A stretch of DNA of 49,158 bases. Source: Marine group II euryarchaeote REDSEA-S30_B12 (GTDB taxonomy: Archaea > Thermoplasmatota > Poseidoniia > Poseidoniales > Thalassarchaeaceae). The stretch lies in NCBI GenBank assembly GCA_001629205.1, contig LURV01000030.1, forward strand, positions 1-49,158, in the 5' to 3' direction. Under the pieces are notes generated by a model. The model saw nothing but the letters and a program-made list of their open reading frames with translations. It did not search any database and had not been told where the DNA came from. Positions 1 through 49,158 of this stretch are shown here, piece by piece (positions within the stretch are counted from its first letter, which is position 1; each line of letters starts with the position of its first letter). Position numbers and translations under genes: made by a program.

Positions 1-1
1 A

Positions 2-361
2 AATAAGTCTAAACTGAGTTTTTCGAGAGTTCTAATTGCTAATTTTGTTTTTTTGACTCATATTTTAATAATGATATATATCGCCTTTGGTTGGCTTAGT
101 CCGATAGACTGGATGCTATGGGGACTAATCTTCCTATACTTAGTGACTGAATTATTATGGAAATTAACTGGATCTTGTATTTTGACGGATTTTGAGAGAA
201 AAATCAGAGGTATTCCTGAATCTACTCCAGAGACCTTTTTTATGGTTAGAATAATCTATTACATTACTAGGATGGATGTTTCTCCGGAAAAATCAATTAT
301 TTTTGTGAAAATTTGGGGAAGAATTGCGTGTTTAATTTCTATAATTAGATTATATTTGTAA
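2..361 (+). CDS. Small membrane protein of unknown function, possibly 5'-truncated
   Basis: The frame is open from the left edge of the window to a TAA stop, so the start may lie outside. Inside the window the candidates are TTG at 53 and ATG at 71. The product has two hydrophobic segments near its N-terminus (roughly the first 45 residues from the TTG), then a charged stretch with GSCILTDFERKIRG, and a third hydrophobic segment at the C-terminus. The Cys-Leu-Thr-x-x-Glu pattern after a membrane segment loosely recalls DUF2784-type small membrane proteins, but I would not assign it. It is on the same strand as the moeB-like gene that follows after about 55 nt. Function unknown. Confidence 0.5.
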   Translation, partial: NKSKLSFSRVLIANFVFLTHILIMIYIAFGWLSPIDWMLWGLIFLYLVTELLWKLTGSCILTDFERKIRGIPESTPETFFMVRIIYYITRMDVSPEKSIIFVKIWGRIACLISIIRLYL

Positions 362-415
362 TTATATGAATTAAATGACCGAAGGACAAATGTGCATAGG
401 CGATGTAGCATCAAC

Positions 416-1519
416 ATGGATGTACTGCTTGATGGCAATGAAACTATTAGATATTCTAGACATTTAAATCTCCCTCAAGTAGGATTAGAGGGTCAGATTA
501 AGCTAAAACAGGCTTCAATTATTGTAGTTGGTGCGGGTGGTCTTGGTTCTCCAGTTCTTCTTTATTTGGCGGCGGTTGGAGTAGGTAAAATTGGAATTAT
601 TGATAATGATGTTGTTGAATTATCCAATCTTCAAAGACAAATAATCCATAGCAATTCAAAGATTGGTGAGTCAAAAGCAGAGTCTGCTGCATTGAGGATT
701 TCTGATTTAAATCCTAGAATCGAAGTTGTACCAATTAATGTTAGATTAGATAATAAAAATGTACTAGATATTTTGAGTGGGTATGATGTAGTAATTGATG
801 GAACTGATAATTTTGAAACACGATATATTATCGGAGATGCGTGTGAAAAATTAGAAATTCCATGGATTTTTGGAAGTATTCATAGATTTGATGGGCAGGT
901 TTCAACCTTTAATTACAAAAATGGGCCGAATTACAGGGATTTATTTCCATCTCCACCACCACTTGAGTTGGCCCCAAATTGTGAAGAAGCTGGAGTTTTA
1001 GGAGTTCTACCTGGAATGATAGGTACCATTCAAGCCACGGAATCGATTAAGATTATTCTGGGAATTGGAGAGATACTTAGGGGTAAATTACTAACTTTAG
1101 ACGCTTTAACGATGGAAATGAGAATTTTGAAATTCTCGGCTAACTCTAATAGTCCAGATGTTGACCAATCTAAAAATAGAGATGTATTAGAAATGTTGGA
1201 AATTAGTCCGGTTGAGTTTGAAAATAAAAAGAATAATGGTTGGAAAGTATTTCTACTTGATGTTAGGAGGGGTGAAGAGGAAGAAATCACGAGTATTGAT
1301 GGTACTGACTTGAGAATAGAACATTTAGCAATACCAGATAGAGTCTCCGAACTCCCACCTGATTTAGATATTGTAGTATACTGTAGGAGTGGATTTAGAT
1401 CAGCTGCAGTCACTCGTTTTCTATCTGAACTTGGAGTATTTTCCGGAAAAATCTACAATCTTCGTGGCGGTATTCATGAATGGTCAGATACTGTCGATGA
1501 TAATGTCATTAAATATTAA
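416..1519 (+). CDS. moeB: MoeB/ThiF-type adenylyltransferase with C-terminal rhodanese domain
   Basis: An E1-like enzyme that adenylates the C-terminal glycine of a ubiquitin-like sulfur carrier (MoaD or ThiS) in molybdopterin or thiamine synthesis. The start is taken at ATG 416, which gives the family-typical beginning with RYSRHL at 12-17; a GTG at 392 would add eight residues. The nucleotide-binding GAGGLGS is at 39-45, DNDVVELSNLQRQ at 63-75, and the conserved Cys of PNCEEAGVLG at 189. A rhodanese domain follows (about 270-367) with the active-site loop CRSGFRS and Cys323. Oddly, the zinc-binding CxxC pairs are gone: the usual PCYRCLFP reads PNYRDLFP (171-178), and the second pair near 240 is absent. 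Molybdenum-enzyme genes downstream favour a molybdopterin role over thiamine or tRNA thiolation, but this is inference. Confidence 0.85.
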   Translation: MDVLLDGNETIRYSRHLNLPQVGLEGQIKLKQASIIVVGAGGLGSPVLLYLAAVGVGKIGIIDNDVVELSNLQRQIIHSNSKIGESKAESAALRISDLNPRIEVVPINVRLDNKNVLDILSGYDVVIDGTDNFETRYIIGDACEKLEIPWIFGSIHRFDGQVSTFNYKNGPNYRDLFPSPPPLELAPNCEEAGVLGVLPGMIGTIQATESIKIILGIGEILRGKLLTLDALTMEMRILKFSANSNSPDVDQSKNRDVLEMLEISPVEFENKKNNGWKVFLLDVRRGEEEEITSIDGTDLRIEHLAIPDRVSELPPDLDIVVYCRSGFRSAAVTRFLSELGVFSGKIYNLRGGIHEWSDTVDDNVIKY

Positions 1520-1590
1520 CGGTGAAATGCAATTCAGTCAACTGTTTTAATGTGGTTTTTTACTAATATTTTTAGTTAAATTAAATATTT

Positions 1591-1598
1591 TTATAAAT
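1591..1598 (+). promoter_or_regulatory. Putative TATA box ahead of the E1 alpha gene
   Basis: TTATAAAT lies in an AT-rich 140-bp gap after the moeB-like stop. A start site about 25 nt downstream would leave a leader of roughly 40 nt before ATG 1661. Assigned by position and composition only. Confidence 0.3.
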
Positions 1599-1660
1599 AA
1601 GTGGTGATATTTGTATCTAGCTAACGAATATTTGTTGTACTAGTAATACTTCGGATATGT

Positions 1661-3373
1661 ATGGCGAGGTTGAGACAAGGCATATGGAAGTGCCCACATT
1701 GTGATAAGCATCAGACTTGGAAAATCAAAAGGGATGGGATGAATAAATTAGATAGAAAGTGTATTAGTTGTGGAAAGAGGGCAAGATTCACGATAGAAAG
1801 ATCATCATCCGGACAAGGTAGATCCAGATCTGTTGAGATTTGGGAAAGGTCAATATTGTATAAAATCGATGAATTGGAGAAAGAAGTTGAACTAAGAGAC
1901 GGAATAGATGGAGATATTGATGAATTGAGTATTAAATCTGAATTATCTACGGACATAGGAGACGATCAATCTGATTTATCTCCTATTTGGGGTATGGTTT
2001 GGAATCCAGAAAAACATCTAGAATTTGTAAAAGTGGTAGAAACTGAAGAAATCAAAAATAGATTTTTTTCTTTTGTCGCAGAGAGGCATGATGGTTATCT
2101 TGGAGAAATCGCCGATTGTTGGTTGAAAATGGAATTTCCTGAGAAATTAAATGGAGAAAAATTTCATGAATACTCAAAAATACTATTAGATGAGATTTTG
2201 ACAAGTCTATCGAACAGAACAATTGAGCCTAAATTATCAAAATTGAGAGAAATCGAAATAATTCCTATGAGGAAGGGGAGTTTCTTTCTTTCCCGTAGAT
2301 TGGCGAGATTGATTGTTGATCTGAAGCTATGCTTGAGAAGGATAGGGTATTTGTATTCAATTACACTGGAGCATAGAACTGACTGGCAGCGTTGGATGAT
2401 TAGGACTAGAATATTAGATGAAGAATTGAAGTCGATTTTTAGTGAGGGTTTGAAGACACCTGATGGAGAAAATTTTGGTGGTAAGGGATTTAGATCCACT
2501 TGGCAGGAAGCAATCGTAGCGTGTGCATCTCCTCTAAAAAAAGCCATTAATTTGCCCACTGATAGATTTTATGAAGCTGATATTGTTGCCCCTATGATTA
2601 GGGACGTTGGTCTGGCACTGGCTATGGGGCAGACTCCATTAGAGATTATGGCGGCTCAAGTAGGTAAGGCAGACTCTTACATGGATGGTGGAAATCCCAA
2701 TAGTGGCGGTCGTGATTTACACATAGGAAATTGGGAAAAGGGCATTCTTCCACCAACAGCCCCTTTACCAATCGCTAGTGCTACTACAACAGGAATTGCA
2801 CTTTCTGCGAAAAAAATGAATATAGATAGATTTCATCTTGCCCCTGTTGGAGAAGGATGTAGTAGCAATGGAGAATTCTGGGAAGCTATAAATTTCGCTG
2901 GAGTCAGAGGTTTGCCTATCTGTTATATGATTCAAAATAATCAAATTGCACTTGATACTTTTTCTTCGAAGCAGTCGGGGGCAGAAACATTTGGTGACAA
3001 AGGATATGCAGTAGGCATTCCAGCATGGACAATTGATGGATCAGATCCTGATCAATTCTTCGCATCAGTTTCTGTGGCCAAGGAATTTGCTTCCATGGGC
3101 GGTGGTCCCACTCTAATTCATGTTGAAACCATGCGAGGATGTGGTCACGCTCATCACCATGATGATTTGTATCTTGGAGCATCGAGCGGCAACCCCCCGG
3201 GTTATGTTGATAGAGGGTTACTGCGATACTGGTCCGAGAAAGATCCTTTGCCAAACCACAGGGAGTTATTGATTAAACTCGGAGTGGGCGAACAAAAACT
3301 CAACCGCATTCAGATGGAAGAAGAAGGCAAGGTGGAGTCGGCCAGGAGCCAATTGGAAAAAATGGAGATGTAA
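1661..3373 (+). CDS. 2-oxoacid dehydrogenase E1 component, alpha subunit, with N-terminal zinc ribbon
   Basis: Thiamine-diphosphate-dependent alpha subunit of a pyruvate/branched-chain 2-oxoacid/acetoin dehydrogenase-type E1. The catalytic part is roughly residues 250-540: the ThDP motif runs from GEG at 397-399 to NN at 426-427, with the expected spacing of about 30, and an E1-type VETMRGCGHAHHHDD block follows. The protein is 570 residues, against about 330-400 for the family. The extra N-terminus carries a zinc ribbon with C11, C14, C34 and C37, a basic Ser/Arg-rich stretch, an acidic stretch and an alpha-helical region of unknown function. E1 beta follows directly; no E2 or E3 gene is in the window. 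The reading frame may be broken relative to E1 beta at the A6 run at 3357-3362. The substrate cannot be told from sequence. Confidence 0.85.
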   Translation: MARLRQGIWKCPHCDKHQTWKIKRDGMNKLDRKCISCGKRARFTIERSSSGQGRSRSVEIWERSILYKIDELEKEVELRDGIDGDIDELSIKSELSTDIGDDQSDLSPIWGMVWNPEKHLEFVKVVETEEIKNRFFSFVAERHDGYLGEIADCWLKMEFPEKLNGEKFHEYSKILLDEILTSLSNRTIEPKLSKLREIEIIPMRKGSFFLSRRLARLIVDLKLCLRRIGYLYSITLEHRTDWQRWMIRTRILDEELKSIFSEGLKTPDGENFGGKGFRSTWQEAIVACASPLKKAINLPTDRFYEADIVAPMIRDVGLALAMGQTPLEIMAAQVGKADSYMDGGNPNSGGRDLHIGNWEKGILPPTAPLPIASATTTGIALSAKKMNIDRFHLAPVGEGCSSNGEFWEAINFAGVRGLPICYMIQNNQIALDTFSSKQSGAETFGDKGYAVGIPAWTIDGSDPDQFFASVSVAKEFASMGGGPTLIHVETMRGCGHAHHHDDLYLGASSGNPPGYVDRGLLRYWSEKDPLPNHRELLIKLGVGEQKLNRIQMEEEGKVESARSQLEKMEM

Positions 3374-3408
3374 ACTCTTGGACATATAGCAGATCAATTC
3401 AGAATGCT

Positions 3409-4401
3409 ATGGTAAAAATTGCAGAAATTTTTGGGGAAAAATCGATTTTTATGGGAGAAGACATGGAAATAGCCGGAGCTTTTGGCATGAATTTACCATT
3501 AAGGGCGAAAGGTCATCAAGAAAAATTACTTGATATGCCTCTATCTGAATCGATAATAATACATTCTGCAACTGGAGCTGCTCTTGGAGGTATGAGGCCT
3601 GTGGCAGAAATACAATTTGGTGGTTTTGCTGCCTTAGCCATGAATCCACTGATAAATAATGCAGCTCAATTAAGATGGAGGTGGGGGGCTGAAGTACCAA
3701 TGACAGTCAGAATCCCTATTGGTGGAAAAACTAGGAGTGGCCCCTATCATGCTAATATGATTGAATCTTGGTTTACTAATGATCCTGGATTAGTAATAGT
3801 ATTCCCGAGTAATCCTCAAGATGCATACGACTTATTGATTGAGAGTCATAATTTACCCGATCCTGTGATTTTTCTTGAACATATAGGGCTGTATGGTTTG
3901 AGGGGAGGATTGACTGGATGGGGAGACAATATTAATCAGGTAGTTAGACCGAATGATGTTATAGAAAGAATTGATAATGGAGAGAGTAAGATAGGAAAGG
4001 GAGAGTTAATTCGGGGTGGAAAGGATATTACAATTGTAACTTGGGGTGCAATGGTTCATGTTGCAATAAAAACAGCAAAAATCGCTTCGAAAATGGGTAT
4101 AGAAGTTGAGATAATTGACTTGAGAACATTGTTGCCATTTGATTCTAAAATATGCATAGAATCAGTGAATAGAACTGGAAAATTACTTGTCTTACAGGAA
4201 GCTCAATGGACTGGTGGTTTTGGGCACACAATTAGTAGTAGGATTATTGAAGAATCATTTTGGAATTTGGAATATCCTCCAGTTGTTATTGGGGCGCTTG
4301 ATACTCCAGTTCCATTCTCCCCCACTCTTGAAGATTTTAGTATCCCCTCGGTTGAGATTGTTCTTAGGCATATTGAAAGAGCATGTTCCAAAAAATATTA
4401 G
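3409..4401 (+). CDS. 2-oxoacid dehydrogenase E1 component, beta subunit
   Basis: Transketolase-like beta subunit of the E1 heterotetramer. Visible family blocks are GEDMEIAGAFG near the N-terminus, the pyrimidine-binding region ending in PVAEIQFGGF, and a C-terminal transketolase domain with WGAMVHVA and LRTLLPFD. The first ATG is at 3409, but the same frame is open back to 3277 and encodes TYSRSIQNAM just before it, which matches the usual first helix of E1 beta. No ATG, GTG or TTG lies in that stretch. The natural product is therefore either shortened, started at a rare codon, or read as a fusion with E1 alpha after a -1 shift. The stop sits inside an 18-bp palindrome (4396-4413). Confidence 0.85.
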   Translation: MVKIAEIFGEKSIFMGEDMEIAGAFGMNLPLRAKGHQEKLLDMPLSESIIIHSATGAALGGMRPVAEIQFGGFAALAMNPLINNAAQLRWRWGAEVPMTVRIPIGGKTRSGPYHANMIESWFTNDPGLVIVFPSNPQDAYDLLIESHNLPDPVIFLEHIGLYGLRGGLTGWGDNINQVVRPNDVIERIDNGESKIGKGELIRGGKDITIVTWGAMVHVAIKTAKIASKMGIEVEIIDLRTLLPFDSKICIESVNRTGKLLVLQEAQWTGGFGHTISSRIIEESFWNLEYPPVVIGALDTPVPFSPTLEDFSIPSVEIVLRHIERACSKKY

Positions 4402-4413
4402 ATTAATCTAATA
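4396..4413. repeat. 18-bp perfect palindrome at the E1 beta stop / antiporter upstream region
   Basis: TATTAGATTAATCTAATA is a perfect palindrome overlapping the E1 beta stop codon and lying 37 nt ahead of the GTG start of the cation antiporter. It could be an operator for the downstream gene or a weak hairpin at the E1 transcript end. There is no long T-run after it. Confidence 0.45.
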
Positions 4414-4450
4414 CAATACAGTCATTAGTAACTGTTAACGGGGAGTAAGT

Positions 4451-5410
4451 GTGTCTGAAGAGATTATGGACATTTTGAGTGTTGTAATAGGCTTTCTTCT
4501 CCTTATGAGCGGTGGAGAGTCTTTGGTTCAAGGAGCAATTAGAATTTCAGATCGACTTAAGGTTCCAAAATTATTAGTTGGTTTCACAGTTGTTGCTATT
4601 GGAACTTCACTTCCCGAACTAGCGGTGGCACTAGAAGCAGTCAGGCAAGAAGCGGCTGAAATTGCAATTGGTAGTGTAATAGGTTCCAATATAGCTAATG
4701 TAATGCTAGTTTTGGGAACAGCAGCGATTTTGGGATCTTTTGATGACCCTGAAAGTGGAATAGAAAGAGATGCTGCTGCCGTAATTATTGCTACTTTGAT
4801 TTTCTTGATTTTTGTATTGATGGGAGAGATTCCTTTTATTGGTGGAGTGGCCATGTTAGTAATTTTAGTTTTATACATTTCATACTCTTACTATATTGGA
4901 ATGAAGGAAGGAGATAGTGGAAATATAGAAGATTCTTGGTTACCTGATAGTATGTATTTGGCTATTCCAGCATGTTTTTTGGGTGGAGTGATGATTTGGT
5001 TTGGTGCGACAATTTTAGTTTCTGGTGCTACTGGTTTAGCAGAAAAATTTGGAATTTCTGAAGCAATTATTGGACTAACTATCGTGGCATTAGGTACATC
5101 TCTTCCTGAATTAGCAGTTACGGTGGTAGCTGGATTAAGGGGACAAGGTGGAGTCGCTATTGGAAATATTTTCGGGTCTAATTTAATGAACATATTGGGA
5201 ATTATTGGTACTTCATCAATTGTCTCGGGTGGTATGATAGTGGGTAGTCAATTTTCTGAATTCTATGGAATATGGATGGTTCTTATTACATCTGGATTTG
5301 TAGCATTTCTAATTTTTAGAAAAATTAATTTTTCTAAAAATTTAGGATTTTTGATGATTTCAACATACATTTCTTACATGGCATATTTGGCATATATAGG
5401 AGTTATTTAG
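4451..5410 (+). CDS. CaCA-family cation antiporter (YrbG-like calcium/sodium exchanger)
   Basis: Membrane antiporter exchanging Na+ or H+ for Ca2+ or related divalent ions. The two inverted alpha repeats that form the ion site are clear: GTSLPE at 51-56 with GSNIAN at 78-83, and GTSLPE at 215-220 with GSNLMN at 242-247. About ten hydrophobic segments and a length of 319 residues fit prokaryotic members. The GTG start is preceded by a GGGAG Shine-Dalgarno-like sequence at 4441-4445. The gene is co-directional with the molybdenum region but has no obvious functional tie. Ion specificity is not readable from the motifs. Confidence 0.88.
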   Translation: MSEEIMDILSVVIGFLLLMSGGESLVQGAIRISDRLKVPKLLVGFTVVAIGTSLPELAVALEAVRQEAAEIAIGSVIGSNIANVMLVLGTAAILGSFDDPESGIERDAAAVIIATLIFLIFVLMGEIPFIGGVAMLVILVLYISYSYYIGMKEGDSGNIEDSWLPDSMYLAIPACFLGGVMIWFGATILVSGATGLAEKFGISEAIIGLTIVALGTSLPELAVTVVAGLRGQGGVAIGNIFGSNLMNILGIIGTSSIVSGGMIVGSQFSEFYGIWMVLITSGFVAFLIFRKINFSKNLGFLMISTYISYMAYLAYIGVI

Positions 5411-5442
5411 AGTAAACATGAGGTATTTTTTTGGAGGAAAGG

Positions 5443-6006
5443 GTGTGTTGTGTTATTCTTGCAGCTGGAAGTAGTAAAAGGATGGGTGAAGAAAAGGTTC
5501 TAGTGAAATTAGATCAAGAATCATTAATCTCATGGATTTCAAAAAGATTAGTGAAATTAGGGCTAGATATTGTAATTGTGACAAAAAAAGAGATTTTTGA
5601 TTTAGTTAAAATGCATGTTTATCCGAATAAAGTTATACTTAATGAATCGCCAGAATTAGGGAGGACAGGATCAATAAAAGTAGGGATAAATTATCTTGAT
5701 CATCTGTATAAAAAAAATTACAGATTGATAATAGCACCAGTTGATAGACCTGGATTTTCAGATGATACAATACTTACTCTGGCTTCCTTACATGAAACTA
5801 GTTGCCCTGAAAAAAATAATATTGGCGGCCATCCAATTATCTTATCTACTTCGGATGTTGATATAGTCAGAAATTCGCCTCCTAGTGCATCTTTGAGGGA
5901 TTTGGTGATAAGTAAGAGATTTGAGGTTGAAGATAAAAATCTACATTTAAATCTTGATACAAAGAGGGATTTGGATAAATTCAGGAAGATTTACGTTTCA
6001 TTGTGA
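5443..6006 (+). CDS. MobA/MocA-like molybdopterin nucleotidyltransferase
   Basis: NTP-transferase-fold enzyme expected to attach CMP or GMP to molybdopterin. The signature loop LAAGSSKRMG is at 6-15 with Lys18, and an ELGRTGSIKVG segment and an APVDRPG segment follow at the usual metal/nucleotide region; NIGGHPIIL is the MocA-type GxP block. I place the start at GTG 5443 because GGAGG at 5433-5437 is correctly spaced from it; TTG 5431 would give four more residues. Neighbouring XdhC and hydroxylase genes suggest MocA (molybdopterin cytosine dinucleotide, used by xanthine-dehydrogenase-family enzymes) rather than MobA. That choice is inference. Confidence 0.8.
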   Translation: MCCVILAAGSSKRMGEEKVLVKLDQESLISWISKRLVKLGLDIVIVTKKEIFDLVKMHVYPNKVILNESPELGRTGSIKVGINYLDHLYKKNYRLIIAPVDRPGFSDDTILTLASLHETSCPEKNNIGGHPIILSTSDVDIVRNSPPSASLRDLVISKRFEVEDKNLHLNLDTKRDLDKFRKIYVSL

Positions 6007-6043
6007 TGAAAAAAATTGATTTATTCGATTACGTCGGGTTATT

Positions 6044-6853
6044 GTGGAGATCCTAGAATACCTAGCTGATGCTGACCCTGTGCTTCAAGCATTTTTTGCA
6101 GGATTATTTACTTGGGGGATGACTGCAGCAGGTGCTGGTATTGTATTTTTCTTTAGAGAAATTAATAGAGGAATTCTAGATGGAATGTTGGGTTTTGCAG
6201 CTGGAGTAATGATTGCTGCTAGTTGTTTTGGACTATTGGGTCCAGCTATCGATCAGACTGAGGGAGAAGGATTTTGGAAAGTTCTTCCAGCAGCACTGGG
6301 ATTTATTCTTGGTGGGATATGTATGAGAATAATTGACTATTATTTACCACATCTTCACCCTGGTGCACCACCGGAAGAGACAGAAGGAGTGAAAACCAAT
6401 TGGCATAGGAGTATGTTACTAGTTTCGGCAATCACCTTACATAATATTCCCGAGGGACTAGCAGTTGGAGTAGCTTTTGGCGCAGCTGCTACTGGAGATA
6501 GTATGGGTGCTGCGATAGCTCTAATGATTGGAATAGGCATTCAAAACTTTCCAGAAGGTGCTGCAGTTTCTGTACCATTAAGGAGAGAGGGTTTGAGTAG
6601 AAAGCAGAGTTTTTTGTGGGGTCAATTTTCTGCCCTAGTAGAGCCATTGTCTGCAGTTCTGGGGGCTGCAGTTATTGTTTACATGAATCCTATTCTACCT
6701 TATGCTCTGGCATTCGCTGCGGGAGCAATGATATTCGTAGTGGTAGAAGAATTGATTCCTGAATCTCATAGGGGAAAGAATGGAGATATTGCTACAATGG
6801 GAGTTATGTTAGGATTTACAATAATGATGATTTTAGATGTTTGGCTTGGATGA
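6044..6853 (+). CDS. ZIP-family metal transporter
   Basis: Integral membrane protein importing Zn2+, Fe2+ or related divalent metals into the cytoplasm. The two metal-site helices carry HNIPEG (133-138) and QNFPEG (167-172), as in ZupT-type ZIPs. About eight hydrophobic helices and 269 residues fit the family. A His-containing loop (HLHPG at 103-107) between helices 3 and 4 is the usual variable metal loop. The start is GTG 6044. Its stop overlaps the xdhC-like start in an ATGA, so the two are probably translationally coupled. The metal could be zinc, iron or even a supply for the cofactor genes around it; the sequence does not decide. Confidence 0.88.
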   Translation: MEILEYLADADPVLQAFFAGLFTWGMTAAGAGIVFFFREINRGILDGMLGFAAGVMIAASCFGLLGPAIDQTEGEGFWKVLPAALGFILGGICMRIIDYYLPHLHPGAPPEETEGVKTNWHRSMLLVSAITLHNIPEGLAVGVAFGAAATGDSMGAAIALMIGIGIQNFPEGAAVSVPLRREGLSRKQSFLWGQFSALVEPLSAVLGAAVIVYMNPILPYALAFAAGAMIFVVVEELIPESHRGKNGDIATMGVMLGFTIMMILDVWLG

Positions 6854-7722
6854 ACACAAAATCACATAATTATGTAATGGGTGCGAGTACTGTGACTCGT
6901 GCCACGCTGGACTGGGTTTTAAAAAAATTAGATGAGGGAGAAATTGTAGCTACAGCTACTGTAATAGAAACCAGTGGAAGTGTACCTGGAAAGCCTGGGG
7001 CGAAGCTGGCATTTTCATCTGATGGGAAGAGATTTGGTACAGTCGGAGGAGCGGGATTAGAAAGGAAAGTTGAAACCTCACTTGAAGAGCTTCTATCGCA
7101 GAAAGATTTCTCAAATAAAGGTAAGATTGAGTCATTTATGCTACATAAAGATGGGAAGGGATTAGAAATTACTAAATTGGATAGTTTATGTGGTGGTAAG
7201 GTCACCATTTCAATGGAAGTGATTCTACCGATGCCACATTTACTGATTGTAGGAGGTGGTCATGTCGGACTGAGTATAGCAAATTGTTGCAATTCTCTGG
7301 GATGGAAGTATAGCATTCTTGATGTAAGGAGTGAGTATTCAGATGAGAAGCGATTTCAAAACGCTTCTGAACTCCATACATCTACAGTAAAACATTTTCT
7401 TAGTTTACAAGAGAAAGATGGTTTGACTAGATTTTCTGATATACTTTTATTGGGTCACGATTGGAAAATCGATCAAGAGATGCTAATTGGTATTCTGCAT
7501 GAATATGAAGGTGATGACCGTCCAAGAATTGGAGCTATAGGTTCTAAAACAAAATGGTCCTCATTTAAGAAGGCGGCTATGGAAGAAGGAATATTGGAAA
7601 AAAGACTGGATAACGTAAGATGCCCTATTGGAATAGATATTGGTGCAGATTCGCCTGAAGAAATAGCTATTGCTGTCTGCGCAGAAATAATAAAATTGGA
7701 AAAAAATAAAATATACGAATAG
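6850..7722 (+). CDS. XdhC/CoxI-family molybdenum cofactor maturation protein
   Basis: XdhC/CoxI proteins bind molybdenum cofactor, help its sulfuration and insert it into xanthine-dehydrogenase-family enzymes. The N-terminal XdhC domain has TVIETSGSVPGKPG (37-50), GTVGGAGLE (63-71) and LCGGKV (113-118). The C-terminal Rossmann domain has VGGGHVG (134-140) and the family-typical SPEEIAIAVCAEII end. ATG 6850 is chosen because it overlaps the upstream TGA as ATGA; TTG 6841 is an alternative. In the GGG-Cys-x-Glu motif of well-known XdhC proteins the Cys is replaced by Gly here. The hydroxylase subunits follow within 45 nt, which supports a dedicated chaperone. Confidence 0.85.
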   Translation: MNTKSHNYVMGASTVTRATLDWVLKKLDEGEIVATATVIETSGSVPGKPGAKLAFSSDGKRFGTVGGAGLERKVETSLEELLSQKDFSNKGKIESFMLHKDGKGLEITKLDSLCGGKVTISMEVILPMPHLLIVGGGHVGLSIANCCNSLGWKYSILDVRSEYSDEKRFQNASELHTSTVKHFLSLQEKDGLTRFSDILLLGHDWKIDQEMLIGILHEYEGDDRPRIGAIGSKTKWSSFKKAAMEEGILEKRLDNVRCPIGIDIGADSPEEIAIAVCAEIIKLEKNKIYE

Positions 7723-7765
7723 AATATTATCTTTTAGGATAATTTGCTAACCGAATACTCATAGG

Positions 7766-8272
7766 ATGATTCCCCTTGTGAGTAGCATGGTCGAGTTCCG
7801 ATTGCCAATGCTACCACAACCGGGTGAGTTAGTTTGGAGCGTAAATATCAATGGTACAGAGGTCAAATTGAATATAGAAAGTAACGCTATTCTTCTTGAT
7901 GTCTTAAGAGACCAAGCAGGCAGCCTTGGGACAAAAAGAGGATGTGATATGGGAACTTGTGGCTGTTGTTCTGTTCTAGTTGACGGTGAGCCGAGGTTAT
8001 CTTGTCTTACTTTAGCCGCTGATATGAATGGGCGTGAAATTACTACAGTTGAGGGATTAGCTAACGGACATCAATTATTATCTCAAAATAATAATCCTAC
8101 AAACGAAGAAATAAAGACGGCGATTGAAGGTAATCTTTGTAGATGTACTGGGTTTCAACAAATAGTTGATTCTATTCGTGCCGCATCTGATATAATAAGA
8201 GAAAATAATGATATTGAGGATTCCACTTCAGCAAAAAGTGATCCCCATCCGGGATTTATGGAGGGGAATTAA
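7766..8272 (+). CDS. Mo-hydroxylase small subunit, [2Fe-2S] protein lacking part of cluster II
   Basis: Electron-transfer subunit of a xanthine-dehydrogenase/CO-dehydrogenase/4-hydroxybenzoyl-CoA-reductase-type enzyme. The plant-ferredoxin-like cluster I ligands are present (C60, C65, C68, C80). The second domain normally holds a CGxC pair followed by a CRC pair. Only the CRC pair (C125, C127 in NLCRCTG) is present: the stretch of about 28 residues with the CGxC motif that should follow residue 103 is missing, and the sequence goes straight from EGLANGHQ to LLSQNNNPTNEE. As read, the proximal cluster would have only two of its four cysteines. The N-terminus is extended by about 20 residues. 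A GAGGGG near the gene end serves the next start. Confidence 0.85.
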   Translation: MIPLVSSMVEFRLPMLPQPGELVWSVNINGTEVKLNIESNAILLDVLRDQAGSLGTKRGCDMGTCGCCSVLVDGEPRLSCLTLAADMNGREITTVEGLANGHQLLSQNNNPTNEEIKTAIEGNLCRCTGFQQIVDSIRAASDIIRENNDIEDSTSAKSDPHPGFMEGN

Positions 8273-11044
8273 TTGGTTAAAGATAAGGAAATTCAAGGAT
8301 ACAGACAACAGCCTGGAAAGTTACCATTCTCTAAACCTGGTTCTGGAGGGAAGAACTCATTCTCAAAACCGATAAATTTGGAAAATATTCCCGTTTCTCA
8401 AAATGGCATTAAAGACCAACCTTGGGGTCCACATAGGCATGATTCATTGATTAGTGGACAGGTGATAGGGAAGTCTACAGCTTTAGTGGACAGCGCATGG
8501 AAAGTTACTGGTCAAGCACAATATGGAGACGATGTAAGGCTCCCAAATGAGCTGATAGGTAGAATAGTAAGATCTCCACATCATTATGCTAAAATATTAT
8601 CAATTGATTGTTCAAAAGCATTAGATCTTCCTGGCGTTGTTGCGATAGCTACTGGAAATGATGCAAAGAATAAATTCGGCGTTTTGCCGGTTACAAAGGA
8701 TGAGCATGCAATGGCTGTAGAGAAAGTCCGTCATGCTGGTGACTTGATAGCATGTATAGCAGCGGAGAATGAAAATATTGCTAGAGAGGCTGAGAGATTA
8801 ATACAAATCGAATATGAAATTTTAGAATCTATTCATGACATCAAAGAAGGATTAGAAGATAGTGAGTACCCGATACATGATAGAGGGCAATATCATATTG
8901 GCAACTCAAACATACAGAAAAGAGTTTTTCAAGAATTTGGAAATATATCCTCATTAGAAAAAAATACAGTAGTTAGTCACCAATCAAATTGGACATTTGC
9001 AGGAGTCAATCATGGTTTTACTGAGCCTCATGCAGTGGTAGCTAATTGGAGTCCAGATGGAAGATTGACATTATACACACCTCAGCAAGTTCCTCACTAT
9101 GTACACAGATCTTTAGCAGATGTATTGGAAATTCCTATGCATCAGATTAATGTCCACAGAACATTCGTAGGTGGAGGTTTTGGTGGAAAGTCTGATCCTT
9201 TTCCTCATGAAATGTGTGCAGCGATTCTTGCGAGAAAGTCTGGAAGGCCAGTAAGGATAACTTTTGATAGAGAAGAAGTTTTCTGGGTTAATAGAGGAAG
9301 GCATCCTTCTAAAATCGAAATGAACTTACATGCAGATTCTATTGGAAGGATTTGTGGAATAGAAACTGACGCACTGATAGATGGCGGGAGTTTTGCTTCA
9401 TTTGGCCATGTAACTACTTACTATAATGGAGTATTACATACTGCTCCTTACGAAATTGGTGCTTTTCATTACACTGGAGCTCGAGTTTGGACGAATAAAC
9501 CTGCTAGTGGTGCGATGAGGGGGCATGGTGCGGTTAACTCAAGATGCGCAGTAGAAGTGGGCCTAGATGATTTGGCGGAAAAACTGGAGGTAGATCCAAT
9601 TACGTTAAGACTTGCGAATTTACTTCCGCCTCATTCAGCCACCATTACAGGATTTAGGGTAACTAGTATTGGTATGAGAGAGTGTTTAGAAAGAGTGAAA
9701 GAAGAAAGTGGTTGGTCGGATAAATTCAGAAAAATGCCGTTAGGAAAGGGCATAGGAATTGGATGTGGATTCTTCATTTCTGGAAGTGGCCTTCCTATTC
9801 ATTGGGATCCTAATAAATTTCCTCATGCAACTGTTCATTTGAAGATTGATATGGATGGTGGTGTGACAATTCACACAGGAGCAGCGGAAATTGGACAGGG
9901 TTCAGATACAGTAGTATCACAATCAGTAGCTGAAGTACTCGGACTTCCACTAGATATGATTAGAATTAGGTCAAGAGAATCTGATACATCGCCAGTAGAT
10001 TTGGGATCTTATTCATCTAGAGTAACGTTCATGAATGCTAATGCAGCTATTTCTGCAGCCATGAAAATTCGAGATGAGTTGATTAAAGCGGCTTCAGATA
10101 TAACTGGTGCATCAGAAGAGGTTCTGGTGATAGGAGATAGAAGAATATTTGATAAAAATAATCCTGCAATCGGTGTATCTTATCTAGAGGCTTTGCATAA
10201 ATCTCAAGAAGAAAGGGGTGCGCTAATTTCATCGGGGGCTTACAGGACTCCACCTATGGGAAAAACGCACAAAGGAGCTGCCGCTGGTTTAGCTCCAGCA
10301 TATTCATTTTCAGCATATGTAGCAGAAGTTTCTGTAGATGTTGAAACTGGCAAAACTATTGTCGATAAGGTATGGGCAGCTCATGATTGTGGAAAGGCCT
10401 TGAATCCATTAGCTGTTAATGGACAAATAATAGGCTCATGCCACATGGGACTCGGGCAAGTTCTATCTGAAGAGATGCGTTATGGAAGAACTGGTCATCT
10501 CATGAATCCTGATTTTCTAGATTATAAAATACCTAGTATTCACGAAATGCCTGAAGTTATCCCTATAATTATTGAGTCAAATGATCCTGAAGGGCCATTT
10601 GGGGCTAAGGAAGCTGGAGAGGGGCCATTACTCCCTATACTTCCTGCAGTTTGTAATGCTGTTTACGATGCAATAGGAGTAAGAACTGAAGATTTGCCTA
10701 TAACATCTGAGAAAGTTTTCAAATTAGTGGAAAAGAAATGCAGAGAACAGGGAGTTTCAAGTCCTTTGGATTTGAAGCCCCCGCGATTGGAATTCTCGGA
10801 TCTTCAAGATACTTTAGAGAAGAGAGCAGATTTGCATTCTACAAGAGATATTGAGAGGAGGTTGGATTCCAGCCGAGAGGAATACTACAACGGCGCTATT
10901 TTCGGGTTTGACCCAACGAAATCTCCAGAAGAGGTAGACGAAAATTGGTCTGTTAGAGTTATACCCAATGATGATTATCTTCATTCACCCAGATTGGCAG
11001 GGAGTGCATGGAAGCATATCGAAAGAAGGAAAATGGGTGATTAA
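8273..11044 (+). CDS. Xanthine-dehydrogenase-family molybdopterin-binding catalytic subunit
   Basis: Large subunit carrying the molybdopterin-cytosine-dinucleotide active site. The N-terminal aldehyde-oxidase hammerhead domain includes VTGQAQYGDD. A GGGFGGKSDP block binds the cofactor, AMRGHG (414-419) is the active-site loop, and the catalytic Glu is E783 in GAKEAGEG. The loop lacks the AYxCSFR motif of true form I CO dehydrogenase. PVDLGSYSSRVTFM and the partner FAD subunit point to the 4-hydroxybenzoyl-CoA reductase branch. At 923 residues it is about 150 longer than usual, with an N-terminal tail of about 70 and a C-terminal tail of about 100. It starts with TTG directly after the upstream TAA, served by GAGGGG at 8261-8266. 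The true substrate is unknown. Confidence 0.88.
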   Translation: MVKDKEIQGYRQQPGKLPFSKPGSGGKNSFSKPINLENIPVSQNGIKDQPWGPHRHDSLISGQVIGKSTALVDSAWKVTGQAQYGDDVRLPNELIGRIVRSPHHYAKILSIDCSKALDLPGVVAIATGNDAKNKFGVLPVTKDEHAMAVEKVRHAGDLIACIAAENENIAREAERLIQIEYEILESIHDIKEGLEDSEYPIHDRGQYHIGNSNIQKRVFQEFGNISSLEKNTVVSHQSNWTFAGVNHGFTEPHAVVANWSPDGRLTLYTPQQVPHYVHRSLADVLEIPMHQINVHRTFVGGGFGGKSDPFPHEMCAAILARKSGRPVRITFDREEVFWVNRGRHPSKIEMNLHADSIGRICGIETDALIDGGSFASFGHVTTYYNGVLHTAPYEIGAFHYTGARVWTNKPASGAMRGHGAVNSRCAVEVGLDDLAEKLEVDPITLRLANLLPPHSATITGFRVTSIGMRECLERVKEESGWSDKFRKMPLGKGIGIGCGFFISGSGLPIHWDPNKFPHATVHLKIDMDGGVTIHTGAAEIGQGSDTVVSQSVAEVLGLPLDMIRIRSRESDTSPVDLGSYSSRVTFMNANAAISAAMKIRDELIKAASDITGASEEVLVIGDRRIFDKNNPAIGVSYLEALHKSQEERGALISSGAYRTPPMGKTHKGAAAGLAPAYSFSAYVAEVSVDVETGKTIVDKVWAAHDCGKALNPLAVNGQIIGSCHMGLGQVLSEEMRYGRTGHLMNPDFLDYKIPSIHEMPEVIPIIIESNDPEGPFGAKEAGEGPLLPILPAVCNAVYDAIGVRTEDLPITSEKVFKLVEKKCREQGVSSPLDLKPPRLEFSDLQDTLEKRADLHSTRDIERRLDSSREEYYNGAIFGFDPTKSPEEVDENWSVRVIPNDDYLHSPRLAGSAWKHIERRKMGD

Positions 11045-11045
11045 A

Positions 11046-12029
11046 ATGAAGATGGCACCTTTTGAATTGTTTACTCCAGATTCTATTGATCAGGCATTAG
11101 AAATTTCAATAAAACTATCTGCAGAAAATAAAGATTTTGATTGGATAGCAGGTGGCACAGACTTGTTACCTAATTACAAGTGGCACATCAATTCAAAGGA
11201 ATATGTAATATCATTATCTTCCATAGATGAATTAAAAAAATTGAATAAAGTTCACATAGGAGCTACGGTCAGTATTCATGATTTAGCGAATTCTCCTAGC
11301 ACACATCCAGTACTGGCAAAAGCTGCTAGCTCCATTGCGAGTATTATGATTAGAAGATCTGGTACTGTAGGGGGGAATATCTGCTTGGACACAAGATGTT
11401 ACTGGCTCAATCAATCAGAGACTTGGAGAGAGTCCATAGATTGGTGCCATAAGTGTGATTGTGGCACAGAAGCTGATTGTAGAGTGATACCAAATCAGAA
11501 TACTCTTTGTGTTGCGACTTACCAAGCGGATTTAGCTCCTGTATTGATGTGCCTGGGAGCTGAAATCCACCTACTTGGTGAAAAGGGAAGAAGATCTATG
11601 AAACTAGAAGAATTTTTTGAGTTGGATGGGATAAAAAGAAATGTTTTGTTTCCTGGGGAATTGATTACACATATTACTATACCAGATGATTCTAATGAAT
11701 GGAAAGGAGATTATCAAAAACTAAGGCAAAGAGATACTTGGGACTTTCCAGAGGCGGGAGTAGCAGTTCTTTGGAAAACTAATAATAACAATTCTATTAA
11801 AGATTTGAGAATAGCAACTACTGGTTTAGAGTCGATTCCGGCTATTCACCATAAAGAAGTAGATGAAATTCTTCCTACATGGAATGGAAAAGAATCTGTG
11901 GATGTGTTGGCCGATTCAATCAGGAAGGCTGTGAAGCCTGTACAAAATACTTGGTTTTCCCCGAATTATAGAAAAAAGATGGTCAAGGTATTAACAAAGA
12001 GGGCATTTGGAAACTTACTGGTGGAGTGA
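11046..12029 (+). CDS. Mo-hydroxylase FAD-binding subunit with extra [4Fe-4S] motif (HcrB-like)
   Basis: Medium FAD subunit passing electrons between the iron-sulfur subunit and its acceptor. FAD-contact motifs are AGGTDLLP (35-42) and RSGTVGGNI (104-112). A Cys-rich insertion follows. C118, C134, C145 and C155 have nearly the spacing of the [4Fe-4S] ligands of 4-hydroxybenzoyl-CoA reductase beta, with DTRCYWLNQSETWR as the shared surrounding sequence. Further Cys at 113, 137 and 139 may substitute. ATG 11046 starts one base after the catalytic subunit's stop; a longer reading from 10968 would overlap that gene and is unlikely. The extra cluster distinguishes this enzyme from plain CO dehydrogenase or nicotinate-type hydroxylases. 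Confidence 0.87.
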   Translation: MKMAPFELFTPDSIDQALEISIKLSAENKDFDWIAGGTDLLPNYKWHINSKEYVISLSSIDELKKLNKVHIGATVSIHDLANSPSTHPVLAKAASSIASIMIRRSGTVGGNICLDTRCYWLNQSETWRESIDWCHKCDCGTEADCRVIPNQNTLCVATYQADLAPVLMCLGAEIHLLGEKGRRSMKLEEFFELDGIKRNVLFPGELITHITIPDDSNEWKGDYQKLRQRDTWDFPEAGVAVLWKTNNNNSIKDLRIATTGLESIPAIHHKEVDEILPTWNGKESVDVLADSIRKAVKPVQNTWFSPNYRKKMVKVLTKRAFGNLLVE

Positions 12030-13021
12030 TGGGGAAATTGGCATTCAGAACTTTTTTGACTGCCATTTTAATTATTTTTTCATTGGGTGGAAGTATTGTC
12101 TCTGCTCAGGATTTATGTCAGTGCTCAATGGACATAATATATCCCGGAGATGAAGATGAATTATTTGAGATATCAGATGAAGGGAGTGTAAATGTGGAAT
12201 TCTATTTTGAGAATTCTGGATTGATTGATTTGCAGGTCGAATTCGAATATGATTTTCCCTTTGATGCTGATTTTGATGGCCCAGAGACTGCTACAATATC
12301 GGGAAATAGTAATGATTCTTTTCAAATCAAAATTTCTGGGATTGATGTTGAAACTATATTAGGCGGAACTAGTGAAAGTTTCTCGATAGAGGCTCAAATA
12401 GTTGGAAGACAAGGGATTCCAGATATCACATCTACGATTGGAGTAGGAGAGAAGAAGAATGCATCCAGTGGGTTAAAAATACCCGAAATATATATGCTAG
12501 AAGTAGAAATCTCCAATCCATTCGGGCCGATAAATTCTGGCTCTAGTACTAAGTTGATTGTCACTATTACAAATTCAGGAAATATTGCGGATGGAATTAA
12601 AGATTTGGAAATTACTGATGATTGCCCACTAATGACTACAGGAGAATTACAGGCCGATTCTTTCGCTACTTCGATGCAGCCAAAATTTCTTTCCAGTGGC
12701 ATTAGTTCTGACTCAAAAGAGTTGGAAATCTCAGTTTCAGAAAGTCATCCAAAAAGAAATTGTGACATAGAGATAATGATTACTTCGAAAGCTTCTGCTG
12801 CCAAGGGAAATACAGTGATTTCGAGAGATGAAGTGAGAGTCTCTGTAGAGCCTGGATTGAATGATGATGAGAATGATGGGAGCTCAGATGATGAGGATGA
12901 TGGTATTGTAGTTGAAGAAGTCGTAAGTACCAGTTTACCTGCTCCAAACATACTTATCTTACTATTTTCTGTTTTATTAGCATCAGTTAATCTCAATCGA
13001 TTCAGAGAAAATGAGAATTAA
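12029..13021 (+). CDS. Secreted, C-terminally anchored surface protein of unknown function
   Basis: The N-terminus is a signal peptide (hydrophobic stretch ending in IVSAQ). The body has two beta-rich segments of the kind found in CARDB/DUF11-type domains (TKLIVTITNSGNIADG is typical). It ends with an Asp/Glu-rich linker, a Pro-Ala-Pro, one hydrophobic helix and a basic tail. That three-part tail resembles a sorting or anchor signal. Six Cys could form disulfides. ATG 12029 overlaps the previous stop (TGATG), so it is probably translated with the Mo-hydroxylase operon, although a link in function is not evident. No catalytic motif seen. Confidence 0.7.
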   Translation: MGKLAFRTFLTAILIIFSLGGSIVSAQDLCQCSMDIIYPGDEDELFEISDEGSVNVEFYFENSGLIDLQVEFEYDFPFDADFDGPETATISGNSNDSFQIKISGIDVETILGGTSESFSIEAQIVGRQGIPDITSTIGVGEKKNASSGLKIPEIYMLEVEISNPFGPINSGSSTKLIVTITNSGNIADGIKDLEITDDCPLMTTGELQADSFATSMQPKFLSSGISSDSKELEISVSESHPKRNCDIEIMITSKASAAKGNTVISRDEVRVSVEPGLNDDENDGSSDDEDDGIVVEEVVSTSLPAPNILILLFSVLLASVNLNRFRENEN

Positions 13022-13030
13022 TAAAATTAA

Positions 13031-13049
13031 AAAAAAACAAGATTTTTTT
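13031..13049 (+). terminator. Putative T-rich terminator
   Basis: A run of seven T (13043-13049) follows the surface protein stop by about 20 nt, as in archaeal oligo-T termination. No stable stem is needed or seen. Confidence 0.3.
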
Positions 13050-13069
13050 CGGGCAACAATCATCAGGAA

Positions 13070-13077
13070 CATATAAC
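13070..13077 (+). promoter_or_regulatory. Putative TATA box for the DUF4350-MoxR-DUF58 operon
   Basis: CATATAAC stands 70 nt before ATG 13146, after the T-run that would end the previous transcript. A start about 25 nt downstream would fit. By position only. Confidence 0.3.
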
Positions 13078-13145
13078 TGTGAATCATTGGTCGCAGCCAC
13101 GCTATTGATGTGTATAATACATCAAATGTTATTTTGGGTGAAAAT

Positions 13146-14765
13146 ATGGTTGAGGCTAAAGAAGATGAAAATCGCTTCAACAGGCTAGTAATGATTTCAT
13201 TAACTGTTACTTCTATTTTATTACTAATTTTACCTATGTTCTTTGTTGCAGGTAAATCTACAACTTTCTCGGCTTATGAAGAAGAAGAAATTTGGCAGGT
13301 CTCTGATATGAGAGAAAGCTTGTCAGGTGATTGTGAAGGTCAAGATAATTCGGACTGTGAATTTTACTTTGTTGCAAATACTATGTCAACTCCGATGTTA
13401 GTTAATGATTGGAAGGACCCCCATAGGACACTTTTAGCTATTATCGGACCGGAAAAACCGATAGATGAGACTGAAGCTCAAGAAATTCATAAATTTGTAA
13501 CTGAAATGGGAGGTAAGGTAATAGTAGCATCCGATAACACAAATGCAAATCTTCTTGCAAAGAAGTTTGGAGTCACATTTTTCGATAAACCTCTTTTAGA
13601 TGAAAAGCAACACTGGGTTGTAAATAGGGGGAATTCGGTTGATATTTCTTGGTTGAATGTTTGGAGTGCAACTTCAATAGGACAAGACACTGAAAAGATG
13701 TCCACAGCTGCTTTAATGCAGGGTTGTTCAGATTTTCAAATTCAGAATAATAATCCAGTAGATTGTAGAATGCCTGTAATGTACAGATCGCCTACAGGAT
13801 TAAAATTTGAAAATTTAGAAGATGATTTATCAAATAGAGAAGTTATGACATTGGGAGCGGCCTCTGCATCGGCATTTATTGGCATCGACGATTATGATCC
13901 AACTAATCTCAATAATCCTGCTCCAGGGGACTTGAAATTGATGATGAGATTTGATTATCCTGGAATTAAAGCATTTGATCAAATTTCTGATAATGTTCAG
14001 ACGACTTTCTCCAATGATTATGGAGAATTAGAAGTAACGGGTAGTATTGTTTTTATTTCGGATGAAGAAGTTTTCTCAAATTTGCTTTGGAATTTGGACT
14101 CTGCAGAGGAACAGGGCCTAACAAAAGACTGTAAATCTATCGGAGAATATACACTCAATAATTGTTGGACTAAAGAGATTTTGAATAATAATGAATGGGG
14201 CGGTAATGAAAGATTTTTCAAAGTTCTAATTCATGATATGATGGAATTTGACAACCTAAATTTATCTGCCCAAATTAGGCAGGGAACGTTCGCTGGAGAT
14301 AGATCGAACTTCCAAGTAGTTTTTGATGAAAGTAGGCATGTCACCGGAGTAATATCTGCCCCATTTGTAGAAACAATGGGGACAGTTGTTCTTTTGACTT
14401 CTAATGATTTTTTGAAGTGGCTAGTTGTACTAAATGTGGGACTTCTATTGCTAGTTGCCATGATGATAGTTCCCGAAAAAGAAAATTGGCGGCATGTTTT
14501 CGATTTGACTAGATTTAATCGTAGACCTAATAAAATGGACCCTGGGAGCTATAGACAGAGAGTACAACAAGCTCTTTTTTCCAAGATTAGGATACAGAAT
14601 GATTTAACAAGAGATCAGATGGCAATGATGCCGCCACCAGAGATTCAAGCATTAATTGGAGATCCGAGACTTGTGGAATTGGCTTATAGCCAAAGCCGCA
14701 CGTACTCGCCACAAGAGTTACGCCAGCTGATGCAAGCAATACGAAGATGGGGAAAAAATAATTGA
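13146..14765 (+). CDS. DUF4350-type membrane protein of a MoxR/DUF58 operon
   Basis: A membrane-anchored protein with one N-terminal and one C-terminal transmembrane helix. The large domain between them faces the outside, and a C-terminal cytoplasmic part of about 100 residues follows. The early part of the external domain (LLAIIGPEKPIDETEAQEIHKFV, written here in overlapping pieces: LLAIIGPEKPID, ETEAQEIHKFV) is the GATase1-like fold seen in DUF4350 proteins. The cytoplasmic tail has a helix-rich end (TYSPQELRQLMQAIRRW). ATG 13146 is preceded by GGGTG; a GTG at 13110 is possible. DUF4350, MoxR and DUF58 genes often travel together and are thought to act in envelope-protein maturation. No exact function is known. 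Confidence 0.75.
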   Translation: MVEAKEDENRFNRLVMISLTVTSILLLILPMFFVAGKSTTFSAYEEEEIWQVSDMRESLSGDCEGQDNSDCEFYFVANTMSTPMLVNDWKDPHRTLLAIIGPEKPIDETEAQEIHKFVTEMGGKVIVASDNTNANLLAKKFGVTFFDKPLLDEKQHWVVNRGNSVDISWLNVWSATSIGQDTEKMSTAALMQGCSDFQIQNNNPVDCRMPVMYRSPTGLKFENLEDDLSNREVMTLGAASASAFIGIDDYDPTNLNNPAPGDLKLMMRFDYPGIKAFDQISDNVQTTFSNDYGELEVTGSIVFISDEEVFSNLLWNLDSAEEQGLTKDCKSIGEYTLNNCWTKEILNNNEWGGNERFFKVLIHDMMEFDNLNLSAQIRQGTFAGDRSNFQVVFDESRHVTGVISAPFVETMGTVVLLTSNDFLKWLVVLNVGLLLLVAMMIVPEKENWRHVFDLTRFNRRPNKMDPGSYRQRVQQALFSKIRIQNDLTRDQMAMMPPPEIQALIGDPRLVELAYSQSRTYSPQELRQLMQAIRRWGKNN

Positions 14766-14775
14766 TAAAGGAGAT

Positions 14776-15837
14776 ATGAATATGAATGCAACAACACCAG
14801 CAGATGGAGCACAGGCAAAATCGTCTAGTGCTAGTGATAGTGCACTAGCCAAAAAGGCGGAAGCAGCAAGAGGGAATAGCAAGACGAATGAAGTTCTGAC
14901 CGCTACAGGAGCAATGGGGAAGGCCATTAGTTCTGAAGTTCAGAAAGTAATTATTGGTAAATCGCATGTTATTGATAATGTAATGGTAGATATTTTATCT
15001 AACGGAAATCTTCTTTTCGAGGATTTTCCTGGACTTGCAAAAACCTTGATGACAAATACATTCGCAGATGCTTTGGGGTGCGATTTCAAAAGAGTTCAGT
15101 TCACTCCTGATTTACTGCCAGCAGATATAACAGGGACAAATATTTACGACGCTAAGAAGGGTGAATTTTCATTCAAGCCCGGGCCAATATTCTGTAATTT
15201 ACTACTGTCTGATGAGATAAATAGAGCCCCGCCCAAAACTCAAGCGGCCCTACTTGAAGCGATGCAGGAGAAACAAGTAACCATTGGTGTAGTTACTCAC
15301 AAATTACCTTCACCTTTCTTGACAATGGCAACCCAAAATCCGGTTGAGCAAGAAGGAACATATCCTCTGCCAGAGGCGCAATTAGACAGATTCATGATGA
15401 AGATGATGGTAGGATATCCTGACAGGGCAGATGAAGATGAAATTCTACAAAGAAGAATTGCTAGGAAGAAAGATGATGTGGATGTAAATACAATTACTGA
15501 GCCAAACATCGTTGTTAAGATGCAAGAATCTTGTGAAGATGTCTACGTTGACCCAGCAATTAGAATGTACATGGTTGAGATAGTAGCTAGGACTAGAGAG
15601 GATCCGCGAGTTCTAGTCGGATCATCTCCTAGAGGGTCACAAGCATTGCTAAAGACTAGTAGAGCTGCAGCAGCTATGAGAGGTAGAGATTTTGTTACTC
15701 CAGATGATGTTAAATCGATTGCGGAATTAGCTGTAGCACATAGACTAATTTTAAAGCCCGAGCATCAAATTAAAGGACTAGAGACTGGAAAGGTAATTCA
15801 GGAAATTTTGAGACAAGTGCCAGTACCAACTGTCTGA
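14776..15837 (+). CDS. MoxR-family AAA+ ATPase
   Basis: Cytoplasmic AAA+ ATPase of the MoxR/RavA kind, a chaperone-like partner of von-Willebrand or DUF58 proteins. A low-complexity Ala/Ser/Lys-rich leader of about 40 residues comes first. Walker A is FPGLAKT (84-90, Lys89), with the first Gly of the classical motif replaced by Asp83. Walker B is LLLSDE (142-147), followed by NRAPPKTQAALLEAM, and the sensor-1 Asn is in ATQNPVEQEGTYPLPEAQLDRF. The AAA lid is C-terminal (SSPRGSQALLK). A GGAG lies ahead of ATG 14776. It sits between the DUF4350 and DUF58 genes with short gaps, so one operon is likely. Confidence 0.92.
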   Translation: MNMNATTPADGAQAKSSSASDSALAKKAEAARGNSKTNEVLTATGAMGKAISSEVQKVIIGKSHVIDNVMVDILSNGNLLFEDFPGLAKTLMTNTFADALGCDFKRVQFTPDLLPADITGTNIYDAKKGEFSFKPGPIFCNLLLSDEINRAPPKTQAALLEAMQEKQVTIGVVTHKLPSPFLTMATQNPVEQEGTYPLPEAQLDRFMMKMMVGYPDRADEDEILQRRIARKKDDVDVNTITEPNIVVKMQESCEDVYVDPAIRMYMVEIVARTREDPRVLVGSSPRGSQALLKTSRAAAAMRGRDFVTPDDVKSIAELAVAHRLILKPEHQIKGLETGKVIQEILRQVPVPTV

Positions 15838-15857
15838 GGCTCTAGGAGTATGCTGAA

Positions 15858-17177
15858 ATGGCTTGGAGTCGAAAATCAGCGATGTTCGCTTCGCTGTCAA
15901 TTGCGATGTACTTGCTTGGTTTAGTGCTTAGAAATCAACAATTAGTTACTGTAGCAGTTGTTCTACTCTCTTTTCTGACTTGGGCTGCACTAAGGACTGC
16001 TCATGGAGATGTTTCTTCTTCAGGGAGGAGAATGGAAGATACTCAATTAGATGAAGGTGTGCAATTACAAAATATAGTAGCAATGAGAAAGGTTTCTACT
16101 GCTAGAGTTTTTGAAGATGGAGAAATTGATGTAGTTGTTAGATTGCAAAATAGATCAAATATTGCCAAGGTAATAGAAGTTAGAGACCGAGTTCCTGAAG
16201 TAATGAGGATAAAGAAGGGTGCAAATTATGTACTTATGGAAATTGGACCACAAAGAGAGACGGAAATTTCTTACACCATTGAAGCACCGTTGAGGGGATT
16301 TTATACTATAGGGCCAGTATGCATTAGGGTTCAGGATGAATTCGGTCTATTTCATAATGAAAAAGAAATTCAACTATATGATGACTACCTAGTCTTCCCT
16401 AAGATGGAAGACATAAAGGATGCAATGGTAAAAAGTAGAGTTCCTAAGATTTTTACTGGTGCGGTAGCAATTAGAAATCCTGGAGAAGGGTCAAACTTTT
16501 TCAATCTAAGAGAATATCTCCCAGGAGATCCTATGAGGAAAGTAAACTGGAAAGCGACAGCTAGACAAGATGGTAAAATGATGGTAAATGAATTCGAACG
16601 TGATGCAGTTAGTGATGTTGTCTTGATTGTAGATAGTAGGCAAGTTAGTGAAACAGGACCTGTTAGCAGGAATTCTTTGGTTTTCAGTACAAGAGCTGCA
16701 GCTAGTCTATCTCAGTATTTTCTTTCTAGGAGGGATTCTGTTGGATTAGTGGTGTATGGAGATGAGATTGTTTCAGTGGACAGAGATACAGGAAAAAAAC
16801 AACTTTACATTCTATTGACTAAGCTTGCAGGTGCTATGGCTAAAGGAAACACTCCCTTGAAAATTGTAACTAATAGAATTATGCCTCACATAAATAGAGG
16901 AAGTCCGATAATAATAATGTCCCCTCTAGAGGATGATCCCACGATAGTAGATGCAGTAAGAGATTTACGATCCAGAAGTTTTGAAGTTACAATACTATCT
17001 CCAAGTAGTTTAGAGTTTGAATTTGACGCTCGAAGATTAGATAGAACTGGATATGAGGTACTAAAAACAGAAAGGGACATTATGATTTCTGAACTGAGGG
17101 GTTTAGGGGCTCATGTCATGGACTGGGAGCCAGATATGCTCTTAACTACTGCATTAGCTGGAGCAAGAGGTTTTTGA
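15858..17177 (+). CDS. DUF58 domain protein (MoxR partner)
   Basis: Two N-terminal transmembrane helices (about residues 8-50) are followed by a beta-rich segment and the DUF58 signature FNLREYLPGDPMRKVNWKAT at about 215-235. A von-Willebrand-A-like domain comes next, with VVLIVDSRQVS as a degenerate metal-site strand. DUF58 proteins work with MoxR ATPases, probably in assembling or inserting other proteins. The gene follows moxR by 20 nt and precedes the next membrane protein by 9 nt. The product should be inner-membrane anchored with the DUF58 part in the cytoplasm. Confidence 0.88.
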   Translation: MAWSRKSAMFASLSIAMYLLGLVLRNQQLVTVAVVLLSFLTWAALRTAHGDVSSSGRRMEDTQLDEGVQLQNIVAMRKVSTARVFEDGEIDVVVRLQNRSNIAKVIEVRDRVPEVMRIKKGANYVLMEIGPQRETEISYTIEAPLRGFYTIGPVCIRVQDEFGLFHNEKEIQLYDDYLVFPKMEDIKDAMVKSRVPKIFTGAVAIRNPGEGSNFFNLREYLPGDPMRKVNWKATARQDGKMMVNEFERDAVSDVVLIVDSRQVSETGPVSRNSLVFSTRAAASLSQYFLSRRDSVGLVVYGDEIVSVDRDTGKKQLYILLTKLAGAMAKGNTPLKIVTNRIMPHINRGSPIIIMSPLEDDPTIVDAVRDLRSRSFEVTILSPSSLEFEFDARRLDRTGYEVLKTERDIMISELRGLGAHVMDWEPDMLLTTALAGARGF

Positions 17178-17186
17178 GGTTAAATT

Positions 17187-18110
17187 ATGTCTGAAAAGAA
17201 AGGCCCAGTGGATACATCTCACCTTTACGAGGGAAAGGTAGTTAGATCATCAGCACCCAGTAGAAAAAGGGCTGCAGGAAACATAAAAAGAGACACGAAA
17301 ATTCCTAAGGATGCAGTTCCAGAAGTATTTATTCCTAGTTGGATTGAAACTATTTTTGGTGGCCCAGTAGTTACAAAAACTGAATTTCTACCACCAGATA
17401 GAATGGTAACATCACTTCAAATTAGAGCTTCGATTTCACTTCTTATTCTGTGTTTTTTAACCTTCATGATTACTCCAGTTTCGGGAACAGTATGGTTTTC
17501 ATTATCCAATATTTTAGGAATTACTTTCTTAGGCACTATTTTTCACTTAGGCCTTATTTTGATTGGCCTATTGGGTGGCTTCTACGGAGTATTTCAACGT
17601 GACCAAAGATCATTACTTGCTTCATATATAGCCTTGATGATTGTAACAATTAGATTTGCTGGTAGTAAAGTGGAATTTGGACTAAGTTTCATGCCTGAAG
17701 GAGAGTTCTCTCAGAAGTTTCTACTAATTCTCTATGCATTAATTTTAGTTATGTATATTGAAGTTTCCAGTGGAATAATTAGATTTTCCATGTTAGATAC
17801 TTCGATTAGAAAAGGAGAAGTTTATGTTATGAATGTTAACAAAATTACTAACAGATATGGTAGGGCACTGACAATAACTCCCGTAGTTGCCGGAATAGTT
17901 GCTAGCCTAACGTTATTCATCAATCTAATTGTTCCATTTTTTGTAGGGATAGTTGATCCGGTTTCTGCTAACAGATTGAGAGAAAGTGTTGAGTTAACTA
18001 GTGTTTATGGAGTTGCCTTGGGTACAATACTTGTATTTATTGTAATTGCAGCTATGTTCGCAATTAATCTACCTTTGAGAATACAACAGTATATGGAAAG
18101 TAGAAGTTAG
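17187..18110 (+). CDS. Multi-pass membrane protein, last gene of the MoxR operon
   Basis: A basic, soluble N-terminus of about 85 residues leads to about six hydrophobic helices (for instance ISLLILCFLTFMI and IVASLTLFINLIVPFF). The start ATG has GAGGT 8-12 nt ahead. It is placed directly after DUF58 and ends one base before the convergent exonuclease gene. I recognise no family. The context suggests a membrane component of the MoxR/DUF58 complex. Confidence 0.65.
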   Translation: MSEKKGPVDTSHLYEGKVVRSSAPSRKRAAGNIKRDTKIPKDAVPEVFIPSWIETIFGGPVVTKTEFLPPDRMVTSLQIRASISLLILCFLTFMITPVSGTVWFSLSNILGITFLGTIFHLGLILIGLLGGFYGVFQRDQRSLLASYIALMIVTIRFAGSKVEFGLSFMPEGEFSQKFLLILYALILVMYIEVSSGIIRFSMLDTSIRKGEVYVMNVNKITNRYGRALTITPVVAGIVASLTLFINLIVPFFVGIVDPVSANRLRESVELTSVYGVALGTILVFIVIAAMFAINLPLRIQQYMESRS

Positions 18111-18926
18111 TTAGAGTTCCAAGTCTACAATTACTGGAGCGTGGTCTGAGACAATAAGTCCACCTTCTCGCATCACTTCGGCTGAAACTAGTAATTTTCT
18201 CGCAGCTTGGTTTGCAAGAATATAATCAATTCTCCACCCCCTATCTCTTTCTCGAGCATTTCTGAAATTCGACCACCAAGTATACGGTCCTTTCTTTTCT
18301 CCCAAGTGATTTCTGAGTAAATCAAACCAACCTGACTCTAACATTCTCGTGAACCATTCTCTTTCGTGTAAAAGAAATCCAGAAGAATTCTTATTTCCAT
18401 TAGGATCCCAAATATCATTCTCTGTATGAGCAATATTTAGATCGCCACATAATAGGGTTGGTTCTACTGAATCTTGGTACTTTTTAGCCCAAGACATCAA
18501 ATCTTCTAACCATTGATCTTTGTAATTTTGCCTATCTAATCTTGATGAGCCGTTAGGAAGATAGATATTAATACAAGTCAGGTTTTGATGTTTAGTCACT
18601 AAAACTCTACCTTCAGGATCTCTGACTTGATCTAGTTCTGTGTCTATCCCCCTCTCGATTTCTATCATTCCTATTCTAGAGCAAGACATAACACCCGAGT
18701 ATCCTTTTCTTTCTGCGGGGTGCCAAATTACCTCATATCCTTCGGGTTCTTTCCAATCCTTGGGCATTTGCTCTGGTAAAGCTCTTACTTCTTGAAACAA
18801 CATAATATCTGCATCGATTCTTTCTATAAATTCATCAAGTCCTTTGCGAATCGCTGCCCTGATTCCATTTAGATTCCAAGTTAAGATTCGAATAATATCA
18901 CCTAGAAAAGTCTTTGATTTTCTCAA
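18111..18926 (-). CDS. xthA: Exodeoxyribonuclease III / AP endonuclease
   Basis: Exonuclease III-family enzyme that nicks DNA 5' of abasic sites in base-excision repair. All catalytic elements are visible: TWNLNGIRA (metal Asn), LFQEVR (metal Glu), YLPNG, LLCGDLNIAHTENDI (Asp/Asn) and the C-terminal SDHAPVIVDL (Asp-His). About 258-271 residues is normal length. The start is uncertain: TTG 18926 lies inside the permease gene's 3' end, a 29-nt overlap, and no ATG occurs before the conserved ILTWN. It may be coupled to translation of the ABC permease. Functionally it is unrelated to the transporter upstream. Confidence 0.92.
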   Translation of the reverse strand: MRKSKTFLGDIIRILTWNLNGIRAAIRKGLDEFIERIDADIMLFQEVRALPEQMPKDWKEPEGYEVIWHPAERKGYSGVMSCSRIGMIEIERGIDTELDQVRDPEGRVLVTKHQNLTCINIYLPNGSSRLDRQNYKDQWLEDLMSWAKKYQDSVEPTLLCGDLNIAHTENDIWDPNGNKNSSGFLLHEREWFTRMLESGWFDLLRNHLGEKKGPYTWWSNFRNARERDRGWRIDYILANQAARKLLVSAEVMREGGLIVSDHAPVIVDLEL

Positions 18927-21348
18927 CTAAATCCATTTTTGAAATTCGCCACATACCATAAGGTGTTAGAATTACTGAAATTAAAGTGACCGTTCCAACT
19001 AGAACTAAAGTCACAGACAAATTCAAACTAACAGTGAGATAAAATGACCATGTGAGGAATGTAGAAAGTAGAAGTTGAGTTCCTGCTATAGTGAAAATAC
19101 AAGCGCTAATTCCCCCTATTATCCCTATTACTAGATGTTCACCAAGCATCATTGATCCAATCCTCTTTATTGGCGCTCCAAGAACTCTAAGAGTTGCAAT
19201 CTCTGAGTCTCTTTCTGATAGATTCATTAAAAGAGTGTTGAATAATACCACCACTGCGATAATTAAACCCAATGCTAGGATTGATCCAAAAATGGCTTGT
19301 TGTTGCTCTAAAATTGACTCAAAGCTACTAATTGTATCTTGTTTTTGAGAAATCCCAATTGATAATTCAGCAAGTTGATTATTCATTTCCGCTCCCTCCG
19401 GGAGCCCTATTAGAACAGAAGTAGCCTCTAATCCAATTATTGGAGATAAGTCATGGCGATGGAAATATATAGTTCGTGAAATTTCACCTTGGGTAATACC
19501 CGAAATTTCAATTTGTTTTGAGATAGATCCGAACATTATTTTTTGAGTCTCTCCTATATTCCAGTCCAAAAAGAATTGCGTTCCTTCATCTATTAGTACT
19601 TGAGTAATTTCTGAGTCTTTACTTGGAATATTGCCCTCTTTCAAATTTACTCCATACATTGAGTTAGTGTCAGTAGAAATTTCATCTAAACCAATAGTAG
19701 TGATAAAACGTGAGTCACCTTCTATTGTTGCTGGGAATTGTAACATTAACTCATAGTTTGCTCCATTTCCATTGGCCCAATCTATTACTTCTTGTTCTCC
19801 TGATGGTGCAATATTTGCATTGATGTCCCAATTCTGCCTATCTCTAACATTACCTACAATGGAGTCTTCCATTGATTCCATCATCACCATAATAGATCCA
19901 AAAATCAACATTGAGAGTCCAACTGCGAAAAATGTGAAGAGTAACCTTACTGGTTTTCTTATACTTGATCTGATTGTAAGTCCAACTGTTGAAGGGAACA
20001 TAGAAGTGAATCTCTGAATTCTTCTTGAAGAAATTCTAATCTCATGCTGGCCACGAAGTATCTCCAATGGCTGAATCTTGGATGATTGAATTGCTGGAAA
20101 AATTCCAGAAAATAGTACTACCAAAATAGCTGTTGCTGAGATCTGAAAAACGATGGGTGTAATGTTAGCTGGTTCCAAAATGGGTATTCCAAGTGTGCCT
20201 TCATAGACACCAAGCATCGCTGGACCACCGATAGTTAGACCCAAAATAGAACCAAAAATACATCCAATAAATCCTATGAATAGAGGCATTAGAATATATC
20301 CGGGGATAATTACTCTGCGAGGAATTCCTAAAGTCCTAAGTATTGCAATCTCCCTAGCCTGAGATTGAACTAGTCTCTGTAGGCTGAGAAAGATAGTTAT
20401 GCCTGCTACTATAGCTATCATGGCAGTAACAGGCACATATGTTTTCATTGCACCATCTGCATCAAGTCTTAAAAGTTCTACTGAGGATACTTTTGATCTA
20501 CTGTATGCACTAGAAGGATTATCGTCTTCAACGCCTAAAAGAGAATTAATTTTTTCTAATAGTGAAGAAAGTTGTTGGCCTTCGACTTCATCAGTAGATT
20601 CTAAGTCATAATCAGGAGTTCCGTGAATATCGATAAGTAGTAAGTTTGCAACGCCAGAATCTAGATTAGCTAATTTTTCTAATCCTTCTGATGTTAGATA
20701 ACCAGTTGCCAATGTTCCTGGTTCAGCTGGAAATAGTGATCCTTCTTCTGCAAAATAAAGATGATTTGAATGGAAGCCAATGCCAACAACATCGAAATCG
20801 ATACTGCCAGATCCAGACCCGATATTAATTGAATCGCCAATAGAAATATCCATTCCAGTAGCGACTCTTGAGTCAACAACAATCTCGTTATCATTACTGG
20901 CTTCGACTCCGGATGCTAACGGATGATTTGGAATCCAGACTCTATCTATATTTCCTTCATCAATTCCATGCCAAACAGAAGGAACTATCGTATCTTTTCC
21001 TTCTGAATCTTTATGAAACATTATTCCTTCACGTTTTAATCTGGGTTCACACTCTTTGAATTCTAACTCTGATTGATCTAAAAATAATTGATTTATTTTT
21101 TGACAAAGTATTGATGATTCTTCTTCACTCCACACCCCACTCGGATTTTCTATCCATATATCTGGTAAATTTAGTCCATTTTCAGTATCCGCATATATGT
21201 CATCATACATCTGTGAAGCAGTATGAGCATAAGATGCGAAAGCTACTCCACCGAATACTCCCACAGTAACTAGTAAAGTTACTGCAATTAGTCTAATTCT
21301 AGTTCTCATCAGACTCCGAGCTAATCTCTTAGTTAGAAGGATAAACAA
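18898..21348 (-). CDS. ABC transporter permease of the MacB/LolCE (FtsX) type
   Basis: The protein has one N-terminal transmembrane helix, a large external MacB-like periplasmic domain, and then two FtsX permease units with three to four helices each. Each unit has the same coupling sequence, SQAREIAILRTLGIP in the first and SERDSEIATLRVLGAP in the second, so it is a full-length fused permease of 816 residues. A second external domain lies between them. The ATPase gene ends 6 nt upstream, so these two form the transporter. Such systems extract lipoproteins, export peptides or transmit envelope signals rather than take up small solutes; the substrate here is unknown. Confidence 0.88.
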   Translation of the reverse strand: MFILLTKRLARSLMRTRIRLIAVTLLVTVGVFGGVAFASYAHTASQMYDDIYADTENGLNLPDIWIENPSGVWSEEESSILCQKINQLFLDQSELEFKECEPRLKREGIMFHKDSEGKDTIVPSVWHGIDEGNIDRVWIPNHPLASGVEASNDNEIVVDSRVATGMDISIGDSINIGSGSGSIDFDVVGIGFHSNHLYFAEEGSLFPAEPGTLATGYLTSEGLEKLANLDSGVANLLLIDIHGTPDYDLESTDEVEGQQLSSLLEKINSLLGVEDDNPSSAYSRSKVSSVELLRLDADGAMKTYVPVTAMIAIVAGITIFLSLQRLVQSQAREIAILRTLGIPRRVIIPGYILMPLFIGFIGCIFGSILGLTIGGPAMLGVYEGTLGIPILEPANITPIVFQISATAILVVLFSGIFPAIQSSKIQPLEILRGQHEIRISSRRIQRFTSMFPSTVGLTIRSSIRKPVRLLFTFFAVGLSMLIFGSIMVMMESMEDSIVGNVRDRQNWDINANIAPSGEQEVIDWANGNGANYELMLQFPATIEGDSRFITTIGLDEISTDTNSMYGVNLKEGNIPSKDSEITQVLIDEGTQFFLDWNIGETQKIMFGSISKQIEISGITQGEISRTIYFHRHDLSPIIGLEATSVLIGLPEGAEMNNQLAELSIGISQKQDTISSFESILEQQQAIFGSILALGLIIAVVVLFNTLLMNLSERDSEIATLRVLGAPIKRIGSMMLGEHLVIGIIGGISACIFTIAGTQLLLSTFLTWSFYLTVSLNLSVTLVLVGTVTLISVILTPYGMWRISKMDLVEKIKDFSR

Positions 21349-21354
21349 ATTTTA

Positions 21355-22038
21355 TCACTCCACGTTTGTATCAGAAATTACTTTTCCGCTATCGATTCTA
21401 ATTACTCTTGTAGCATATTCTATCAGAGATTCATCGTGTGTCACGAAAATACACGTTATATCTTCGGCCTCACACGCTTCTACTAGAACTTTCATTACCA
21501 TTGAAGAAGTAGTCGAGTCGAGGTTTCCTGTTAGTTCATCACCGAGTAATAATTTAGGTTTTTTTGCTAGACTTCGTGCTATAGCTACTCTTTGTTGTTG
21601 ACCGCCGCTAATTTCTGCTGGAAATCTGTCTGCTTCTGCTTCAAGTCCCACGAGTTTTAATAATTTTTTAGCTCTATTATCGTCTCTTTCATCTGCTAAT
21701 TCTTGAATAAGAAGTATGTTTTCCAAAACTGTTAAGTCTTGAAGTAGATTAAAAAATTGAAAGACATATCCAATATTTTCCCTTCGGAATGATGTCATTG
21801 ATTCCGAATTGTCATTGGGTACTGTTTTTCCTAAGAAATTGTATTCGCCACTTGTCGGTGAATCTAGAGCTGAAAGACAATTTAGGAGAGTTGATTTTCC
21901 AGAACCTGAAGGCCCCAATAATATCACTCTTTCTCCTGATTTAATTTCTAGATTTATGCCATCTAGGGCCTTAACTACTCCAGAAGGCATTTCATAATAT
22001 CTTTCTATATTTCTCAAATCTACTAGTGAGTCCACCAT
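21355..22038 (-). CDS. ABC transporter ATP-binding protein (LolD/MacB type)
   Basis: The ATPase partner of the downstream permease. Walker A GPSGSGKST, the LolD-type Q-loop region GYVFQFFNLLQDLTVLEN, signature SGGQQQRVAIARSL, Walker B LLLGDE and H-loop FVTHDE are all present. The usual DEPTGNLD reads DELTGNLD. ATG 22038 gives a normal N-terminus; TTG 22056 adds six residues. It lies between the EF-hand membrane protein (17 nt upstream from the TTG) and the permease (6 nt downstream), in one minus-strand operon. Confidence 0.92.
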   Translation of the reverse strand: MVDSLVDLRNIERYYEMPSGVVKALDGINLEIKSGERVILLGPSGSGKSTLLNCLSALDSPTSGEYNFLGKTVPNDNSESMTSFRRENIGYVFQFFNLLQDLTVLENILLIQELADERDDNRAKKLLKLVGLEAEADRFPAEISGGQQQRVAIARSLAKKPKLLLGDELTGNLDSTTSSMVMKVLVEACEAEDITCIFVTHDESLIEYATRVIRIDSGKVISDTNVE

Positions 22039-22073
22039 GATAAACCGAAAAAGCAAGTTTTTATTGACTTTTG

Positions 22074-24209
22074 CTAAGCTTCAGAAGCCCCGGAAAAAAA
22101 TGCCATTGAATCACGGAATAATTCTTCTCTTCTTCTTTGTCTATTATTTCTAATATGAATCCATGTAAATGCTACAACTAATAGAATTAAAAAAGGAAAA
22201 AATGCTTCTGCATGGTACCTCTCCATAAATTCAATAATTCCTCTGGCTGTATATGCCCATGTAATGGAAGCTATAGAGCCACCGATCAAACAAGCAATTA
22301 GAACTCGTTCGAACCTCATCCTAGAAACTAATCCAAGCATAGCTCCAACTAATACTCCACTTGCCATAAATGGAATCCAAACAAAAACAATTAGCCCCCA
22401 AAAACCATACTTATCAATTCTCGAGCGATTTTTTTGGGCTACGAACTCCACGGTTGAGAGTATATCCCCCATGAATGGATTCTGTAGAAGAGCTCCAGAA
22501 ATTCCTCCACGTTTAGCCACCATTGCTTCTCCACCAAGCTCTTCAGAGCCCTGTTCTACTCTACCTGCTACAGCTCTATCTGCTAGTGTTGAGCGCTCAT
22601 TACGGGCGCTGACAACTAAAGTCCTGTTTCCTATATAATCTGATAAATCTGACTTTAATTGCTTTCTTAGATCACCTTGAAGATTTTTATATGTGGGTTT
22701 AAATAAAAAATAAGCAAATCGTGATACTGGCCTATAGATTACTCTAACAAAGACCGATTCTTCATCGGCCATGATAGCGGATCCGTAATCTGCAACATCA
22801 TGTTTTTTGAACCATCTTCTCATACTTTCACCGAAAGCAACTTCTAATTTTCCGAAATTACCCATACTACTAAAGAAATCATGATATTCCTCTAATATTT
22901 CCATTTTTGTATAATCTATTTCATCTAGAGAAGTCGGTTCAATTAATTCTGCATTATCCCTTTTATTATTTCCTTTACTAATTCTATTTGTTTTCAATTG
23001 AAGAGGTCTCATTTCTCCAAATATGGCAAATTCCGATAGAATTTCTTTGATGATTCTAGCCTTAACATCCACTGGAGTTGCGATTGTTCGTCTTGTTATA
23101 TGATACGGTAAAAATACATCTACAGAAATAGCTCGATCCTGAATCTTCATTGAATCATAATCTGGCCTAATCTGAAGCCTTTGGCTTGCATTTGTTATAG
23201 TCTTTTCAATTAGCCTATGCATTTGTTCTGAAGTAAGTACATCATCTGTCTCTCGATGATATAATCTATGCATCAGTGGATATTGTACGCACAAGAAAAA
23301 TACTGACATCCCCATAGAAACTAGTGCCATAAACCATGGTGGCACTTGAGCGCTTCCTCCGGTCAACATTGCAGTCTCCCTTCCACCTACCCACTCAGCC
23401 CCCATCAATACCCATCCCCATGCCCCCAATTGTTGAAATGTCCAACAAGCTCGAGATTCTTCATCTATTTTTTCCATAGTTTTGTAAGTTTCTTTCGAGC
23501 CCCAAAGCGATGTTTTTTCTTTTAATTCTACAATTAATATTATAGATTTAGAATGAAAAATAGTAGCTGAATCTGAATTTATCTTACTCATACTTTCATT
23601 GAGTGTAAGATTTGAAAAATCGGAATTATCTTCATCCCAGACATACAGTTCAATTGAAACATCATATTCTCCTTGGCCTAGCGTATCTTCATCTATTATT
23701 AGAGATAAATCTCCCTTGCCGCTAATAAATTCTGTCAGTTCAGAACCGTTGGAAAATTTCGCCAATAGAATTGAGGCGTTATTCGGAGCATTTTGACTGC
23801 TGATATGTAAATTATAATCCTCATCTATCCAATTCTGAAACCAAATTTGTTCGGATTTGTCTACACATTCATTTGGATCTAAGAGTGTTCCAGAAGTTGC
23901 CTTATCTATACTTATCGAATCTCCCATCAATATTCCAGACGAAGCCAGTAATATTGTTCCAAAAAATACTACTCCAGCAGATATGCCAAAAACTAGAGTA
24001 TAATCATCAATTGTCCTTGGTAGAACTGTATTCACTAAAAATCTTTTATCCGGATTCGTCCTTCTTTCACGAATTCTGGATAGCTCTGAATCTATACTAT
24101 CTTGCTCAAAATCGGATGCTAATTTCTTTAAATCTTCCAAATTAATTTCTCCGTCTTCATTAACATCAAGAATTTCTTTGAGTCCTGTATCCGAATTGTC
24201 AGAAGACAT
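22074..24209 (-). CDS. Large membrane protein with EF-hand and small-multidrug-export-like C-terminus
   Basis: Residues 15-26 form one canonical EF-hand loop (D15, N17, D19, E21, D26 in DVNEDGEINLED). A transmembrane helix near 75-95, an external domain with several acidic and Asn-rich segments, and two more helices at about 265-315 follow. A long cytoplasmic domain comes next, and the last part of about 120 residues has GFWGLIVFVWIPFMASG and nearby Gly-rich helices. That end resembles the Sm_multidrug_ex (COG2426) membrane family, which is normally a stand-alone protein of about 160 residues. The very end is basic. It is the first gene of the ABC/xth operon and diverges from the subtilase gene. 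Function unknown; calcium sensing is inference. Confidence 0.65.
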   Translation of the reverse strand: MSSDNSDTGLKEILDVNEDGEINLEDLKKLASDFEQDSIDSELSRIRERRTNPDKRFLVNTVLPRTIDDYTLVFGISAGVVFFGTILLASSGILMGDSISIDKATSGTLLDPNECVDKSEQIWFQNWIDEDYNLHISSQNAPNNASILLAKFSNGSELTEFISGKGDLSLIIDEDTLGQGEYDVSIELYVWDEDNSDFSNLTLNESMSKINSDSATIFHSKSIILIVELKEKTSLWGSKETYKTMEKIDEESRACWTFQQLGAWGWVLMGAEWVGGRETAMLTGGSAQVPPWFMALVSMGMSVFFLCVQYPLMHRLYHRETDDVLTSEQMHRLIEKTITNASQRLQIRPDYDSMKIQDRAISVDVFLPYHITRRTIATPVDVKARIIKEILSEFAIFGEMRPLQLKTNRISKGNNKRDNAELIEPTSLDEIDYTKMEILEEYHDFFSSMGNFGKLEVAFGESMRRWFKKHDVADYGSAIMADEESVFVRVIYRPVSRFAYFLFKPTYKNLQGDLRKQLKSDLSDYIGNRTLVVSARNERSTLADRAVAGRVEQGSEELGGEAMVAKRGGISGALLQNPFMGDILSTVEFVAQKNRSRIDKYGFWGLIVFVWIPFMASGVLVGAMLGLVSRMRFERVLIACLIGGSIASITWAYTARGIIEFMERYHAEAFFPFLILLVVAFTWIHIRNNRQRRREELFRDSMAFFSGASEA

Positions 24210-24334
24210 GTTTCTATGAGAGAATGAACTGCGTATATTTGTTGCTCAGAAATGATTAAAAATTTGAGAAAATATTGAAAATTGTAAACAATAAATTAAT
24301 TATATTTTTGTCAATTAGTGGTAATTTTAATGTC

Positions 24335-24351
24335 CTCCTACGAAGTAGGAG
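24335..24351 (+). promoter_or_regulatory. Hairpin covering the ribosome-binding site of the subtilase gene
   Basis: CTCCTAC-GAA-GTAGGAG is a perfect 7-bp stem with a 3-nt loop. Its 3' arm contains the Shine-Dalgarno-like GGAG at 24348-24351, four bases before ATG 24356. Folding would hide the ribosome-binding site, so translational control is possible. Confidence 0.5.
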
Positions 24352-24355
24352 AACT

Positions 24356-27300
24356 ATGTCCAGTGGTAACCGGGTGTCGGCGCCCCTCGCCCTGCTACTA
24401 ATTACATTGATGATTTCAGCCCCATTATCTGGTTGTACAGGAAATTTAGTTGATGATGAAAATGAAATTTCTTCAGAGGATAATGAAGAATTTGATGATA
24501 TTCAGATAAGAGAAGAAATTGATAATACTTTTGAAGAATCTCTAGATAAAATCGATAATGGCATAGGAAAAGAATTAGGTGGAGGCGAAAGGGAGGTTGA
24601 GATTGGCATTCCTGATTTAGAGAATCCGATTCACGGATGGGGTGAACTAGATAACATTGGAGAGGCCCTTCTACGTAATAGAAAAGCATTCTATATACCA
24701 ATTCAGGAATGGGATGAAAGGACTGGGGAATCGCTGGTAAATGGATGGAATGTTCTTGCCCATAGCTATCCTATACCCAGTGATTGGAAGAGTAACTTAG
24801 CTGAACTTGGAGTTGAATGCGTAAGTTTCTTTTCCCCTCAAGGATTTCACTGTGATGTCCCTAATTTATCGCCCAACTTACTGTTAGAAAACGAGGTAAT
24901 TGGAGCTTTCAAATTAGACTCGACTGATAAATTTGATTTTGAAACTGTATCTATTTTAAAGGGTGAAAAGGAAACCAATGCCATTATGAATGGTGATTTG
25001 TATATTGTGAATATTGTATTTTCAGGCTCATTTGATGAGCATTTATCTAAACTCGATAATGGTCTTTTTCAGAATATTGAGTTTTTTTCGGGGCGTTTTG
25101 CAGAAGTAGAAACCGATATTTTTGGTTTGGAATGGTTATCCAATCAGGATTATATTGAATGGATGGATTTGCAATTCCCCATTACTTTCGATAATGATGT
25201 AGGGGCTGATATCGTAAATGCAGATTGGGTCAGAGACTCTGCAAATATGGGAGGTCCTCTGAACACTTTGACAGGTTCTGGCGTGATAGTTGGAGTTATG
25301 GATTCTGGACTCGATAATGCAGTTGTTTGTACTGACCTAGCTGATTGTAATACGAAAAATTCTGGAATTATGTCGGATTTCCAGGGAAGAATTGTGGGAG
25401 TCGAGAATTTTGTTCAATGCGGAAATACGGATGGTCCTTCTGATCCTGATGGACATGGGACTGATGGACATGGGACTCACGTTACTGGTACCGTACTAGG
25501 TGATGGTTCCAGCGGTACGGGAAGTTCTGATTATTCTGGAATTGCACCTGAAGCTATGTTGTACATGCAGTCAGTTTATTCTGTGTGTAATGCAGATAAT
25601 AAATTAGCTACTCCTAATGACTACTCTAATATTTTCCAAACAGCATATGATAATGGTGCAAGAGTTCATACGAATTCATGGGGGGCTAATTATAATGATA
25701 ATGAATATAGTAGCCTTTCACTACAAATAGATACGCATGCACATAATCTCGATGATTTGACTATTCTTTATGCAATGGGCAATGACGGATTAGATTCGAA
25801 TGATGATGGTGAAGTAGATACGGGTTACATGAATACACATGCAACTGCTAAGAATATTATTTCTGTGGGAGGGTCAGAAAACTATAGAGAAGGCACCATT
25901 CCGACAACTTGGTATGATTTTAAATTCAAAAGTGGAGCAATAAAATTCTCTGAACCCCCTATTTCTGGTGATAGTGTTATTGATGATATTGATGGAGTAA
26001 TGGCAATTTCCAATAGAGGACCCACTGCAGATGGTAGAATAAAGCCGGATATTTTGGCTCCGGGTTCTTTTGTCGCTTCTACTCTATCATCTGAAGCCAG
26101 TTGTGATTGGGGAGTTGCTGGAAATCCTGCTTACTGTTACTTAACTGGAACTTCGATGGCAACGCCGATGGTGGCTGGTGGTGCAGCTCTGATTTTAGAA
26201 TATTTGAATAATCAAGGGATTGCGAATCCATCATCTGCTCTAATAAAAGCTATGTTAATTGCTGGTGCTCATGATATGGAAGGGCAATATTCCTATGGAG
26301 GTTCAGATGGTGAGAACTCGGCTGTTGAATCAGCTCCTAACGTCCATGAAGGCTGGGGAAGAATGGACTTGCAAGGTTCTGTTCAGACTGGATTTACTGA
26401 AGGAATAAACATTACAACATTCGAAAGTCACTCACTAAAGATGGAGGTACCTGTTGGAATCTCTGATTTCAGAATAGTACTTGCTTGGAATGATCCACCT
26501 AATTCAGCAGCTGCTCAAAATCAACTAATAAATGACTTAGATATTGCTCTAAGAGATCCAACAGGTGCATGGTACGACTATGATAATGATGATGTAAATA
26601 ATTTAGTAGGAATATCTGTAGAAGCTCCTGATCCAGGTGATTGGGAAGTAGTAATAAATGGAACTAATGTTCCTAATGGACCTCAAGAATATTACCTTGC
26701 TTCCAGCAATGGATTAGCAATAGGCGATTCTAGAAATCCTGTTTCTGGAGTATTAAATTCTGCTGGATTTCAATCTGGATCAATCTTTACTGAAACTACA
26801 TTATCTGCTGGAGAGAGTCATTTTTGTACTATTTTCGATGATTCTTCATTGCAGTGTTGGGGCGAAAATGACTTTGGTCAACTTGGAGATGGTTCAAACT
26901 CTGATAGGTTTACAATGACTGAAGTATCCTTAGAAAGTGGTAGAACGGCAGTTTCTGTCAGCTCCGGTGACTACCATTCTTGCGCTATTCTTGATGATGC
27001 CAGTCTTCATTGCTGGGGACGAAATAATAAAGGTCAACTTGGTTTTGTTGGAGATACATCATCCAGTATGCCTACACAAGTTAATTTCGGTTCATTGTAT
27101 CCTGTTCAGATTTCATCGGGTGGAAGTCATAATTGTGTAATCTTAAACGATGCTAGTCTTCAGTGTTGGGGGGATAATAGCAATGGTCAGCTTGGAGATG
27201 GTTCCACTACTGATAGTTTCTCTCCCATTACTATAAGTTTTGGGATTAACAAAGTTCTGGCAGTTTCTGCTGGTTCTGATCATACTTGTGCATTACTTGA

Positions 27301-28897
27301 TGATAGGAGTTTAGAATGTTGGGGGAGTAATGAGTTTGGACAACTTGGAGATGGAACTACAACTGACAGTTATTCTCCTTCAACAGTGGTTTTAGGCGGT
27401 TCATCAGTTGCAGTTTCTTCTGGTGATGGACACACATGTTCTTTACTTTCAGATAAAACTCTGAAATGCTGGGGGGACAACAGTTATGGTCAGCTTGGGG
27501 ATGGAACTCAGGTGTCTCAATGGTCTCCTGTAGTGATTGAATCAGATGTCGCAACTATTGATTCGGGGAATAATCAAAACTGTTTAATTGATATTTCTCA
27601 GGTGCTAAAATGTTGGGGAAATAATGACATTGGACAAATAGGAGACGGAACTACCAGCATGATATTATCCCCTACAGAAATTAGTCTAGGGCCAGTGATT
27701 TATCCGTTATCAGTTTCCTCTGGTGGCTCAATATCCTGTGCAGTAACTAATAATGATTTATTGAAGTGCTGGGGAGGTATTGGTGAAAATTTTGCACCGA
27801 TAACATCTCCAATTACAATGGACTTACCAAGATGGACATATATTAACTCGGCTGAGAGAGATTTAGATGGTGATGATGAAATGAATATTTTTGATACCCA
27901 TGGAGCGGGAGATTTAGATGGAGATGGTTTTGCTGGTGGAGATGATTTTGACGATAATAATCCTACAAAAGCAAAATTTTGTCCAGTTCCAACATACGGA
28001 AGATATGTTTGTCTCTCGCCCACCAAGGGATTCTATGTTGATACTCCTGGCACTGCAGTCAAGAGTCCAGCTAGATTAGGGCACTATGTGGCAATTGATG
28101 GAGCCTCAAGTGATACCCCTTGTTTGGCAGGAACATATCAATCTCAGACCGGGCAAACATCATGTAATGATGCAAGAGCGGGATATTATGTTGAAAATCC
28201 TCAAGCTGAATTTGATACTCCTTGCCCGGGTGGTACTTTCAATCCCGCAACTGGTTCAACATCTGCATCTGACTGTAGAGGGTCAGATCCTGGATATAAT
28301 GTTCCAATACTGACTCAAATCTCACTAGGCTCATTTCATTCATGTTCTGTACTGGATGATGGTTCAGTAAGTTGTTGGGGTAGTAACGAGTTTGGGCAGC
28401 TTGGAGATGGATCTCGAGAATCTAAACAAGTTCCTACCAAGGTCCTACTTCCACAGGGGAAGAGAGTAGAGAGCTTAAGTTCGGGATCTTACCACAATTG
28501 TGCAATACTTAATGATAATACCTTTAGATGTTGGGGAAGTAACGAGTTTGGACAGCTTGGGGATGGAACTAGTATTGAAAGAACAAATCCTGTTATAATT
28601 TCGTTAGGTGCAGGTAAAACTGCTACATCAGTATCCTCTGGCGAAGGCCATACATGTTCAGTTTTGAATGATAAGACAATCAAATGCTGGGGGGATAATA
28701 GCAATGGTCAGCTTGGGGATGGTTCCACTACTGATAGTTTTAGTCCGATTTCTATTAATCTGGGTGGTGGTGATTTGGCTCTATCAATCTCCTCAGGATC
28801 ATATCATACATGTTCATTAACTACATCTAGAGATGTAAAATGTTGGGGAGATAATTATCATGGGCAGTTGGGAATGGGTGATAATGTAGATAGATAA
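24356..28897 (+). CDS. Subtilase lipoprotein with RCC1 propellers (N-terminal part, ends at in-frame TAA)
   Basis: Secreted S8 serine protease. ATG 24356 gives a lipoprotein signal peptide with lipobox LSGC; the frame is open upstream to 24275 but adds no sensible start. A prodomain-like region precedes the catalytic domain, whose Asp codon is at 25301 (VMDSGLD), His at 25469 (DGHGTHVTGT) and Ser at 26153 (GTSMATPMVAGG). A P-domain-like segment follows. Seven RCC1-type repeats (HTC...CWG...GQLGDG) at about 26800-27830 should make one seven-bladed propeller. An Asp-rich stretch and a Cys-rich GCC2/GCC3-like region come next (about 27850-28300), then four repeats of a second propeller. TAA at 28895 stops translation, and the same frame continues with the missing blades. 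It may be truncated, read through or mis-sequenced. Confidence 0.85.
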   Translation: MSSGNRVSAPLALLLITLMISAPLSGCTGNLVDDENEISSEDNEEFDDIQIREEIDNTFEESLDKIDNGIGKELGGGEREVEIGIPDLENPIHGWGELDNIGEALLRNRKAFYIPIQEWDERTGESLVNGWNVLAHSYPIPSDWKSNLAELGVECVSFFSPQGFHCDVPNLSPNLLLENEVIGAFKLDSTDKFDFETVSILKGEKETNAIMNGDLYIVNIVFSGSFDEHLSKLDNGLFQNIEFFSGRFAEVETDIFGLEWLSNQDYIEWMDLQFPITFDNDVGADIVNADWVRDSANMGGPLNTLTGSGVIVGVMDSGLDNAVVCTDLADCNTKNSGIMSDFQGRIVGVENFVQCGNTDGPSDPDGHGTDGHGTHVTGTVLGDGSSGTGSSDYSGIAPEAMLYMQSVYSVCNADNKLATPNDYSNIFQTAYDNGARVHTNSWGANYNDNEYSSLSLQIDTHAHNLDDLTILYAMGNDGLDSNDDGEVDTGYMNTHATAKNIISVGGSENYREGTIPTTWYDFKFKSGAIKFSEPPISGDSVIDDIDGVMAISNRGPTADGRIKPDILAPGSFVASTLSSEASCDWGVAGNPAYCYLTGTSMATPMVAGGAALILEYLNNQGIANPSSALIKAMLIAGAHDMEGQYSYGGSDGENSAVESAPNVHEGWGRMDLQGSVQTGFTEGINITTFESHSLKMEVPVGISDFRIVLAWNDPPNSAAAQNQLINDLDIALRDPTGAWYDYDNDDVNNLVGISVEAPDPGDWEVVINGTNVPNGPQEYYLASSNGLAIGDSRNPVSGVLNSAGFQSGSIFTETTLSAGESHFCTIFDDSSLQCWGENDFGQLGDGSNSDRFTMTEVSLESGRTAVSVSSGDYHSCAILDDASLHCWGRNNKGQLGFVGDTSSSMPTQVNFGSLYPVQISSGGSHNCVILNDASLQCWGDNSNGQLGDGSTTDSFSPITISFGINKVLAVSAGSDHTCALLDDRSLECWGSNEFGQLGDGTTTDSYSPSTVVLGGSSVAVSSGDGHTCSLLSDKTLKCWGDNSYGQLGDGTQVSQWSPVVIESDVATIDSGNNQNCLIDISQVLKCWGNNDIGQIGDGTTSMILSPTEISLGPVIYPLSVSSGGSISCAVTNNDLLKCWGGIGENFAPITSPITMDLPRWTYINSAERDLDGDDEMNIFDTHGAGDLDGDGFAGGDDFDDNNPTKAKFCPVPTYGRYVCLSPTKGFYVDTPGTAVKSPARLGHYVAIDGASSDTPCLAGTYQSQTGQTSCNDARAGYYVENPQAEFDTPCPGGTFNPATGSTSASDCRGSDPGYNVPILTQISLGSFHSCSVLDDGSVSCWGSNEFGQLGDGSRESKQVPTKVLLPQGKRVESLSSGSYHNCAILNDNTFRCWGSNEFGQLGDGTSIERTNPVIISLGAGKTATSVSSGEGHTCSVLNDKTIKCWGDNSNGQLGDGSTTDSFSPISINLGGGDLALSISSGSYHTCSLTTSRDVKCWGDNYHGQLGMGDNVDR

Positions 28898-30799
28898 GTG
28901 CCTAATTTAGTAAACTTACCATCCAATGCCAGTGTAATTTCGATTTCTTCTGGATCATTTCATACTTGTGCTGCATTGAATAATGGAGAAGTTTATTGTT
29001 GGGGATTCAATGCTTATGGTCAACTTGGAGATTTTTCTACAAACAATAGCAATAGTCCAGTAAAGGCTAGATTGCTAGAAAATCAGATTCCAACTCAAGT
29101 CTCATCAGGGGTATTCCATACATGCTCATTACTTGATGGGGGAGAAATTGCGTGCTGGGGAGATAGTACTTTTGGACAGCTTGGAGATGGAACATTAACC
29201 TCCTCGACTATTCCTGTTATTGCTGATACCCCAGTAGACAGTGCAGCTTTATCAATATCAGTAGGGCAAAGGCATTCATGTTCAATATTGGATGATGCGA
29301 CGCTTTATTGTTGGGGTTTTAATGAGTTTGGGCAGCTTGGGGATGGAACTACAGATAATAGAAATTCACCACAAGAAATAGACTTAATGCATGGTTCAGC
29401 ATCCCAGATTAAGTGTTCAGCAGGAACCTATCAGCCTGATGCTTCTCAGACATCTTGCATTCTTGCCGATAGAGGATATAGTGCCCCATCAAAAGGTGCA
29501 TTAGATCAGACTGGGTGCTCTAGAGGATATTATTCAAATCTTAGAGGGCAGGCAACATGTTTTGAGGCTTCATTAGGATACTATGTTGACGAATTACTAG
29601 CGACTTCACAAAAGGCTTGTCCTGCCAATACTTCCACCGTCAATAGGGCAAGTGGTAATGCAGATCTATGTATTGATGATTTTGATGGTGATCTAATTCC
29701 AGACGTGACTGATTTGGATGATGATAATGATGGAATTAGTGATCGATTTGATCTGTGGCCATTAGATCCAGAATTAGCTTTAGATGCGGATGGAGATGCT
29801 ATTCCAGACAGTATAGATGTTGATGATGATAATGATGGAGTTAATGATACAGATGATTTGTTTCCAAATAACCAGAATGAATGGGCGGATGAAGATAATG
29901 ATGGCATAGGAGATAATTCGGATAATGATGATGATAATGATGGTAGAGTTGATACATTTGATAAGTTTCCAAATGATCCTTTAGAATGGTCCGATTTCGA
30001 TGATGATGGCATAGGAGATAACGAAGATGATAATGACGATAATGATCAATTCTTAGATACTGTTGATGCATTTCCCAATGATGCTTCAGAATGGTTAGAT
30101 ACCGATGCCGATTCTATAGGAAATAATGCTGATGATGATGATGACGGAGATGGCTTTACAGATGATATAGACCGTTTTCCGTTGCTATCCTCTGAATGGT
30201 TAGACACTGATGGAGATAGCTTTGGTGATAATATCGATATGTTTGATGATGGTGACGTAGTAATTGATGGAGTCACCTACAGATTGGCTGAAAACGATAT
30301 AAATTGGTGGATCGATTCCGATGGTGATGAAATTGGTGATATTAGTCAGATAGATTTAGAAAAGGGGATAATCGCTGGAGATAATTGTCCCGATGTTCCT
30401 GGAATTAATTATACTGAACCACAACTAAATCATGGAATTGTAGCAAAAGGTTGGCTACTAGGATGTCCAAAAGAAATCGAAGAAATCGAAGAAATCGAAG
30501 AAGAAATCGAAGAGCCAGGACTTGAAGAGGCATTAATGAAAGATACAGATGGAGATGGTGAACCTGATGCTTATGATCTTGATGATGATGGTGATGGAAT
30601 TACTGACTGTGTCATAACCGATAGAGATTGCGTTCCTGAAGATAAATATCCTCTAGATGCTACAAGGCCATTCGATAATAATTCATGGTCTATGATTTTA
30701 GTCAGTATTGGATTTATATCACTGGCTATTTATCGATTAGTTGGTTGGCAACGTAGAAAAATTGCTAAATTGAAATCTAAAAGAATAAGACTAGATTAG
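28898..30799 (+). CDS. C-terminal part of the subtilase/RCC1 protein: last blades, Asp-rich repeats, membrane anchor
   Basis: This is in the same frame as the preceding gene, separated only by TAA; its first codon, GTG 28898, is the nearest possible start. It supplies three RCC1 repeats that complete the second seven-bladed propeller, a second Cys-rich GCC2/GCC3-like region (about 29410-29680), and a long run of thrombospondin-3-like calcium-binding repeats rich in DxDxDG (about 29680-30290). A Glu/Ile repeat (30472-30515), one transmembrane helix and a basic tail close it. There is no signal peptide, so if made alone it could not be exported normally. The parts belong to one protein of about 2147 codons from ATG 24356. 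Confidence 0.75.
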   Translation: MPNLVNLPSNASVISISSGSFHTCAALNNGEVYCWGFNAYGQLGDFSTNNSNSPVKARLLENQIPTQVSSGVFHTCSLLDGGEIACWGDSTFGQLGDGTLTSSTIPVIADTPVDSAALSISVGQRHSCSILDDATLYCWGFNEFGQLGDGTTDNRNSPQEIDLMHGSASQIKCSAGTYQPDASQTSCILADRGYSAPSKGALDQTGCSRGYYSNLRGQATCFEASLGYYVDELLATSQKACPANTSTVNRASGNADLCIDDFDGDLIPDVTDLDDDNDGISDRFDLWPLDPELALDADGDAIPDSIDVDDDNDGVNDTDDLFPNNQNEWADEDNDGIGDNSDNDDDNDGRVDTFDKFPNDPLEWSDFDDDGIGDNEDDNDDNDQFLDTVDAFPNDASEWLDTDADSIGNNADDDDDGDGFTDDIDRFPLLSSEWLDTDGDSFGDNIDMFDDGDVVIDGVTYRLAENDINWWIDSDGDEIGDISQIDLEKGIIAGDNCPDVPGINYTEPQLNHGIVAKGWLLGCPKEIEEIEEIEEEIEEPGLEEALMKDTDGDGEPDAYDLDDDGDGITDCVITDRDCVPEDKYPLDATRPFDNNSWSMILVSIGFISLAIYRLVGWQRRKIAKLKSKRIRLD

Positions 30800-30801
30800 A
30801 T

Positions 30802-30886
30802 TGGTGCAGGGGACAGGATTTGAACCTGCGAAGCACTACGCACTGGGACCTAAACCCAGCCCCTTTGACCACTCGGGTACCCCTGC
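30802..30886 (-). tRNA. tRNA-Leu (UAG anticodon)
   Basis: Read on the minus strand, the 7-bp acceptor stem GCAGGGG/CCCCTGC encloses a D-arm with TGGTC, an anticodon stem CTGGG/CCCAG with loop TTTAGGT (anticodon TAG), a long class II variable arm and a T-arm with TTCAAAT. The discriminator is A and CCA is encoded (30804-30802). The long variable arm and anticodon fix leucine for CUA codons. There is no intron. Its 3' end is 2 nt from the stop of the converging RCC1 gene. Confidence 0.95.
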
Positions 30887-30950
30887 TTGTTACTGCGGGA
30901 GTTATTTCTCATCAATAAGGCAACTGATGATAGATTATTTCCCCATAGTG

Positions 30951-30958
30951 TATTAAAA
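30951..30958 (+). promoter_or_regulatory. Putative TATA box for gpsA
   Basis: TATTAAAA lies 20-27 nt before ATG 30978. This spacing would give a nearly leaderless transcript, common in archaea. By position only. Confidence 0.35.
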
Positions 30959-30977
30959 GGCATACTTAGCCGATAAT

Positions 30978-32003
30978 ATGACGATTATGGCAAGAATAGG
31001 AATAATTGGATTGGGTAACTGGGGTACTACTTTGGCCCATATTTGGTGTAGAGATGGGCATAATGTCCTCGGATGGACCATTGAAAATGACGTATATGAG
31101 TCATTGATGATAACTAATGAAAATAAAAAATATCTTCCCGATTTTATTATTCCTGAGCTTGAAGTGACAATGGAAATTTCTGATATCACTAAAGAATGTG
31201 AAATATTGGTTTTAGCTTTACCTAGTAATGTCATTCTCGAAGTTTTTGATGAACTAATACATCATATTAGACCTTCACATTTGATTATTGACTTGGCAAA
31301 GGGACTGGCTAATAGACGAGGAAATATGATGATTTCTAATGTTATTGAAGAGAGACTTAGAGAGAATGGTAAATCGAATTCTGTAGTAGTAATGACTGGT
31401 CCAACTATAGCACCTGAAGTGGCAAGAGGAGTACTTACTTCGGCTTTGGTAGCCTGTCATGACCGTTCAGTTGCTGAGAGGGTTTCTGGAAGACTCTCAA
31501 CTGATTCTTTAATTCTGAAGCCAACTGAAGATCCGGTGGGTGCTGAGCTTTGGGGCGCCTACAAAAATACGGTTGCATTGGCTTGTGGGATAGTTGACGG
31601 ATTAAGAGATACAATTGGTGGAGATAATCTGAAGGCTGCATTGGTAGTTTCCGGATATAGTGAAGGTATTATCCTATTAGAAAAAATGGGTGCCAATCCC
31701 AATACAGCATTCGGGCCAGCTGGAATTGGTGATCTGTATGTTACAGCAACTAGTCCTAGAAGCAGGAATAGAACGCTAGGGCAAATGCTTGGAGAAGGCA
31801 AAGATTTGGAACAGGCATTAGAAGAGATGCATATGGTTGCTGAGGGAGTAAGAGCTACACGGATGTTTTCCGAGAAATCACTAGAATTGGGGCATCATTC
31901 ACCCTTTTTGTTGGCCTTGGATAGTTTATTAGCGGGAAAAGTTGGAGCGGAAAAGGCTGTAAGAATGATTATCGAATCATATAGCGACATAGGGGGAAAA
32001 TAA
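30978..32003 (+). CDS. gpsA: NAD(P)-dependent glycerol-3-phosphate dehydrogenase, bacterial type
   Basis: Reduces dihydroxyacetone phosphate to sn-glycerol-3-phosphate, the glycerol backbone of bacterial-type lipids. The Rossmann GLGNWG is at 11-16, a DLAKG with Lys108, GPTIAPEVA at 141-149, the catalytic Lys196 in AYKN, and GDLYVTATS at 251-259 with the RSRNR loop after it. Length (341) is typical. Archaea normally make G1P with an unrelated enzyme; Marine Group II genomes have been reported to carry GpsA and lack the G1P enzyme. Start ATG 30978, or 30987 with MARIG. The next small gene starts on the last base of its stop. Confidence 0.92.
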   Translation: MTIMARIGIIGLGNWGTTLAHIWCRDGHNVLGWTIENDVYESLMITNENKKYLPDFIIPELEVTMEISDITKECEILVLALPSNVILEVFDELIHHIRPSHLIIDLAKGLANRRGNMMISNVIEERLRENGKSNSVVVMTGPTIAPEVARGVLTSALVACHDRSVAERVSGRLSTDSLILKPTEDPVGAELWGAYKNTVALACGIVDGLRDTIGGDNLKAALVVSGYSEGIILLEKMGANPNTAFGPAGIGDLYVTATSPRSRNRTLGQMLGEGKDLEQALEEMHMVAEGVRATRMFSEKSLELGHHSPFLLALDSLLAGKVGAEKAVRMIIESYSDIGGK

Positions 32004-32224
32004 TGGCAATAAAAGATTTAAATGATTTTGAATTAAGATTACTAAAATGGATTTCCGCATCGGATTTTATCGAGGTTCCTTGGTCAACAAAAAGGGCTGC
32101 GGATGCTTTCAAAGTAACCGAAAAAGAAGTTTATGAAGCTCTATCTTCTCTAACATTTAAGGTGAAAGATAATATTCAGATTTTCTATGAAGATGGGGAA
32201 ATTCGAATTGTTGGTGAAGTTTAG
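32003..32224 (+). CDS. Small protein, probable winged-helix fold
   Basis: This 73-residue protein begins on the last base of the gpsA stop (TAATG), with AGGGGG just upstream, so it is translationally coupled. The pattern of helices, with a turn in AADAFKVTEKEVYEALSSL, and a C-terminal strand pair (IQIFYEDGEIRIVGEV) is what a small winged-helix protein would show. It has few basic residues for DNA binding, so a protein-protein role is equally possible. No family assigned. Confidence 0.65.
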   Translation: MAIKDLNDFELRLLKWISASDFIEVPWSTKRAADAFKVTEKEVYEALSSLTFKVKDNIQIFYEDGEIRIVGEV

Positions 32225-32233
32225 TTTAAATTC

Positions 32234-33148
32234 CTATTTTCTAGAGAAGAATAGTAATCCTTGAGGAAGAATCGTTTCCTTCCATAATTTCAGAAATGAA
32301 GTGAAAATAGAGTCTTCATTACTATCGCCCTCTTCTGTGAATAAAGACCTAGCCGATATTGAAATAAAATCTATAATTAAAACTACTATGAAAATTATGA
32401 TTAAATAGGCTATTACTTTATCATACTGTAAAAATTTTAGATACAAATTGATGTAATAGCCTATTCCGCCAGCACCAACTATTCCAATCACGGTACCATG
32501 TCTAACATTATATTCAAACATGAAAATTATTTGGGAAATTAGATCGTTTGCATTCTCCGGAATAACAATTCCCTTAGAAATTTCATATCTTGAAAGTCCC
32601 ATAGATTTTCCTGCTTCCAGTGGAATGCTAGAAATTCCTTCTATAGATTCATATTGTAATTTTCCTAAATATCCTACTGTATATATTGTCATTGCCAGAA
32701 TTCCCGATATTGGTCCAAAACCTACCAAAATAACGAAGAATATTGCCCATATTATACTAGGTAAACTTCTTGCTGCTGCTAGGATAAAACGTACAATAAA
32801 TGATATCCATCTTGGATTTAAATTTCTTGCAGCTAGTAGGGCCAAAGGTAGTGAAATTATGGAACCAAAAATTGTTGAGATAAAGGCGATTTTTAATGTT
32901 TCAATTATTCCTATCCAAGCAGTTGAGCATGTAAAGTCAAAAAGAGGATAAACGGTACATACAGGATATGCTTGTGGTTCAATTACACTCCAATTTGGTG
33001 GCCATAGAGATTCTGAAATAAAGATTGTAAGATTATTCCAACTCCCTGAGAGTCTTCCCCAATCATCCACTAGATTATTTATTAAAAATACTGATATTAG
33101 TAGTCCTATAAATGAAAACCAGATTACTGCATTGTCTCTAAAACTCAT
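32234..33148 (-). CDS. ABC transporter permease, PhnE-like
   Basis: Membrane permease with about six helices and the cytoplasmic coupling loop EAGKSMGLSRYEISKGIVIP typical of the phosphonate/BPD permease family. A Cys-containing external loop (YPVCTVYPLFDFTCSTAW) lies after the first helix. Its ATG overlaps the ATPase stop as ATGA. By family it is PhnE, but the binding protein of this locus is transferrin-like, so I infer that the real cargo is ferric iron, not phosphonate. The gene ends 9 nt from the small gene on the other strand. Confidence 0.88.
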   Translation of the reverse strand: MSFRDNAVIWFSFIGLLISVFLINNLVDDWGRLSGSWNNLTIFISESLWPPNWSVIEPQAYPVCTVYPLFDFTCSTAWIGIIETLKIAFISTIFGSIISLPLALLAARNLNPRWISFIVRFILAAARSLPSIIWAIFFVILVGFGPISGILAMTIYTVGYLGKLQYESIEGISSIPLEAGKSMGLSRYEISKGIVIPENANDLISQIIFMFEYNVRHGTVIGIVGAGGIGYYINLYLKFLQYDKVIAYLIIIFIVVLIIDFISISARSLFTEEGDSNEDSIFTSFLKLWKETILPQGLLFFSRK

Positions 33149-33870
33149 TTTTCTGCCTCCAGCAATATAGTTCTTGTTTCACTGATAAACGGATTTACAC
33201 GTCCATCATCAATAACCAGTAAATGATCTGCCATTTCCCTCGCTCGAGATACATCATGCTCCACAACTAGTAAGGCAGCTTTACTGTTCTTTACATAATC
33301 AATTATTTCCCTAAGTACCATATTGATAGTTTTCTCATCTAATTCACTAAGAAATTCATCAGCCATAATTAAACTAGGAGCTTGCGATAGTGTCCTAGCG
33401 ATTGCTACTCTTCTTTGCTGACCGCCAGAAAGTCTCCTTACTGGCTCATTGATTTTTTCGGTAAGTCCCAATGAATTGATTGTTTTTAAGCTGTAATTTT
33501 TCTCTTCTTTACTTGAAAAGTAAGACTTAGGGAGTTTTTGATTTGTTTTTGCTCCTAGCATAACATTATGTAAAACACTTGCATGTCTAACCAATCCTAG
33601 TCTTTGAGGAATATATCCTACTTCACCTCTTAGAATTTTTGATGGATTACTACCACAAACATGTATGTATCCTGAAATAGGTTTTACTAACCCAGCGATT
33701 GTTCTCAATAGTGTAGTTTTACCTATTCCAGAAGGTCCAGTAACTGCAACAACTTCTCCTGGAAAAATCTCCATATTTGTTATTTCTACTAGTGGTCTGG
33801 ATGAATTGAAACCAATTACCACATCTTTGAGATGAACTATTGGAGTCTTATTTTCATCTTCCATTATCAC
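33145..33870 (-). CDS. ABC transporter ATP-binding protein, PhnC-like
   Basis: ATPase with Walker A GPSGIGKTT, Q-loop region GYIPQRLGL, signature LSGGQQRRVAIARTL, Walker B LIMADE and H-loop VVEHD. The sequence groups with PhnC-type ATPases that pair with PhnE permeases. Start GTG 33870 has a G6 run four bases upstream; ATG 33864 is an alternative. A TATA-like element (33908-33914) and a TTTAGGG-NN-CCCTAAA palindrome (33890-33905) precede it, so this operon has its own promoter and probably a repressor site over the start of transcription. Confidence 0.88.
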   Translation of the reverse strand: MIMEDENKTPIVHLKDVVIGFNSSRPLVEITNMEIFPGEVVAVTGPSGIGKTTLLRTIAGLVKPISGYIHVCGSNPSKILRGEVGYIPQRLGLVRHASVLHNVMLGAKTNQKLPKSYFSSKEEKNYSLKTINSLGLTEKINEPVRRLSGGQQRRVAIARTLSQAPSLIMADEFLSELDEKTINMVLREIIDYVKNSKAALLVVEHDVSRAREMADHLLVIDDGRVNPFISETRTILLEAEK

Positions 33871-33889
33871 AAATCCCCCCAGTAATTAA

Positions 33890-33905
33890 TTTAGGGGGCC
33901 CTAAA
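33890..33905. promoter_or_regulatory. Palindromic operator, copy 1 (ABC ATPase promoter)
   Basis: TTTAGGGGGCCCTAAA: inverted 7-bp halves with a GG spacer. It lies between the putative TATA box and the GTG start of the ATPase gene, over the expected start of transcription. The same halves recur twice near 36.2 kb. Confidence 0.7.
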
Positions 33906-33907
33906 CC

Positions 33908-33914
33908 ATTATAT
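33908..33914 (-). promoter_or_regulatory. Putative TATA box of the ABC ATPase-permease operon
   Basis: On the minus strand this reads ATATAAT inside the near-symmetric CCATATAATGG. Transcription would start about 25 nt downstream, within the palindrome at 33890-33905. Confidence 0.45.
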
Positions 33915-33940
33915 GGAATTGATGGCTACATACTTTAGGT

Positions 33941-33996
33941 GACGGGTAGCTAGGGGGTGATGAATTGTTGATTGCTATTCGACGAAGCTACCCGTC
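33941..33996. repeat. 11-bp inverted repeat between binding-protein gene and ABC operon
   Basis: GACGGGTAGCT (33941-33951) and AGCTACCCGTC (33986-33996) are perfect complements separated by 34 nt. On the minus strand the structure begins 8 nt after the stop of the transferrin-like gene, so it may form the 3' end of that transcript. It lacks a T-run. Confidence 0.55.
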
Positions 33997-34004
33997 GAAA
34001 AGTC

Positions 34005-36137
34005 TTAGTCAGTTATTTCATACTTTGTATCATAATAGGTTGATATTCCTGGGATATTTTTGATTAATGAAGAATAACTACCTAAGTGTTCTTGTGTATT
34101 TACTCTAGTTAATCCCGGTGTATTTAGTACATTTTCCATGATTTGGTCTCCACAAGTATTCATGTCTGAAGTAGAGTCAATTTTGTGAATAGATATATCA
34201 TAACATCCAGTATATGTAGTTCCCATCATAGGATAATCTACTACATACATTTCGTTGTTCAATGACATTAGTGCATTTAGTATTACTGTTCTTGATTGCA
34301 TATCCAGCAAATCAGGATTATACATAACCGGATGGCTTGGTGCTTTTCCGAATGCTGGAAGAGCTACATATTGATCCATAGCTAAGCACCAATCTTCATT
34401 CTCTGTAGCATCTTCATTATCGCAGTAAGAGGCTATTGTGCTATCCTTAGCAAATGCAACATCTCCAGCTCCTTCTGATAGACATTTTACAGCTCCACTA
34501 TATCCATAGTAAGGAGTACCTGATTCTGGGATGGATGCATCATCATTGAAGAATTCATATATTGTAGCACTCAATGAAGAAATATCGTTTGCATCTCCAA
34601 CAACATTAGCATAACCATTACCAATCAAGTAACCCATTGGTAATAGCATTCCAGCAGATTTTAGCCATCCTGTGTGACATGATGTCTTTCCTGCTAGTAA
34701 AGCAAATGGATCAGTGCTTGGATCGTTATCTAGATGAGCTGCTGCGACATCACTGTCAGCTTTTACCCATGCATGTGCATCATAGTGAGTTCTTCCATCT
34801 GACTTCATATCTGCGGCCATTGCTGCAAGTCCGTAATCTTTCCATCCTACCCATGCAGCTCCACCATCCATGAATGCAATGTCTGCATTTCCGAATCTAA
34901 GTGCTTCAATGATAGCCCCTTCAGACTCAACATTGTACAATTCTACTTCCACCCCAAGAGCTTCAGCTAGATAGTCAGCTAAGAGTTGAGGATTAGTATC
35001 AATTGCATCTCCGGTATAATCAGATTTCACTTCAAATGCTATTCTGATTTTATCTACAGATGGATCTAATGTAGCGTTTAAACTATATTTTCCGTTATAA
35101 TATGCTGAAATTCCAGGAATATTTCTTATTGAAGATGAATAACTTCCTAGGTGTTCATCTGTGGTTGTAGAAACTATGCCATCAGTGCTAAGGATATTCG
35201 CTAAAATTGCTGTAGCATTTTCATCGGAAGACATTCCAATCAACGTATTTTTGACTAGTTCAGCTTTTGAAGAATCCATCAATGTGGGATTGTACATAAC
35301 CGGATGACTTGGTGCTTTTCCGAATGCAGGAAGAGCTACATATTGATCCATAGCTAAGCACCAATCTTCATTCTCTGTAGCATCTTCATTGTTGCAGTAA
35401 GATTCTATGGTGCTATCCTTGGCAAATGCAACATCTCCAGCTCCTTCTGATAGGCATTTGATTGCACCGTCATATCCATAATATGGAGTACCTGATTCAG
35501 GTATGGAAGCATTTTCATTGAAAAATCCTAATACAGTATTTCTCAATGTCTCTACATCATTAGGATCTCCTATAACATTTGCATAACCGTGTCCAATCAA
35601 GTAACCCATTGGCAATAACATTCCAGCAGATTTTAGCCATCCTGTATGACATGATGTCTTTCCTGCAAGTAAAGAGAATGGGTCAGTATATGGATCATCA
35701 TCCAAATGTGCTAATGCCATTTCAGACCCAGCTTTGACCCAAGCATGAGCAAAGTAGTAAGGTCTTCCATCAGATTTAGTGTCTGCAGCTAAAACCTGTA
35801 AATCGTATTGTTGCCATCCTACCCATGCAGCTCCACCATCCATGATTGCGATATCTGCATTTCCGAATCTCAAGGCTTCTATCATTGCTCCTTCAGAGTC
35901 TACATTATACAAGGAAACTTGATAGTTCATCTTTTCAGCTAGATAGTCAGCTAATAATTGTGGATTTTCATCAATATTTTCGTAATCATCTTGCACTGCG
36001 TATGCAATTACAAGATTTCCATCAGATGGCACTGCAAGTTCTTGAACTTCATCTTCACTTCCACCTAGACAGCCCGCTAGAACGCAGGAAACCATCATTA
36101 TTGTTATTAAAACTGTATTAATTTTCATATTTTTCAT
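34005..36137 (-). CDS. Bilobal transferrin-like substrate-binding lipoprotein (PhnD-related)
   Basis: A lipoprotein (lipobox VLAGC, Cys23) of 710 residues made of two homologous type II binding-protein lobes, about 40-355 and 365-705. Each lobe has the transferrin signature. In lobe 1, D100, the YY at 127-128, SCHT (162-165), K169, GY222 in the GYDGAIKCL block, GAGDVAF (232-238) and H329 match the places of transferrin Asp63, Tyr95, carbonate Thr120/Arg124, Tyr188 and His249. Lobe 2 has D424, Y452, SCHT (486-489), K493, Y546 and H684. The Cys pairs C163/C228, C248/C260 and their lobe-2 copies match two transferrin disulfides. The first Tyr is one position off in my alignment, and Arg is Lys. 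PhnD-type proteins share this fold. I infer ferric-iron binding; an oxyanion ligand remains possible. Confidence 0.85.
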   Translation of the reverse strand: MKNMKINTVLITIMMVSCVLAGCLGGSEDEVQELAVPSDGNLVIAYAVQDDYENIDENPQLLADYLAEKMNYQVSLYNVDSEGAMIEALRFGNADIAIMDGGAAWVGWQQYDLQVLAADTKSDGRPYYFAHAWVKAGSEMALAHLDDDPYTDPFSLLAGKTSCHTGWLKSAGMLLPMGYLIGHGYANVIGDPNDVETLRNTVLGFFNENASIPESGTPYYGYDGAIKCLSEGAGDVAFAKDSTIESYCNNEDATENEDWCLAMDQYVALPAFGKAPSHPVMYNPTLMDSSKAELVKNTLIGMSSDENATAILANILSTDGIVSTTTDEHLGSYSSSIRNIPGISAYYNGKYSLNATLDPSVDKIRIAFEVKSDYTGDAIDTNPQLLADYLAEALGVEVELYNVESEGAIIEALRFGNADIAFMDGGAAWVGWKDYGLAAMAADMKSDGRTHYDAHAWVKADSDVAAAHLDNDPSTDPFALLAGKTSCHTGWLKSAGMLLPMGYLIGNGYANVVGDANDISSLSATIYEFFNDDASIPESGTPYYGYSGAVKCLSEGAGDVAFAKDSTIASYCDNEDATENEDWCLAMDQYVALPAFGKAPSHPVMYNPDLLDMQSRTVILNALMSLNNEMYVVDYPMMGTTYTGCYDISIHKIDSTSDMNTCGDQIMENVLNTPGLTRVNTQEHLGSYSSLIKNIPGISTYYDTKYEITD

Positions 36138-36156
36138 ATTTTCACACTCATACTAA

Positions 36157-36172
36157 TTTAGGGTACCCTAAA
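36157..36172. promoter_or_regulatory. Palindromic operator, copy 2 (transferrin-like gene promoter)
   Basis: TTTAGGGTACCCTAAA, a perfect 16-bp palindrome 20 nt ahead of the ATG of the minus-strand binding-protein gene, in its core promoter region. Confidence 0.75.
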
Positions 36173-36199
36173 AATCCGCAAGTGGTTTGCCTTTTCAAG

Positions 36200-36215
36200 T
36201 TTAGGGTACCCTAAA
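36200..36215. promoter_or_regulatory. Palindromic operator, copy 3 (divergent promoter region)
   Basis: A second perfect TTTAGGGTACCCTAAA. It is 43 bp from copy 2, about four helical turns, so both sites face the same side of the DNA. It lies about 30 bp ahead of the TATA-like element of the plus-strand gene. Confidence 0.75.
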
Positions 36216-36246
36216 TTATCAAAAATCTCAGTAGATAATACTGATG

Positions 36247-36255
36247 TTATTATAT
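36247..36255 (+). promoter_or_regulatory. Putative TATA box of the divergent surface-protein gene
   Basis: TTATTATAT stands about 35 nt before ATG 36286, which fits a short leader and favours that start over the one at 36244. Confidence 0.4.
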
Positions 36256-36285
36256 CTCTACCCTTTTACCAATGATGTGAAGAGT

Positions 36286-38295
36286 ATGAGAAGAGTGGAG
36301 ATGTTTACAATATTTGCAGTACTTATGATGGTAGGTAGCTATACAATAAATCTCCTAGAAATTGAAAAATTAGAGAATAAAAAAGAAAGAAAAAATCAGT
36401 TTGGAGGTGGTGGCTCTTTAGAAGAGCAATGTAGTTCGATAACTTTCGAAGAGATGTTCATCTACGATAAAGCGATTTTCGATATTCGAATTAATGAAGA
36501 CTGGGAGACTGCTGAAGTTGAAGCAGTTGCTTGGATTAATTGGACTAATGCTGATGACATTAGAGAGGATTTTGATGAATATCTAGATGGTTATCTGCCT
36601 AGTGGCGGAGATGGATGGATTTCTACTGATGAGATTGCTCCAGTTCTCCTAATTGCAGCAGATTGCTTAGAGTATACAATCACTAGAATGGGATTTAGAG
36701 ATGGAAGTCCGCATCGCGGTGGAGTTGGAGTAGACTGGAAAAATACATCTTGGCAAAATGATGGAATGGAGATAGGTCACTTTAACGGAATTCCTGAGAG
36801 ACACATTGATCGTAGAGATTGTCAGGGATTCAGTCAAGATGGATGTTACGAAATACCTGTCAGACCTAATGAAAATAGAGATTGTGATGTTGAAATTGAA
36901 AATAGTCCATCTATAGATGAATGTAGAATAATGATATGGTTGAATGCAACTATGGAAATTCCGGGAGTTACTAATTCGAATGATTTTACTCTGACTTTCA
37001 ATTCTTCAAATATAAGTAACGCACAGTTAGACTTTACATTTCCACAGACCGAAAATTTGAGATTGGATCTTTGGGAAGAATGTGAGGGTAGATTTGTAGG
37101 TCCAGATAATGAAAATAATGGAAGTTATTCTACTCCAATAAGGGGAAGTTGTATAGGTGATGGTTTGACTAAATTTACTTTATCTGAAAATAATGATTCT
37201 AGTTTAACGTATTCAATATTTCCAAATATGAATAGGGCACATTGGCCAGGTGGAGAGGATATATTTGCAGATTTTACTACTTCTCCCATTCCTGTTGATA
37301 TTCCTCCACAATGGACTCAAAATGCGTATCCTGATAACTCTTGGATTCCAATGTATGGTTTTGGAGAAACAAAATTTGCTGAATGGGGAGATATTTCAAC
37401 TTGGTTTGTTGATGATTCTGCTGTTTCAGAGCTCGAAATATTATGTTTTTCAAACCTCTCACCTATTTCTCAGAGTATAGACAAATCTTTGTGGATTAAC
37501 ATCCAAAATATAGAAGATATTATCGAGATAACATGTATGGCTGAAGATTCTACGGGTCAACAAACAGAAAATAGGACATGGTTCGTTGGCTCTCCTGTAA
37601 CAATATCTACAACAAAAAATGTATTAGAAGGTCCACACCCCCTCACATTGGAATATACGAATATTTGGGAAAAACAGATTAAGGTAAGTGTAAAATTAAC
37701 TCAAGGTGGATCTGTAAATTCTGCCCAAGAATTTTTTATTCAAGGTGAAGGTAGTTTAAATGATTCATTTACTTCATTTAAGACTGTAGAAATAAGTGAA
37801 ATCGGAATGATACCTGGACAAGTTAATGTTTGGATTCAAATCTCATCTGATAATTACTCTATTGAAAAAATATTGAATCTTGGGATAGAAAAGTTGGGAT
37901 CACCCCCGATAATTGAAAATTTTGATTTTGAATTGGAAGATAGGAGACTAAAATTTAGTGGATTTTACAGTGAGCCGGATGGTCAGAATGTAAATTTTAA
38001 GCTACTAAGCTCAGATGAAGAATTAGATATCATAATAAACGACTATGGAAATTCATGGGCGACAGAATGGATTGAAATTGGAGAAGAAATTTCTGGATTG
38101 ACAACATTTACTATTTCCAGTTGTGATAAAGGTGGAATGTGTACAACAAAGGATATTGTTGTAAATTTAACTAATGTTAATGTAGAAAATATTGATGAAG
38201 AAATTATAGAAGATAATAGAATTCCTGCTAGTGGAATTATCACTATATTTTCTTCATTATTATTGGCCATCATTTTACGAAAAGGGGATGCATAA
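36286..38295 (+). CDS. Anchored surface protein, divergent from the transferrin-like gene
   Basis: ATG 36286 gives a protein that begins with a signal-anchor-like helix (MFTIFAVLMMVGSYTI), followed by a long external part rich in Asn, Asp and Cys (many Cys in the first 330 residues) and beta-rich C-terminal segments. It ends with IPASG, one hydrophobic helix and a short basic tail. An upstream start (36244) would put a further 14 residues before it. Glycosylation-type NxT/S sites are frequent. Two palindromic operators lie in the shared promoter region, so co-regulation with iron uptake is possible. Its stop overlaps the ATG of the Gar1-like gene. No known domain recognised. Confidence 0.7.
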   Translation: MRRVEMFTIFAVLMMVGSYTINLLEIEKLENKKERKNQFGGGGSLEEQCSSITFEEMFIYDKAIFDIRINEDWETAEVEAVAWINWTNADDIREDFDEYLDGYLPSGGDGWISTDEIAPVLLIAADCLEYTITRMGFRDGSPHRGGVGVDWKNTSWQNDGMEIGHFNGIPERHIDRRDCQGFSQDGCYEIPVRPNENRDCDVEIENSPSIDECRIMIWLNATMEIPGVTNSNDFTLTFNSSNISNAQLDFTFPQTENLRLDLWEECEGRFVGPDNENNGSYSTPIRGSCIGDGLTKFTLSENNDSSLTYSIFPNMNRAHWPGGEDIFADFTTSPIPVDIPPQWTQNAYPDNSWIPMYGFGETKFAEWGDISTWFVDDSAVSELEILCFSNLSPISQSIDKSLWINIQNIEDIIEITCMAEDSTGQQTENRTWFVGSPVTISTTKNVLEGPHPLTLEYTNIWEKQIKVSVKLTQGGSVNSAQEFFIQGEGSLNDSFTSFKTVEISEIGMIPGQVNVWIQISSDNYSIEKILNLGIEKLGSPPIIENFDFELEDRRLKFSGFYSEPDGQNVNFKLLSSDEELDIIINDYGNSWATEWIEIGEEISGLTTFTISSCDKGGMCTTKDIVVNLTNVNVENIDEEIIEDNRIPASGIITIFSSLLLAIILRKGDA

Positions 38296-38753
38296 TGAGT
38301 TTCTCGGGTAGAGTGGATAAGCAATCTCATAATGGTGGATTATTGGTAAGCTTTGAGGGTAGACCTCCTAGACTGGGAGCAAATATTAGGATAACAGGTG
38401 GAAAAATCCTAGGAAAGGTAGAGACTGTCATAGGTCCAGTAGATGATGGATTAATTCACTTATATCCAATTTCAGAGGAAATAAATCTACAAAGTGCAGT
38501 TGGATCACCGGTAGAAATCGCCCCTAGAGTGAATTCAAATAGGAAAAATAGAAGGAAACTTAACAATAGGAGAGATGTTAATCGGAGAGATAGTTCAGAT
38601 AGACGTGGAAACTCTAAATATAGGTCAAGAGGGAAAGCTCAGGCAAGTCATAAAAAAAGAAGGAGTACTAATTTCAGAAGAAGTGATTCAAAAAGTAGAA
38701 ATGGTAGAAATTTCAAATCCGGCAGAAGTTATAAGGGAAAAAGAAGGAAGTAA
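38295..38753 (+). CDS. Gar1-like H/ACA RNP protein with long basic tail
   Basis: Residues 1-75 match the Gar1/Naf1 RNA-binding fold: FSGRVDKQSHNGGLLVSF, RPPRLGANI, then GKILGKVETVIGPVDDGLIH. In archaea Gar1 joins Cbf5, Nop10 and L7Ae in pseudouridylation guide complexes. Usual archaeal Gar1 is about 75-100 residues; here another 75 or so residues form an Arg/Lys/Ser/Asn-rich low-complexity tail, reminiscent of the glycine/arginine extensions of eukaryotic Gar1 but with few Gly. It overlaps the preceding stop (TAATG). The match is by motif reading, so another small RNA-binding protein cannot be excluded. Confidence 0.72.
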   Translation: MSFSGRVDKQSHNGGLLVSFEGRPPRLGANIRITGGKILGKVETVIGPVDDGLIHLYPISEEINLQSAVGSPVEIAPRVNSNRKNRRKLNNRRDVNRRDSSDRRGNSKYRSRGKAQASHKKRRSTNFRRSDSKSRNGRNFKSGRSYKGKRRK

Positions 38754-38777
38754 TTCGACCCGAGGGTTATTGTCTGA

Positions 38778-39797
38778 ATGTCTATTCCGAAGCATGTGGC
38801 AAAGAGTGCTGAGATACTTTGGTTGGATGCTTTGGAAGCCGAACAAGAAGGAGATCGTGAGGCTGCTTTGGAGTTAGCGAAAAAGGTAGTAGAATTAGAT
38901 GAAAAACATGCCGATGCATGGATGGGTATTGCCTTTTTCACATTGCCTCCTAAGAGTAAAGGTCGACAAACACTTCCTGACTTGACTGAAGCAGCAATAG
39001 CTCTTTCTGCAGTAAGAAGAGTAGTAAAAATTAATCCTGAACACAATAGAGCTTGGGACTTAGGTGGAGAATTATTAGTAGATCATCTTGGAATGCTCGA
39101 ACATGCTTTGGAATGGTGGGAAGAAAGGAGGAAGATTTCTCCTAATGAGGTCAAGCCAATTATAGAGCAGTTGGCAATTTTGATTCGATTGGGTTACTAT
39201 GAAGAGTGTGCGGACTTATTGGAAGAATTATACAGTGATGAAATAGATATTCCTGAAACCAATAGAATGATTTACAAGATTGAAAATGTAAGAAGGATGG
39301 TTGAAAAGGCTACAAGAAGTGAGGAGAATGATATTTTCAGTCCTCAAAATCCCAAGGGAGAGAGATGGGAAATTATCCATAGGATGAGGAAAAGAAAACC
39401 GATCTCACAGACATTCTTCCTTCTTACGTTTGTAGCTCCGATAGTTTTTCTTTTAGGCTCAATATCTATGACTTTTTTAGGGAACACAATTATTGGTCAA
39501 GTAATTGTTTTTATATTGATTATAGTGTTATATTTTTCAATTAACAGATTAGCGATGGGTATGTTACACAAATTAAACAGACACGCCTTAGACTTGGACA
39601 GAGCTTTGGATGTTGAAACTACTTCTGGGAAGATTTGCATTCCAGATGATATCAGAGGATCTAAATTATACAATTCTGTAATTTCCACAAGGGCTCCGGC
39701 ATTAAAACAGAGAATTGAAGTGATACAGAGTTCAAATGAAAAGATTTCATCTAAATGGAAATTAGATATTCCATTTGAGATTTCTGCTCCATTTTAA
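38778..39797 (+). CDS. TPR-repeat protein with C-terminal membrane segment
   Basis: Helical tetratricopeptide-like repeats cover about residues 1-165; one clear unit is EQEGDREAALELAKKVVELD followed by HADAWMGIAF, and another runs from PEHNRAWDLGGELL. A basic stretch precedes two hydrophobic helices (about 212-258), and a cytoplasmic C-terminus of about 80 residues follows. TPR domains bind other proteins, so this is probably a membrane-tethered scaffold. It follows the Gar1-like gene by 24 nt and converges with the giant FG-GAP gene. Partner unknown. Confidence 0.75.
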   Translation: MSIPKHVAKSAEILWLDALEAEQEGDREAALELAKKVVELDEKHADAWMGIAFFTLPPKSKGRQTLPDLTEAAIALSAVRRVVKINPEHNRAWDLGGELLVDHLGMLEHALEWWEERRKISPNEVKPIIEQLAILIRLGYYEECADLLEELYSDEIDIPETNRMIYKIENVRRMVEKATRSEENDIFSPQNPKGERWEIIHRMRKRKPISQTFFLLTFVAPIVFLLGSISMTFLGNTIIGQVIVFILIIVLYFSINRLAMGMLHKLNRHALDLDRALDVETTSGKICIPDDIRGSKLYNSVISTRAPALKQRIEVIQSSNEKISSKWKLDIPFEISAPF

Positions 39798-39800
39798 CAA

Positions 39801-42800
39801 TTAGCCTCCACTTCGTTTCTGTTGGTCGTAGTATTGAGCATAGTACTGTTGGGCATACTGACGGGCCATTTGTTCATCATATCCCTGAGCTACAAGTTGT
39901 TGAACATAGGCTTCCACAGGGTCCATTTGTTCAACTCCACCGAATGTTTCTACGGAGTCTTGCTGAGTGTTTTTTGACCTTCTATTCCTCATTACGAAGG
40001 TTATTACAACAACAAGTAGTAAAATTACTGTTGCTATTCCACCAATCATGATAGTATTTAGAGAGCCGCTTTCTTCTTCGCAAGATTCCGGATTCTCTTC
40101 ACAAGGATCTAGGGCTCTTGGAAGGGTATAGAGATATATCTCCTCTTCCACGGGACTATGACCAGCTTCTGTAATTCTGATATATACGTTACCTTCACTA
40201 CCATATTCTTCTCCATAAACGTATAGATGAGAAATATTCAGAGATAGGCTATATGAATCTCCATCACAAAGACCAGATACAGAATTGTATCTTCCTCGAT
40301 CTTTTTCTGTATTTTTAACCGCTCCACCTTTGTCAAATATGCTTTTATCATCCAAAGAAACTTCTACTGTAACATCGCAGTCACTGGATATATCGTTATC
40401 TCTTATCACACCTGTTACATTGATAATATCGATGGAGTCTAAAGCGTCAAACCTCTCACCTTCTGCAGTGAAAAGATTATCCAATTCACTAACTACTTCT
40501 TCGTCTCCAAAGTCTGACGGAACAACCTCAAAAAACATCCGATATGGTGGCTCAGAGGTGAATCTAAAATCAGATGTATACAATTCAATCATTAATGGAT
40601 TATTAGTAGGAGTGACTGAATTGAATGTGTATGACCAGTTATAATCTGGAGAATTTATAACAAATTCTTGATCTTCCATTGAAGCCCCGGTAACAAGCCA
40701 TCTATATTCTTGGATTCCAGTACCAACATCTGTACTTCCAGCCGCTGTGAAGTAAACAGTAGTAGTCTGAGAATTCTCATCTAAAGTCACCCTGTAAACT
40801 GAAGAATCAACCATAATAAATTCCTGAAGTTCTTCATCATAGTCACTTGGAGTTGGTTGAGTTCCTATCAATTCAATTAAGTCTGAATTAGTATCATCAT
40901 TTACAATTTCGAAAATGGATGAGGGAGGATTATTATCTGCACGAACATCATTGGTAAATACTGAGATATTTGTAATTCTGGTATGGCCCTGAGAATCACT
41001 CAAGTAAAGCCAAATTCTCCACTCTGCATCAATCTTACAACCCAAATCTTCGCTTTCATCTTCAATACAGAATGTTGCATTGACTGGGATTGAATTAGAT
41101 TGTTGATAAACATACCAATTATCCTCTCCTAGAGTTTCACCATCCCATCCAGTAATTATTGAGTCATCAACAGATTCTATTACCCAATTAGCTGATATTA
41201 TTGAAGACAATGAAGAGTCAATTTCAAAATTAAACTCTAGTGTGGCATTACTTTTTATTGGGGTTCTTTCATAAGCCCCGGAAAGTGCATCAAATGGCTG
41301 AATTCTACCGTCGATGGTCAAATCAAACCCTTGTCCCGCAACTTCAAATCCTGATGGATATGGTGATAATTGATATGCGAGCATGTTGGATAGTAAGGAG
41401 AAGGTGTTATTTTGTCCGTATGGGGTGGAAACAGTGGGATTTTCAACATCAATTGTAGTAACGATAATTCCTCCATCGCCTACGCTACAAACTGCTAAAA
41501 CGGATTGATCAATGTTATCATTATCGCCGATTAAAGAATGGAAGGTTCCACCGCCGCTTATATATCCATTTTCTGAAGCTCCTACGCTTGCATCCATACA
41601 TACCTTAGGCATGTTATTATCTCCGACCTGCGCTGTATCAAGTCCAGATAGGGCAACATGAGAACCAGCATTAATTACAGAGAAGGCAGAAGTATCTAGA
41701 TTTTTCATTATTGGATGGAATGGGTCATTGAAAGAAAGATTTTCAGACTTTATTCTCTGATCGATAGTTAGATTAACTCTATTCCTCATTGCAATATCCA
41801 AATCAAAGGGAACGCCAATTCTTTCTGTATCAGTGGTATCTTGATAATAATCTCTGTATGGGCCTAAGTGGATTTGTACAGTTCCACCATTATTCATGAA
41901 TGTTTCAATAACTTCTATACCTGTCAAATCAGCATTATTTGGATTTTCAGTTCCTAACAACTCATAATAATCTCCATATTCTACATTATAATCAGTTTGC
42001 CAAGGTAATAGAACCTTAGAATATCCGTCTAGCCATTCATCGGTCAAATATTTATTCCAATCAGAAGTTTCGAATTGAGAATATACCATTCCCATTGCAT
42101 CTAAGTCGCTCTTTACTCTTTGGAGTCTATTCTGATCAGTTGGATTGGAAAGAATTGCTACATCTATATGATCGTAAAAAGAAATTTCGAAAAATCTCTC
42201 GTTTCCGGATTGAGTCCATTCGAATTCATCAACAAGAATTGCTATGAAGCTTATATTATATTTATTAGAATCGATCCAACTGGAATATGGAGACTCCCAA
42301 TGTGCAACTGCTCTTTGATGTGGATCTAGTTCAAATGTTCCATTGTCGGAAGATTGATTGTAAACAATATCGCCAGATTCAATGTGCTCAATTATCATTC
42401 TTACATCGTATGAGCCCTCAATTACTCCATTGAGTAATGGAATAGAAAAATCATGGGAATCAAATGTGTTTGGACTGGTTGGATAGACACACGCATATGT
42501 AATATCAGAAACACAATCTAGAATATCCGGTTGAAGTAAAGTAATGTCCGCATTAGCAATACCGAAAAGTATTGTTGATTGGTTATTAGCTATACTAATC
42601 TCTGGTTTTTCAAACCATTTTGATGTATTATCTGAATTGTTATAAAGTGTCATTAAATCTATCTTGTATAAACCATTTACAAAATTATGCTCTCCCATTA
42701 AAACGTTAGATTTCTGAGATGCATCAAGTCCTGAAACTGTTTGTGTGTAAACTCCATCATCTTCGAAGGTATAGTCTTCTACTCTGATATTATCAAGAGC

Positions 42801-45800
42801 GAAACCGGCCAATCCAGCATTTCCATTTACGCTATCGTTATTAGATCGGAATCTCCATGTAAATGTTACATCAGAGCCAGCAAGAGAAGTACATTCGTAA
42901 GTGAATGTGTCTGGATTTGTTGTATTAACTAGATGTACATGAGTCAAGTCAATCCTAGCTGTAGAAATCAATTCATCTGAGTCAAACCACTGGGGCCATC
43001 CAGGTTGACCAACTCCTCCAGAATGATCGCCTGCGAATTCTACTTCCTCAAATAATCCATTTTGATCAAAATCCTCACAATAGTGATAGAAATTTCCACC
43101 TATGTTGTTGTAGGCTAGTCTGAGTCCATTTTCATTCAAATCTGTCCAACTTCCATAAATTGTACCCTGATAAACATCACCACCTTTAGACCATGTAGCT
43201 TCTAAGTAAGCATAATCTCTTACTGTCTGAACATTACCAAATCTATCTGAAATATGATCGCCCTCAGCGAAGTAGTCAAAGCTTAGGAAAGTAAAGTCTG
43301 CACCAGAATCCTTGATCTCAATTGGCTCTAATGTTATTGATTCATTCCATTCATCTTCATAACCAGTTGATGGATGCCCTAGCCAATATGCATAGTTCTT
43401 GAAAACACCTACATTCTGGGGGAGCATTTCATTTGATTCTGTAGAATCATCCAATCTAGTGCCATTATCATCATTATCATCTTGCCAAATTCTCCCAACT
43501 AGTCCTGAGAAATCTTCTATAGCAATTAATTCTGGTTCTGCATTGAATATCTTAGCTTCTACATCAAATTCTACTACTGTATTACCCCAATTTTGAACTC
43601 CTACAGTAATGGGCATGACACCTGAAGCATATAATTCTCCATTTTCCAAATCAATCCAAGGCTCTTCAAGTAGTCCTGGATCATATAAATTTTCTACGGT
43701 TAGCTGGAATTTAGTTTCATCATTAGTACTGTCATTATCAGATTGCCCACCTAGATTAATATTCGATAATTCAGTAGATACATAGTATGTGGTATTATCT
43801 ATAAAATCAGCATTAAGACTAACAGTCATTGATTCTCCTGCAATTAAATTAATGCCTTGTTTTTGTTGAGTAACTTCTGTAGGATTAGGACCAAAGTCTA
43901 CATCTCTTTTCCTGATGGTAATATTATCTATTGCAAAACCGTCCATTTCTGAGTAGTCTGCTGAACCTTCTGGTCCAGTTGTCCCTTCTAATCCAGTTCT
44001 GAAACGGAATCTTAAATCGATTACTTCTCCAGCATACGGAGTCAAATCTATAGAGTCAGCTTTTTGATCAAGTCCGCCATCCTCGAAACATAACGGATAA
44101 GGTAAACCGAATTGTAAATATGGAATGTAGCATGAATCAGGGTCTCCCCCTCCCTCACTATATTTATTCCATAGAGTTGTATGATAATCTCCATAATCGT
44201 TACCATTGTAGTCATTATATTCTGGATCTGGAGCGCTAGATATCCGCTCTTCTATCCTATTTTTTCTTTCATTATCCCATCCGCCGTATCGCCAAACTGT
44301 TTCCCATCCAGTTCCATCACTCCAAACTTCAATAGAGCATGAATCTTCATAGAGCCATCTTTCTACGACATCATATGGTTCATTTAGAAATAATTCGAAG
44401 AAGCCTACTGTACAGATTGCATCCATGTCTAAGAAAGCAGCATCAGCTCCAGAGAGATCTATATCATTCAATATTAATGCTTCATCCATGTGGTTATAGT
44501 ATCCAGTGATACTGGTGTTTTCATCAAAAGAATGTGTTACACCAGCCCAATAATAACTGCTTGGATTAGATTCTGCTTCATGGAGCCAATAAAAAACTTC
44601 TTGCCATGAAGAATTATCTTCTTCTGGGTTTGTATCGCACGATGTGGTATTATTGCCACCACATTCATAATCGGTATTATTGTAGTGAACTATATCTCCT
44701 TCTTCATATGTTAAACTTGATTCCCAGATTCTATCTTCATCAATATGCCATGAAGAATCTCCAGATTCATATTCGCCGGTATAGGAAGTATAGGAATGTT
44801 TGGTAATGTATGCATTATCTATGTTTACATTGGGATTTGTAGATTCAAAATCATTAGAATAAACTACAGTATCTGTTCCACCCAAAACTTCCTTGACATT
44901 TAGACTAACGTCAAAATTAGCTCCATTGATTGGCATTAGTCCTGTATTCTTTATTGTTACATTCACCCATCGATTTCCTTCACCTACTATATCTTGGAAT
45001 GTGGCTGGATCTAATATTGATGGTTCAATAGAGACTTTAGTAATTCCTAAATCATAATTATCCAATGATAATACTGAAAGATAATCTCCTTGGCCAGCAT
45101 ATCCTTGGGTATCTAACCACATTGCATTATTTGAAAATCGATAAGTATAGTCTTCTTGTCCAATTACTACCTCTAGAGCGCTACCGGGACCTCCTTTAAG
45201 TTGACCGGGCATAGCCATTGTGGGCCTCCTTCCAACATCAAATGACAGTGGAGCAAGGTATCCATCGGAATCAGGGTCTGCTAGTAGAATTTGTACTGTA
45301 TTAACAGCTCTTAGATTTGGTCTGAGTAAGTAGGTCTGATTTTGTGCAGTAGATTCTTGTGTGTCTAGAAGAGTGAGTGATGTAGGGATAAAGAAATCTA
45401 ATTCACCATCTCTGTTTACATCTGCAATAGTTAATGATGCACCCAAATAGTCTCCGAATGCGACATAATTCTGTGTATTCCAAGAATTTCCATTTCTAGT
45501 TGCATATGAAACATTTCCTGTTATTCCATCTACTGCAGCAATTAGATTTATTTGATTAATATCGTCGTCAGTTGTATCTGCAATATCAATTCCATAAAGA
45601 GGGAAGTTGTGTTCCGCATCCAATTTGAAATTATGAAATGTTCCGGAAGCTGGAGTAAGTGGATTTGGATATTGTTTAGTAAGACAATCCAATTCTAATA
45701 CGGTAACATTGTCATATGTGCCACTTGCATATCCTAAGCTAGAGCTGAAAGGAGGGGTCCTTAGGAGCCAAATATCTAGATCTTCGCATTCACCTGGTGC

Positions 45801-46619
45801 TGTTATTGGTTCACCGCCACTAAGTGGATCTGGATTGGGAATTGTCTGGAGTGTTTCTCCCCAATTTCCTAAATTAATTGAGGTGTAGAGTCCACTCGTC
45901 AAAGGGACTGGAATGGACTGTTGATTAGCCAATATAGAGTAATCTGGTCCTCTAAAAATTTGAATATATTGACTTGTAAATGTTGAATCGGTGGAAGAAA
46001 ATACTACATCTGCATTTCCATCACCATCTATATCATCTACATCCCATGCTTGAAGATACGGATTAGTGATTGTTATCGGATATCCACTAGGGATATTCCA
46101 TTCATTTACTCTAGTATTATCGCACTCTCCTTTAATTACAGTCAGATTTGCCGGACGAACAAAAGTTTCCCCTACGAATCTTACGTTCTCTTGGTAGTAA
46201 ATCAAATCATTGATTCCATCGCCATCTACGTCGGCTATTTCCACTTTATTGCCATCTGCAACATCTCTAAATCCAGCCCTAAATGAATCATTATTTGAAA
46301 TCTGTATATCTTGTCTATCTCCGAATCCACCATCTCCATCATTGTAGAGAACACTAATGAAATGTCCAAATCCACTACCAGATGCGATATCATTATGTCC
46401 ATCACAATTCAAATCGCCTATAGAAATATACAATGGATCTCTCTGGACTGCATACTGAGTAGTATGAGATGCTGTTGAAGTTGGAATCATTGCCACAATA
46501 ATAGATGTCAACATCAGAAGGGTTAGAGAAATAGCCCTACTTTTTTTCTGTACACTTTCTTTCACAGCCTCAAGTTCATTCAGCATAGCTATGCGGAGTT
46601 TCCATCCTTTCTTAGGCAT
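39801..46619 (-). CDS. Giant FG-GAP/VCBS-repeat surface protein with membrane anchor
   Basis: 2272 residues. A signal peptide ends near residue 51 (TSTASHT). FG-GAP/VCBS-type calcium-binding repeats (DLNCDGHNDIASG, DVDGDGINDLIYY, DIDGDGNADVVFS, DVNRDGELDFFIP) lie within about 60-430 and may form a beta-propeller. CARDB-like beta domains and two lectin/jelly-roll-like segments follow to about 1330. A GATase-like domain begins near DVAILSNPTDQNRLQRVKSD, with more beta domains after it. One transmembrane helix (TIMIGGIATVILLLVVV) and a cytoplasmic tail rich in Gln and Tyr close it. Such proteins are typical of the surface of planktonic Marine Group II archaea. ATG 46619 is the first start; ATG 46586 is possible. 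No enzymatic motif seen. Confidence 0.82.
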   Translation of the reverse strand: MPKKGWKLRIAMLNELEAVKESVQKKSRAISLTLLMLTSIIVAMIPTSTASHTTQYAVQRDPLYISIGDLNCDGHNDIASGSGFGHFISVLYNDGDGGFGDRQDIQISNNDSFRAGFRDVADGNKVEIADVDGDGINDLIYYQENVRFVGETFVRPANLTVIKGECDNTRVNEWNIPSGYPITITNPYLQAWDVDDIDGDGNADVVFSSTDSTFTSQYIQIFRGPDYSILANQQSIPVPLTSGLYTSINLGNWGETLQTIPNPDPLSGGEPITAPGECEDLDIWLLRTPPFSSSLGYASGTYDNVTVLELDCLTKQYPNPLTPASGTFHNFKLDAEHNFPLYGIDIADTTDDDINQINLIAAVDGITGNVSYATRNGNSWNTQNYVAFGDYLGASLTIADVNRDGELDFFIPTSLTLLDTQESTAQNQTYLLRPNLRAVNTVQILLADPDSDGYLAPLSFDVGRRPTMAMPGQLKGGPGSALEVVIGQEDYTYRFSNNAMWLDTQGYAGQGDYLSVLSLDNYDLGITKVSIEPSILDPATFQDIVGEGNRWVNVTIKNTGLMPINGANFDVSLNVKEVLGGTDTVVYSNDFESTNPNVNIDNAYITKHSYTSYTGEYESGDSSWHIDEDRIWESSLTYEEGDIVHYNNTDYECGGNNTTSCDTNPEEDNSSWQEVFYWLHEAESNPSSYYWAGVTHSFDENTSITGYYNHMDEALILNDIDLSGADAAFLDMDAICTVGFFELFLNEPYDVVERWLYEDSCSIEVWSDGTGWETVWRYGGWDNERKNRIEERISSAPDPEYNDYNGNDYGDYHTTLWNKYSEGGGDPDSCYIPYLQFGLPYPLCFEDGGLDQKADSIDLTPYAGEVIDLRFRFRTGLEGTTGPEGSADYSEMDGFAIDNITIRKRDVDFGPNPTEVTQQKQGINLIAGESMTVSLNADFIDNTTYYVSTELSNINLGGQSDNDSTNDETKFQLTVENLYDPGLLEEPWIDLENGELYASGVMPITVGVQNWGNTVVEFDVEAKIFNAEPELIAIEDFSGLVGRIWQDDNDDNGTRLDDSTESNEMLPQNVGVFKNYAYWLGHPSTGYEDEWNESITLEPIEIKDSGADFTFLSFDYFAEGDHISDRFGNVQTVRDYAYLEATWSKGGDVYQGTIYGSWTDLNENGLRLAYNNIGGNFYHYCEDFDQNGLFEEVEFAGDHSGGVGQPGWPQWFDSDELISTARIDLTHVHLVNTTNPDTFTYECTSLAGSDVTFTWRFRSNNDSVNGNAGLAGFALDNIRVEDYTFEDDGVYTQTVSGLDASQKSNVLMGEHNFVNGLYKIDLMTLYNNSDNTSKWFEKPEISIANNQSTILFGIANADITLLQPDILDCVSDITYACVYPTSPNTFDSHDFSIPLLNGVIEGSYDVRMIIEHIESGDIVYNQSSDNGTFELDPHQRAVAHWESPYSSWIDSNKYNISFIAILVDEFEWTQSGNERFFEISFYDHIDVAILSNPTDQNRLQRVKSDLDAMGMVYSQFETSDWNKYLTDEWLDGYSKVLLPWQTDYNVEYGDYYELLGTENPNNADLTGIEVIETFMNNGGTVQIHLGPYRDYYQDTTDTERIGVPFDLDIAMRNRVNLTIDQRIKSENLSFNDPFHPIMKNLDTSAFSVINAGSHVALSGLDTAQVGDNNMPKVCMDASVGASENGYISGGGTFHSLIGDNDNIDQSVLAVCSVGDGGIIVTTIDVENPTVSTPYGQNNTFSLLSNMLAYQLSPYPSGFEVAGQGFDLTIDGRIQPFDALSGAYERTPIKSNATLEFNFEIDSSLSSIISANWVIESVDDSIITGWDGETLGEDNWYVYQQSNSIPVNATFCIEDESEDLGCKIDAEWRIWLYLSDSQGHTRITNISVFTNDVRADNNPPSSIFEIVNDDTNSDLIELIGTQPTPSDYDEELQEFIMVDSSVYRVTLDENSQTTTVYFTAAGSTDVGTGIQEYRWLVTGASMEDQEFVINSPDYNWSYTFNSVTPTNNPLMIELYTSDFRFTSEPPYRMFFEVVPSDFGDEEVVSELDNLFTAEGERFDALDSIDIINVTGVIRDNDISSDCDVTVEVSLDDKSIFDKGGAVKNTEKDRGRYNSVSGLCDGDSYSLSLNISHLYVYGEEYGSEGNVYIRITEAGHSPVEEEIYLYTLPRALDPCEENPESCEEESGSLNTIMIGGIATVILLLVVVITFVMRNRRSKNTQQDSVETFGGVEQMDPVEAYVQQLVAQGYDEQMARQYAQQYYAQYYDQQKRSGG

Positions 46620-46695
46620 TACCTTGCGTTGATTTCTAGCATATTCATCGAATTCTTACACAAAAACCGGAAAAAACATCAAATTAGATAAATTT

Positions 46696-47148
46696 CTACC
46701 GTGACTCTAGCCAACTCGGATTGGGTGAAAATGCGACCTCAGCTCCACCATAGACTTTGTCTATTCTTCCCATCATCCAAAGTCTATTCAAGAAAAGTTC
46801 CAAATCACTCCCTTCTCTGTTCATTTTTTCCCCTATTATCAGTTCTATTTCTCCTAAAGAAGCAGAATCTTTTCCATGTTCTTTTATCATTAATGTCAAC
46901 AACAACTGTAGCCATGCTTCAGATTGTGGATCTCCCGAAAGATTATTTGAGAGTGGCTCGGGGGGTTCAGTTTCCTCAAAAAACTCAATTAATTCACTAA
47001 TTATTGGATTCGATATTTTAGCAATTCCTAGTTCTTCTATTTTTCCTTCTATGTCTAATTGACCAACCTCTCTAACTACCGAAGGAATTTTGCTTGGATC
47101 GGGAGTTGGCCCTGGCAAAATTGACTCAGAGGTTTCTTTTTCTTCCAA
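46696..47148 (-). CDS. Small protein of unknown function downstream of aconitase
   Basis: 150 residues, acidic, with a Pro-rich N-terminus and a helical C-terminus (LGEIELIIGEKMNREGSD, then LFLNRLWMMGRIDKVYGG) that could be a winged-helix-like domain. It begins 9 nt after the aconitase stop, on the same strand, so the two are probably cotranscribed. I do not recognise the family. A regulatory or assembly role next to an iron-sulfur enzyme is only a guess from position. Confidence 0.6.
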   Translation of the reverse strand: MEEKETSESILPGPTPDPSKIPSVVREVGQLDIEGKIEELGIAKISNPIISELIEFFEETEPPEPLSNNLSGDPQSEAWLQLLLTLMIKEHGKDSASLGEIELIIGEKMNREGSDLELFLNRLWMMGRIDKVYGGAEVAFSPNPSWLESR

Positions 47149-47157
47149 ATTATCACC

Positions 47158-47608
47158 TTATTTTTTAGCGAGGTTTCTTACAACCGTCTGTAAAATTCCA
47201 CCATTCCTATAATATTCAACTTCTACAGGAGTTTCTAGTCTCACAACAGCATTAAAATTTACCACTGAACCATCAATTCTTCTGGCAACTACTGGAATTT
47301 CGGAAAATGGATTTAACTCTTCTGTAGGTATATCGAAAAATTCTGTTCCATCTAATCCTATGGAGTCAGAGTTTTCTCCTTTTCTGAATGAAAGAGGTAA
47401 TACACCCATTCCAACTAGATTAGAACGATGGATTCGCTCATATGAAACAGCAATTACTGCCTTTACTCCTAAGAGAAGAGTTCCCTTCGCAGCCCAGTCT
47501 CTACTGCTTCCTGTACCATATTGAGATCCTGCGATTACAATTAGTGGGGTTTGTTCAGAAAGGTATCTATTACTGGCTTCAAAAACAGAAATTACATCTC
47601 CGCTCGGG
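47158..47608 (-). CDS. acnA: Aconitate hydratase, C-terminal part (after a frameshift)
   Basis: Continues the aconitase sequence in another frame: SGDVISVFEASNRYL, then the active-site block GSQYGTGSSRDWAAKG, then HRSNLVGMGVLPL and the C-terminal VNFNAVVRLETPVEVEYY. It has no good start codon before the ATG at 47409. It is therefore a piece of the gene at 47579-49158, broken at a C-run (47606-47608) where one extra base shifts the frame. The part holds the catalytic Ser/Arg region, so without it the enzyme would be dead. Confidence 0.85.
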
Positions 47609-49158
47609 AAATGAGTTGTAAAACCACCTTAAATCTCTCGCATCCACTCCCTTTTCTAGAAGATACTGTCCTGCAGGTCCGTGGGCAGGGAATGCTCCTG
47701 CTGGACTAATATGATCTGTAGTAACAGAGTCTCCAAATTTCATTAATACCCTAGCATTTCTTATATCATTGATTTCGGTTGGATTTTCACTTATGCCATC
47801 AAAAAAAGTAGGTTGCCTGACATAAGTTGAGTCCGGATCCCATTTGAATAAATCACTTGAGGCACTATCTATTGAATCCCACCTAGGTTCTTCGAGAATA
47901 TCAGAGTATCTCTGTCTGTACATTTCAGGATTAATTGCAGAATTTATACAGTTTTGAATTTCCTGTTCGCTTGGCCAAATATCTTCTAACTTTACTGGTT
48001 CACCGGACTCTGTAAATCCTATGGGATCTATTCTAAAGTCTATATTCAGAGTACCTGCTAGTGCATAAGCGACTACTAAAGGTGGACTAGCTAGATAGTT
48101 AGCCTTAATTTTCTGATGTATTCGTCCTTCGAAATTTCTATTTCCGGACAAGACGCTTCCAACAATCAAATCTCCCTGGTCAATAGCTGATTCAATATCT
48201 TCATCCAATGGTCCTGAGTTACCGATGCAAGTAGTACAACCATATCCCACTACATTGAAGCCTAATTCAGATAATGCTTCAGAAAGTCCTGCTGCTTCAA
48301 AGTATTCTGTTACTACTCTACTACCTGGAGCTAGGCTAGGCTTAACCCATGGTTTTATTTCAAGACCTTTTGCTATTGCTTTTTGTGCTAGTAATCCAGC
48401 TGCCATCATAACACTTGGATTGCTAGTATTGGTACAACTAGTAATTGCTGCAATGACTACATCTCCATGCTTCAAATTAGATTTTCTATTTGGTAAATTA
48501 ACTGATGTTGAATTGAATTCATCAGAAATTCCATGTCCTTGATGTCCTATAGGAGAATTTAGAGATTTTATCCAGTGACTTTTCATATCGTCTAATTCAA
48601 CTCTATCTTGCGGCCTTTTTGGTCCAGCCAGAGAAGGTTGAACAGAATTCAAATTCAAACTTAGAGTTGATGTAAATTCAGGATTCTTTGAGGATTCATC
48701 ATTAAATAATGACTGCGCGGATAAGTAAGATTTCACATTTTGAATATGGCTATCTTCACGACCAGATAGTCTGAGATAATCTAGGGTAATTTGATCAACG
48801 GGAAAGAATCCACAGGTTGCTCCGTATTCTGGAGCCATATTCGCGATTGTAGCCCGATCTGGAAGACTAATATTTTTCATTCCTGAACCGTAGAATTCTA
48901 CAAATTTTCCTACACATCCGTGTTTCCTAAGCATCTCAACTATTGTCAGAGTCATATCAGTTGCCGTCACTCCTGGAGATAATGATCCTGTAAGCTCAAA
49001 ACCAACTACCTCTGGAAGTAGCATATAGATTGGTTGACCTAGCATTACAGCTTCGGCTTCAATGCCTCCTCCCCCCCAGCCTAGAACTCCTAAGCCATTA
49101 ATCATGGTAGTATGAGAATCGGTTCCTACTAAGCTATCTGGTAACCAAACTCCATCTT
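47579..49158 (-). CDS. acnA: Aconitate hydratase, N-terminal/central part, 5' end outside window, frameshifted
   Basis: Converts citrate to isocitrate in the citric acid cycle with a [4Fe-4S] cluster. The frame is open to the right edge and reads LVGTDSHTTMINGLGVLGWG there, so the gene begins beyond the window. Cluster ligands are seen in AAITSCTNTSNPS and YGCTTCIGNSGPLD. The swivel domain starts with FGDSVTTDHISPAGAFPAHG. After WFYNSFP the frame runs into ERRCNFCF and a stop, whereas the next frame restores the family sequence. Removing one C of CCC at 47606-47608 gives an intact gene. A sequencing or assembly error is as likely as a real mutation. Confidence 0.9.
   Translation of the reverse strand, partial: DGVWLPDSLVGTDSHTTMINGLGVLGWGGGGIEAEAVMLGQPIYMLLPEVVGFELTGSLSPGVTATDMTLTIVEMLRKHGCVGKFVEFYGSGMKNISLPDRATIANMAPEYGATCGFFPVDQITLDYLRLSGREDSHIQNVKSYLSAQSLFNDESSKNPEFTSTLSLNLNSVQPSLAGPKRPQDRVELDDMKSHWIKSLNSPIGHQGHGISDEFNSTSVNLPNRKSNLKHGDVVIAAITSCTNTSNPSVMMAAGLLAQKAIAKGLEIKPWVKPSLAPGSRVVTEYFEAAGLSEALSELGFNVVGYGCTTCIGNSGPLDEDIESAIDQGDLIVGSVLSGNRNFEGRIHQKIKANYLASPPLVVAYALAGTLNIDFRIDPIGFTESGEPVKLEDIWPSEQEIQNCINSAINPEMYRQRYSDILEEPRWDSIDSASSDLFKWDPDSTYVRQPTFFDGISENPTEINDIRNARVLMKFGDSVTTDHISPAGAFPAHGPAGQYLLEKGVDARDLRWFYNSFPERRCNFCF

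Follow-up and report, generated by a model that had tools for sequence, protein, structure and literature searches.

What ligand is carried by a transferrin-like lipoprotein that is encoded beside an ABC transporter of the phosphonate type? The question is raised by a locus in a Marine Group II archaeon, REDSEA-S30_B12, from which we analyzed 49,158 bp of contig LURV01000030.1; this whole stretch is referred to as the window. As the original prediction had it, positions 34005–36137 hold one intact gene. The ORF lies on the minus strand, as do its partner genes described below, and comprises 710 codons between an ATG at 36137 and a stop codon at 34005–34007. The sequence itself reveals a lipoprotein signal peptide (residues 1–23; 36069–36137) whose LAGC lipobox is conserved in relatives and whose Cys23 is the predicted lipidation site. 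Two lobes follow, as had been proposed: an N-lobe of residues 40–352 (35082–36020) and a C-lobe of residues 363–710 (34008–35051), the latter delimited by alignment with the N-lobe and with single-lobe relatives. The lobes share 72% identity over 309 aligned residues, and towards its C-terminus the C-lobe carries an insertion with an additional pair of cysteines. Each contains the SCHT motif that had been reported, and the GYxGAxKCL block followed by GAGDVAF was likewise confirmed.

Two features of the coding layout merit description. Where residues 244–268 (35334–35408) and 568–592 (34362–34436) are the same in the two lobes, the third codon base also agrees in 21 of 21 cases, while agreement is 0.3–0.8 in other blocks; local gene conversion between these segments is possible. 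Divergently oriented to the transferrin gene is a gene for a 683-residue protein without a Pfam match (36244–38295), and similar proteins lie near single-lobe transferrins in relatives (L145:403–2451 and L146:13678–15729).

To establish which family the protein belongs to, we relied on profile and structure-database searches with controls. Searches with the transferrin and phosphonate-binding profiles had been set beforehand as a check, and both matched: Pfam Transferrin (PF00405) with an E-value of 2.1e-42 and 145.9 bits, passing the gathering cut-off of 20.3, and Phosphonate-bd (PF12974) equally well, with an E-value of 1.3e-41. A single-sequence phmmer search of the PDB found lactoferrins at an E-value of 3e-32, and the 60 matches listed in the phmmer and profile searches comprised transferrins and the carbonic anhydrase inhibitor of the same family, and nothing else. 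A profile built from 11 prokaryotic lobes matched melanotransferrin (1.6e-51), ovotransferrin (1.2e-50) and lactoferrin (2e-50), the listed matches again being all of the transferrin family. By contrast, the control search with E. coli PhnD found the structures of PhnD, PtxB, HtxB and AioX but no transferrin, and this protein did not match PF00405 up to E = 1. A second control, a PhnD-like protein of Thermoplasmatota (L159), scored 18.9 bits against PF00405, below the cut-off, and its best structure match was HtxB. PF00405 was also absent from all 14 well-known control genomes. The archaeal protein itself failed the curated PhnD cut-offs of TIGR03431 (76.1 versus 261.1) and TIGR01098 (100.4 versus 112.05), did not match the Fea1 domain (PF07692), and had no FbpA-type family (SBP_bac_6/SBP_bac_11-type) among its Pfam matches up to E = 10.

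Together, the PF00405 match, the PDB searches and the PhnD controls indicate homology at the level of the transferrin family and not a mere shared fold. The protein is a bona fide transferrin-family member, and its homology to the animal proteins extends through most of each lobe. The same single-sequence and profile searches and controls led us to reject chance resemblance to transferrin. Names such as "PhnD/SsuA/transferrin family substrate-binding protein" are in use in databases of the RefSeq type, and part of this phrase occurs in two papers.

The predicted iron site was then audited residue by residue. In HMMER and MAFFT alignments, four ligand positions of each lobe aligned with those of transferrin without a shift. 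In the N-lobe, these are Asp100 (35838–35840), Tyr128 (35754–35756), Tyr222 (35472–35474) and His278 (35304–35306), the last within a PSH motif; the C-lobe equivalents are Asp424 (34866–34868), Tyr452 (34782–34784), Tyr546 (34500–34502) and His602 (34332–34334), also in PSH. The anion site corresponds to Thr165–Lys169 (35631–35645) and Thr489–Lys493 (34659–34673). We take the human transferrin equivalents to be D63, Y95, Y188 and H249 for the ligands and T120 and R124 for the anion site, with Y95 matching Y92 of bovine lactoferrin. Among 141 lobes, the first ligand is Asp in 136 and Glu in 5, the two tyrosines are kept in 140 and 138, and the histidine in 136. The exact D-Y-T-K-Y-H set occurs in 127 of 140 scorable lobes, Glu replaces Asp in five, and a handful are degenerate.

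These alignments uphold the assignment of Asp100/424 and Tyr222/546 to iron-ligand positions and the replacement of the carbonate-anchor Arg of animals by Lys (K169/K493; Lys in 133 of 141 lobes, with the Thr kept in 140). They amend the original prediction in two other respects. The first tyrosine, described as one residue off, aligns gap-free with the ligand Tyr. His329/684, named as the ligand, belongs to another invariant motif further on, HLGSY, which is not aligned with the His ligand of transferrin; the ligand position is that of the PSH histidine. The case for a transferrin site is stronger for both changes. The claim that two Cys pairs per lobe fall at transferrin disulfides stood in part: C163–C228 and C487–C552 correspond to human C118–C194, whereas only one half of the second pair (C248/C260 and C572/C584) does so, C260/C584 alone aligning with a transferrin Cys (human C227).

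Structure prediction was consistent with this assignment. An AlphaFold2 model of the N-lobe, computed from 41 sequences, had a pLDDT of 93.8 and a pTM of 0.88. A Foldseek search of the PDB matched it to transferrin lobes, with an E-value of 2.6e-15 for an N-lobe and TM scores of up to 0.69 on the query, the best being for open or apo forms. PtxB and AioX were interleaved with transferrin lobes in this list, as is expected for one superfamily. The full-length, two-lobe model was of lower confidence (pLDDT of 69), and its best 50 Foldseek matches were all transferrins. The predicted fold is thus that of a transferrin lobe.

The original prediction placed the lipoprotein beside an ABC transporter, and genes for an ABC ATPase and a permease do lie downstream. 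A gap of 134 bp separates the transferrin gene from the ATPase gene (241 aa; 33145–33870), which has the same orientation; the ATPase matched ABC_tran with an E-value of 1e-28 and is of the PhnC type, although its best NCBIfam score, 148 bits for TIGR02315, is below the cut-off of 266. The permease gene (304 aa; 32234–33148), whose start overlaps the ATPase stop, encodes a protein that scored 224 bits with TIGR01097, above the PhnE equivalog cut-off of 216.7. The transporter core is therefore PhnE-like, whatever its substrate. In the main genome comparison of Marine Group II, "transport of phosphonates" is counted among the core traits, with no mention of transferrin or siderophores (PMC6336850).

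The importer might accordingly be a conventional PhnCDE system whose binding protein takes phosphonate, phosphite or phosphate, the likeness of that protein to transferrin reflecting no more than shared fold and ancestry. Such a protein would be expected to match PF12974, to have a permease that passes the PhnE cut-off and to resemble PtxB, to which our N-lobe model is indeed close (TM of 0.8 on the target), and it would fit the listed core trait. It would not be expected to fall below the PhnD family cut-offs, or to match PF00405 where the PhnD-like proteins of E. coli and Thermoplasmatota fail to do so. The anion site also speaks against it. In PtxB and PhnD, the phosphite oxygens are bound by an STS-H motif and two tyrosines (PMC5700983). 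The archaeal lobes keep only the Tyr at the Y95 position: STS is replaced by K-S-A (133, 140 and 135 of 141 lobes), and the motif His by the second iron Tyr (138 of 141).

Gene context in 60 related genomes bears further on the substrate. PhnJ, the C–P lyase core protein whose gene was the phosphonate-degradation gene searched, was found in none of the 60. Fea1, a family of low-iron-inducible periplasmic proteins related to diatom phytotransferrin (PF07692; PMC7676907), occurred in 14, and in 11 of these its gene was within 5 kb of a transferrin gene, for which a rough binomial estimate that assumes p = 0.02 gives 7e-17. FecCD permeases scored above the cut-off in nine genomes and were encoded about 11 kb or less from the transferrin gene in five. 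One cluster (L146) encodes a CREG/DUF2470 protein, which we read as HugZ-like, an ABC ATPase, FecCD, Peripla_BP_2, a flavodoxin, Fea1, a PhnE/PhnC pair and the transferrin. Similarly, a locus of the bacterial candidate phylum UBP7 (L130:2–4962) holds genes for FecCD, an ABC ATPase, Peripla_BP_2, a PNPOx protein and a haem oxygenase, with the transferrin gene last; it has no adjacent PhnC/PhnE pair, and this transferrin may use another transporter. FeoB was scored by FeoB_C, as the FeoB_N profile matches generic GTPases and is uninformative. FeoB_C was found in none of the 60 relatives and in seven of 14 control genomes.

The Fea1, FecCD and haem-related neighbours, together with the absence of FeoB_C and PhnJ from the 60 relatives, point to iron and away from phosphonate. 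Fea1 and FecCD had no match in the window's own genome, which is 76% complete, so the iron neighbourhood is known from relatives and not from the window. We consider a phosphonate-type binding protein improbable. Rather, the encoding of surface transferrin relatives beside the importer suggests that the "phosphonate" transporter is probably an iron-uptake system.

A second alternative, which we hold to be less probable still, is that the same ligands bind another metal or a ferric–anion complex, such as Fe-citrate or Fe-phosphate. Transferrin sites take Al, Cu, Bi and Ti, as seen in PDB entries, a Lys in place of the Arg could suit another synergistic anion better, and the Fea1 and haem neighbours speak for iron in general, not for its exact species. 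Against this, the neighbourhood is specific to iron, and Asp-Tyr2-His is the classical Fe3+ set. The least probable of the alternatives is a lipoprotein that senses, stores or sequesters iron without supplying the ABC transporter. It would suit the UBP7 copies and the single-lobe relatives that look anchored by a TM helix and are divergent from ABC genes (L145, L146), but agrees poorly with the overlap of the permease and ATPase genes in the window. It also agrees poorly with the gene order of the 53 testable named loci, in 49 of which the transferrin gene is followed immediately by a co-oriented ATPase gene.

We conclude that the protein is probably the cell-surface ferric-ion receptor of an ABC importer. 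Points against this reading are the Lys at the carbonate anchor, the permease score above the PhnE cut-off, the equal PF12974 score, an iron neighbourhood seen in relatives but not in the window, and a ZIP transporter gene in the window that could also supply iron. The core of the original prediction, a transferrin-like, probably ferric-binding and independently two-lobed lipoprotein that serves an ABC transporter, is nevertheless supported by the profiles, the ligand audit, the predicted fold, the neighbourhood, the lack of PhnJ in the relatives and the phylogeny described below. In the mechanism we propose, each lobe in its closed form would bind a single Fe3+ through one Asp, two Tyr and one His residue, together with a synergistic anion. 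This anion would be carbonate, or possibly phosphate, bound at the helix N-terminus where PhnD and PtxB hold phosphonate or phosphite. The loaded lobe would then dock on the PhnE-type permease and release iron into the channel, with ATP hydrolysis powering import.

Other genes in the window were also noted. A ZIP transporter gene (6044–6853) could provide an alternative iron supply. Beside it, the region 5431–12029 contains molybdenum-hydroxylase-like genes for a 2Fe-2S protein, a large Mo subunit and a FAD subunit, with XdhC- and MobA-like genes. At 24275–30799, a subtilase-like protein with RCC1-like repeats ends at an in-frame TAA (28895–28897), and the following ORF carries on the repeats without a change of frame. 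The gene may be broken, the sequence may contain an error, or two genes may be present.

The family is widespread among relatives of the archaeon. Those for which GTDB records give a name belong to Poseidoniales (Marine Group II), Thalassarchaeaceae being the source of the nearest lobes, and PF00405 was found in 48 of the 60. Of 390 genomes sampled from the phylum, 114 had a match; three of these belong to the same class but not to the order (one of them also appearing as Marine Group III; L089/L048), and three to other lineages of the phylum. Single-lobe forms of about 330–400 residues and two-lobe forms of about 700–820 residues occur, sometimes both in one genome. A recently acquired animal gene, or contamination with eukaryotic DNA, was rejected as a general explanation on the basis of this distribution, which includes Marine Group III and other Thermoplasmatota, and of the position of the lipoprotein gene in an archaeal operon. 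A scan of the collection yielded 254 relatives, including two bacteria of UBP7 (L102, L130), which were kept as real because their neighbouring genes are unlike those of Poseidoniales. A further bacterial copy, in "Deltaproteobacteria" AH-558-G13 (L125; JAOMAZ010000020.1), was rejected: its genes are 87–98% identical to those of a Poseidoniales contig (L098), and the contig is apparently mislabelled or contaminated.

A diverged two-lobe paralogue adjoins PhnC/PhnE genes in three relatives (L145:6650–8554, L053:3952–6171 and L031, from G009, G003 and G014). Genomes with this paralogue also carry a seemingly membrane-anchored single-lobe transferrin. The paralogue may have another role, as its lobes have lost ligands (K to D and H to N in the N-lobe; a degenerate C-lobe).

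To place the archaeal proteins relative to those of animals, we used maximum-likelihood trees. PhnD-like proteins were separated from a joint group of prokaryotic transferrins and animal lobes (100/99 and 100/100). Within the latter, the four lobes from animals clustered with one another (100/100), whereas both lobes of the archaeal two-lobed proteins fell among archaeal single-lobe proteins. The archaeal lobe duplication is therefore separate from that of animals, which agrees with the independent two-lobed form suggested earlier; the two-lobed protein would have arisen within the archaeal group from a single-lobe lipoprotein of a kind that still exists. The trees did not distinguish animals within the prokaryotic set from animals beside it (AU p of 0.497), and the animal branch is long. 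A common origin of transferrins and phosphonate-binding proteins has already been published. In the PhnD-like, non-transferrin relatives L159 and L160, the Y95, Y188 and PSH-His positions are present, Asp is Gly or Ser, and TSTSG stands for SCHT. Judged from these sequences, a path from an anion receptor to an iron receptor is plausible.

A wider scenario is offered tentatively, as one that may well not hold in all its parts. The transferrin iron site would first have been built in marine prokaryotes, in the receptor of an ABC importer, by conversion of a phosphonate-type anion site to a carbonate/Fe3+ site; animal transferrins would descend from such single-lobe proteins; and the core "phosphonate transporter" of Marine Group II would be largely a carbonate-sensitive ferric-iron importer.

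Transferrin is usually treated as an animal (and algal) protein. As the original prediction suggested, no archaeal or ABC-linked transferrin was described in the literature searched, although the tree of McQuaid 2018 could already contain such sequences. If correct, our reading names an iron-uptake route for Poseidoniales, common planktonic archaea in which FeoB was not found by FeoB_C, and corrects the call of phosphonate transport in the Marine Group II core genome. It would also identify extant proteins that are intermediate between transferrins and the phosphonate-type binding proteins, with Asp and SCHT gained and STS-H lost, and so make the origin of the site testable. If the anion is carbonate, iron uptake by marine archaea, like that by diatoms, would be predicted to be sensitive to ocean acidification.

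Among known systems, the animal transferrins of PF00405 (serum transferrin, lactoferrin, ovotransferrin and melanotransferrin) share with the archaeal protein the lobe fold, the Asp-Tyr-Tyr-His ligands and two lobes, as well as the SCHTG anion loop with its Thr, the C118–C194 disulfide positions and the GYxGAxxCLxxGxGDVAF block. The archaeal protein differs in being a lipoprotein encoded beside an ABC importer, in having Lys for the anchor Arg, fewer disulfides and shorter lobes, and in its independent lobe duplication. PhnD, PtxB, HtxB and AioX (PF12974) share the type II binding-protein fold, PhnC/PhnE-type partners, an equal Pfam score and the Tyr at the Y95 position. By comparison with these, the archaeal protein has K-S-A and Tyr in place of STS-H, has gained the Asp ligand (Gly or Ser in PhnD-like proteins), the SCHT loop and the disulfide, and scores below the PhnD family cut-offs.

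The phytotransferrins of algae, ISIP2a/Fea1 (PF07692), likewise bind ferric iron at the cell surface, reportedly in a carbonate-dependent manner in diatoms, and a Fea1 gene is close to the transferrin gene in most relatives that have one. The archaeal protein belongs to PF00405, not PF07692, and its proposed uptake route is an ABC transporter and not endocytosis. Finally, FbpA and FutA, which with FbpBC and FutBC also combine an Fe3+ binding protein with an ABC importer, are sometimes called bacterial transferrins. FbpA is treated in the literature as convergent with transferrin, and these systems differ from the archaeal one in the families of both the binding protein and the permease.
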